A stretch of DNA of 64,000 nt from Pegea sp. RAD2-039 (Eukaryota > Chordata > Thaliacea > Salpida > Salpidae), in NCBI GenBank assembly GCA_034620365.1, contig JAQGEQ010000179.1:682001-746000 (forward strand). Direction: 5' to 3'. Within the stretch, counting starts at the first letter, position 1; every line of letters begins with the position of its first letter. The translations under genes were made by a program, and so were the position numbers. The notes under the pieces are model-generated. The model did no database searches. It saw only the letters and a program-made list of their open reading frames with translations, and had not been told where the DNA came from. Positions 1 through 64,000 of the stretch are shown here, piece after piece.

Positions 1-898
1 CATCTTAGTAACAGGTGGGTCAACAGAATTGCCAAACCTGAAAAAACTCTTGAGTTATTGTTTTCAAAATAAGACCAGACATAATATGTTGACACTATAT
101 AAATTTGCCATAATAACATCTCATGCAAAATCAAATTGTACCATCAACATCAAAATAACTTTTTAAATTCATTAGATTGACAATTATATCTTACCCAATA
201 CATACAAGATGAATGATATTTTAGTACTATCATTTTGTTGTTGTACCTCTGCTTTATGACCAGTCTGGATTTTATCTAAGCTTTCTGCTTCATGTGAAAT
301 CGTAGTGGTTTCGTCAGTTGTTTTATTAATTGGATTTACTGTTACTTGAAGCTTGCTGTAAATAATTGATATAGAAATTTGAATACTATTTTATAAAAGT
401 TCCTAATTTAAAAAGGATATTTTAGCTTGTACCTAATTATTTTTTCATAATTAGTTTTTGTATTGCAATTATGTTTATTAATTACATATAAATTCTCTTC
501 AGTGATAATCTAGAAAATATCTAAATAATTTTTTTTATAAATTTTTTTAAACAAAATTCAATCAACTTTTTGTGATTTAAAGAAAATTAGTTAAAACTTG
601 AAAGAATTATTTATAAGAATACAAACTTCTTAAAAATTTAATATGCTAACAATATTTATTTCTGACTTTTAGTATAATAAAAACAAAGAGAATTTGTGAT
701 AACAACCAAAAGATTATCTATACAATTAAAAACTATCAAATTTCATTTATCAACTTGCCTGGTTATATTATCAAGTTTTAAAATTTCGTTTTTTATCTCA
801 GTTATATTTGTCTTTACATCTGTTCCTTTAACTAGAGATGGATAAAGAGAACAAAGAAAAAATAAAATTATTTTTAAAAATGTTAACCTTACAATCAT
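1..898 (-). CDS. Small signal-peptide, single-span membrane protein (3' end outside window)
   Basis: Three exons join in frame: 898-759, 355-195 and 37-1, continuing beyond the window edge. The ATG at 898 opens a hydrophobic signal peptide (about residues 1-25, core IILFFLCSLYPSLV). A short polar ectodomain with several N-glycosylation sequons (NIT twice, NKT, NDS) follows, then a membrane helix that spans the second and third exons (FILYVLG, then LAILLTHLLL). Intron 1 is of the GC-AG type: the donor is AG|GCAAGT at 759/758, otherwise a perfect consensus, and the phase-2 junction fits the acceptor before 355. Intron 2 is GT-AG, phase 1. I do not recognise the family. By topology it is a type I or tail-anchored surface protein of roughly 110 residues or more. 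The model is supported by phase agreement at both junctions; function is unknown. Confidence 0.6.
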
Positions 899-3003
899 TA
901 TACAAAAAAGAGTTATTTTTGTTTTTCTTGTTTATGTACCTATAAAACATTGAAATTTCAATTATTTAATTGGTGATTAGCATTTAATTCATTATAATAT
1001 AACATTATATCTCAAAAATTATATGAGAAATATTATTTTTTATTATAACAATAAAACTATAAAATTAAATTAAATAATCAGAAAAAGATAATAGGGACTG
1101 AAAGTTAAAAATGTTGATATAAATATTCAAAAATATAAAATATGATGAATATAATTTCTAGATAATTAAAACTTATAAGAAAGCAATGAAATAAAATAAA
1201 CAACAAATATATTATATGAATTAAATTAAAAAACAAACACTACTTATTCAAGAGTCAAAAAATATAAAAAATATTTAAACAAAGTATTTAAATAAATTAA
1301 GAAATAAATAGACATAGGACATCTAATTAAAATTTATCAAATCTCAAAATTTTAGGAAAATGAATTTGAATGAATGAATAAAAAAAAAGAATAACTGCTA
1401 AAAATCTTTTATTTAAATTTTACTTAGATATAAAACATGATAATTGAACGTTTAAAGAATCAACCTGTAATTTTTGGTAAAAACTGCATTGTTAATATAA
1501 GTAAAAAATCATATTATGAAACAATTAAATGAACAAATATATAAAAACAAACATATTTAACAAGTATAAACAATCATATTTATTTACAAAGTTGAAAATT
1601 TGATTTAGAAAACTCATTTTATTCCAGCATACAAAATATATAAAATTAAATATAACAAAAAGCAAATGAAAATAAGTGAAAATTATTTTATAAAATAGTA
1701 AATATTTTCAAACTAAAAGTTTAGAAGACCTTAATTGTGTTAAAATATAATGAAATACAAAGTTTTTTTTATTTAAAACTACAAGACATCGATAGCATAT
1801 GTTTTATTATGTATACAAAGCATATAAACATGAAAATCCTTATATTAAATGGCAATATGTATGAACTTGAAAAACGTCTTCGTCATTTTTATTATTTTTT
1901 CTCGAATACGGGGAAAGTTGCAGATTTTGTGGCCTCTATAAAGAATAAAAAGCGTGTTGTTCACAAAGTAATGTATACAAGTTTATATACCTACTGACAA
2001 TAAGTTTTTACATAAGATTGATTTATTGTATTGAGAACTCATTTTTATTTTATTTAAAATAAAACCTTAAAGATTTTTAATTTAAAACGTTAACCAATTG
2101 CATTTTTATGAAATAGAACAATGTTCTTATAAAATTGTAATTTCGAATACAATTAATCGCAAAATCAGATATTTTAAAAATGAGTTATCTCATGAATTTA
2201 AGAAATAATGTTTTATATTCTATCGAAGGATTTCACTATTGCCAGATATCCTTAATACTTTAATAAATAAGATGCTTTTAACATTTTCACACGATGGTTG
2301 TTATAAGAAGTTTTAATATATGAAAGATCAAATTTTATTAATGTGAGATGCCAGCTCATAGATGTATACTATTTAATGATCTGAAGACCTTTTATTCGTA
2401 AAGACACATTAAGTTAACTTTGCACTTTATGAACCACCTCATACATACACTAAACAAAGATGACTTCATATAAATGTTAATCAAATAATGTTAATGTACT
2501 TAGCTATTCCAACTTTAGACCTACGATCTTATACATTTTCTTTATTGCGTCCATATAATATTCTTATAAAGAGTTCGTTATGGTTAAAAATGTCTAAAAT
2601 TTCTTTATAATACAAAACTTGTTTTTCTATAATCCATTTGCTTCTTGCAAACGTTTTCTTTTAGCTAATTTTTTTCCCTTTTTAGATATTTTATTTGTAA
2701 ATAATTGTTTTTTAGTATAGAATTGTAATTATAATTTCACTTTTAAAATACAAATCTTTTTCTTAAATCCTAATTATTTTATTTTTTAAAGTAACTTCAG
2801 AAAGATTTTAATTTAAAAAAATAAAGGTCGTGTAAAATATTGTATAGATACAGGAGCAAATTTTTTTTCCTACTTTTGATAAATAAAATAAAACAAACAC
2901 ACAAATGAAAAGTAATAATTAAATGATTCCCAAAAGAAACCGAAAGTTGACATTTTAATTTATGTAGCTTCAACAATCTTCTGTAAATACTTAGTCAAAA
3001 CTC
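899..3003. other. AT-rich intergenic, no gene supported
   Basis: Low-complexity AT-rich DNA. The only long plus-strand frame (about 1737-1997) lacks an ATG start and codon texture. A possible isolated terminal exon on the minus strand (1935-1840) was noted but could not be joined to anything. Confidence 0.5.
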
Positions 3004-4810
3004 AGTATACATGAGTTTCCCACTCTTAAACTAGGAAGCTGGAACGTCCGTACTTTGACCGCCAGCACGGGTGTCAACATCATTAATATTCGTGACGTCA
3101 GAAAAACTGCCATCATTAAGAACGACCTCGCTCTTCCAAAAGTCGATATTTCTTCAAGAGACGCGCCTCGCTGTACATCTTTTTCTGGCAATGAAAGCCT
3201 GCCAACGAGCACAGAGAATATGATGTAGGTTTTGCTGATAAGAACAGCTTACTACGTTCAATAGTCGTAGATACGGATGGTAACAAACGAATAGCAACTC
3301 TCCGAATTGTCACCAAAAAAGGCGTACACCTTCTACACTGCTGATGACGTCAAAGATATGTTATATGAGAAACTCAATCGGTTATTGGCATGGTTCTCAT
3401 ACACGACGATCTAAAAAGTTCTGGGTGACTTTAATGCAAGAGTAGGTGCTGATCACCATTCCAGTCACGTTTTAATTATGGTCAGAAGAATTCTAACAGA
3501 CAACGCCTTTTTGAGGTTTGCTTTTCACAGAAACTCTGTATTACCAATTCATTTTTCATAACCAAACCACAACAGGAAGTTTTCTGGAAACCCCGCAATT
3601 TAAACATTGGTACCTGCTAGACCTCATCTTAGCAAGACGTAGTTTTCTATGTAATATGATATTGACAAAATCATTTCATAGGGGTTCACTTTCTAGTATG
3701 GTGCAAATTGCGTCTTTCAATTAAGATAAAGTGTAAGTCAAAAACAAAAAACATTTCACACGAACACGAACACTAAGGCAATAGTTCAATATGCTGGAAG
3801 CTGATCTGAGCCATTTATCATCAAAAATAGGCTAAAATAGGGATGTGTACTCACCCCAACCCCTTTTGGAGTTTTCATTACAATCTTGCTAAAACAAGCG
3901 TTTCATGTGAAGGAATGTAACTTCATTCAAGATCTGATGGAAATCTTTTTAATGCAGCATCGCTGATGGCAAAAAATAAGTTAAAAATTATCTAAATCTG
4001 CGACCTGCTTATTGCCGATGATGCAGAAATTGATGCACATTCAGCTAAAGACCTACAGATATTGATAAATCGATTTTCATCCGCTTGCACAGAGTTTGCA
4101 ATAAAAATCAGACTAAAAAAGACAACAGTTTTCTCAACCAAAGTGCCAACGTTCCACAGCCAATCAACATCAATGGCTGTGCCGCTGACGGTATAAACCA
4201 TTTTGTCTGCTCAATTCAAAGATAACATCATTAACATCAATACAAGCCAATGTTAACAGCGAGATCAGTTTAATATCGTAGGTAACATTTACAAGGTTTA
4301 ACTCTAGGGTCTAGGATAATGCACAGCCCTCTATCAATTCTTAGGCCGCTATCTATAGAGCCTTTGTATGCAGTCTCTAATATACGCCAGTAAAACTTGG
4401 ACTTTGTCGAAGGCTAGCGAAAATAAAATAATCCATTTTCGTTGTCTTCGTCACATACTACGTCTAACGTGGCAGAAAAGATCTCAAACAATGAGGTTTT
4501 AAGGCACACTGGTCTGACAACAATGTACAGCATGCTAAGCAAACAAATGCTTCGTTGGCTCGGACACATCCGACTGATAGATGACGGAAATCCCAAGCGA
4601 TCTGTTGTATGAGGAGCTATCAATGGGCAAACAGCAACATCGGTCGTTTTGTTTTCCCTTTTAAGATACTTGCAAGCGTAATATGAAATCGCTTAACATC
4701 AATACCAGCAATTGACAAGATATCGCATTACATCGCTCTGAATGGCGCTCTCTACTCTGCAAACAAATAGATAGAGAAGAAAAACCAGCTTCAAAGAAAA
4801 ACTCTAAAAA
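3004..4810 (+). mobile_element. Decayed non-LTR retrotransposon (APE endonuclease plus RT fragment)
   Basis: The plus strand reads as a broken LINE ORF2, interrupted by frameshifts and stops. The endonuclease N-terminus appears at about 3016 (LKLGSWNVRTLTAS). Further endonuclease blocks follow: KPANEHREYDVGFA near 3195, LGDFNARVGADHHS near 3420, and a C-terminal endonuclease block up to about 3700. At 3990-4170 there is the reverse transcriptase active-site region, with IADDAEIDAHSAKDLQIL in place of the usual YADD box. The C-terminal block LRWLGHIRLIDDGNPK lies near 4555, and HRSEWRSL near 4735. The palm and fingers between endonuclease and ADD box are missing, an internal deletion of several hundred codons. 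The piece is locally G+C-richer than its surroundings. Domain order is typical of APE-type LINEs (RTE/Jockey/CR1-like); I cannot assign the clade. It is not functional. Confidence 0.85.
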
Positions 4811-6170
4811 TTTTTTAGATCTTTTGCATTTCACTGTATCTTGCTCTTATACTTCCTCCGCATTTCGCTTTGTTTTGCTTTATTTCTAATAACACCAGCA
4901 TTTATTATTCTATTTGTACAAGAGATGTTGATTGAAAAACTTTAGTGAAATATTTACTTTCTTTACTTTTTTGTTTTTACTTTTTTGTATCATTGAATTT
5001 TTTATTTTCCGCTTCTACAGCAAAAAAATTTATGACTTAGTAAAATTTTGTGATTATAAAAATATAAAAAATAAACTAACAATTTTCCAATGCTTATTGT
5101 GAGTTCTTTAATAAAGTGCATTGTATTTATTATACTGTGGTCACGAACTCATTATATAATTTGAGTTTTTAAGATTTCTTTTGAAAATTATGAGTTTTGT
5201 ATATAAACTAAGAATTTTATCTTTTAGATTATAAACTGTTTTTCAAAAAAAGTATATACTGTAAAAAATAATTTATCTATTATATCCTAATATAAACTTT
5301 TTTCTTTAAACTTTTGGTAGATTTTTTCTCTACAACATTCGCTATGAACAATTAAATACCCCAGATGTCCCATCTATCATTTCATCACTTTTTTACTTAT
5401 TTAAATAAATTCAATAATTACAGCTTCAATAGACTTGAGATGTAAGCTACTTGGCAATGGAGTTGCTACTCATCTATTTGATGAATCATTTGAAAAAGTT
5501 CGAGTTGACAGATTTGATAAAATGAAAGTACACTTATTTTACATATGCTACAGATGTTTTATTTACAAAATGTTGTTATAGTGGATGATAAATTGTTTCA
5601 CAAAGGCTCTACAGTTAAGTTAACTTTATGGTGAAACATATAAAATAAATTACTTTTTTCTTTTCTCATAAAATAAATGAAATCTATTTCTCATTATTCA
5701 ACAATAGTTAATATTTAACTTTTTCAAACAACTCTTGCCCAAATTATTCCATTTAAATGTTATTAAAAGTTTATTTGGATAGAACATTGAACGTAACAAT
5801 AAAGTTTCAGAGATAAGTTTAGATTTAGTTTTTGTGATGATCTACTTTTAGAAAGTATTGGTATGGAAAAATACAAGTCTAGTTTGTATCTGTAACATAT
5901 GAACATTTGAAAAATAATAAATATTTTTCTTGCTTACTTTTAAATTTTTGTTTACAAACTTATCAAAGAGAAAGAAAATCAAGATTAAGTTGACAGTTGA
6001 TATATTTTTCATAAAGCAACTTAAAAAACAGGTCCTTTGAACTACAATTTTAGATCATAAGTAAGTCATAAACAGTTTCTAATAATTTCACCATTTCAAT
6101 TTTTTATATAAAAATCTTCATTTTAGACATTCTTTGATCTTCTGTCCTTGTTTTAAATCTTTTAAGTAAT
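4811..6170. other. Intergenic, with one orphan exon-like frame
   Basis: Mostly AT-rich DNA between the LINE and the first cytokine receptor gene. At 5424-5527 (+) an open block sits between a good acceptor (aattacag) and a possible donor (AAA|GTACAC). It would code 34 residues, beginning SIDLRCKLLGNGVATHLFDE. I could not place it in a gene. Confidence 0.4.
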
Positions 6171-8971
6171 ATGAGTAACAAATTGGCTTTTTTAGTTCTT
6201 GTAAATTTCAGTTTAATAATACATGCTACTACGAAAAATTTACTTCCAGGTTAGTGATGATTATTTTGTTTATTTGTTTTTGCAAATAATAAATATATTC
6301 AACCAACATTAATTCATAATATGTTTTTCAAGGACCTAAAAATATGAAATGTTGGTCGGTAGATTTTCATACTTATCTCTCAGTTGAACCAAACACCAAC
6401 TGGCCTCTACAGCAACCAACTTATGAAGTTCAGTATACGTAAGTCGAATACTTGTAAAATAAGTGTTAAAGACTACATCTTATACATACAGAATGAATAA
6501 TTAAAGTCATAAATAACTAAAAGAAAAAGAAAAATCTTATAAATTTATTAATTTCACAAAACTATCAATAAAATGTAATTATTTTGAAACACAATTTTGA
6601 TTTATAGATTTTAGGTAACACTTAAGATCAAAGTTTGTAACTATTTATTAATTGAGGCGTTTTAACTTTTGTTTAGTATCTTTTACTTGCAGATTTAAAC
6701 GTAGAGACAAGTGGAAAAACTGTAAGTGTAGTCCAATAAATGTTGATAAACTACCTTTCACATGTGAACTAACAATAAGTTTAGCTACAAGTAAGTTAAA
6801 CTTTTAATAATCTGTTTCGATTTGTTAATCACTGGCTAAACGTTTTAATCAGTTTTAGTCCGTGTGAGATCTATATGGACGAATTTTAGTGATGAGAGTT
6901 GGAACTATATTGCTTCAAAATGGTCTTACAGCAAGCATAAGATGAAAATGTTAAGACAAAGTAAGTTATTAAGGTTTTGTATTTATAAAAAATCGAATAA
7001 ATAATGATACAAGTTGAATTTCAATAACATATCAACGAATTCACTAAGCTTTTTGTATTACGAACAGCAAAAATAAACCCTCCAATTTTGACTCCTGTTT
7101 CAATTGAAGAAGATCAACTTATTTTGAAGGTAGAAATGCCCAAGAAAAGTCTTGCTTGCTCTTATGTGAACCAAGTGGAGTTTTATATTTACTTGAATGA
7201 ACTAAGTGGTAAATTTATTTCTTTGTTTTTTGTCTAAGGCTTTGTTCAAAATGAGTTTTGTAAGCTACTTTTTCGATGTTTTACAAACAACTTATTTTAT
7301 AACATTTCTTTGTTATTTCCTTTATATTAAAGTCGATTATATGATTTTTAAAATGAGATATTACAAACAGTAGAAACTTTATTTTAAAGAACAAAGTACA
7401 AACAGAAATTGTGAAAATTATACTATACCTGAAAAATTGGATCTTAGTGAGAGACAGATAAATAAGGTAAATTATAAAATACGTGAGAATATTGATATTC
7501 AATGCAGATTGATACTTTCCATAACTTACTATCTACAATTATCTTTTTAACTAAAGTCAACATACAGTGTAACAAAAATTCTACACCAATCTACGAACTA
7601 AATCTGAAATTTTTGAAACCAAACACTAAATATTGTGTTTTCGGATTTTACATGATCAAATATCCACTGCGTCAAAAATTTAGTGGCATGGAAAGTTTTC
7701 AATTTAAGACATTACCAAGTAAGTTAAAAATTATTAATTGGTCTAGATGCAAAAAGGATTAATTAAAAGCAAGTCTTATATTATACAGTTAAAAATTAGG
7801 ACTTTGTAATAAAACTATTTGTAAACAGAGTAGCTAGCTTTAAAATTGAGTTTAAATATTAATTATTTTGTAGATTCTGGTTACAATTCTCTGATCATAT
7901 GTTCTGTAGTAAGCTCTTTCTCGTGCTTGATTGTCATCTTTATTTTTCTCAAAATATTTATCAAGTATAGAATCAAAAATAACAAAAAGAATAAGGTATC
8001 AAAAATCAATAATTTTTTTTTGCAAATGCAAATGTATTAAACATTTTTTTTTAATTTTTTGTTTTCACAAATAGTAGAAAAATGTTTATACTTTATAAAA
8101 GTTTTATAATTTTTTCTCAGGAAGCGATAAAAAATCTCATCAATATTTTTGTGTAAGTTTTTGACTATTTTCGATCTAAAACTGTTCAAAAAAATGTAAA
8201 ATATTTTTCAAGTCTTATACAACTTCTTAAATTTAGCTAATTATTTAGTTTACAGAAACTTGAAGGTTTTATAAAGTTTGTCAAAATAGTTTAACATTAT
8301 TTTGAATATTATTTTTTTAAATTATTTGAGAGCACTGCTTAGAAATTTTTAATTCATTATTTTATAGAAGCAATGAACCTTTACACAGTTTTTCAATAGA
8401 TGAAGAAGAAACAGAACTATGTGAAAAATGCGACTGTCTTTTAAGTATATGAACCTAAAAAGTGTTTATCTCTAAAAAAGTTAAAAGAAAATCTTTTGAA
8501 AACCTTTACATTTAAGTCAACTGATTACATCAACTATTTTATACTTATTTATTTTGATAAATAAAACCACCAAAAATTATTATAATGGCATTTTGTTATA
8601 ATAAATCATCAAAGATTTCTAAATAAAGGTCACTCAAAATTAAATGAAATTGATAAACAATCTTTAAATGAAGAAGATGTTTCTTGGCAACTAAAAGATG
8701 ACTATAACGAAGAAACAAGTAGTGGTAAGACTATATAAATATTTGCTACAAATTGAATTTACTTTTCAACTTTGAAGAAACCTTCAATGAAAATCAAACT
8801 ACAATCAGCTTGATTGATGAATTGAATTGCTGCAACAACCGTAAAGGCAATCTAAGCAAATTGAACTTCTTGTATAACTCTGATGAAGATTTGACTGAAA
8901 GTTTTGAAATACCAAACAGAAGACTTCTTTCTTACGATACTGATGATAATAATGAGTACACGCGTAAATGA
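6171..8971 (+). CDS. Class II cytokine receptor-like type I membrane protein, copy A
   Basis: Twelve exons: 6171-6249, 6333-6438, 6693-6790, 6859-6960, 7068-7208, 7390-7466, 7508-7718, 7874-7995, 8121-8152, 8368-8444, 8629-8724, 8778-8971; total 444 aa. Order: signal peptide (about 1-19), D1 fibronectin-III-like domain (27-128), D2 (129-271), membrane helix (about 277-297, LIICSVVSSFSCLIVIFIF) and an acidic cytoplasmic tail (to 444). D1 carries CKCSPINVDKLPFTCELTIS followed by IRVRSIWTNFSDESW, which matches the C...C.LT....RVR....S.W pattern of class II receptors. D2 carries FLKPNTKYCVFGFYM, the usual L.P.T.YCV strand. Intron phases are 1,2,1,1,1,0,1,0,2,1,1; the CRF2 pattern as I recall it is 1,2,1,0,1,0 and is contained in this with extra introns. 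No class I WSXWS motif. The tail has several tyrosines (FLYNSDEDL, LLSYDTDDN, NNEYTRK) but no clear JAK box 1. An alternative reading ends at 8452 if the last three introns are not used. Family call is by pattern, not search. Confidence 0.75.
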
Positions 8972-9940
8972 CTATCACATCAAAGCTTTCAAGCGTTAAA
9001 AACGTAGACGAAAAACTTGGAAAGATTTGAAAATAATTATGTGTGCCGTCAAACTATACCAATAACTCTGGATACCAGTAAGGTCTTGCAAGAGTACAAG
9101 TGTATAATTGAAAGCTTTTTGAGTTGAATTTAATCTTTGATTCTTTCAACAACCAAAGACCCTTTAATTAAAGGTGCAAAAAACGTTTTTGTTTCTGAGT
9201 GTACGTAGCAAAGTTGATGTTACACTTCTTAAAATATTTTCAGAATCTAATGTTTTCGATTGATAAAAAAGATTTTTTTATAATATGGAAATTTAATTTT
9301 TAGGACAACTAATATTTTTAAGTCTGTAATTTTAACTTAAAAGTTTTTTATAATTAAAAAACAAACTTACCGATGAGTTAATATGAAAATCTTTCTTTGA
9401 GATGCTTTCTATTTTAATAGCTTGGTATCTTTACTTTAGAGTTTAGGATATTTGAAAACTATGAAAATTACATTCACAATGTATTTAGCAATTGCAATTT
9501 TAATGTGGGTGTATTTCACAAATCTATTGATTGAAATTTTATCAAGATTCTTTTCTAGTTAAGATATAAGGAGTTACAAACATCACAGTATTCTAAAAGT
9601 TTATTATTTTACAAACATCAATTTAAAGATTTTATTTTGTGATAACCCATTTTTGCATATTTGATATCAAATGAAAATTGATATATTTTTGTGAACTGTT
9701 TAGGAATCTTGACTTGTAGGTAGAATGTTTTTGCTTTTCTATATTTAGATATTTGAGATACACATATGGAACAACAGTGAGGTGAAAATATAAATAGATA
9801 TTTGACTGAAAACCAAGAAAAAAAATTAGGGGTTTTATTCAGTAAACATTTGTGAAAAATACATGAACAAATAAATACGTTAATAGTTAACGTTTTATTG
9901 CGCACTAACAAAAGGTTTGAAAAATATTTTTCTGCAATTT
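8972..9940. other. Convergent intergenic region between the two receptor genes
   Basis: The two receptor genes end facing each other, so this AT-rich stretch should hold both 3' UTRs. A minus-strand frame of 97 codons (9911-9618) lies just past the stop of copy B. Its length is within chance for this base composition and it has no recognisable motif. Confidence 0.55.
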
Positions 9941-12900
9941 TTAGTACTTTTTGACATAGTTCGAAGTTTCTTCTTCAAATACATTTTTATCTTCTTCGAT
10001 AAGATCGGTTAAACTTGACAATTCTAATTCAGAAAAACTTTGAAAAGTAGCCCGGATGTTATTTGTTTCAACCATTTGATCTTTTAGAGAGGAATATTTA
10101 GTATCAAGATGAAATCTTTCTATTGAAGATTCTTCTATAAACAAATGATTTCTATATCGTAAAAAGAAATTAGTCAAATTATTATTACCTTTATCATCAA
10201 ATGATTTTACTAATAATGTAGTACCTCTTAGGTTTGTGATATCTCTACTAATTTCTGTAAAAAATTAGAAAATTACCGATACTTGATTATAAAAAGACAA
10301 AGCTGTCAAAAAAAATTAAAATCAAAATATAAAGGTTGCTTCAGATGAAAAAACATATCTTCTACCATTTGTTAAAACAATTCAATAACCTCCTATTAAA
10401 TAAATCTATAAAATACATCACCAACTGTATGCACCTATTTTATGAACAAGTTCTTCAGATATTTCTTTAACTCCAAAATGAACTGTGTCATCTCTAAAAA
10501 ACAATTAAAAGTAATCAGGGTTTATTTCTAACAAGCTGTTACAGATTGAACCCAAAACTTACTTGCACAAGAAATGATGGTATTCTTCTAAGTATTCAGT
10601 CTGTATATTGTTATTTAATTATTTGAACACATTTAAACACTGATTTGATAATGCTTTTATATTAACTTTTAAGTTTTTGTATTACTAAAATGTAGATACT
10701 ACTTTACTTATTTTTAGTTTTGTTAAGTACATCTTTAAATCAATATTACTGATGTAGTTTGTTGTTGTAGCATACTTACAGGATCTAACAAAAGTTTATC
10801 AATATATTTTTGTTTTCTAGCGTAGCATGTGATCACGATAACTATGAAAATAAAGATGTTGATAATTCCAAACAGTATAAAAATGGGTTTCAATTTTTCT
10901 ACCATTGTAAGTCCTTTAAAAATACTAGTTTTAACTCTGAAGAAGAATTTGCCACAAATTCTAGTTACGTTTTTCTACTACGATGAAACTCATTTGACTG
11001 TATACTCCTAAACTAGATGAATGGTTGTAGATATACTTGGGATGGCTCACAACGCAGTATCTTGTGTTGGAATTGAGGTTCCACGAAGATAAGTTAACAT
11101 AACCTTGACAAGTATCCTATAACAATATTCATTTAGTAGAAATAAGTAGCAAGAAACTTATTTTCAAATTAAAGGTTTTCACGAGAAGCTCAAATCAAAC
11201 GTTTAATTTTTCTATTATTTCTAAAAATTGATTAAGATTTAATATCAAGAACCAAAAATGACTAACCTGTTTATAATCTATTTCAGAATCTTTCAAAATA
11301 AAAGATTTGGAATAGCTGTTTAAATGTTGCAATGATGATTTATTTTCAAATCTTTTATTGAAAGCTTCTTCTAAACAAATTTCAGTATCATCTGCATATA
11401 GACATTGTTACATTACAATGTGAATCTGATAAAACTTCAAAAACAATTTGCAGATTAAATTCTTTTAATAAACAAATAAGAATAATAAGATGATTGAATT
11501 TTATTACTCGATTTATTTGAAGTCCATAGCTATTTTGTCTTTAAAAAGTTTATTCTAGTTAACGTGTCGCTCAACTGGATAATATTTGAATCAATAACAA
11601 TAACAAATAATTTAATTTTGAAAAAAGTTGAGTATAACAACTGGTATAAATTCTTTTCTATAGTTGTGGTATCGAAGTTTTAATACTGCAAAGACATTTT
11701 AATACTAATAAAGAAATAATAAGTTTTAAACTTAGTTTACTAAAGACGTAAAAAGCATTTTTCTTGTGTTTAAAGTATGAAAGGACATATTAAAACTGTT
11801 CAACTATTTGCTTTATCCATACAAATGAAAAAGATTTTAGCCTAGATTTTTGTTATTATTTTACTGTTTGATTTATTGTATCATATTTTATTTTTATAGT
11901 AGATAAAATATTTAGAAAAATTTCTTTTAAAGTACTGCTTTTTTGACGGCCAGTTTTAAAGAAAACTAATTTTGTAAAGTATCAAGCTAAATAAATGTTC
12001 AGAGTTTCATTTGTTTTGCGTTCATATTATTTAAAGAAAAAACGTTTTTTAAAAATTAATTATTTAATTAATTATTTACACGTTTTCAAAAAATAAAAAA
12101 ATATCCATTGTAAAACACAAATTCTTGCAAATAGAATAATAAATAAAATGAATACTTACCTTGTAAAATGTAATAAAAGAAGTTTGCTACAATGTGTGAA
12201 TAGAAGCAAAGAGAAAAAGAGATCTTAATTTGAAAAGTGGCAGATGAAAATTTTAAATCTGCTGCACTTATATTTCCTATTATCGCAAAAAATTATTGGA
12301 TTAAATCGAATATAAAACTTAAATAAACATATTACAAACTAACTGAATCAAAAATGAAAATAAATGACTGATAGTTTCAACAATTTTTGTCGTTTTATAA
12401 TAGAGATTTATATAAATTTACACATTTACCTTCTTTTAAAAATGTAATAGTCCGTCCAAACTTTTTATATTTTGAATATTCTTTGTATGTCGAATTTTCC
12501 CACACTGCTTTTGCTCTAATTTCAGCTGTCAAAAATGTTCAATGAAATCAGATTATACATTTTAAAAGTGGTGAATATTTAATTGTAATAATTCCCCGAA
12601 AACCTATTCCATATAATTATTTATTTACTTGGATTTCTGTATCTGACAATAAGCAGTTTACATTTATAACTGGTAGTATTATCTTCTTCTTTACAAATAC
12701 GTTCCTCCCAAATAGGGTCTCCATCGACTCTGCATTTTCATATTGAAATGATAAGAGCTCAGTAAAGGAATATTAATTTATTATAAATTGATCACAAATA
12801 AAAAGAACTCTATTCATTAGAAGGAACTAGGACTACACAAGAATTAAAATAAACTCTACAATTGTCATCTTTTTCAACTTACCAATGCCATGTTGTAATC

Positions 12901-13706
12901 TTTTATCATATTACAATTATACTAATATATCTTGTGGTAAATCTAGTAAGTATATAATATCTGCTTTTATTTTCTATAACCGAAACAAACTATGTTTTAT
13001 ATCAACAAAACTGCATCAAAACATTTCAAATATTTTGTCATTTTACAGGTAATTTTTTGAAATCCAAAGTCAATGGAGGTATTGAGATGGAAATGCAAAT
13101 TAAGATTTTATAATTATCACGTTATACTAGGTAATTTAAACTGAAGTGAAAACAAACTTTATTTGAACATTACTTTAACCTGGTTTGTATCTTATATCTG
13201 GTTGGTTTTCTTAGCCAGTGTTTATTTGGTATCACTTCCAGCTGTACATTTAGATTAGTGATGTTGATATCAATCCTTTGAGGAGCTGAACAATGAAAAG
13301 CTTATTGCGACTTCAAAGAAACTTTATGAAGATACAAAAAGTGGTGTTTAAACGCTTGTAAAATATTTTTCGGAATTTGCGATGATTTTTAATGTAGTTT
13401 AAATAAAAGTATAATTAGTATCAATATTTGTAACATGGAAGGAAAAATATTAATTTCTAGTTATAACTTTTCACTTTTATAAAAGGTTTTTTATTGTTAT
13501 AATATAAAAATTTTCTTTGCAGATTAATTCTAGTAATAAACAAACTTAAACCAAGTTGATAGAGTTTATGCACCATCGTAAATAATTAATAAATAAAATA
13601 ATAGTTATAAGAAAGTCGAAGTACCTCTTTTGCGGAAAGACTTCTGATGACCAGAGACTACTAGATTGAAAAATAGTTGAATTAAAAGTAAGAAAGTTGA
13701 AGACAT
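9941..13706 (-). CDS. Class II cytokine receptor-like type I membrane protein, copy B
   Basis: Eleven exons on the minus strand: 13706-13625, 13285-13180, 12729-12629, 12525-12430, 12261-12160, 11391-11267, 11116-10969, 10898-10780, 10600-10563, 10493-10435, 10254-9941; total 429 aa. Signal peptide (about 1-19, TFLLLIQLFFNLVVSG), D1 (28-128), D2 (129-253), membrane helix (about 257-278, FILFGIINIFIFIVIVIT) and a long acidic tail ending YVKKY. D1 has ICKEEDNTTSYKCKLLIVRY then RAKAVWENSTYKEYS. D2 has WNLNSNTRYCVVSHPKY, matching the L.PNTKYCV strand of copy A. Every intron phase equals that of copy A (1,2,1,1,1,0,1,0,2,1), exon 2 has the same length (106 nt), and the four D2 cysteines fall in corresponding exons. 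The intron before the membrane exon is only 70 nt. Overall sequence identity to copy A is low. Probably an old inverted duplicate that binds another ligand or forms the partner chain; that is inference. Confidence 0.72.
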
Positions 13707-15039
13707 TCTAATAACTTATTGTGACTCATTGTGACTGTTAAAAAGCTGAAAAACGTTTCAATCGTGCTTATTTCATATCTTTTTAACTTTTATGCACTTA
13801 AGGCTAATTTGATTATTAAAAATCCTTTTTAACTACTTTTAAGCTTAATATATATTCTAGTTTCCTGATTATCTGTTAACTATTGTGCTTGTTTTAATAA
13901 CTACTTATTAAAAAACAAGTTTCAAGCTGATTAATTGCTTCTGTTGTTGATGTTTGTTTACACAATCAACTGAGTATATATTCCTAAAATAAAATTTCTT
14001 AGCTTTACTTTTTGTCTATAACCTTTTTATTCATTCAATCTACTTTTTACATTTGGAGTGTAAAATAATTTCCCTTTTTCCTTTTTTACACATAACTTTA
14101 AAAAGTAATAAAATCGTTGAATCAAGGAATTTCTAACCGAAGTAGTCAGAAGATTTTCACCCAGTTGACAATTTCTACGCATCACTTGTTTGCTTACTTT
14201 TATATGTCAAGTTTAAAAGTCTACTACTAACAAATGAACTAAAATGTGTGTTCATCCAATATTTGTTCATTTCTTTCAGAAAAATCCCCCCTTTGTTATT
14301 TTATAAAATCAAATAGAAAATTTTCGTTTAATTACTATTCGTGAACTAAATATTCAAACTGAAATTTCTCTTTGATACTCTGTTTTAGCTTTTCTGCTCT
14401 CAACTTAAACTTATTATAAAAATAATTTAGAATTTCCAAATACGATAAAAAATAAACTATAAAAATATAACTTCATTAAAGTAGAAACATAATAATAAGA
14501 GATAAACAATTCTTATCATACTTTGAAATGGAAAAATAAAAACTCAAATAAATATAATTGGTATAAATATATAATGGGTAAGAAATTCCTAAATGAAAAG
14601 TGCTGTTTTTAAAGGGAATACAAATTTTTCTAAATTATCATTTTCAAAAGATAACCTGATGTAAACATAACGTTAATGAGAATGGCTTTAATAAATTACA
14701 GATATATTTATTCTTTCCAGTTGTAAAAACATCTGTAAAAAGATATCTAAAAAATCCTGTAATTTCTGTCCTCTAAAACTGGCTTTTATTGTTAAAATAG
14801 AATAAAAATCTATAGAAAAACTGATCAAACAAATCTTACAATAGGTTTTTATGTTTTTATTTAAGGTTTTGTGTACTTAAACCTGTTAGCCACCACAGTA
14901 TTTAATTATCTTTAATATGATCTTTAACCAGCATACAACCAGTTTATACCCTTTATATCCCTTTACAGTGGTCTTATAGATTTAATAATGTTTAAGTATA
15001 GTTCTTGATTTAGTTTAAAAAAGAAAACAGAGAAGATAG
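13707..15039. other. AT-rich intergenic, nothing recognised
   Basis: This should contain the promoter of receptor copy B (transcribed leftward from about 13.7 kb). I see no exon-like frames flanked by splice sites and no repeat of note. Confidence 0.5.
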
Positions 15040-16075
15040 CAGCTTCAGGCATCTTCCGGGTAAACCAAGCAATCCTGTTTAGAGAAGCAATACCTGCTCA
15101 ACATGAATAATAGGCCTAGAAAAGATGGTCTGAAAAGGGATTGTTTCACTATTCTCCAAGATCAATGAACACCTTTGAACCATTAAAAAGATACAGAAGA
15201 AAAGGCACACATCATTTTAGAAAAGTGTGAGGCAAAAGAATTTAAAACAGGCATCTTAGGATTTAGCACAATAATAATAATATTTATCCCAATGACACAT
15301 TCATCTCAGAGGAATAGATTTTATAAAGTCCCAATATCGGGAGATTTATGGCTGAGAACTCTCTGCGGCTGTAGAATGCAATCTGATAAAAAAATTCATC
15401 TTATTACGGCAGTCTGAACATTTACACTCGGCGCTAAGCGTATAGTCTGCAACATAAGTCTTCTGCGTATGCTAAAACACAAAGTGATTTGAGAGCTTAA
15501 TGAACTTTCATCAATTGAAGACTCCATCAAAGCAATCAATTAGCCTAAATGTGGTAAACCTACTGGGATTGATAGAATACTTGCAGAGCAGCATAAATAC
15601 AGCGGCAAAACACTACACAAGACTACAATTAGTTTGTTAGATAAATGGGAAGTAATCTAACAACCTTTGTGATGCAGTGATTAATAATCCCTACAAAAAT
15701 ATAAGGGACAAATCTGACTGCTTAAATACAGGCAACTCTTCTGTCAATTGTAAGTAAAATTCTTGCAAGAATAGGCTTATACCTTTTACAGCTAAATGTA
15801 CTTCTTGAAACCCAGTGCCAGTTCAGAAGCAATAGAGGGACTATTGATATGGTATTAGTTCTTAAACAAATCTAAGAAAAATGTTGCAAGCGAAACAAGG
15901 GTCTCCTTATTATCTCTATAGGCCTCACCAAAACCTTCGACACTAGTGCAGAAGTCCTGTGAAACATTAGATGTCTAGAAAGGAAGTGATACAAATTAAG
16001 CTGAGTAGTACACAAACACTCAGTTGTGGCCTTGGCCGTCATCGCATCTCTTTGCCGTTTGCGCAACTCTTTTCA
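15040..16075 (+). mobile_element. Second decayed APE-type LINE, reverse transcriptase part
   Basis: Broken reverse transcriptase reading on the plus strand. About 15545-15600 reads KCGKPTGIDRILAEQHKY, the usual KCGKAPGIDGIPAE motif. About 15700-15810 shows degraded versions of the KSDC-NYRGISLLS-KILARILLNRL block (ILARIGLYLLQLN region). About 15890-15965 reads GLLIISIGLTKTFDT followed by the VLWNI strand, matching the palm FIDLTKAFDTV. Sequence from 15040 to about 15400 is G+C-richer than its surroundings and probably belongs to the same insertion but is too decayed to read. Stops and frameshifts are frequent. It ends abruptly near 16075, where minus-strand LTR-element sequence begins, which suggests nested or adjacent insertions. 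Confidence 0.7.
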
Positions 16076-16079
16076 TGGC

Positions 16080-18425
16080 TCATCCTTGAGTTTCATTGAA
16101 TTCACTGCTTCTTCTGCAGCTTCTACTTAAGTCTGACAGCTCTCAAAGCACTGGTCAACATTTTCTGTTGTGCAGTTAACAAGCGCTGCCAATTTTCCTT
16201 GCATGTTCAATTCGACCCACACTTTTCCATGTAATTGGTAAAAGTTTTCTTCCAGTAACGCGATTTGCTAGATGCTGATGGACTATTTGGTTCTATAGAA
16301 AACTTACTTGATTTCAACACTGTATCGATTTTCTTTCTTTTTTTATATAAAATCAACTTTGTTACCATAAAAAACCAAATATACTTACTCGAAAAGAATG
16401 AACAATCCATAATAGGTGTGGCAAAAAGAAACTATCTTAACCGTTGCTAAGCTTTAACAGCACAAAGCTTCAATAACGCCAACACAACTAGCAACAATTC
16501 GTCCAAGAAATAAACTTGAATAATTTGAACAAATTGTAATAATAATGACTTTATATAGAGTTTTCTTCAAATTACTAAGACGACTAACAACAAGGATAAA
16601 TATATTGACGATACGTAATACCTACAACATAGCCTATTACCGAATGACAACGGTTTATACGAGAATGACGTTTAGTACATTTACGTCAGCGGCAAAATAC
16701 TTTACTGTTATACCACATTTGGTGAAGAAGGTCGGGATCTGTCCTCTTCATGACTCAACGTGTGGAATCAACGTCAGAATCTTATTAAACAGTACTCTGC
16801 TTAGATCCCTCAACGAGACGTTCGATTCACTTAAATCCGGAATCTGATCGTACATTGGATTAGTTTTCAACAATTCAACCGTTTTCGTAACATCTTTGTA
16901 ATGTTCTCGATATACAGGCCACTGAACGTCTTGTTGGGTAAGAGTGGCTGCCACAGCTACATCACTTGCATCACCTTGAATAGTCAAGTTTCATCAATAG
17001 CTTGGAATACTGGTTGGGCGATGTCCTTCTTTTTTTTGAGTTGAATATTTTTTCCTCCTGTAGAGAATTGATAAACCTTTTCAAATCGCTACTCTGTGTT
17101 TTTTAGGGCTTGAAGTTTCATCACATGTTTTCAACTTCCGGATTATAGCGCACTACTCGGCCATTGCCTTGTAGGTAGTACAGAATTGTACTACTGAATA
17201 GTTTTACAACAAATAAAAGAAAAGCGCAACAATAAGAAAGATAGAAAAGAAATCAATGTCAGCTTGCAGAGCGTGTGTCTAAAAGTGGTAGAGACTTGAG
17301 CTTCTGTGACTGATTTTTTCTTTGTTGCCGGTTGCCACATTTGTAGAGGTATGTCCCAATTGAAGGTCTGCACCCTTATTTTCAGTATCGGTCAAACTCA
17401 GATCTCTCTTTGTTGTATCTCTTGTTATGGTTGTCACGACTTTGACGGAATTCAATGATACTAGTAGAAAAACTCATATCTCTCCAGTCACGATTTTTGT
17501 TGCCTTCGTAATCCTTTCTCTTGCAATAAAGATATTCAGCCTCCCTAACTTTTGGTCGGAGCTAATCCCAGTTATCTTGCTTTCCAGCTCGTGAAGCCTT
17601 TTCTTCGGTCTTTCTCTTGTAGTAAATTGTAAAGTCTTCATAATTAGAACGTCTAGACTTCCATCTTGATTTCTGATAAGAGCCATCAGAAGCTCTTATT
17701 TGTCCAGCATGTTGTTAATCATTAGATCGTTTCTTACTTTCTTCACATGCTGAATTATAAGATTAACTTTTTTAGAGCTTTATTGTGTTACAAATTATCA
17801 TAACACAACGGTAACGAACAGCCAATGAAACTACCTTTTTACTGTGCAAAAAACCTCTAATAACACGTGCTTGTCCAGGCCTACCTCAAGTACACTTACG
17901 TATGCAGTCAGATAATCGTCTGACCTACCTTACAAATACATTACATACACGTGGCATAATTAAATAACTGCTTCTCTTGCAGCTTCAACCGATTTGTTAG
18001 CACCAAAAGATCGGTTGTTCCGTCAGGCACCCTCCAGTGTCACTGCTTATTCGAGGCTTCTTTTAATGTCAACGTTTTGCGCTATAATAACCGTTACCGT
18101 ATTTCTGATGAGCATAATTCTTATATAAAAGAAATCCTAGTCATACAAGGCAACTGTTCTGCTGCTGTGACTTTTTTTAATTAATTTGACTGCTGTTTCT
18201 CAGTTTACAGTAGAGGACGCGCAAACATTTCATGTAGTTTTTACATACAAACGTTCAACCTTCGCTTTAGCTTCTACATAAATCCGGCAGCTCTCACAGT
18301 ATATGTATCTGTCTGGGATTTTACAATTAACAAGTGTAGTCAATTTATCTTCATCATTTCTAGCTTACATGAACTTGTTTGGCAAACTAGTAAAAGTTTT
18401 ATTTGAAGCATGTTGGTACAAACAT
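16080..18425 (-). mobile_element. Remnants of LTR retrotransposon gag and pol, minus strand
   Basis: Several unlinked protein remnants read leftward. 18425-17940 has a decayed gag-like region (NKTFTSLPNKF, then LTTLVNC and YVEAKAKVERLYVKTT). 17700-17100 has moderately open frames with KKRLHELESKI and ATKKKSVTEAQ. 16987-16900 reads TIQGDASDVAVAATLTQQ, like the catalytic DAS...A.A.L.Q strand of retroelement RNase H. 16360-16085 is a second gag-like piece (FSIEPNSPSASSKSRYWKK, then LAALVNCTTENV). The shared LxxLVNC block shows that two gag copies flank the pol piece, so at least two insertions or a rearranged one are present. I could not find LTR ends. Most like Gypsy/Ty3-type elements; class assignment is tentative. 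Inactive. Confidence 0.6.
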
Positions 18426-20294
18426 ATAATAACTTCAAATTACCTGAAAAAATATCAAACCTTTTAAACTGTCTAATTGTAACTCATTAAAATAATTTCA
18501 GAAACTAGAATTGTAAATATTTAAATATGTTGAAGGGCTATTCTTCATTTAATTGTTTACAGAATAAAGATACTTGTTATTACATATAATAAATACTTTT
18601 TAATTCATTTAAGTCTTTGCAGAATCTTTATTCTATTTGCTTTACCTTTTAATTCACTGTTTTGAATATATCACTGATAGATCAAAATTATAAAATAAGT
18701 TGAATCTTATTTCTTCAGCATTTTCTTTCACTTTTAAACTTTTTTTTATAATTACCAGAAGAGAATAAAATAACTTCTAAACTCAACTTTTTTTGTACTC
18801 TTTTCAAAATCTTACAATTTACATGAAACTATCTGAAATAGTTTATAAAATTGTAACTAAGAGGGGTTAATTAAACTAAAGTTTTGCAGCTAATTTTTCA
18901 TCTTTCTCTTTCTAACGACCTTTTGGAAACTACATCAGGCTAAGACAGATGATATTACTTATATTTTTATTAGATTCCATCAAAAAAATATTGACATAAA
19001 AAAATCGTGAAAAAATTTCACTGCAAAAAATTTGTTTTAAATTTTTGGGTGTTGAAACAAATGCTAGTTACTATGGACCACAATACATAAATGGCTCTCT
19101 AAAATTTAAAAAAAGATTATCTAGATGGCTCGTTAAAATCATTAATATTAAAAGAATTATAAAAAATGAAAGTTCTGAGTTAATCAAATTAATTTACATT
19201 CAGATATGTTTAGACACATTTCTAAGAAACGTTTATTTTTAATTTTATTTTTATCAGTTTTCAGCTAATTTTGAACGTTTTATGTTTATAATTCTAAATG
19301 GATGAAGAAATATATTCTTACCATTGGTGAAGCTGTTTCTTTAACTTCTATTTATCTTTTATATTTTCTTTATTTTATTTCTATTACAGTAAAAAGTGAC
19401 AACAAAGTTTTCACTAGCTTATCACTGAGTTTCACGCTATTTCTTTTTTGATAACATATTCACCTATGCCTCTGCAGTTTTATAAGGTAAGTTTATTAAA
19501 TTGTGATAGCTAAAAATTGGGTTTTTGGTCGCTATACGATCTGCTGTATATGCCATCTGCAGCCATGCGTTGAATGAAATAAATTTAAAAATACAATTTA
19601 ATAACCCACAAATGAATAACCCATTATCAGTCTAAACTTATTTTTTTAATCTCTGAACAAAATATTATTTCTTATTTATAAGCTTATTTAGATATCTTTG
19701 TATGGCTTTAATTCAACTGGCTGACTTTTTTCAAGACAACCATTGTAACAACTTTCGATAAAAACTGAACATAATTTTGATGTGAATTCTAATTTGACAA
19801 TAAGAGAATCTGTTATTAAAAAATAGCTAAGTTTAAATACAAAAAGCTAATTTATAAGGATATACAATTTATTGTTCAATTACAGCGCCAACGAGCTTTT
19901 AACCAATGACTAAGCAAAACAAAATTGTATTTTCTGTAAGTAAATGACAATAACGATAAAACCTCTCGTTAATTTCGTAAAATGTTCGACAATTTTTTCA
20001 ATTCTCAGAATATCACATAAAAATGTCCAGTAGTTGTTTATCAAATATTTAATCTAGCAAAATTTATCAACTACAGTTGGAATTGCAGACTTTAATTGTT
20101 TGTTTTTTTCTAAAACAAAGCTTTATTAATGAAAATGTTTGTTCTTTTGCTTCGTCAAAAGATAATATATATTAAATTGAAAAAAGAGGGCTATTTACCG
20201 ATTAGAATTTAACTTTTTTCTTCCTCTGTTATAAATAAAAGGTTTTTTAAATCGGAAATTTCATATTATATTTCAAATTTACAATTAAGTAAAA
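18426..20294. other. AT-rich intergenic upstream of the aminopeptidase gene
   Basis: No exon with matching splice phases was found. The open frame at 19045-19242 (+) has no ATG-initiated coding texture. The aminopeptidase promoter should lie in the right part. Confidence 0.5.
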
Positions 20295-23200
20295 ATGGCA
20301 GAAAAGTCTGTTTTTCTGATTAGTAAAACTCTAGCATTTATATTTGCTTTGATAATTGTGGCACTGTTTCTAGCTGAAGGTGACAAATCAATATATCGTT
20401 TACTAGCTTACACTTAAACAATTAAAACTTAGCTTATATAAGTTTGATTTTAAAATTAATTTGAATATACTAAATCATTGTTAGTTTTTTATTATCTTTT
20501 AATTACTCATTGAATTAAGATCAATTTATTGCTGTTGTTAATCAACTAAAATACATAATACTAAAGTCCTGTTCACCGAAATCTATTTACTAAATTAGAA
20601 TATATTAATTTTCTATTATATAAGGTTACTCATAAAATTTCGATAAAACTTAAACTTTTAGTTTATAAAAATGAAAGAGAATCTATAAAATAGCTCTTAA
20701 CTTGTCATTCAAAAATCCCTAACTAAACTATTATCTAGGTTTGATCATTGGATTGGTTGGTAGACCAGATTGCAGCACAAATGTACCAGAAACCAGCGAA
20801 GCACCATCAGTTGAAACCACTAAGCCACCAGTCGAAACCACTAAGCCACCAGTTGAAACGTCAACACCAGCTCAAGTATGACAAGATATATTTTTCCCTT
20901 AAAGTATTTTAAATCATATTATATCTCTGCCTATTTTCTATCAAAATCTTTATCTTGTTGGATTACTTATTAAACTGGAGAACGCAGTACTGATTGAAAA
21001 TTTGTCTGAACAGAATAACTTATGGGACGATGACCGATTACCAGATTCTTTAAAACCGAAGAGCTATGAAGTTGATTTAAGACCTGTATTTGTGATGGAA
21101 AAAGATACTTACTGGTTCTATGGTTCATCCAGTGTTATTTTTACTTGCATTAAACCAACTCAGTTTTTGCTTCTTCACACAAGGTTAAGATTTATTGGTT
21201 GTCACAAAATCTTCTACAATTAGATCTATTCGATTTAGAATATCAATTGTGTTGTTATATTTATTAAATGTGTAAAACAAAAATTTTATGAATCATATAA
21301 ATTTAAGTGAATAGAATTTAATTAAGAGTTTTTTTTATATAATTTACAATCGTTTAAAAGTCTTACATAATAAATATCAAAAAGTAAAAACTCAATAATA
21401 AATAAACTAATCATCTTTGTTTGGAAATTAAGTTGATAACACCTATACTATGACTTATAGTAATATAAAATTATTTATTAGTAATAAAAAATTTATGCAA
21501 ATTATTTATTTTTAAGAAACGTATTTACAAAAAATGATTGAAATATTCAATCAACATTTAGTAAATAAACGCTAAATAAATATTTGATGGTATTCACTAA
21601 CATATGTTTACAATTATTAAACAAATGTTTATGATCTGAAAAAAATAAATTAAAGTTTAATCGTTTGTTTGAATAGGGATTTAGTTTATGATGAAGAATT
21701 TTTGATTAAAAAAGTTTCTGATGGAAGTTCTATTGGGATCAAATCTCAATTATTTTATACAAAAAACAGTTATTTAGTGATTGAGTTGAATTCTGTTTGT
21801 GAAGAAGATGAAGAATATCAGTTTTCAGCTCCGTCATTTAAAGGAGAACTTGGAACTGATCTTGACGGCTTATACAGGAGCGAATATGTTAATGAAGATG
21901 GAAACCCCGTGTACGTGAACTGATTAAAATCTATTTACATTATTACCACCAAGCTTTTAAAACATCTAACACTTGAGCTTACAATAAAAGTATGTCAAAT
22001 ATTTTCAGTGTCATTGCCGTGTCACAAATGGAAACTGATGGTGCACGTCAAACATTTCCATGTTTTGATGAACCTGCTTTCAAAGCTGAATTTGTTATAA
22101 AACTCAGCCATACTGAAGACTACACAGCAGTTTCTAACATGCCTGTAACCCAACAGCAGGTTAATGAAGCCACAATAAATAAAATAAGGAATGTTGTGGA
22201 TGAAACAAAATAATAATTTGACTCGTTGTCAGAAATATTGAGTTGTCGACTATTCTTTGTATTGGTTACAGAATTACCAGGAAAGTGACGGTTCTAATTG
22301 GATAAAAACCACTTTTGGAGTTACTCCTGTGATGTCTTCATATTTGTTAGCTTTGACTGTTACAGACTTCAAATCAGTTAATGGCAGTACAATTAAAGGC
22401 GTCCAGGTCATAGATTTTGTAGTTTATTTATTAAAAATTGATGAATACAACTAACAAACTTTTTAAATTGCTTTATTTAAGTCAAGTAACAAGCGTTACG
22501 ATGTTCTAAACAACTTTAATTTATCTAAAGCTTATTACATTCTAGATACTCACTTATTTTATCGTTGCTTATTCTAATTTTTAGACTGGTATATACGGTA
22601 GAAGTATTCTAGTGGATAATGGTGATTTAGACTTCGCATCAGAAATATCTCCACAGCTCATTGATGTCTACGACGTTCATTTTAATGTCTTATACCCTCT
22701 TGTAAAATCAGGTGATTCTAAAATGAGGTTTTTGAAATAGTGATAAAAGTATTTTTATTCTTAAAAACTTCTTGCCAGGGAGGTTCCTGTAATATTAAAA
22801 CTATTTTATTTTAAAGTTTTTATGCAAGTAATGTGTGTGCTAAGATTACATTTTCTTATCAAGATCAGATGTGTGTACCTGATTTTGGCGCTGGAGCCAT
22901 GGAAAACTGGGGTTTGGTGATTTACCGCGAATATTATCTTATATACGATGCTATCATGTCATCCCCCAGTAACAAATACTCAGTTACAAGTGTAATTGCG
23001 CACGAACTCGCCCATCAGGTAAATTGTTTCATTTACAAAACTACTCGATAAGTAGTGATGATAAAAGTATTAGAAATATCAAACTAAAAATAAACTTTAA
23101 ATACTTTAGTGGTTTGGAAACCTTGTAACTTGTTCTTTTTGGAATGAAATTTGGTTAAATGAAGGGTTTGCTACTTATGTCAGTTATATCGGTACTGATG

Positions 23201-26200
23201 GAGTTAGACCAAATTGGGCTTCGGTGAGATTACATAAATTATAAATCACCTTCAAAAATGTGTCACCAACTGAAGAAATAATCTTTCTAAATTGCATTTG
23301 TTTTAATGATGCATGTTTTCTTTCAGTGGGAACTGTTTATAACAGATGACTTACAACTTGCCTTATCAGCAGACTCTTATTCAAACTCTCATCCATTAGT
23401 TCACCCAGAAGGTTACTTTTCCACCATTTCATACTCGAAGGTAAGTTGCAAAGCGTTTTTAAAACTAATTTCAATGCTATCTAGCATTTTACATTATTCA
23501 GCTTTTTAATTTGCCAGCTTTAATCATTCTTTTTTGGACAGGGTGGGTCTTTTTTGAGGATGGTAAATGATTTTCTTGGTGAAAATACATTCACCAATGG
23601 GCTGACGGTAATTGTATTTTAATTGGTTGTTTGTTAACATGACAGTAGATAATTTTCTATATTTGCAAAGCTTGTTTACAAAACTTGCTTTAAACTTAAT
23701 TAGAATGTATTTATCATTTTGTAAATATGTAACCTCTCTTAACTTGATAAAAAAGTAAACAAAACAAACATTACCAGTTTATAGTTGATGAACACCGTGT
23801 TTATTTTCGGAATTTTTTATGACAAACACAAGTTTACTGAAACTGTTGGTTGTCAGTTTCAACAAAACCTTTTAACTTTTTGTTTACAAGCTTAATGCAT
23901 TTTTACAAACTTATTGCAGTATTTGTTTATGAATTAAGCGTTTTAAAATTCATGAATAAATCAAGCCCCAAACAAATTAAAGTCATGATTAAAATGTCGG
24001 AAAAATAATGTTTAAAATTTGTGTAACTTCAGAATTACTTAAGGGACTTTTCTTACAATGTTGCATCTCATGACGATCTTTTCAATGCTTGGATTGAAGT
24101 AAGTAACATTTATAGATGGTTATTAAAAAGACTTCTCAAACGTTCAATGACAGATTATTACTTGATTAACCATGATGATTTGTTCAACAGCAAGCTGAAG
24201 AAGACGGAAAAACTTTTCCATTCGACTTACAAAATGTCTTTGAATCGTGGTCACTTCAAATGGGATATCCAATAATAACAGTAAAAAAAGAATCCTCTAA
24301 AATTGTAATGAAACAAGAATACTTCTTGGTTGATCCAACCGACTCACCTAGAGAGACTGAGCACAGTGATCTGTACAAGTAAAATCCTATTTTTATATCT
24401 AACAATTGATCAAAGAAAACAAGCTTTTAGAATTACATTTGTATAAATGATTTTTCAACTTAGTTACAAATGGTATGTACCAATCACTTACAAATTAGGA
24501 AGTGAAATTACTTCAAGCACACATGTTACTCGTTGGATGGGTCTGAATGATGGTGGTAAGTTTATTAGAGGTTAAATCGAGGGCAGATATTTAAAGGTAG
24601 TTAAGTAGAATGGGTAGTTGTATAAAATAAACGTTCAATTTTTGTATCTATTAAATATATATATTTTTCATTTTGATTAAGCAAAAAAACTTAAAAATTG
24701 TATTTTCAGTTTCAGTGGATATTGTTTCTGATGATTTTCTACTGGTAAACGTTGATGCTGTTGGCTTTTATCGAGTGCATTATGAAGGATCTTTATGGGA
24801 GGATATCAAACAAGCAGTAAAAGCTGACCCAGCGGTAACTACAAAGTTTTTTTTACATTTAAACTTTAATTCTTTGTATAATAACCAGTTTAAATGTCAT
24901 CGTACCAATATTGTTTGAAATTATTTATATTAAGATTACATTTTATCTACAAATTAATTTTGTTTAGAGCTTTTCACCACAAAACAGAGCTCAATTTATT
25001 GATGATGTATTTGCTCTTTCAAAGTAAGAATCATTAGAAATTTTATTCAAACAGGTAAATAGTAAATTACTGAAAAAGTTATGAAAAAATTCTAACTTAT
25101 CATACTTTTTAACTAAAATTTAAATTTTAGGTTGCTCTAACAGAAATAAAGTAAATATTTGAACTGTTTCATATCTACTTATTAGCTACCTAAATTATAT
25201 ATGGCATCTGCTTAATTTAGGATGAGTAAATAACATTTATGAGGTCAAAATAATAACGACATTGAATTAACAATAGAATAGCAGAAAATAAGCTGTAAGT
25301 ATAAATGTTTCACAGATCTGAAAGAGTGGATGTTGAAGAGGTTTTGGATTTATCTTTATATCTAAAAGATGAACATGATTATATTCCCTGGTACACATTT
25401 TACTCAGGAATAGATTATTATGACCGAATGTTATCTGGTTCCGAAATTTATGGAGATTTTTCAGTACGTTTTTTGCTAACTAAAAATTCGATATACTTTT
25501 AGAAAAGTCATAAAAAAGTTGATATTCGTTTTAAAAAATCTTGATTACTTGAAAAAATAGAAATACATGCTGGAATTGAGTCTTGATTCTATGTATAAAT
25601 ACTACGGTTGGAACGAAAGTGATACATCCGATGATGCTTTTATTGAAAGGTCACCTTAAATAGCTTCTTAATGAAAATCTTTTTATAAGAAACTAAGAAC
25701 TAGATAATTTTGACAAATTATTTAAAATAGTTTAAGATTTTGCAATACTCGTAATATTAAGCAACATTAAGTAATCTACAGTTAGTAAAATATTCTTAAT
25801 ATAAAGTTTGCAAACAAAGTAAAGTCTTCAAACTTTATCTAACTTTTCTTGTAAAGACTTTCACGTGGTGTGGGAGTAGATGTAGCTTGCTTTTACCGAG
25901 ATACTGACTGTGTTGAAACGTCTCAGTATCTCTACTCATTGTGGATGCAAGACACGACTAATTTGTAAGATATTCACTTCAAAGATTAAATAATCAACTA
26001 AAGTTTATGATGCAGAGTCAGTGGAACTTACAGATCTGACGTTTATTGCGCAGCCATTAGAGCCGGAGGAATCAAAGAATGGGATTTTGCTTGGGAGCAG
26101 TATTTAGCATCAGATAGTGCACAGCATCAAACTAGTTTGAGGTGAGTTGGATTTTTTGACTTCTTATAATTTAATAATTACTGCAAACACATGACCGCTC

Positions 26201-27414
26201 ACGGCTGAAGCGGACCTTGTTACTATTATTACTACAAATAACTGTAATTTCTGTTATGTGACCGACATAAGGATAATTCAAAAAGCATTATATATATATA
26301 TAGAAATCATACAACTATTTATTAGATAGATTATATACATTTATTAGAATTGCATTTTTAAACATTGTTAAAGTTATTCACATAAGTCGTTATAGTTTCG
26401 TTAAATTGAGTTTTTAGAAAGTAATATGCAAGTAGTTTAAAATACTTTAACTGATTTAAGGTACGGGATGTCATGTAGTAACGATCCTTGGATAATTAAT
26501 CGTTACTTGGAAAGAACATTGAATACTCAGTTTATTCGGCTTCAAGACTCTTCTAGTACTTTATCCTATATCGGTCGACATGAAAACTCGAAATATGTTG
26601 CTTGGGCGTTTGCGTTCAACAATTGGGACAGAATGAATGATATGTAATAATTAGCTAACAGTTTTAACAATACTTTTTCTCCATTTATACAATTATAACT
26701 GATGTATTGCTTATCTAAAATGTTTATTATTAAATTTATTTTTTGTATTTTAGTTGTTAACATTTAACTGATTTGTATTTACTTTCAAATTTTGTGACCT
26801 ACAGTTTATTTTTAAATTTCTTTACTAAGATGTTAAAGAATAACTTTTTAAATAGCCAAAAATATACAACAGTTTAAAGAACTTAAAGTTTAGTTGATTT
26901 TTGTAAATAATTTTTGATAGTGTCGGAAGCAGCGCTACATCGAGTCTTTTAAGTGCTGCAGTTGGAAGATTCTCAACAAAATATGATCTTCAACTGGTCA
27001 GTATTGTTTTATTGAAATAAACTTTATTTTTCAACTCTTTCCTTTAATAAAACCAAAACTAGTGGCTACGTTGTTCAATTAGTAAACTTTAGTAAACCTA
27101 ACTGATTTATTTCTAAAATTTTATTTTTCCAAACTTTGCTATAGGTTGAAAGTTTAAGAGATATAGCAGCCTCAAATTGGGAAGGAACAATAAATTCTTA
27201 TAAATCCTCGATTGAAACAAATATGAGATGGAGAGAACTGAATGAGGAAAAGATCGCTAGATGGCTTGCACCAGCGAAACAATACTCATTTGATAAATCT
27301 ATGTTCAAAATTGTAAATTCTACTCCTAAAAATAAGTTGGAGACACAAAAAAATACTCCATTCCCAAAAAGAAGGATGTTTGAAAAGCCACAATTTTTGC
27401 ATAATCTTGTTTGA
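20295..27414 (+). CDS. M1 family aminopeptidase N-like ectoenzyme (type II membrane protein)
   Basis: A zinc metallopeptidase that should remove N-terminal residues from peptides outside the cell. Twenty-three exons, all junction phases agreeing: 20295-20379, 20739-20875, 20981-21183, 21677-21910, 22009-22159, 22272-22406, 22585-22711, 22864-23018, 23110-23223, 23327-23440, 23542-23607, 24033-24098, 24191-24378, 24464-24555, 24710-24834, 24968-25023, 25316-25463, 25561-25649, 25857-25964, 26016-26141, 26461-26643, 26921-26996, 27145-27414; about 1015 aa. Short cytosolic N-terminus, signal anchor (about 13-35), Thr/Pro stalk with repeated VETTKPP. Beta domain includes [18 protein letters not shown]. 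Catalytic domain: GAMEN at about 368-372, HELAH (404-408) with the third zinc ligand in WLNEGFA (427), and the ISYSK tyrosine (483). C-terminal ERAP1-like part and an unusual basic tail past RWL. Exon 3 could instead start at 21014; exon 5's donor is the least certain. All catalytic residues are present, so it is probably active. Confidence 0.93.
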
Positions 27415-29357
27415 GCTTATTTGAAAATTTCTTTGAATTTGATTTTACTTTACTTTTAAGCTTGTAATATGTCTAACTTGAAGCTCTCAACTTTTATCCA
27501 ATTCAAACATAATACAAGCTTCTTATATAAGATTTTCTGTAAGTATGTTAGTTTTCTGTAAAATATAGTTTTAAAAAGTTGTTTTATACATTTTTGAGTT
27601 TAATGATCAGATTCAAAAACTTTGATTAAATACTTTTCAAAGAAAACAGTTGTGGTTTGTTTTGATATCATTAAAGTATTCTTTAACGAAGTTTCTCTAT
27701 AATAAGTTGGAACATTTTGCGTATTTAGACCTTTCTACATAAACAACAGTAACAAATCTAATAAAACTTAAAAGTAGCTTTACTTGAATTCAATTATATT
27801 TAGATTCAATTATGTTTAATTCAATTCATTTAGATAATGTTTTAAGATTGGTCAGAAAAAGTTAAATTGCTAGTGTTTTTTTTTTTGTTTTCTTTGCATA
27901 TAATTTTTAGTGAGTAATTAATACTAAGGAAACTTTATTTTAAAGATAAGGCAGTTCAACTAAAATCTAAAATAAAAGTAAACCAATTTAGTTGTGCGTT
28001 TTCTGTTTCATCTAAACATGTTTTGACAAATCTTGAGTTAAATAGAAATCTTGTTTATACCATTTTGTAGGCAATGTTTTGTATCGTAATTGCCGAGTAT
28101 CCCAATTTTGTTTATTTTTGTTATTTTTATACGAGCTTAAATTTTAATAATAAATTAAGCATATCTCTTAAACAAACTTAAAAGTACAACTGTTTACATA
28201 ATAAAAGTACTTATCAAAAGAATTAATGATTTAAAGATAGAAGTTAATGATTTATTTATATTTGTTACTCAGACTTCTAAAAATATCAATTTTGAAAAAC
28301 TTTTGATTTTTAAATTATTTCAAACTTTTTTTTATATAGATTGTAGAAAGTAATCATTTGGTATAGTTAAATATTAAATTTATATTTAAGATTTTCTTAT
28401 TTATTATTTCAATTATTTAAAATATTGTTTTATGTCATTTTTGTATGATGCTTAAATTGTAATTCTTTTCATTTATTTATTAGGTATAAGCTTTAATTTA
28501 CTAATCACTTATCTCGGAGAGTTAATTCTGACACAAATATTATATAAAATAATGAAATAGTTTAAATTTAGTGTTTGTATTGTTGCAATGAGTTAAAAAT
28601 TGTTTTGAACATTTTTAAAGATAAGTTATATTTTTGTGTAATCTTAAAGTATTCATTTTATCTAGTTTTGATGATAATAAATATTGCTTTGATTAATTTA
28701 AGAATTATATCATTTACTGTTTTTTTCTTAAAAGCATAATTCTAGTTTTGAAAATAATAAATTACTTTTTAGTTTATACACATTTATTTTGCATTAGATG
28801 TTTGACAATTATTACTGAATAATTAAACTTTTAGTTTTCTCTATTTCTATATAAGTCATATTTCCTAAAAATACTTTATTTTGAAAAACATAATTTCAAA
28901 CATTGTTTTGTTGGTAGAAAAATGTATATGCTACTCATATATAATTTATGAAATTAGTTTTATTTATATGTTACTGATCTTATTTCCATATTAGATATTT
29001 GATTTGATAGAATTTAGAAGCATATTTGATTATTAGTTGAATCATGAATACATTTGGTATTTATAAATATTTAGTAATCTAATTTTCATTTATTTTTGAT
29101 AAAAAGAGACTGATTATTAAAGTATTATATTATGTAGCTCTCATTTTTTGTGGAATTTTATAAAAGCATAATGTCATATATGTCATTATTACTTAATGTT
29201 TATAGGTTATTAGCTTTATATATAAGAATCATTATGTTGTTTATATTTTATAACTATTGAAAAATATTTTATCATATATATTTTTTCAAATCAGATAATT
29301 CAATGCCAATGGTAGATCATTATATATAAAAGTTTTTTTTTTGAAAACTAGTGGAAG
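27415..29357. other. AT-rich intergenic, nothing recognised
   Basis: Separates the aminopeptidase stop from the small four-span gene. Both flanking genes are on the plus strand. No splice-bounded frame, repeat or RNA gene seen. Confidence 0.5.
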
Positions 29358-30252
29358 ATGATAGAAGAGAAAAGTTATTTGATTGCTATACTTAGCTTTT
29401 GTAGTATGTTTCTCTTGTATGTATCTAATGACCCATCAGATGTTTTCTTATCAGTTTTGATCCGAGTCTATCAATTATGTAGAATTGCAGGTGAGTAACT
29501 TCTTATTATCTTTCTGCTCATAAAAATCTTATATAAATTATCTCCATCAAAAATTATGATGTTTATTCAATATTTATTACTTTTTAATTTATATAATTTT
29601 TTTTATTTTAATCAAATTTTTATCTATTAGTCTTGTAGAGAGCAAATGAAAAATTAATAATTTTTAAGAGTTATATAGTACTATTGTTGTTTACTTCTAT
29701 AATTATAAATAATAAGATATTTTTATAATAATCTTTTTTAAATAATTTTTACACTTTAAAATAATCTTTATAAAGTATAAAAATAAAAAGAAATCAAAAT
29801 GTTGCTTACGTTTTTAGCAATTACAATTTTATTGAGCGTTTGTTCTGTCATGGTCTTGCTTCTTCATTATCCTCATATTTTATCAAGATTTCTTCCATTC
29901 AGAAGAATACGCCATTTTCTATCATATGGCTTATTATTTGCAAGTTTGTATTTAGTTTTAGAAAACATTTTTTTAAATTATTAACAATAGTATTTATTAA
30001 AGATTGATTTTAAGATGTCTCTAGTATAACAATTTATTGTGTCATATACATAATGAACTTTTTCCAGTTATATGTATGGTGTCAAGCTTTATTTTATGTA
30101 TTGGAGGAAAACCGCTTTCAATCTTAGATAAACTGTCTCTACTATCTTGTACATTAGCTGCTGCAGTATCTGCTTCTCTTAAAAGACCTACTATTAGATC
30201 TGAATCTAGAAGAGAAGCAACAACAAGGCCTGACGACGACACTGTAAGGTAA
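29358..30252 (+). CDS. Small four-transmembrane protein, family not recognised
   Basis: Three exons: 29358-29490, 29818-29943, 30068-30252; 147 aa. Phases are 1 and 1 and agree. The ATG at 29358 begins MIEEKSYLIAILSFCSMFLL. Four hydrophobic segments: about 6-23, 45-62 (ITILLSVCSVMVLLLHY), 77-98 (running over the exon 2/3 junction: SYGLLFA, then ICMVSSFILCIGG) and 105-122 (SLLSCTLAAAVSAS). The last 25 residues are polar and charged (RPTIRSESRREATTRPDDD), so both ends are probably cytosolic. The stop TAA is at 30250. The exon 2 donor (A|GTTTGT) was chosen because it gives a continuous third helix; reading through instead stops at once after NIFLNY. A donor also overlaps the last codons (ACT|GTAAGG), so an extra downstream exon is possible. 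Topology resembles MARVEL/TMEM-type tetraspans, but I see no family signature. Confidence 0.55.
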
Positions 30253-31902
30253 AGTTCATTTTTAAGTCAACAAAGTTTCTTATTGAAATTTCTTAACCAA
30301 TCAAAATTAACTTTTTATATGTTGATATTTCTTCTGGTTTATAAATAAATTGATTTTTTATGAAACTCATAAGTTCTTAAATCTAAAGTCTTACAAAAAA
30401 ATCTTTTGAAACTTGTACACTATTTATTTTACATATTTTAATAAATCAATAAATATTTTTTTAATTTCAAACTAAAATTTTCTGTTAATTAAGCTTTGGT
30501 AACGACCAATTTACTTCTAACATCACTACACTCTGAAAAAAGACGATACTTTGATAGGCGAAATGCATTACATTAAATTTATTTTTTTCACTTCCTGAAC
30601 AAGTAGTTAATCAAAGATCGGACGAGTGTAGGAGGGAGCAGATTTTTGAATTTACACACAAACTATTTTCTGTAAATTTGGTGTTTTGTTTATTTTATTG
30701 AGTTTTTTAAACTTTAGTTTGAAGAGTATCTTCACTGCTATTAGCGTTGTAGCTTAGCAGGTTCTCTAAACCTACTAGGCTTCACCACCAAGTTTTCTGG
30801 TTTATAGATTTTTAGTCCAAGATTCTAGCCTCATCTAATTGCCATTTGTTGAAAGAAATGTATGTTTTATGTGGGATTTGACCAGCTACTACTTCAAGTT
30901 TGTATCTAGCTGAGACTGAAAAAGAATATGAATTCTAATTTCATACACGAAATCAGTAAACGTTCTAGATAGATAAGTTTCCGTTTTGTATTATTAAGAC
31001 TTTCCTTTTTAACAAGTAATTTACTCTATTTCCAGTTTACTTTCATAGTTTAAGCTGTTGATACTTTGAAATAAAACTCAGGTAGTTCTTCTTTGTGAGT
31101 TATCTTTAACAACAATTTTTTTTTTATTTAATCAAAGTTATATCAGATGAAGTAATTGAATACTGATTTTTATTCAACCTCTTTTGAAGATTTCTCTTTT
31201 GTGCAAACATAATTATAATATTTTAAAGCTTTTCAAATGTTCAACAAAATCACAATGAGTATTATTTAAAACAGTTGTTCTATCTTCTAACTTTATTTAG
31301 AATTGTATAGCACATGACTTGTCAATAAAAACAGATTTATAGCTTGCATCATTTTTTTACAAAAATGCTTTAATATAAACTTAATTTAGGTTTTACATTG
31401 CCTTTTCAAGTTTCAAACTAGTATACTGGTTGTATTTTGCCAAAGTTGCAATGTTTTTAAAGTATTAAATGTATAAAGTCTGCTTTTTATAATATTTATT
31501 TTTAAATTTTTACTATTTCTAGATTGAAACAATCAGTTTACTTTATAGTTTATTGTTCAGTATTAGAAATTTAGAAGAGTTTATGATAAAAAGTGGTTAT
31601 TTTCAGTCATAAGCTGTAATATAATTGTTGTTTATTATATTTCAACAAATAAAATACTTATTTATCAAATCTAAATGTGGCAAAGCAAAAGTAGTGAGTA
31701 AATGTTAATAAATTAAGTGTTGATATCAGTATGAGGAAATAGCTGGGCCTTGTTTATTTCAGCATCACTTTTTATTAATTATTTTGTATGCTAGAAGAAT
31801 TAATAACTTTTTTTTTATGGTGTTCCAGCTTAATATAGCAAAATTGAAAAATCACTTTAGAAAAAAATTACTACAGTTTTGAATTGAAAATAGTAAATAG
31901 TT
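30253..31902. other. Intergenic between the four-span gene and the RhoGEF gene
   Basis: AT-rich, no supported exon. A slightly G+C-richer stretch at about 30740-30830 has a short stem-like pattern (TTAGCAGGTTC...) but does not fold into a convincing tRNA by eye. Confidence 0.45.
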
Positions 31903-34900
31903 ATGGGGGGATTATGTTGTAGTTGCTGCTTTGATCAAGAAGATGAAACGGTAATTTTGATTTTGTTTGATAAACTTTCTAATGAAAAAGTCTTGTAATT
32001 TGAAACTTTTTATTTTCATTACAAAATTGAACTTTGAAAAAGATATATTGGCAGGAATATGAGTCTCTTTTAAAAGATGATAAGAAAGATGAAATCGAAG
32101 TGGATACCTCATATTTATCTTCTCGAATTGCTAATTTGTTAGTTAACTAATGTACAAACTGAATTATTGTTGATAATTTAGCTGACAGCTTGAAATTTTA
32201 GTTCAACTTATAACTCGTAATCTGAAATTATATAAATTTTGTTGATCTATTTCTTCAATTGTTTATATTTTTGTTTGCAAAATATAAATAAATTGATTTA
32301 AGATAAAGTTATTGTTAAGAAATTCAAAGTTTACAAAATGACTTTTGAATATATTTCACTATAATGTCAGTGAGATTAAAAAAGTTGAAACATGACTTCT
32401 TTTACTAAAACTTTCTTGACTGATGAATTTGTTGTAGATACTCTGTTGAATTACCTGTTGATGAAAGTTTACCTTCTAAAAGAAGAAGAACTGCCATGGA
32501 ATTATTACAAACAGAAGCAACTTATCTAAAGAACTTATCCATTATAATTGAGGTGACAGCTTATATAGTTTTCATCTGTTAAAAAATACGAGTTACTTGC
32601 AAATGAAATCTTTTCATTAATATCTTCTAATTCTTTTCATAATTCTAATTTATTTCTATTTTTCTCAATCTCTAGATGTTTAAGGTACCTTTAGAAAAAG
32701 CTGCTGTCGATATCAGCCCACCACCCTTAGCTTTGCCAGATATTGAAAATATATTTGGTGGGATAAATGCAATTAAAGAGGTCCATGTCCAAATATATAA
32801 AGATTTAAAAGAACTAATTGATGATTGGGACGAAGAATGTTGTGTAGGAGAAGTTATTTGCAAATATGAAGATAAACTGATCAAAGTAAGCAAAACACTT
32901 TGAACCATGTATAATTGATGAATAGATTTTGTTGAACCTCTAGGTATACCCTCCATACGTAAACTATTATGATATGGGAGTTGAATTGCTACAAAAAAGA
33001 CTAAATCATAATCCAACCTTGGAGAAATTTCTAAAAGATTGTAGATCTGAATCTATTTGTATGAATCAACCTCTATCATCTTTTATGATAAGGCCAGTTC
33101 AACGTTTACCCAGCATGTCTCTACTTATGAAAGGTTTGTTAAAAATCAGCAACTGTTTGTTTGCTGTTTGATTTGATCTTGTAGATAGTTTGCTAGCTTT
33201 AATTGGATTTGATTTATAAATTTTTGTTTTAGATTTGCATAGAAGAACTCCTGATACTTTGAAAGATTATCAGTTTTTAGAAAAGGCTGAAAAAGCTCTT
33301 AAAAATATTCTCTCTTATATAAATGAAGACAAGAGACGAGTTGAACAAAAAGCAAAAATATTTGATTTAGTATATGAGGTAAGAATTAAAAGTTTTATCA
33401 CTATTGACTAGCTTTAAACTAATCAAATAATCAAAATCTATCTCAAAAACTAAAATTGAAAATTAGTTGAATGTTTAGGAACGAAAAAATTGTCTGAATG
33501 ATTATATTTCTATTTACTTCATCTAATTTGTATTTATTTGCGATTATGTAAAATGTTTGCTGTGCTGTCTCTATTTTTATAAAACTTTTAAGAATTTTAA
33601 TCGAATATCTTTCTAAGAATGATTTAATTTCAGCATCACAATATGACAGAGTATTGAATTTTCTTACTCGTTCTTAATCTATTTGTTACTAATATCCTTC
33701 TCAAATTGTAGATTGTAACATTTTGATTTTAAGGATAAGGTCTCTAGAGAAAGTTTAAATCATCATTTAATTAAAAAAATTCTAAAAATAACGTAGAGTA
33801 TATAGCGACTAATTAAGAAGAGATAAGAAACAACTAAGCATACACTAAACTTCGAGTTAGGTGTGCAAGAATTTACTTTCATCAATTTACCAAAGAAATT
33901 TGAGTTGCTTGTCATTGAGAAAATATCAAATATTTAAAATCAATTTGTATTTAAATTAAAGATCTGATTGATAAAACTATATAATTGTTCAAACCCTTTT
34001 TAGCTTATTCAATTATGAAAGATATATTTTGATGGAATTATTATTTGAACTGTCAAACTGATCTAAACTATTTAGATGTTAATACTTTCTAAATGTCGTT
34101 TACATCATAACACTTCCGGAAATTTTAAGCATTAAATAGTTTGAGGTGTCGTTAAAATATCAAACTAAATAAAATTCCTATTTAGCTTGATTAATCGAAT
34201 CTTTAAATCTCGTTTATCTGCAAGCTAATTGAAGAGGTCGTAATTAAGCATCGAGTAGTTAAACCATTGACAAGTATGTCTCTGCATCTCTTCTTTACAA
34301 ACTGCTAGATTTTACTCTTAGCTTATTTTTACTCTTAAAAACTTTTCCAAAGGATTATAGGCCGCTTTTTACTTCGCTTTTTAATCGATGTAACGACACA
34401 TAATAAAAACTTTAACCTCACCAAGTATTTGGCCGCTGATAAAAAAAAAACTCTCATACGCCATCTAGTGATGGATCTCATGAACAGAAGTTTTCGATTT
34501 AAGATTATATTATTAATTGTTTATTTTAACGATTAGTAAGTTTTCAAAGAATTTTATTAACATCTTTATACTATTATCTTTTTGAAGTGATGAATTTCTA
34601 TCAGATAAAATTAAAAGTTTTTTAAGAGAAAATAAATTGATTATTTTGAACTTGTATAAATTGACTTATGTCTTTCTAACTATCAGAAGCTGAAGAATTC
34701 GTTTTTTTTTCGTTTTTTTTTAACTTTTTATTTATTCGAAACATAATTGTCTTCAAAAAAACATTAAAATCGTCATCTCTATGTTTAATAAAATAGTAAT
34801 CATCAGAAATAAGTTTCAATCTCAAAACCAAAATACAATTTTGATATCAGTTGTTTTTAACACTATCACAAACTCTCTCACACCGGAAGTGACGTCATTT

Positions 34901-35780
34901 TTTCCGGTTAAATTTTTGCTAAAGTTTTTAAAAGATCTTAACCAGCTAAATCATCATAGCATATTTCGAGTTTAAACCATAATTTTCCTCAAAATCTATC
35001 AATCTTTGACAGGTAGACAACTGCCCTATCGGGTTAGTTTCTGCTGATCGCTGTTTTCTGTCTCGTCTAGAAGTGTCTACTTTAAATGATGGAGTTTATA
35101 GAAGTGGTGAGAGATTAGCTTTCTATCTTCTTTCTGATAAGTTAGAAGTTGCAAAGTGGAGAAGAAGAACTCACGGCAAAAGCACGTCCTTGTTGAAGGT
35201 ATTTGATAGTTGATTTTTCATATTTCATTTTGAAATATACTTCTTGTTTTTAGCACATTATTCTACTGAACCTTGAAAAAATCCAATCAATTTACTCAAT
35301 AAGAGATTGTCATGAATTTAATAATTTTTTTATCATCAAGTATTCGGGAGAGGCTTACAGTGACACGGAGAAAAGTAAAAGTGATTTATATAAGTTGCTT
35401 CAATTGAAACTACATAACAAATTGGATTTTTTTGTTTATTTTGTAATGATCGTAAAAAGTTTCTTTTTTACATTTTTTAAACTCACAAATAATTGTTGTT
35501 TGTAGCTGAAGACGGGCTAACACTGTCACTACTTCAAAGTTGTGATAATACTGTCTATACTAGAAAATGGATAGAAGAAATAAGTGTGCAAGTTGCTAGT
35601 ATTCGCACAAATATTCAAGCAGATCAAATTAACCAAATAGTGAAGCCACCTGAATTTGCTGTAAGTTCTTTTACTGGCAGATCAACTAATTTTTTAGCAT
35701 TTTGTGTTTTACAGAACATGTTAAGAAAAGGAACAAAGTTATATAAGCGAATGAAGTCGATGAAATCAAAGAATGAATGA
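31903..35780 (+). CDS. ECT2: ECT2-like Rho guanine nucleotide exchange factor lacking BRCT repeats
   Basis: Ten exons: 31903-31950, 32055-32137, 32438-32552, 32676-32885, 32944-33133, 33233-33378, 35013-35198, 35254-35374, 35506-35660, 35715-35780; 439 aa, all phases consistent. The Dbl-homology domain (about 60-264) has AMELLQTEATYLKNLSIIIE, FGGINAIKEVHVQI, YPPYVNYYDM, and the core MIRPVQRLPSMSLLMKDL, then YINEDKRRVEQKAKIFDLVYE. A PH domain follows (about 270-400) and the basic end KLYKRMKSMKSKNE. DH-to-PH wording follows ECT2/Pebble closely (compare INEDKRK, RPVQRLPS). ECT2 activates RhoA at the midzone for cytokinesis. Here the three N-terminal BRCT repeats are absent: the protein starts MGGLCCSCCFDQEDET, a Gly-2/Cys-rich start typical of myristoylated or palmitoylated proteins, plus a short acidic linker. 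Either a BRCT-less paralogue or an alternative N-terminus. The first two exons are small, so they are the weakest part. Confidence 0.85.
34882..34908 (+). promoter_or_regulatory. ETS-CRE composite site plus inverted ETS site inside the RhoGEF intron
   Basis: Reads ACCGGAAGTGACGTCA, an ETS core (ACCGGAAGT) fused to a full CRE palindrome (TGACGTCA), followed after a short T run by the inverted ETS half TTCCGGT. The outer arms ACCGGAA/TTCCGGT are also inverted repeats. It lies about 105 bases before exon 7, in the only long (1.6 kb) intron of the gene. This composite is a known promoter/enhancer element in animals; use here is inferred. Confidence 0.4.
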
Positions 35781-37020
35781 TTTCGAACTTTACTAATTTA
35801 TGTAACTTTAGATGCTTGGTGCAACTTGGTCTTTATGTTGAGCACTAATTTCAGTTTTTCTGCCAATTACAGTTTCTATGAATTTTAAAATAATTAACAA
35901 AAATATTATTGAATTTTCTGTTAAAGTTTTCAACAAGATCAATCAAGCCTCTTTATCTTTTACTGGTTTTAAAATGCAGTATTAAAGCAGTTTCTTTGAT
36001 ATTCTAGTAATTGCATGCTGCATCCATAAGCACTTGTTTGTTCCTTCAATGTGTTCACAAATTAGTTTTTATTATTCAATTTTATTTCATAAACTTTTTT
36101 AAACATTTTCACCACATTCTTTTCACCTATAAGTTAGTTTTTTTTTCTAAAAAGAAACAATGCTATCTCTTTTAGGTTATAAATGTTTAAAAACTGCAAA
36201 ATGATTTTTAATTTTATTCAACCAGCAAGTAGGTATGAGAAATGGTTTTTATAAATAGGAAAGTTGTTTAGATTTTCTGTTCAAACTGAGTTTTGAAATG
36301 AAAAACTTGTAATAACTTTATGAAACTTTTATCACTGCATGCAAATGGTTTTTTGTGCAATTTGTGATCTACTAGTTGACTCATTATTACAAAGATTATT
36401 AGAAATTACAATCATAAAATAATGTTTTAAGTACAGCTAAAGTTAACCGAAAGCTTACAGCTCTAAATTTGTCAAAATAAAGTTTTAAAAACTTGAACTA
36501 CGTTAAATTCCTGAAGCTTCTATTTTTACAAACCTATTATAGCAAATCATTTTGTAGTTCACTACACTACAATCTGTTGGTGCAAGTGATATCTATTTCT
36601 TAAACTAACTTTATAGCTAACAAAGTCGACTTATTTCATTATAAATAATTCGAATTAAACTGACAAGATTTTGGTTTGAAGCCAGAAGTTGAGGATAAGT
36701 AGAACACGATTTTACATTTAATGACAAGCGGTTTTGCGGTCCAAAAAAAAGTTAACTAAAAAACTGATAGACTAAACCAATATTTGAGGTTTTGCTGGAT
36801 TAAATGACAGATTTAAATTTAGAGAGCTTAAATCATTTTTTTTGTTTCTTAACATCTACATAAAAGAAAGATAAATTTTATTTAAGTCTATAAAAAATTA
36901 GAAAATGTGTGTTTAAATTTCAAGAAAAAAACATTTTAAATTGTTGATAAATCAGAAAAGGTGAAATTTAAAAACTTGTTTGTATAATTGCAACAATTCT
37001 TCTAAATTAAAATTTGGGTT
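35781..37020. other. Convergent intergenic region (3' ends of RhoGEF and CXorf65-like genes)
   Basis: The two neighbours point at each other, so this should hold both 3' UTRs. An AATAAAG motif near 36477 (+) could be a distal polyadenylation signal. No coding exon seen. Confidence 0.45.
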
Positions 37021-39313
37021 TTATTTACTTTTTTTGTTGGGTTTTTCATTACGTGAGGGAGCTTTCAAAGATTCAGAACTAAGAGTCATCTTCATACTTC
37101 CTACACTGGCTTTTTTTACATTCAGTCTGCCACTCTTGGATGTAGATACGTTTGGGGAACGTTCAGACCCTCGCCTTACATCCCGCTTATCCTTTCTATC
37201 CTTTAAATTTTCTCGTTTCTTTGGACGATCAAATGATTTAACATACTGCTCAATTTTTTCTTAAATATGAAAGTGTAAGGTTTGAAGTTATTAGTTAAAA
37301 AAGTCAGTTCTCTCACCACTTAGTTCTGCTGGTACCTCATGTAATAAGGGAAATATTTCTTTTGTTGATCCTTTGTAACCTTCTGTAAATTAGTTTGGAA
37401 AATTTCTTATTAAACTAATCTAAATTAATAGTTTTATTTTAATTTTTCACAGCTATATAACCATATTAAAATATCTCCGCTTACTAGCGATTGATCAGAT
37501 AACTAATAGTAAAGAAGTACTTCTATTTCCGATGTATGATTGGTTAACAATCATAAAATCACCTTAGTTGTATATTGTCACAACTAAAAAGTAACTTTAA
37601 AAATATGATTTAGAAAAATAGCATCAAAATCTGAAGGTAGATTTCTACATGTACTTTTTAGAATTTATAAAACAAATATGTATTCATAGAACTATAAAAA
37701 ATTTCTAATTAGATTTAGAAAAAAAGTATATTTTGTAATTTAAGGAAACTTTAAATACCACTCAAAAATAATTATTCTAAATTCATTGATTTACATCCAT
37801 CAACTTATATATCATAGCTAAAATTGTGCAAATAATCAGATTTAAAAATGTAAATAGATGTTTATCTGTGTCTCAAAATAATTTCAAGCAAAAGAGCTTT
37901 TTAGTAAGATATTTCGATGAAGTAAAAGATATTAGGTTTAATATTAATAATAGCCTGCTTTAGGTGTACTACCGAAACGTTTTAGTATTTGTAAGCAGAA
38001 AATAAACTTACTTCTGATTTTACATAAGTAATAAACTCCTCTTCCTTTCACGTAATTCTTGAGAGTATCTCTTCGTGACATATTAAACAACTCCAGCGGG
38101 GTGCCATTCTCACAAACTAAGTCTAAAAACCCTTAAAAGCCAACAAACTTCTATCAATCAATTAAGAAATAAAAAGTAAATTTCAAATCAAATTATACTT
38201 AAATGTAAAAGTAATTACAATCAACTAAAATATTTTACAATAAGTTCTTTCAGGAATTGTAAAACTTTGTCTTGCTTGTTGAGCTGTACTAGCTCTTGTG
38301 GGCTTTTTTGACCACTCTCCTGGTGAAGAGGCAGAAGGTTTTTGAACAAGGTCTTCTGAAAATAACAAAATTTCTTCGTCTAAAAAATCTCCTGCCAGAT
38401 ATCTTTCTCTAATGGAGTGAACATTTTAATACAAATAATTATTTTTTGTAAAGTTTTTAAAATCAAAAGTTGCATTAGAAAAGTTAAAAAAAAGAAGTTT
38501 TTGGAAAATAATTTAGGTCTATATGTTATAACAACAAAGCTGTCCTTTAGTATATCTTTATCTAAATGAGTTGTAAATTATAAAACTTAAATAGCTTTGT
38601 TTTAAAAACTACAAATTTATTTTAAAATTTAATAAGTCTGTAGAAGTAAGAGAAGAGAGATTAATTAATCAAAAAATGTTTAAAACTTACTTCAAAAATA
38701 GAAGTATATGTTGAACAGAACACTCAGAATTTAAAAGAAATGAACCTCCTAAAAAGTTGTAAAATATTTACAAATAAGCGCAGAAAATTGATATAATACT
38801 CTTTAAGAAAACTAATATACCATACTATGATAATTACAACCTAATAGTTATTGAATTAAATAATTTATATCAAAATCTCACAAGATTTCAAAATTTAAAC
38901 TTTAAACACAATATTGTCTTGAAGGCTTATGCTTGACAAGCTTTATTAGCAGTAAAAGCTTATTTATGTTAAAATCATCCCTTCCAGTAGTTACTTGTAA
39001 ATAATACAAACTGAAATTAAAAAACAAACACAGTTGTGTTGAGAAAAAATATACATTGTTTGTAAATAAAGTAAGTTTAGAGTAAAATTTAGGTGAAAGA
39101 TCAAACCGTAAAAACAGTTATATAAGATAAACAAAAGCTTAAGTGAAACTTACTTGAATCAATGACTTCTATAAACCATGCTTCAATAAAAGGAACAACT
39201 GTTTCATCTGAAGGTGGGTTGGAAAGTGTAATTGGACCTAACTGGCTGATTGGTTTTGCCGATTTTGTTCTACTGACTTTTTTTTCTACAGCTTGCTTAT
39301 TAGGAACTTTCAT
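37021..39313 (-). CDS. CXorf65: CXorf65 homologue (uncharacterised conserved animal protein)
   Basis: Six exons on the minus strand: 39313-39154, 38748-38691, 38408-38239, 38122-38012, 37382-37317, 37259-37021; 267 aa, all phases consistent. The N-terminal about 50 residues are basic and variable. The conserved region reads FIEVIDSRGSFLLNSECSVQ, then HILLFLKERYLAGDFLDEEI, matching the 'QFLVNTNCAVLLLLNYIRKK' block of CXorf65. Later TYYLVCENGTPLELFNMSRR, then GVYYLCKI and FPLLHEVPAELSEKI match its LCDEEGKMVNLF, NTYYVCRVE and FVPLL blocks. A linker of about 45 residues between the halves (QKPSASSPGEWSKKPTRA) is longer than I would expect. The C-terminal 80 residues are Lys/Ser-rich and probably disordered. 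Molecular function is unknown. Homology is from recognition of the ordered blocks, not from a search. Confidence 0.75.
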
Positions 39314-42300
39314 CTTTAAACAACTTTTACTAAGATACAAGATTTTAAACTTTATTTAATCATATATGCAATTTTGTTGCTTGTCTTAATATTTTTGTAA
39401 ATGTTTATCATCAACAAAATTGTAAATTGTAGATTTTTTTAGTCCTCAAAATGTGCATGATGTAATCGTATGTACTCATTTACATATTGTTCTAACAAAA
39501 TATATGTTTCTAAACATTTTATAAATAAAGAAGTTGTTAAATGTAGCTAAGCTTATGAAATTGATTAAATCTAACAATCTAAAAAGATTGTTTGAAAATA
39601 TCAAGACGTTTGACATAAATATAGTTTATAAAGAATTTGATTCAACTTAATCTATTCCTTATAATTCAACTATTGCTTTAAGATATTTCAAAAAATATTT
39701 TTAACTTGAAATTATTCATACCATAGTTTGGATTACTAATTTTCTAAACTTATTTTTGGAGAGGTGTATTTTTATTCCAGAATTTAATATTTTAAATGTT
39801 AGTTTTATGAGTTACAACTCAATTTGATATTTTTATATATTCTAATTACTAAGTCAGTTTATTTTATATTATAAAAGATCTTAAATAAAGCATTTTATCC
39901 TTTTTATAATTATTAAAATTTAAAAACCAGTATAAACTACATCCTCAATCAAATATTGGTTTAGATCTTTATTAATAAACTAATGTTACAAATAAATTTG
40001 ATAAAGTTAGCAGTAAAATAAACGTAATCAATTTTACAAGCGTTTTCAGCTTTCTATTAAATTTTAAAGTATATAAAAGTGATTTTGAAAAATTTGTTGA
40101 ATTTACAATAAATACAATTTATAAGAAATAAGAAAATAAAAGAAACAAACAAATTAACTCTGTAAAACAATTTTATTGTAGTCTAAACACCTTTGTTTAA
40201 TCAGTTGTTGTGAGCAACAAAGCATTTATTTATTACTATTTAATGATAAACAAATTAATCAGTTATTTAATAAGACGAAAAAGTCACAAAAATTAAACTA
40301 CTGTTTTTCTTTTTATAGATTACATTTTTATTAAATAATTTGTAAACATATTTTTTAAAATCAATTTTAAAGAAAAATTCGAAAACATTAGTTAACAACT
40401 TTTACATAAAATTTATACATGCTCTTTATACTATATTAATTCTAAGTTGATATAAAAGATAAATAGCAACTTTGAATTTTTAATTTAATAGCGATAACTA
40501 AAACAACTTTCTATAATTAAAATTAAAAGCTGTTTTTTAACTTAAGTTATTTTTTTAAAATTGTAATAATCTTGTTTGAGTTTTAAAAACACTGTTTACT
40601 TGTTGGTAACTTTTTATTAGGTCATTTTTAACGTGTTTAAAAAGCTTACAAAAACATTATTTTATAGTTGAAAATTTATTATCAACGCTAATGGATGTTT
40701 TTTCAGGAAACTACAGATTAAACACAATATCTTCAAAAGTTCAAACTGATATAAGAAAATTCTTAACTTGTATATAGTTTGCTTCGGGCAAACATTCACG
40801 TATCAAAGACTTTCAATTTATCATTAGAGATTTATGTACATTCATGAAATGATTTAAACATATTTTTAAGCTACAAAGTTGTTTTTTTGTAAACAAAGTA
40901 ATTATATCCTCATATGTCATATTATAACACATTCATAAACTGTAAACAAGAGGAAATGCAGTGAACTTGTAAACACAGATTGACTTTATAACAGAATTAT
41001 ACGTTAACCTTGTCAAAAGCGTTTTATTTTATTCAAAACTTACTCAATCGAAATCAAAAATAATATTATTAAATTATAAATCGAAACAAAAATGAGTAAA
41101 TTAGGCATTAACAAACCACCTAAAAGTTCGATCTTGTTATTAAGCAAAATGTTGAAACGAAAAAAGATTAAACATTAGTTGTGTTATGTAAGCGGTTTTG
41201 TGTTTGTAGATTGACAACGTGTTGAACTTTGAAAAGAAGAGAAAAGTTTTGTGATTTTTTATTCTTGGAAAGTAAGCATCATCATGATTATATAAGATTG
41301 CAAAAGAAAGCTGCTAGTAATGAAAAATATTTTATATAGATTTTACAAAAAATATACTGTGGAATAGAAAACTTTTTAAGTAACTACGTTCAAAAAATGC
41401 CTTTTAGACTTTTTTTCCATTAAGTGCTTTAATTTTTACTAAAATACATGCACAAAATGTTCACTAAAAGATTAATTGATTTTTGATATGTGATGAAAAG
41501 CATTACTCATAAATAGCTTCCATTATTAGACAAATAGCAGCTGTTACCAAACCTTCATTTTAATGAATAAATAATGACTTGACAGAAGAATTGAAATTGT
41601 CGTTGAACTATTGTCATAAGATCTGAGTAATCATATTAGTACAAAACTTAAAGCAACTTATCAGTTGATAGAAATTTCACTTAAAAGAAAGACTTTGAAT
41701 TCCATCTTTAACCAAACCTGAAGTTAAATAGATACATTGAGAATACAACGATTTTGACAGTTTTGACTGTTGAGTAGATATGAGTAATAAAGTGAAACTT
41801 TTACAGTAAAAATGGTTTGAAAAAAAAAGTTAAGCAAAATAGCTTTATTTCTATCAATTAGTGTTTCTATTCAATAATCTCAGAATATTTTTCAACAACA
41901 AGATCTACCTAGAAAATTAGTTATTAAAATGTTTGCAATTTTTTCACAATCTAAAGTTTCATGCTGCTCTATTCACAAAAACCCTCATGTTGTGTTTATT
42001 TTAGAAGGAAATATTATCGATAGAAAAACTTCTAAACATTACTTTATATAAATTTAGTTTTATCAATACAAGATATATTCAAAAAAATCAGGAACTACTT
42101 TATTCAACTGTTTATAAAAGGAATATTTAATCGAAATTTATGTCGTAATTTTAATTATGGATAATGATAAATGATTTGATGATAATCTCTTCCTAGGGGA
42201 AAACAAACTAAAGTTGAAGTTAACTTTGATGTGAATTAGATTCACTACATCAGCTGTTTATAAACTTGCTTAAAAATTATATTTTCATGTCGAAAAATCA

Positions 42301-45300
42301 TGTCATTTTTAGTTATATTTGATGAGTTTAAAATACTATGACATTATCAGTAAATTTAGAAATATTTAGATAAATGTCATAAAACTACCACTATAAAATG
42401 AAATGGTTGAAGCAGATTGTTGGAAGATAAGAACATCAAAGTTTAACTGTCTCTTTTCCAAAATTAAAATTCTTGAAAATAACAAATATCAAAATAAGGA
42501 AAAGCAAATTACAAAAGTAGAAATATAGATTGCTACTGACTTAAATTTCAAAGCTATTTTTATCTTTTGGTTGCTGTATGTATTTTCAACAGTTTATAAA
42601 CAACATGTTTTGAGTGAAAATTCAGTGCACATATAAAATTTTTGTAATCATATCAAGTCGAGTTTACTTTTGAGGGTTAAAGCAACTTTTGAGCTTCTAG
42701 ATCACATTAAATATTGGCAATTTAATAATGTTGAAATAAAATGAAAAATTATTTACTGGGCTTAAATAGACTACATTCTTTGTTTATTTAATTGAAATAT
42801 TACTTTTTTAAAATCATGTTTGATTTCCGATATCTTAAACCTTTATCTAAAAATTTCTTTAAAATTTAACAATTCAAAGCTGAAATATTCAATTTTAAAA
42901 GTTGTTTATTTTATTTCTATATTTCTATTTTGCATAGCTGATAGAGTTATGAATCAATACAAACAAAACAAATTATCACTGTGTTGTAAAAAGCAGTTAA
43001 CTTATCATCAACTGATTTACAACTAATAACTCGACAAAACTAGTTTAAAAATTGAATTTTTAATGAATTACAACTTCCACAAAAAAGGGGTTCTTAATCA
43101 ATATTTTGCAATATGTTTCCGTTTTCCTAAATGTTTTTTTGTTATAAGAAATTACCTTTAATAACTTATAAGATCTATTTACTATATCTAATTTGACACT
43201 AAACCCAAGTTGATTTAACTTTTTTCCCTTAAACCTTTAAAAGTACCTTTGATTTCAGAATTAAGTTAATATTCCGAATCAGCATCTTATATCGCTTATT
43301 TCTCTTTTTAAATATTTTAGCGATTGTGAAATCTGTCTATCTACATACTAAAAGTTTTGACGAAACAAAAGTTAGTTCACACACACACATTTTAAAGGTG
43401 TTTCTTTATTATTTCCGACCATAATTTTCACGAAATCAGTTTGTCACAGATATTTCTTTGAAATGAATCTAAACTCACACAATACCTTTTGAAGCCAAAT
43501 AGAAGAAAGCTGTTTGCTTTAAATAAAAATGTTTTGTTGAATGGATTCTATAATAAACAAAAACTAAAATAAATGAACATAATTAAACAGAAAATACTTT
43601 GTAGGTTTAGTCTTAATCAAAAAAAGTTTAATTTAAAAGTAAAATCTGTCAAACAAGAATTGCATTACTTTTTCTTTAAAATTTCTCATTTAATTTTGAA
43701 GCCGGATTGTCTTCGACGATTTGTTTTTAGATTGATTGTAAAACTGTTATTTTTGTAAAATCTAATTTTAATAGATTTTTTTCTGTCGTTAATTTGACTA
43801 TTTTTCGCTTTGATATATTTTGCTCATTTTTAAGATGTGTTTGGATAATAGTTCTGGTACTTTCATGAAAATTTGATTTAAGAAAATTCAATTTCAAAAA
43901 CATTAGAGTATTCGTTTGCTTATAACTCAGTAATCAAATTGTAGCATTACAATGATAAAATTCTTTAAAATACAAATTTGGTTTTAAAAACATATATTCC
44001 ATTCTTAAAAAGATGTTTTAATACTTTTGATGAATTTAAAGTTGAATTGTTTTAATTGAAAATTTACATATCATACTAAAAATTTATTCCATCAGTTTTG
44101 AATAAAAGTAAATGTTTAATGAACCATTTAGCAAAATAATAAGTTTGAAAATATCTTTTTCAGGTTTACGTACTTCAGTGTTTTCCGTATTTATGTTGAC
44201 TATTTACAAAATAAAATAATTTTGTTAATCTCAGTTTGTGAAAATTAATTAACAATTAGTACGTTTATGAGGCAGATTTTATTTTACTTACTGACTCAGA
44301 TTGATTTGATGACCTTTATGTTTGATTCAAATACAAAAATTCATAATTGAATTAAAAATGTAAAACGCCTCCATATGGACGTATCTAAGAATCTAATCAA
44401 ATTATTTTATTTAAAGAAGAATATTCATTTATTAAAAGCGTTTTATGCAAAATTGAAATAAATGGTTTATTTTAATAGCATTGACATTCATAAAAATATT
44501 TTTTGTTGAAATTTCACTTTTGCAATGACGTAGAGATGATTTATGGTTTTTTAACATAAATTTAATGTAAAACATATCTGAAAGTTTTGTTACATCTGTG
44601 GTTTTCTCTCAGAGAGCGAAGGAATGTTGACATTTGAAAGACATTTTTTATTCATTAATAACTAGATGATTTGAAGAACATTAAATAAAATATAAAAGAA
44701 GTTTGAATTATAAGCTACGTTGCAATCAACTTTTTCAGTATAAAAGTAAACATTTTTTACAATAGAATAAATTATGAAGCCTGACAAAGAAATTTTCACC
44801 CGAGTGACAAAGGTTGACTTTCCTCATCAGGTTGCAGTTAATTTTTACCTAGCCAATTTCTACAGGATATGTTGGCATTAAATTGAATGTTTTTCTTTAA
44901 TATGCCATAAAATGTGATGCTGATTGAAACCCAAAACGAATTTAATTATCTGTAGAAAATCTGGCAAAAAACTGCTGCATGTACTTGAGAAAGTTTCTAT
45001 AAAAAAAATGAATTGATTTTCTTTGGAGATGGTCATGTGGAAACTTCTTGGCATCAAACATGTCATGAATTCAGATTTTTACTCGGATTAATGTTAAAAT
45101 TAATAAAACATAAGTTCATTTAAAATTATTTCTTTAGTGGTAAAATTTCTTATGGTAGTTTTAGCCAATTTGTTTACTCAATTCTTTAATAAATGTTTAA
45201 TTAGAAACTTTAAACTCTTTTTTTGGATCTTATATTAGGAGAAGTATAAATTGAAAAAGTTAAAAGAGCTTTTGGTTGAGTAGGTTGTTTACTCGTTTTG

Positions 45301-46008
45301 TAACTTTTGATTTAAAGCTTTCGTTAAAATTGCAATTGAAGCGATTTTAATTTTGTAATTTAAATCATATTTTTGACAAATAGAAAATGCATAACTTAAT
45401 TTTTGTTAAATCTTTACTTAAAATTAACAAGGTCCTCAGAGGATTAACCATTATTTATAAGAAATATATTTCACGTAATTAGTTTTTTTAAAAGATTTTT
45501 TTATTAAATTTGTCATCATTTACAATTTTTTTTTTACATTAAAAAAAAACTAATACTGATGCAAAAATTTACCTTTACTTATTTTTCAAACTAAATTTTA
45601 ACAAACTGTAGCAATCATAAAAACTTTTCACGTTTATTAAAACACAAATAAATTAAAGTTTATCAACTCTAAAATAAGATTCATGTTGCTTGAGAAATGT
45701 TTTTACAAAAATAGTGATTTTAAACTTCATAAAAGAGGTTAAAAAAGCTTTACAATATTTGTTCAAAAAATGATTACTGTGTAGAAATGTACGTACATTA
45801 TAAAACTTGTTATAACCAATTTTGTACAAAAAAATTACTTGGATTAATAAAAATAACATTTTTTGAAAAACATAAACGTAGAAAACGTTTTTTGTACATT
45901 AATTCCCAATTTTATGATAACAATAAACTTAAAATCATGACTATTTTTACATTCAGTCAAATTTACAAGTTTTTGTGTCTCGATTATGAAATTAAGATAA
46001 AATATTTT
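39314..46008. other. 6.7 kb AT-rich intergenic region
   Basis: No convincing gene. Frames near 42820, 43573 and 45787 are AT-rich chance frames. At about 44770-45075 a G+C-richer patch has partly coding-like texture on both strands (see findings) and may be a decayed gene piece. A short CA run occurs near 43380. Confidence 0.45.
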
Positions 46009-49000
46009 TTATAAATCTTCTTCTTTTACAGACTTTTGTGGTGAAAAAAACTTATTGTTCTTAAGAACAAATGGAGATGTTTTATCAGGATTTGTGAAAT
46101 GAGTTTTATCTTCCGTTATATGCAAGCATTTCACCTCGTCTTTACATTCATGTCTTAACTGCACAACAAACTTTTTACTAACTCTTTTTCGTGCTTTAGA
46201 AATATATGTGCAAAAAACAGCTTTCTTAAAATCTTGACGAAAGCTTCGAGATACAAAAGCGTAGATTACTGGATTACAGCAGCAATTAGTATAAGATAGA
46301 AAATGGGAAAATATTTCCAGTAAATAAGTCATCTTGTTGTAAGGAAACTTACCAAATAGCCTCCATAGTTTGACGGTATGGTAAAGAAACCAATCAAAAG
46401 CAAATACCAAAACCTACAGCAAAAGTACAATTTACTTTACTAATATATAAGCAACAACTCCTTCTTACCAGGGCAATTACAATTTTTGTAACTTTTTGCA
46501 GCATTGCATCTTGTGAACTACAATCACGTATACTACTGTTGTTAGCATTGGAATAGAGTTTCCACAAAACAGCAGCATAACAAGACATGATAAAAACAAG
46601 AGGAACCGCGTATCCAAAAAGCATGTTTGCTACTTTCAACCACTTGTTCCATTCACCTGGAGCCTCCATACATAAGGGTTTAGCATTTTCAACATTGAGT
46701 GCTTTTGACACAGTTTCTTCAGAATACTACAATTTTTAATTTTAGTTTCAATATCAAGTCAACTCAAAATGAAAGTTTTGAAAACAAAAACTTTTAATTC
46801 AATCTTCTAAAGTTTAGATTGAAGAAATAATACTTACATAGGTCTTGGATAGACTAGCTGGTATAGCAAACCCAATAGCAAGTACCCAGATTAAACACAA
46901 GCCAATGTTTCCCACTTTTCTTGTCCGAAACAATGACGAGCTCAAGGCATGGACAATCGCAAAATACCTATAAAATAACTATAATATAATAAGAGCTTAT
47001 AGTATATACAATTTTGAACATTAATTTATTCCAAAAACTTATTTTAATGTCTAAAATTGAGTTTAAAGTTTGATATAATAAATCTGAGAGAGAAAAATAA
47101 TGCCAAATTTTTTTCTAAAAAGTAAGAATTAAACAGAAGTTATTTGCTGAGCTTAAAATACACTTGTATTGGTGACTTGTAGAAAAATGAAACTACTTTG
47201 TATATTAAAGAATATCACAAAATATTTCTCTTATTTCTATTATTAGTTCTTCCTAAATTTTCTCGATGTTTTTCTACACAAATCCATCTTTTGATGATTG
47301 AGTATTTTTGAAAATATGAAGATTTATTTTTTTGACATTGAAGTTCAGATATATAAAAGTTTATAAAGATTTTTGTCATTTCAGATCAATAAAAAAAATA
47401 TTATTTTACAAAAATATTTGTTGCTTTACTCTTGGTGCAAATCATCTAAAAAGTTAGAAACTAAAAAGGCTAAATGGCTAATTAGGATTTCGTCAAGATT
47501 TCATTATTGAGAATAAGATAGAAAATTAGATTTTCATCGACGAAGCAAAACCTACTTATTTTCTCTTTTCGTTCCATAATAGGTTTATGCGTTTCGTTAA
47601 GACATGGTCAGAATATCAATGAGTTGAAAACGAACATCAAACTCAATTAAAAAAGAAAGACGTCAAGCTAAGAGACGTCATCGTGACAAAGCATCTTGAT
47701 CTGCCGATATTTTCATACTCTAGAGAACTTATCGGCCAGCTTGAAGTATTTACTCAAATTCAAAAACTTGTTTAACTTTTATAGATTTACTCTATTCAGC
47801 AATCATAAACAGAAGCTCTGATCATACGGTTAAAGTCCATTGAGAATATCAAGATTACTGAAGATCTCAGCGGTGAAATCTTCATTTAGATCGAAATTAT
47901 TGATTTTTGAAAGTTTCGCAATCAAAATTTTATATAAACATCTTTAACACGGTGCACTATACCCTAATTCCAACAATATGTTTTTGTAAAAGTTTACTCT
48001 GAATCAATTTTGAAGTTCTTTGTTAAACAAAATAATTGAGATTAAATTTTAACTAAGGCTTTAACAAGGGGATTGTGTTTTTATAGATTTTCAAATTTAA
48101 AAAAGAACTGGATGAAGAAATTAAATCTGCCGCAAATTTTCAAATTGAAGAATTAGCGAGTTATTTAAACTTGAAAATATTAAACTATATTGTTAAACTC
48201 AATGTAATATCCTCAAAATTCCGGAAAAAAATTTGCATCACTTGTCAGGCAGGTTAAGGTTGTCCACACAAGTGCTTCCACTCTTTTTATTAAAAGAGTT
48301 AATTTTACTTTAACATTTGTTTTTATCCATTCTAGACAATTTAAAATCTTGATCAATTGTAGTTTAAACTTGTTTACATTAATCATAAAATTATAATTCA
48401 TCTGTTCAGACCCACCAAATCCATTTAAATTAATCAATAAAGTGTTTGTGTTTGTTATTTATTCAGAATACAAAAACTGTTAATATGAGTAAGAGCAAAA
48501 TGTAAGCTTATACAAATATTGTGCTTTGTGTTTTGGAAGCATTTTTTAGTGATAACGTTTATGAAATAAACAGCTGCATAGCTTCTCACTTTTCAATAGT
48601 GTGATGAAAAACTTCATATTAAATTCTACTTTCATGTTTACGAAACATTATTTTTGCTCGAGTTATTTCATTTTAGACATATTTGAAAATTGAAACCCAG
48701 CTTATAATTTGAATTTTCAAATACATCAAGTATATCTCTTACCTGTCAAATGATAGAGCTACCAGTGTATAAGCACTTGCAAACATTGTCACCGTCTCAC
48801 AGAAAATTGTGAAGTAGCAAAGAAAGCTACCGACAACCCAACTGTCAATGATATGAACAACAAACTGCGTGGGGATGCAGATCATCAGAAATAACAAATC
48901 TGCTAATGCTAAATTGAGCATATACATCTGAGTATTGTTTAAATCTTCTTGTTTAGGAAAATGAACTTTTAATATAACAGCAATAACTAGAGAATTTCCA

Positions 49001-49176
49001 ATTACTCCGATAACAAATATTAAGGCGAAAACTACAGTTAAACTAATTAGTTCAACAACCGTTTCTGAATTCTTTGTTGCGTTGACTGATTCAATAGTTT
49101 GATTAAAAGTTGAATTTGCAAATGTGGTAAAGTAGCCAGTGAAGTTGACCGATAAAGCTGTAGCCTCAGTGAACAT
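46009..49176 (-). CDS. Class A peptide GPCR, galanin/allatostatin-A receptor-like
   Basis: Four exons on the minus strand: 49176-48743, 46967-46838, 46726-46469, 46413-46009; 408 aa, phases 2, 0, 0 consistent. The extracellular N-terminus has at least four N-glycosylation sequons. TM1 has IGVIGNSLVI, TM2 LNLALADLLFLMICIP, and Cys before TM3 (SFLCYF). TM3 ends LSFDRYFAIVHAL with an intact DRY split by intron 1. ECL2 Cys is in KPLCMEAP, TM5 has GYAVPLVF, and TM7 TNCCCNPVIYAFVSRSFRQD has an intact NPxxY. TM2/TM3 wording and VSRSFRQDF after TM7 are closest to galanin, allatostatin-A and kisspeptin receptors. TM6 is odd: the usual C-W-x-P reads D-W-F-L (FAFDWFLYHTV), so the conserved kink proline is lost. 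It should couple a neuropeptide signal to a G protein; ligand unknown. The first intron is 1.8 kb, the others short. Confidence 0.85.
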
Positions 49177-52100
49177 TTTAATCAATTGATACTTACTAAT
49201 TATTAAAAAAAAGCCTTTAAAATAAACAAATCTTTAATTAATTTTCAGTTAAAGACTAATATTGTTTAATTGTTTCATCTTATAAAAGTAAATTTAATTC
49301 TATAGCATAATATCTTTACAATTAAATTTAGATATAAATGTTTTCTCTTTTCACTGGGCATACTTAAAAAACAAAATTAACCAATTAATCATATTACTTC
49401 CAAATTAAGATTTAAAGATTTTAATTATTGGAAAAAAAATTCTAAATAAATTTAATTAGTTTGTTACGTGTACGTTGATTTTTAAAGTAATATTGTAAAT
49501 TTGGTATACTGTATACAGGTACACCCTGTAACTATGCTTGAAGAAAGTAAGCAGTAGAAAAAACATTTGCATCTCGATGGTTATAATAGAATAAATAAAA
49601 ATTGATAGGAAATATAAATTATTACAAGAAAAATAGTGGTTTATTTGGTAAGAGAGGCTACTATTTATGGTTTTAAGTTAAACTACTTCATAAAAAATTC
49701 ATTTCTTCGTCTTAATCGGCTTGTAATCTTGAAAGTAAGAGTAAGTTAAAACAAAAGTATCAATTTTATCTTATAAGTTTTACTTTAGAAATTGATAGGC
49801 TATAACATTCAGCAGTTGTTTGCACTTCAATAACAAATTGTATTTTACATTATTATTGCATGCTCAAAAATTTGTAAGCTTCTAAAATTATAATCATTTA
49901 CAGAGAGTTTGTAATCATAAAACATACTGTTATAATATTAGTTAATAATTTATGAGAAAATGCTAAAATATCTAATCAATAATCAAATTGAAATAAATCA
50001 AACAATGATTCGAAAAAAACCAACAATGATAATGACAAGTTAGTAACATTTTGTCACTGAAAGGTTTTATAAATGTATCTTAGTACTTTGTCAATTAACT
50101 TTGTCAATTAATAATGAAAAATATTCAAGTTTTTTTTTATTAAATTAAGATTATGTTTGAATTTCATAAATCTACAATTTATCTTGTAGTTCCAAGATTT
50201 TTGCCCACTTTTTTACAATACAATACAATAAAAATAAAATCTATTCTCTTATCAATCATTTATTTTACCAATAAAGTTAATATTACACTTAATAACATTA
50301 ACTAGCTTAAGGTTTTCTTCTATTTTAACTTGTTAAACTAAAACTTTATGCTATCTTGGTACAGATAAGAAATTTGTTCAACAAAGTTTTCACTTTAGCT
50401 GAATAATGTTAATACATCATCTCATGTTAAACATCCCGAACAAAAAACTATTTGTTGCCGGGCAAGGTCTTCAACAAATATAAACTTTGCATTGGTAAAC
50501 TCTGGTGATAGGTAAAGTTTGTTTTTCAATGACGTTATTAGTAATTGCAAAGACTTTATTGAAGCTACTGGCCAACTTGAGACTACTCTATATAAAAAAT
50601 TAATGCTTTTTCTAAGAACTTTACTTAAGACCCCTACATCTCACTAAATTTTAATAGTTTAATTATCATAAATAGTTAGATGACGTTTTGGCTAATTGTG
50701 TTCACTTACTAACATTTGAGTTACTAACATTTTTATTGGTAGTTACGTCTAATTTATCACAAGACCTTTAGCTACAAAAATATCAGCTAGCGTTTCAATT
50801 ATGTAAATAAAGTATGGTCTAAAAAAACTTATTTTTTATTTTTAAATCCACTACTATTTGTTTCCTTAAACATTTAATAAAATCTAAGTTTTATTTGTTT
50901 AGTCTTGTATAAGCTTTGAGCAAATAATTTCTGTAAATAAAATCGAACTTTAATTAAATTCTGAAATAAGTTGAAAAACTTATTTAAATTGTTTTTAGTG
51001 GCAACTGTATGTTTGATTTCTCTGTCTAAAGTCTGTTTGAATAATTGAAATTCTGCTAACTTCAAATTATCCCTATAGGATGCTTTTTAGAAATTATTCA
51101 AACAGCTTCACAGAGAAATGCTTTCAAACTTAAACTTTCTTGTAAACACTGGTAGTTATAAAAAACTTATAAGAGGTTTGAAGGCTTTTAAAGATTGAAA
51201 GAATGGCTGTTAAAGACTAACAAACTTATATTTAGAAAAATAAATTCAATTTAGTTAAAAATAAACAAGAAAGTGAACAAAAAGTATTTTGTTAAAGATT
51301 TTGAAAATAAAAATTACGAAAAAAGTCAAACTAAGCAAAAGTTTGGTTTGAATTTTAAAATGAATTTTGCAACCATCAAAACTATATTATTTTATAGTAA
51401 ATGATCTTATAGAAATGAATCAGTTTTTATTGAACAAAATAAAGTTAAATTGTTATTACAAAGTTTTTAAAAGACTTATTGTTTAAATGTAACAAACAAA
51501 AAATGTAAAAAAACTACAAATTGTTTCTGCCTTCAATCTGTTATGATAGATGAACTTTTCTGTCATTTCTTAAAAAAATGATTAAATCTCAAAACAAAAC
51601 AATGTTTAAATAATATTTTATACTTGCTAATCTGTTAACCTTTTAAATGTCTTTCAAATCAAAGTCAAAAAAGAATTTTAATAAATTTCAACTTATTTTC
51701 AAATGATCTATGATAAAAATTTGAAATCATCAAAATAGAAAAGAAAATACTTTGATTAACTCCTTTTTATTAACAGTCAGAATTTATTAGTTTTGTTTTA
51801 TAAAACGCTGATCTATTTGCTAATTTGTAGGCTTCTCAATTTGATTTGAAGTTTTTTTTAATTTGATCGTAAAATTTTCAGGCTTTTTAAGTTTTAAGGC
51901 TGAAAAATGTTCACGCGAGTCTTTTATAGTAGCATTCCCACTTAAAATTTGTGTTGATAATTTAAGTGGATTTAGGAACAGTTTTTTGGCAATTTAACGA
52001 AAGATAAACTTAACAACAAAAAGTAAACAAGCAATGTTTACTCAAGTAAGTAAAATATTTATATTTGTTTCTAAGAAGTTTAATTGTTATATATGAATTA

Positions 52101-55100
52101 TCACCAAAGTATTATTCTTTTACTTGCTAAGGGAAAACATTTCTATTCACACCAATTATATTTAGCACAACCGTAAACGTCAAAATCAAAATAAAGTTTA
52201 CCAGGTAATTGATTAACAAACGATTTTAAGCTAAGTTTTACAGTTATCATAAATAATTCAGATAATTCAAATAATTGTCAGTTAATTCAACATTATCTAA
52301 TTGTTTAAAATCCCACTGTAAGCCTAAATAAGCCCTTACATGAGTTTTTAAAACTTTTTAAGTTGAGCTTTTGCTAATTAAGTATTTCAAACAAAGCAAG
52401 ATTATGAACTTTAGTGTTCTGCTATCTTACTTGTTTTGGCAATAAAACAATATTATTTTGCAATTTATTTAGTTGGTAGAACATCTTTAACATAATTATC
52501 TCAAAAATTAAAAATATAAAGCCTTATGTAATTGATGCCTTTTACCAAAGCTGTAAAAACTATTCTGCAAGTCATAAAAATTAAATTTCCTAAACTAAAA
52601 GTATAATCCCAAAAACTTGATAAATACTAATTAATAAATTGCATTAAAGGCTGATTAAACATAAGCTGAAAATTAACTAAAATCTGCAAACTAATATCAA
52701 AGCATTTGAAATACTTCAAACATTAGTATAACGCGCAAATACAAGATTATAGAATTATGAAGAAAGACACACCCGATAATATTTCTGAAAATAAAGCTTA
52801 GGCTGGCTCGCGTGACACACGTGTTTACTGGGAGACAAAATAGTCATTCCATATAAAAAGAAGGTTTTCATCAGCCACATTTTGTTCCCATTCTTTTTAC
52901 ATTTTGTCTAACACTAGTACCGATAAAGACTTTTTATATATATGTCACTACTTACATTCATTCATTTGAGTCAACATAACTAATACTTGCTTGACACAAA
53001 TTCACGTACAAGTGTCAAAATTATTTAATTTTTCTGTTTTAGTATCACCTTGTTGCAAGTTTGGCTTGATTTTAATAATACTTTAATTTTAACAAAGTTT
53101 TTTTGATTTAGAAATCTTATTCTATACTACAACAGATAAATTCAAATTTAATAAAACTTGAATTGAACAAATAGGTTGCTTTAAAACTTCTGTCACTGAA
53201 AACGTTCGAACAACATAAAGTCGATAAATACTGTAATAAACTTTAAACCAATTATCAACCGTCTAAAACTTATATTAGAAGTAAAGTGAAAAAAAAAAAC
53301 AATTCTTCAACTTTTAACTTATTAAGTTTGTGATTCAACGAATTAGGAATTTTGTTTTATAAAAATGAAACGTTTTTGAAACATGCCATTTTTATATATT
53401 TGTTCACAGATAGAAAACAACTTTAGTGATTACATCATGTACCAGAATTTCAAAAGATATTTATCTTCGAATAAGCCTTAAAAACTCTAGTCTATGATTG
53501 ATTAAAATCCAAACATAAAGATCTAATAAATCTTTTACAATCGTTTTAACAGCGGTTTTTTTCTATTTTTATTGTAGCTACAAATCTGTAGTTATTTATT
53601 TTAACACAATCGCTGACCAAATGTTTTTACAAATATCGACCCATCTTCAAATAATCTTGTTCAATATCTCATTACATGACTTTTTACACCTAAGGACATC
53701 AAATTTCGTAAAACTTGATCATATTTATCATAAACAAAAGCATTTTACATTATAGTCTCAATACATGTGGGTCTTAACAATTTCTATACAGCTTACTTTT
53801 AAAAATATTTGTATAAAATTATTATAGCTGACTTAAAATATAGTTTCGAGCAGAATGTTAGCTTATAAGAGATCAATATAGTTCAGGAAAATGAGTTTTA
53901 AATCTTAAGTGAATCTGGAAGTATGGTTTTCATAATGATCATTTGATAAGCGCAGTGAAATCTATTTAACAAAATAATAAAATTTTTTCGATAGTTAAGA
54001 TATGAAACATCTGTTGAAAGAAATCTAATTTTCAGCTCATTAAAGCTGCTGGACTTTTAATAGAGGTTTTTAAATACTTTATTACAACGTTAAGAACTTT
54101 CTTTCAAAACAAAAATATATTTTAGAAGAAGATGTTTTAGAAAAGAAGATGAAGATCGAACGTTAGTCACATCAATTAACTTGATCTTTAAAACTAAATT
54201 TATAAGAAAGAAACTCGACAGAGATATAACTTTAACGACAAATTCTAAAATGTATAAGAACTAATTTGTTTAAAGAATAATTCCACTTATATTATAAACT
54301 GAACTTTCAATTTAAAAAAGAACTATAACATTAGAACAATTTTTTAACTCAAAATATTTGAAATTGAACAAGAAAATCTTAGGATTTGATAACATTCCAT
54401 GTGTTGTGTGTTTCTGCTATAACAAATGGTTTCACTTTTGTCTGCAGCTAAAAAAAAGTTTTCAAAAAACTCAAATCGATTTTGAACAATTTAACTTCCG
54501 GTTTTCTTTCTTCTATTTCTTTGAAAAGTGTATAAAGCGATGATAACCAATTGTAGCTTGTAGCTGAAGATGACAATTTTGAGAAATCATCTTGTTTTCA
54601 AAACAATGAATAACGTTGAATAATTTATAACAGCTTCGAGGCTTTAGTTATTAAAAAATTCAAATTTTAATTTTACAAATTATTATATTATTAATTAAAT
54701 CATTAAAAGTTTCTTATGTTACCATTAGCATAATACATATATTAATATTACTTTATTTAAAAAAGTTTTCAAACTTTGTGTTAAATAGTCAGTTACAACA
54801 TTTTCAAGTGATCTGAATTACATTAAATCTTCAAAAAAATTCAGATTTACGTTTCTCTATCATTTTTTATGTGAATCGAACGTCGAAAAGTATTTCTTTA
54901 ATTTCTGCAAGTAATGCTTCTGCGGAATAAGATTAGAATGAAATTGTTAACAGGCTTACTGTCACTTTTATTTATTTGGATTACATTTTGTTACTACTAT
55001 GTCTCTCTTACAAACTTATGATTTTAAAGTATATAAAAAACAAATAATAAACTTGTTTAAGTACAACTCAAAACATTTATAAATCAAAATATAATAAAAC

Positions 55101-58100
55101 CTTGAAAAATTTGAACATTTTAAATTGTCTACAAACAAAAAATACTATAAATAGACTGTTAAGAAGTCTGCAAATTTATAAGATTGATGATTTCAATTGA
55201 AACAACGCTAGCTTCTCTTATTTCAAACTAAATCGTACATGACAAATAAAAGTTATAGCAAACAACATCTTGGCTTGCTCTGACTGTTTAAGTTTCATGA
55301 AATTTAAAGAAAGCTTTTTTCAAATATCGTTTCTACTCATTTGTAGGCTTTAACGGTATTTGATGTACTTTTAATAAGGCTCATCAAATACAAAAGGAAA
55401 ATATATGTTATTTTAAACCTTGTAATCAAGTACTGATAATTAGTTAATAGTTGAAATATGTTTATTATGCAAACCGGTATAACTATAAATATGTATAGTT
55501 GTAAAACAAATTATAAGAATTGAACAAAATATTCTTAGATGAATTATTTAGTATTACAAATTCAAAAAAAGTCATAACACTAGAGTATATTATTTATGAT
55601 GTTAAGTCCTAGTCAACTATATATTTGATTAATTCAATGATCAAAATTAACTTATTTACTCGTTTAAACAGCGTGGTACATTGAGTTACATTATTTCACT
55701 TAAGCAAGTTCATTTCATTTCATTCGATTTGATGTTTGTTTAGCAAACATTATCTAGAAAATAAAATGCTTTCACAAAACTCTTTTTAAGCTTAGTTAAG
55801 AAAGGCTTGATAAAAATAACATTTTCAACTAAAACTAACCAAAATAATATTCAAAATCTTTAAATATTCGACTGAATTCAAGCTATCAACACAGAAGTTA
55901 TTTTTAACACGTTCAAGCTAGAAGCAACTATAATCCAATGACAACTTTATTGTTTCGATGATGATATCTTCTTCTAATCTTTGAATATACTTTATTTATA
56001 GATGGTAATTGTAGTTAGTGAAACTATAATTAAAACTGAAAATTCAAAACCAAAGTTTTTAGATCTCATAATTATATCTTCATTTATTACTATTTCTCTA
56101 CATCTTAATTTCAAAAGCTTCTAATTTGATAATTCTATTTTGAAATTGTTTTAACATTTCATTGTATTTAAGTTAAACGTTTAATTTAATTTCAAAATTT
56201 ATTTTTTAAATTTTATGTAATTTCAAAAAAATAATGAGTATTTTTCAGAAAATTAGTTTACAATTTGCACCTTTTAATTTTAAAAATGGTTCAATAAACG
56301 TTTTAATTTTTAATGAAAGCTTTTTTATTCTAATTTTTTCCCACAAATAAACTTAAGTCTTTTTATTGGGTGAAACAAACATATTACTAGATTGACTCAC
56401 ACTAATCTAAAACAAACGTTTTTTAAGCCTTTATCATTAGTTTCTTTAGTTTTAATAAATAAATTAGCTTGACAATTACAAAACATTTAGATAATTTAAT
56501 ATTTATAACACCTGAATAATTGTTGTTTGTATTTTACCACATTTTCAAAAAATGTTTACTCTTTTATAATCTTGCATCTAATTTTAAACATTTTCAACAA
56601 AACTTCTCCCTCATAATTATTTTCTCTAAAACCAACTAAGTCCAGCAAGTGTAATCAACTGGTTTTGTCAGTGATGTTGTTAAATACAAACATACTAATC
56701 AATAAACCTTAAAATCTACAAATTGCTTCCAGTAACGCTATAGAACGATTTGGAACAAACATGGTTACTAGATGATTCAAAAAAATGAAATTTAGCATCA
56801 GTATTATAAATTTAAGCTTTAGATTTAAAACTTTTCTGACAAATGGAAAAACTTATCATCGAACTAATCTAAATAGAGAACTGATTAATTCAAGCTTTTA
56901 GTCAATGCAGATGGTAAAATTTATGAAAATAAAAGTAAACTTTTTGGTGATATTATTCTTATAATAACTCATAGTTTTTATCTGGCAATAACATTTCATT
57001 CAACAGGGAGGAAAGCTTGATGGTTTACGCTAAATGAGATCTCATCTTTGTAAACAAAAGTATTTTTTTAAAACTTATAGAAATTATAAATAAAAAAAAA
57101 GTAGAAATGGAAAGATTTTGAAAATTTATTAATAAATTATTCATTAAGGAGTCGTTGCTATTAAGTCAAAAGAAAGAATTATATTTTTTCATTAGTCTAA
57201 TTTTTTTATAAAAAACATCAAAACTCAGAAATTTATGATAAATTCAAATGATAAGAATTGAACATTTTTTTAAGAATCATTTTTATAGTGTTGGTTTTTG
57301 TATGAAAATAACACAGAATTTTATACACTTCTATTTTACTTATTTATAGAGATAAATAAGATTGAAAATAAAAGGTTAAACATTTATTAATGATTAAAAG
57401 GTCAAAAAATTTAAGTAATGACCAAAGTAAAGTTAGTTCTAATTAATTATTCATTGTTAATTAACTAAAACAACAAAAAATATGAAATTCAGTGATTTTA
57501 ATGCTACAAAGGATAACTTATATTGAATTTGGTTAGATATTTAATACATCCAGTACTACTTTTAAATTTGTGAGAATTTTCAGTCATTTAAAGCTAACAA
57601 CATGTTTTTTGATATTAAATAATAATTTCTATTTCATCCTTGGTTAAACAAAAGTATTTACAACAGTAACAAAAAACTAACTCAAAATCACCTGAAAATT
57701 GATATTGATTTTTTAAAGGTCGCTGCAAAGTCAGGTTTAAAGCTTTGTTAACAAAATAATATAAAAACATTGTAAGCTACAAAAAATATATTTCTGTAAC
57801 AAATGTGTTTAAAATTTCGCTTGGTATGAATTTATAGTAAAATCATTTTCATTAAACAAAATTTTGTAAAAACATCAAAGTTATTACTAAAGCAATCATT
57901 CCAAGAACTTTTATGAAGATTACGATTTAAACTTTGTGAAAATTACTGACACCTAGTGTCAATTATTCGATTTGAAAATATCTTTAAGAAATTTATGATT
58001 GTCTAAGACCTTTTACAAGTTCTATTACTGAATTTTTAATTTTAGTAAAACAAAACCTGTTACAAAGTTAAAAACAAAAGATGTAGAGTAGTTAAATGAA

Positions 58101-61100
58101 ATAAAAATTCAATAAATCTTTACAAATAAGTGCGAATCGATAAACAGAAAAATTCAAAAGTTAAAGTATATAAAAGAAAGCACGTTAAAAAGCAACTTAA
58201 TCTAATTAAAATTCAAAGTTAAGGAATTTCTTTCTAAATCTCAAACTAACTTGATCTTCATTAGCAAAAAATTCAGCAGTTTGAAAACTTGTGCACCTTC
58301 CACAAGGTCACCTTGAGAAGTCCCTAAATTATTCATGCAATCTTTGAATCAATGCAGAATTGTGAACAAATAAAATTGTAAAATTATCATTTTAATGCGT
58401 GTCTTTGCTACTTAATCAGTTTCATCATTAATAATTGAAACTTCATAATATTATTAAAAATCTATAGAGGATTTCTTGTGATAAAAACATTGATAGTAAA
58501 ATCATTTTGAAAAACGTTTTAACAAAAGAATGTTTCCAGTCAAAATTCAATAATTCAATAAAACTTTTCCCGTTTTCTTGTTATTTTTCAACAGTTTTAA
58601 CTAATTGAAAATTGAATTTAAATATCTTCTCTCATTTTTCTAGATAAAGTTAAAGAAAAATTATCAATTGGTTTGCAATAGTTTTAAGATTTGTAACTTA
58701 AACCATAAAATTAGAAAAAAAGCTAAATTGTTTAGCTCAGCAAACACATTTGTTAAGTGTCTTTTACTTAAAAATAAAAAACAATTAATAAATAATGATT
58801 TTTACAAAATTTGCACAAAATGTAAAAAATGAACTAAATATAGTTAAATAATCTATAAGTTTATTATAGAAAGTAATTTTGGGGGAACTAATAGCTTTAT
58901 GCACGATTACTTAATAACTAATTAATCGTTAAAATTTGCTGCTGAGAGGTAATTGGAACATGCTTTTAAGTTTGTTTAATTAATTTAGTATTTGTAACAA
59001 AGATTACGTCAAGAAGAAAATTATAATTAAGTTTTATCTTTTAAAAGATCACAAAAGCTATAAAAACAGTCAATTTTACAAATTTTTATCAAAAAAAATT
59101 TTAATTTTCCAATAAAGTTGTTATTTTTTCTACGAAGCTAAAAACGACAAACTTGAATTTTTATTTTCTAATTATCTTTTTATATAATCACTAAACTATT
59201 TTTTAAATAAAATCCTAATAATAAAAGTTATTATTGAAATATTAAACTTAAAACATTTTTTAAATGATTTTTACAAGTTAGTAACTAATGTTCTCGAGTT
59301 AATGGAAACTTAAAAATTTAATTTGTTGGTAACATTAGAGTATTGACGAAGTATATAACCCACAAACGAAAACCTTTTCATAATAAAGTTGTAAAAAAAA
59401 ACAGTTTGCAACTGCTTTAACTTTACAATCGATGTTTTAGTAAAATTTAATTTTGTGCATTCAACTGAGAACTACGTAAAGTTATTTTAGCTCACAGATT
59501 AAAAATATTTAGGGTATAGGCCAGACTTTATTTTCGTAACAGCTTGAATATTTTACTGATATCTTTTGAATATAATCCAAATACAAACTCTAAAAACTAA
59601 AAAAATTAGTTTCGATTTTGATACATTTTGAGAACGGTATAATAAAAAGTAATTTTAGGAAATTATTGAATTCAATGCTGAGTTATTCAATGCTAATAGA
59701 TAAATACGTTTTAGTTTTTAATGATTCTTACCTGTATTCATTATCAACTGAAGAATGCTTGTATTATTTGCATATCTACTCGCCCATTCGTGAAAACAGC
59801 CATTATCAACAGCTTACAATAAATTAAAAGAAAACTTGTTGAAACATGATGAAAGGCCACAGATGTTGTGTTAATTTCTATTTTCATGACATTGTCATCT
59901 TATGAGTTTTAAGAGACATTTCTATTAAAAGTTGACGTAGCAGTAGAGGTTTTTGTCACAACATTGTATCTACGCAAAAGTCAAAAAGCGACCTCAACTA
60001 ACATTTTGAGTTTAATAACACTTTTAGTCTCATTTAATTATCTCTTTCTATCCTAAAAGTCATGAAAGATAGTCTGTCACTGTAGATTGTAACACATAAA
60101 AATCCATTAAAAGCAAACTAGAGAGTAACTTCATTAGATTTTGGGTTTTCAAATTAATTATATATGCAAAAGTTGAATTAGTATTTACGTTTAATTAGGA
60201 AAAAGTTCCTTAAATTATAATCAATATTTGTTCTTCTACAGCAATCGCTTTAATCTTTTTTTAACATTCTAAATACAGATACGAAAAGTTATATTAATAC
60301 CAAAATAAATTTGTGACTTTAATTTTCTTCTTGTTTTTATCTTGACAGTTTTAAAATTCTTTATCAAAGTACTAATGAAAAATTTGGCGAAAATTTTTAG
60401 CTTACATTAGCGTTAAAATAAACTCAACTTATAGCGAGCTGATAAAAAAAGCTTTTAGATAACTATCAATTATATTTTCACAAAAATACTCGTAAAATTT
60501 TCAGTTATCAGCTTATTAATACTTCACATAAAAACTTTATCTTTTTCCATGGATGCTTTTAATATCTTTTTTATACTTTCATATCGATTTTTATCTTAAT
60601 TCTATAATTTCATTTTTACTTTAGATTCCCTGGTAAAATATTTATTAAAAATATATGCTATATATAAATTGCAAAATATTTATGTCTTATGATTGATTTA
60701 CATTTAAATAATATATGAAGAAATATTATTTCGACAGTATTGACAATACATTTTAAGGATAAAGAATAATTTTCTGTATAAATGTATTATTACACCTAAA
60801 AATGTATCTTTGAGAAAAACAAATTAAAAGTTTTTTATTGTTGTCAAATTATTTAGCAAAGAATTATTCAAGCAAACTATTAGTCAAATCCTTTTTTTAA
60901 TAATTGGGTCTTATATTCTAATTATATTCCTATTTGAGTTTTTTTATGAAAATATTAAAAAATATTTTAACAACTTTAAGTTTATCTTTAATAGTACCAA
61001 GTTTTTGGATAAAATTGTTTTTAAATAGAACAGCAAATTTATTTGATTATGATTTAAAGTTTCACTTTTATAAATAAAAACAAGTTCTTAGAAATCTTTC

Positions 61101-62500
61101 ATAGATTGTTTAAATAATTTTGTACAAAAGTTGTTTTGTAAAAAGAAAGTGAACAACAGGATTTTACAAGATAGCTCAAAATAGCTGTTGTTATATCAGA
61201 TTTTGTTAAATTGTTGATTTATAGTATTTTGAAGTTAGCCGAATGATGTATAAAAAAATCAAATCAAGTTCGAATTTAGATATCTAATTTAATTTATTTT
61301 TCTTAATGTCTGCTTTAAAATAAGTAACAAATTTTGATTTGAAACTGTTTTTCAATCAAATTTTTTAGTTTTATTGAAAAAGCTGGTGAAAATAACTATT
61401 TCAAATTCTAAGGCTGCAAGCATTTTTATAATATTATTTTTTAATGGAAAAACTAAATGTAAAATCGATAACTTATACGAATGTTTACATTTTGCTTAAC
61501 GATCTATTTTTTGGATTTTGAAAGATGATAAAATCACATCACTGGCATTGAAGTCATCTTCATTTGAATGTTCAAAATAAAAAATATTTAAAAATCTTTC
61601 AATTTTTTAATTTTTATTATTGATTAACTGCAAATAGTTTAATTATTCAACCTACCTGTAGAAATTACAAGGTTTTTTGTAATAAAATTGAACATTTTGC
61701 TTATATAAATTATCGAATAAGTATTTGCTTGAACCTTATTGAAACTAATTGGGAAAATTCATTTGAAAAGAATTTAGCTAACCTAAAAATGTTGTAACTA
61801 AATGTTTTACTTCTACTAACTATTACTCAAGAGATTTCATTTTGACTATTAAGATATAACGCAAGTTGAGTTATTCATTATTTCTACAAACTCTTCTAAT
61901 TATCGCTCAGCCAGAATAAAGATGTCTAGAAAGTAAAAGAAATATATTTATAAGGGAAATGTAAAAACTAAATGACTTTATTTGAAAATCGATCAATCTT
62001 TATTAAATTATTTTTATGTTTGCTAATTTAGAAATTTCAACAACATACAATATGTATAATTAAAATATGTTAAAGTAATTTTACAATCTGTTGAAGTTTT
62101 TATATCAAAATGTTTAAGGTTCCAAAGCATTAAATCGACAATTTATTTTCTTGGAACAAAATAACTTAATGAGAAGAGGATTTATCAAATCTGCTGTTTC
62201 AAATACTTTGGTTTTTTTTCTAAAAATTTCTTGGAAGCTTTTTTTCACTTCAAACAAAGTTGGCATCTATAAGAGGCCAACTGGACATTATTGATTATTA
62301 AGAATTTTTTCAGCAATTGTTGGAAGGGTTACATTTTAAAGCTATCTCATAAATATTAAAGATGTCAACTTTTCTCAAAAGCGCTCATTAAATTACAAGC
62401 AATTTGAGCAAAAAGCTTTAATAATTACAAATGTAGTTAGATTCTATAATTTACATCAAATATTCATCAACAATTTCGAATTATCGGACTTAACGAGATT
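49177..62500. other. 13.3 kb AT-rich region with no recognisable gene
   Basis: No splice-consistent exon chain, no conserved protein motif and no mobile-element protein could be read on either strand. The few frames over 60 codons (near 50874, 54358, 59618) have no coding texture. The only non-random spot is the promoter-like stretch at about 52.8 kb. It may hold regulatory DNA or noncoding transcripts. Confidence 0.5.
52811..52885 (+). promoter_or_regulatory. Orphan promoter-like stretch (E-box plus TATA box)
   Basis: A G+C-richer island in AT-rich DNA carries CACGTG (52818-52823). About 30 bases downstream is ATATAAAAAG (52851-52860), and a TTTCATCAGCC start-like sequence lies at the usual spacing after that. 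No coding exon follows within reach. Motif match only. Confidence 0.25.
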
Positions 62501-63098
62501 GTTTGAAGCTTTGAACAAAATTTGTTTATTTTTTTGGATTTAATTGATTTAAGGGTTCTTCTTCGGTGGTCGAAGATGCCGGGATGTTTCAAACAAAAGC
62601 AGTTTGAAGAGAAGTTAGTTGATAATTGAAATTATTTTCGGAAATTATCAATTTGCAGCCAAGCACAAGAGAATTGAAATGATAAAAATACAACAAATGC
62701 TTGTCGTCCTTACAACGCTGTTTCAAATTTATTTTTATTTCGTAATAATGTATGATTAATGGAAAAGGTTCACAAGGTGAAAGAAAAGGTAAAAAATGGG
62801 TCGGGGGTTGAAAAAGGGATTTATACAACAAACAAGGAAGTGATTGTTAAGTGTGCACATGAAAAGTAAACAAAAATAAAAACTTTCGAAAGAAAACCCA
62901 AGCAGAAATAATAAGATGTAAAAAAGTGGGAAGATTATGAAGAGGTGAAGCACCAGAGGGTGACACACAAAATGGAAAGATTCAATAAAGACTAACTAAA
63001 GATGTGAATCTGAAGAAACAAGAATAAGAGAAGGAGGAGCAGAGTGATGAGGAGGTTGCTATTGCGACCAACTAGAAGCGGTGAAAACGCGGTTAGCT
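62501..63098. other. Purine-rich (+ strand) flank, probable 3' UTR of the coiled-coil gene
   Basis: From about 62750 the plus strand becomes strongly purine-rich and less AT-rich. If the gene to the right ends at 63099 on the minus strand, this is its pyrimidine-rich 3' UTR. The minus-strand frames here (62589-62968) look like by-products of that skew. Confidence 0.4.
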
Positions 63099-64000
63099 TC
63101 AAAGATCTCCGACAAGCGGATATGACTGATGTAGATGCAAGGACCCCAACTTCGCCCCAAATTCTACACAAATATTCTACTTTCAATTAGAATGAAATCA
63201 TTTGTTGAAATGTGCGACATATGCAAATGAGGATGACGTCATCATCAAGTACGGTCTGAATTGGTTCGTTTAACGTTCATCGATTCTTTGCGAGTGAAAT
63301 CAGGATGACTAGGAGACTTACGATAATCTGCAGATTATAAGATGAAGAAGGAAGTTAAAGGGAAGGACGCTACTCACCGTGACTTCGCTGATGAGACGAC
63401 GCAGTTGTGACGTCACTGAAGCGATTGAGTTCCTTCTCGAGCAACTTCTCACGTGACTTTGCCATCGTCATGTCATCGAAGAGCTTCTGTTGCTTCCTCC
63501 GAACAGATTTGATCTCCTGATTTGGATGAAGATCAGATGAAGATGTGAAGATCAGATGAAGATGTGAAGATCAGATGAAGATGTGAAGATCAGATGAAGA
63601 TGTGAAGATCAGATGAAGATGTGAAGATCAGATGAAGATGTGAAGATCAGATGAAGATGTGAAGATCAGATGATGAAGATGTGAAGATCAGATGAAGATG
63701 TGAAGATCAGATGAAGATGTGAAGATGATGAAGATGAAGATGTGAAGATGTGAAGATCAGATGAAGATGTGAAGATCAGATGAAGATGTGAAGATGATGA
63801 AGATGTGAAGATGATGAAGATGTGAAGATGAGATGAAGATGTGAAGATCAGATGAAGATGTGAAGATGAGACAGACGACCTACTTGAAAGTGATCTTCAA
63901 GTTGTGAATTCAATGAAGAATTTTCCTCTTGAAGACATTCTACCTCCGAAGACATCACCCTGATCTTCATTTGTAGCTGGTAAACAAAACGCGCGAGGTC
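63099..64000 (-). CDS. 3' end of a coiled-coil protein gene (5' part outside window)
   Basis: Three exons on the minus strand join in phase: 63976-63884 (phase 0 in and out), 63516-63378 (phase 0 in, 1 out) and 63163-63099 with stop TGA. The acceptor TTTACCAG before 63976 shows that more exons lie beyond the window. The first two exons give about 77 residues of highly charged heptad-like sequence: MSSEVECLQEENSSLNSQLE and then QKLFDDMTMAKSREKLLEKE. The last exon adds a short tail ending PLVGDL. Donors are GTAGGT and GTGAGT. It is a coiled-coil protein, perhaps centrosomal or ciliary, but no family can be named. The region is richer in G+C than the rest of the window. The terminal exon is the least certain; the two coiled-coil exons are well supported. 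Confidence 0.5.
63525..63869 (+). repeat. 19-bp minisatellite in an intron
   Basis: Tandem copies of GATCAGATGAAGATGTGAA, with shortened variants (GATGAAGATGTGAA) toward the right end, fill nearly all of the 367-nt intron between the two coiled-coil exons. The array begins about 9 bases from the acceptor side of the exon ending at 63516. Unit phase changes show repeated slippage or unequal exchange; copy number is probably polymorphic. Confidence 0.9.

Follow-up and report, generated by a model that had tools for sequence, protein, structure and literature searches.

The locus examined here raises the question of whether a compact, AT-rich animal genome that does not look vertebrate carries a true member of the class II cytokine receptor family (CRF2), and of how such a gene would fit with what is known of these receptors. 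The window, by which we mean the whole stretch of DNA analysed, covers 64 kb of contig C29, which belongs to a genome of 105.7 Mb in 387 contigs. Measured in 2-kb bins, its GC content lies between 20 and 31% in 29 of the 32 bins and reaches 32, 35 and 37% in the other three. An earlier note on this DNA had recognized in it a 12-exon class II receptor-like gene with a signal peptide, two fibronectin-III-like domains (D1 and D2), one membrane helix and a tail.

Gene A and the genome that carries it

Gene A (positions 6171-8971 of the window, + strand) follows a hand-built splice model with 12 coding exons and a predicted protein of 424 aa. Splicing reproduced this model as it had been proposed, with all 11 introns of the GT...AG type and an unbroken phase (1,2,1,1,1,0,1,0,2,1,1). 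Exon 1 (6171-6249), which ends in phase 1, contains the start codon and a signal peptide that was judged by eye, the mean hydropathy of the segment being below 1.6. D1 is encoded by exons 2-4 at 6333-6960 (6333-6438, 6693-6790 and 6859-6960) and carries the patterns W...C...C.LT and RVR..W. D2 corresponds to exons 5-7 at 7068-7718 (7068-7208, 7390-7466 and 7568-7718), with the strand LKPNTKYCV and phase 0 at the start of exon 7. Exon 8 (7874-7995) was assigned by hydropathy to the membrane helix, which is single, as had been claimed (residues 259-277, mean hydropathy 2.78), and ends in phase 0. The predicted cytoplasmic tail occupies exons 9-12 at 8121-8971 (8121-8152, 8368-8444, 8629-8724 and 8778-8971). 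The model contains two weak donors, gtatca after 7995 (exon 8) and gtatat after 8444. Exons 11 and 12 hang on the second of them (at 8445), and no part of the model is less certain than the tail, since the frame would stop within a few bases if gtatat were not used.

Long frames of the same genome (2769 counts including pseudocounts) served to train codon scores, and the scores of the exons were compared with a null of 3000 stop-free windows of 30 codons from presumed intergenic region. The scores of exons 2-6 and 10-12 (8 of the 12) were equalled by less than 6% of the null windows, among them exon 11 (0.2%) and exon 12 (2%). Exon 7 stood at 10%, and exons 1, 8 and 9 were unremarkable. This test is supportive only, because similar scores are common in other reading frames.

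The assignment of gene A to a family comes from searches against Pfam and the PDB. Tissue_fac (PF01108) was the sole Pfam family matched by the 424-aa form, reaching 44.9 bits where the curated cut-off is 27 (E 1.1e-11, residues 8-103), and a 292-aa form reached 45.9 bits against the same cut-off. Only two sequences from the PDB matched the 292-aa form at E<=10, and both belong to the class II cytokine receptor family, namely IL-20 receptor alpha at E 0.0013 and IL-22RA2 at E 0.073. The alignment with IL-20RA spans both domains (query 25-236, chain 9-199; 292-aa form). D2 by itself matched Interfer-bind (PF09294) weakly (15.2 bits, the cut-off being 21; E 0.027) and had no matches in the PDB. 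Judged from sequence comparison, the D1 match to the class II family is far beyond chance, and the predicted protein is homologous to class II receptors, clearly in D1 and weakly in D2. Taken with intron phases that agree with the family and the lack of a WSxWS motif, these matches uphold the description of gene A as class II cytokine receptor-like.

The nature of the host was approached through marker families. A glycosyl hydrolase family 6 profile matched a single genomic place with 27.5 bits (cut-off 27), where one exon piece alone reached 35.5 bits and a second piece 21.9, below the cut-off. To our knowledge, the only glycosyl hydrolase 6 in animals is the tunicate cellulose synthase, and we know of no vertebrate genome nearly as small as this one. 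The connexin profile gave 54 exon-level matches at E<=0.001 over many contigs (best 2.4e-36), which suggests a connexin family of sizeable extent; connexins are used by chordates and innexins by non-chordates, according to the relevant passage of PMC8769644. A search of the assembly for COX1 produced no match. The view that the genome is not vertebrate very probably holds, with connexins, a GH6 domain and the small genome size together indicating a tunicate, and hence a chordate. A rotifer or another protostome, which size and AT content alone might have suggested, was discarded as the host on the strength of the connexins and GH6. Since tunicates are the sister group of vertebrates, the receptor family is less out of place here than had been supposed.

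Several other features were seen in the window. A rhodopsin-family GPCR lies at 48742-49233 (- strand), probably extending to about 46009 by eye (7tm_1, 63.4 bits); among PDB sequences its first piece comes nearest to the galanin receptors, with galanin receptor type 1 at E 2.1e-21. A gene with short exons for an M1 family aminopeptidase is found at 21977-23048 (+ strand; probably about 21650-27400 by eye), two pieces of which matched Peptidase_M1_N (69.2 bits) and Peptidase_M1 (66.7 bits), and a RhoGEF-domain piece is located at 32944-33168 (+ strand, 54.8 bits). Positions 3996-4193 may hold a reverse-transcriptase fragment (14.3 bits, with the cut-off at 29.6). Neither the frame at 35493-35777 nor the piece at 2995-3225 matched any Pfam family. 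Finally, a 605-bp segment in the GC-richest bin (16113-16717) is repeated with 96% identity on the same contig (L039 1390-1994) and is possibly a mobile element.

A neighbouring paralogue, a broken copy and a third gene

Next to gene A, and tail to tail with it, lies gene B (9941-13706, - strand), which the earlier note does not mention, with 11 coding exons and a predicted protein of 439 aa; the coding ends of the two genes are 969 bases apart. The signal segment of gene B is the only one among genes A, B and C to exceed a mean hydropathy of 1.6. D1 is assigned to exons 2-4 (12430-13285; z against the gene A exons 6.24, -0.16 and 2.61), D2 to exons 5-7 (10969-12276, with LNSNTRYCV; z 1.45, 0.48 and 2.44) and the membrane helix to exon 8 (10780-10913; residues 269-287, mean hydropathy 3.12). 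Ten introns are common to both genes, with equal phases (1,2,1,1,1,0,1,0,2,1), an agreement that is partly selected because the splice sites of gene B were picked with the pattern of gene A in mind. Protein similarity was therefore used as the independent test of paralogy. BLASTP of A against B gave E 2e-5, with 24% identity over 109 positions of the signal and D1. In a global alignment exon by exon, the ten matched pairs had a mean z of 2.10 vs. -0.04 for 90 mismatched pairs, and the matched exon of gene B was the best partner for six of ten gene A exons. The similarity is strong in exon 2, while the pairs of exons 3, 5, 6, 8 and 9 are not significant, and the last tail exons (11-12 of A and 11 of B) could not be aligned (z -1.05). 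In a multiple alignment, gene B is 21% and gene C 20% identical to gene A. Codon scores were equalled by less than 6% of the null windows for 7 of the 11 gene B exons (2-4, 7 and 9-11) and were unremarkable for exons 1, 5, 6 and 8. Alone, gene B matched no Pfam family, neither Tissue_fac nor Interfer-bind, and only two PDB sequences at E<=10, both from unrelated proteins. On these comparisons the predicted gene B is a paralogue of gene A, and it belongs to the class II family through A only, since it resembles A and has no Pfam or PDB family match of its own.

The same contig contains a partial copy of gene A about 130 kb away (C29:818316-819420, equivalent to L039 5817-6921, - strand), which matches positions 6021-7124 of the window over 1105 bp with 98.4% identity. 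It holds exons 1-4 and part of exon 5 and breaks off at a stop codon, so that its product would comprise only the signal peptide and D1. There are six differences from gene A in 442 exonic bases, five of which change an amino acid.

A search of the genome with the Tissue_fac profile identified two places, one of which is the gene that we call C (contig C71). Including its last exon, the gene C model predicts 425 aa. Its first 332 aa matched Tissue_fac (42.4 bits, cut-off 27) and, following it as expected, Interfer-bind at 29 bits, above its cut-off of 21. Against the PDB, the same 332 aa retrieved class II receptors as all 28 sequences at E<0.001 and as 31 of 33 at E<=10. The best match was IFNAR1 (E 4.3e-11), and the 28 sequences are variants of IFNAR1, IL-20RA, IFNGR1, tissue factor, IL-10R2 and IL-22RA2, many of them tissue factor. 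A single strong membrane helix is predicted C-terminal of the ectodomain. The cysteines of gene C are spaced by 8 (81-89) and 23 (206-229), as in tissue factor; in genes A and B the D1 spacing differs, the last D2 cysteine is absent and there are additional cysteines in D2. By the measure of these matches, gene C is the clearest member of the family among the three predicted proteins. A connexin match about 4 kb away on the same contig argues against contamination as its source. At the level of the ectodomains, the similarity of C to A is weak (z 1.72) and that of C to B is not significant (z -0.53). When A, B and C were combined in one profile, class II receptors made up the top 24 PDB matches and 25 of the 32 at E<=1.

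The three ectodomains were also used to search the genome, and the 22 matches at E<=10 belonged to gene A (7), gene B (7), gene C (4) and the partial copy of A (4). Profile searches miss true members because exons are scored singly: the Tissue_fac search missed gene A and the Interfer-bind search missed gene C. More divergent members of the family could have escaped. Among the candidates that we rejected, C1:797536 (Tissue_fac, 27.5 bits) lies in a frame of 6547 aa that was taken, on the frame alone, for a giant FN3 protein. The Interfer-bind profile reached nine places in the genome at E<=10 (best 27.2 bits). They were inspected by eye at L003, L004, L005, L007, L009, L010 and L011, leaving aside L006 and L008; those on C114 looked like FN3 arrays and those on C19 and C249 like Ig/FN3 receptors, and the nine places were discarded as candidates for class II receptors. 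The region C114:79183-92580 contains many fibronectin-III-like repeats, some nearly identical, with a weak Interfer-bind match below the cut-off.

A further line of comparison is given by the intron phases. The order 1-2-1-0-1-0 is found in most vertebrate IFN-upsilon R1 genes and is conserved with respect to other IFN receptor genes, as described in a section of PMC8863823. Our comparison covers phases and domain order. Up to the membrane exon, genes A and B read 1-2-[1]-1-[1]-0-1-0, where the brackets mark extra introns, which in gene A are one phase-1 intron within D1 and another within D2. Of the remaining introns of gene A, the one that comes after the signal peptide is in phase 1, the one within D1 (behind VQY) in phase 2 and the one between D1 and D2 in phase 1; phase 0 is found before the YCV strand, phase 1 before the membrane helix and phase 0 after it. 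Gene C reads 1-1-[0]-0-0, with an extra phase-0 intron in D2. Of the six introns typical of the family, two are absent from it, one in phase 2 within D1 and one in phase 1 ahead of the helix.

Competing readings and a possible receptor complex

Genes A to C could be homologues of class II receptors that do not signal at all, acting as protease cofactors or as decoys. One protein of class II fold, tissue factor, works as a protease cofactor, and its chains appear among the PDB matches of gene C (best E 8.2e-7) and of the combined profile (best E 0.0016). A clear JAK-binding motif was not seen in the tail of gene A, and the genome yielded no ligand to the IL10 and Interferon profiles; since these searches were equally silent in every control genome, the absence of a ligand is not demonstrated by them. 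Against such a role, the membrane helix is followed by more than 140 residues in each of the three models, unlike in tissue factor, whose cytoplasmic tail is short. The box-1-like segment PTFLKEMF of gene C, cut by a phase-0 intron, may also speak for signalling; it resembles box 1 of IL-10R2-type chains, but a PDB search with this region recovered one unrelated chain and no receptor.

The genome moreover contains both a JAK and a STAT. The JAK is a single open frame of 1144 aa on C46 (L018; L041 1264-4698, - strand), so that at least most of this gene, unlike the receptor genes, has no introns. FERM_F2 was matched at 65.1 bits (cut-off 26) and the kinase domain in two stretches (PK_Tyr_Ser-Thr, 321.9 bits), while SH2_1 (25.1 against 27), FERM_F1 (22.1 against 26.1) and Jak1_Phl (18.9 against 26.1) remained just below their cut-offs. 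Its best PDB match, at E 2.3e-86, was a full-length chain with the title tyrosine-protein kinase. Among the best 60 matches 57 were named JAK1, JAK2, JAK3 or TYK2, two just tyrosine-protein kinase and one, second in order, was epidermal growth factor receptor. The STAT is found on C18, with STAT_bind at 59 and 44.9 bits in two adjoining stretches. We consider a non-signalling role rather improbable for genes A to C.

It is still less likely that gene A or gene B is a decaying copy and not a working gene. The locus has shed one broken copy (the 98.4% identical partial A described above), gene B is highly divergent, and codon scores are unremarkable in four exons of A (out of 12) and four of B (out of 11), other frames often scoring similarly. 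On the other hand, open frames and splice sites are kept throughout both genes, with a mutual identity of about 20%, and most exons of each (8 of 12 and 7 of 11) have codon scores that few null windows equal. We regard decay as very unlikely. As for a class I cytokine receptor (of the gp130 or domeless type) or some other FN3 receptor grown class II-like by convergence, both classes do carry FN3-like domains in pairs and other FN3-type frames do reach Interfer-bind, as its nine genomic places attest, but WSxWS was found in none of the three proteins, class I receptors are absent from the two PDB matches of A and the 33 of C, and the intron phases fit class II, which leaves this reading hardly credible.

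The reading that we prefer, and hold to be quite probably right, is that gene A is a predicted tunicate class II cytokine receptor and gene B its divergent neighbouring paralogue, both with a presumed role in a receptor complex. The products of A, B and C would then be chains of one or more complexes at the cell surface. The elbow between D1 and D2 would be the place where a secreted helical cytokine binds two chains, and their pairing by the ligand would bring together the JAK-carrying tails, with STAT carrying the signal onward as in the vertebrate IL-10 and interferon receptors. We infer this ligand-driven pairing and JAK-STAT signalling, by analogy, from family membership and from the presence of JAK and STAT in the genome. 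Under the same explanation, the class II family and its exon layout would predate the split between tunicates and vertebrates.

A more elaborate version can be offered only tentatively. The tunicate might have a multi-chain class II system of its own, formed by the duplicated, quickly diverging pair A and B, an IL-10R2-like gene C of canonical type, its own JAK and STAT, perhaps a soluble product that consists of D1 only and comes from the broken copy of A, and a helical cytokine that has gone unrecognised. If this were true, signalling of the interferon and IL-10 type would be older than the vertebrates.

Comparison with known receptors

The earlier note also held that the family is poorly documented outside vertebrates. 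This is correct in that such receptors have rarely been described there, but members from Ciona and amphioxus are already in print, so that the surprise is moderate: one apparent class II receptor each is mentioned for Ciona intestinalis and Branchiostoma floridae in a passage of PMC3210801, citing Krause and Pestka (2005). Genes A to C are hence new members of a family already known, and for this animal group a single member had been noted before. In the parts of the openly licensed full-text literature consulted, we found no paper devoted to class II receptors of tunicates. The 2007 survey of class I receptors reports two of that class in Ciona, and in the passages of it that were examined class II comes up only with regard to tissue factor and once in a reference (PMC1963337). 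As far as the relevant passages of other papers go, the IL-10 receptors are dated to cartilaginous fishes by an analysis from 2025 (PMC12652433), and interferons with their receptors are taken by a review to have arisen within vertebrates (PMC5332411). An IFN-mediated antiviral response has not been seen in tunicates or amphioxus, according to a statement in PMC8218723, and this counts against the reading preferred here; the same paper also contains the proposal of an interferon-like receptor in the oyster, CgIFNR-3 ('IFN receptor-like 3', also cytokine receptor-like 3). Three tunicate receptors, one with both domains recognisable and two whose intron phases run in the vertebrate order, support an origin of the receptor and of its architecture before the split. 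They also provide concrete chains with which a non-vertebrate ligand can be sought.

Among invertebrates, the oyster CgIFNR-3 can be likened to gene A by description only, as an interferon-like receptor. Ciona intestinalis is a tunicate too, with a reported class II receptor of the same family. Again by description only, Ciona and Branchiostoma floridae have one receptor each in the passage cited, whereas here there are three genes, two of them tail to tail. From the vertebrate class II receptors the tunicate genes differ by their strong divergence, by the two extra introns of A and B, and by the last D2 cysteine, which A and B lack and C has. The likeness to the vertebrate chains (IL-20RA, IL-22RA2, IL-10R2, IFNAR1, IFNGR1 and tissue factor) consists in a Tissue_fac D1 in genes A and C and a single membrane helix, in a D2 that in gene A is weak on its own but covered by the whole-length alignment and that in gene C is recognisable, with both Pfam domains above their cut-offs, and in the phase order 1-2-1-0-1-0, which is also that of genes A and B.
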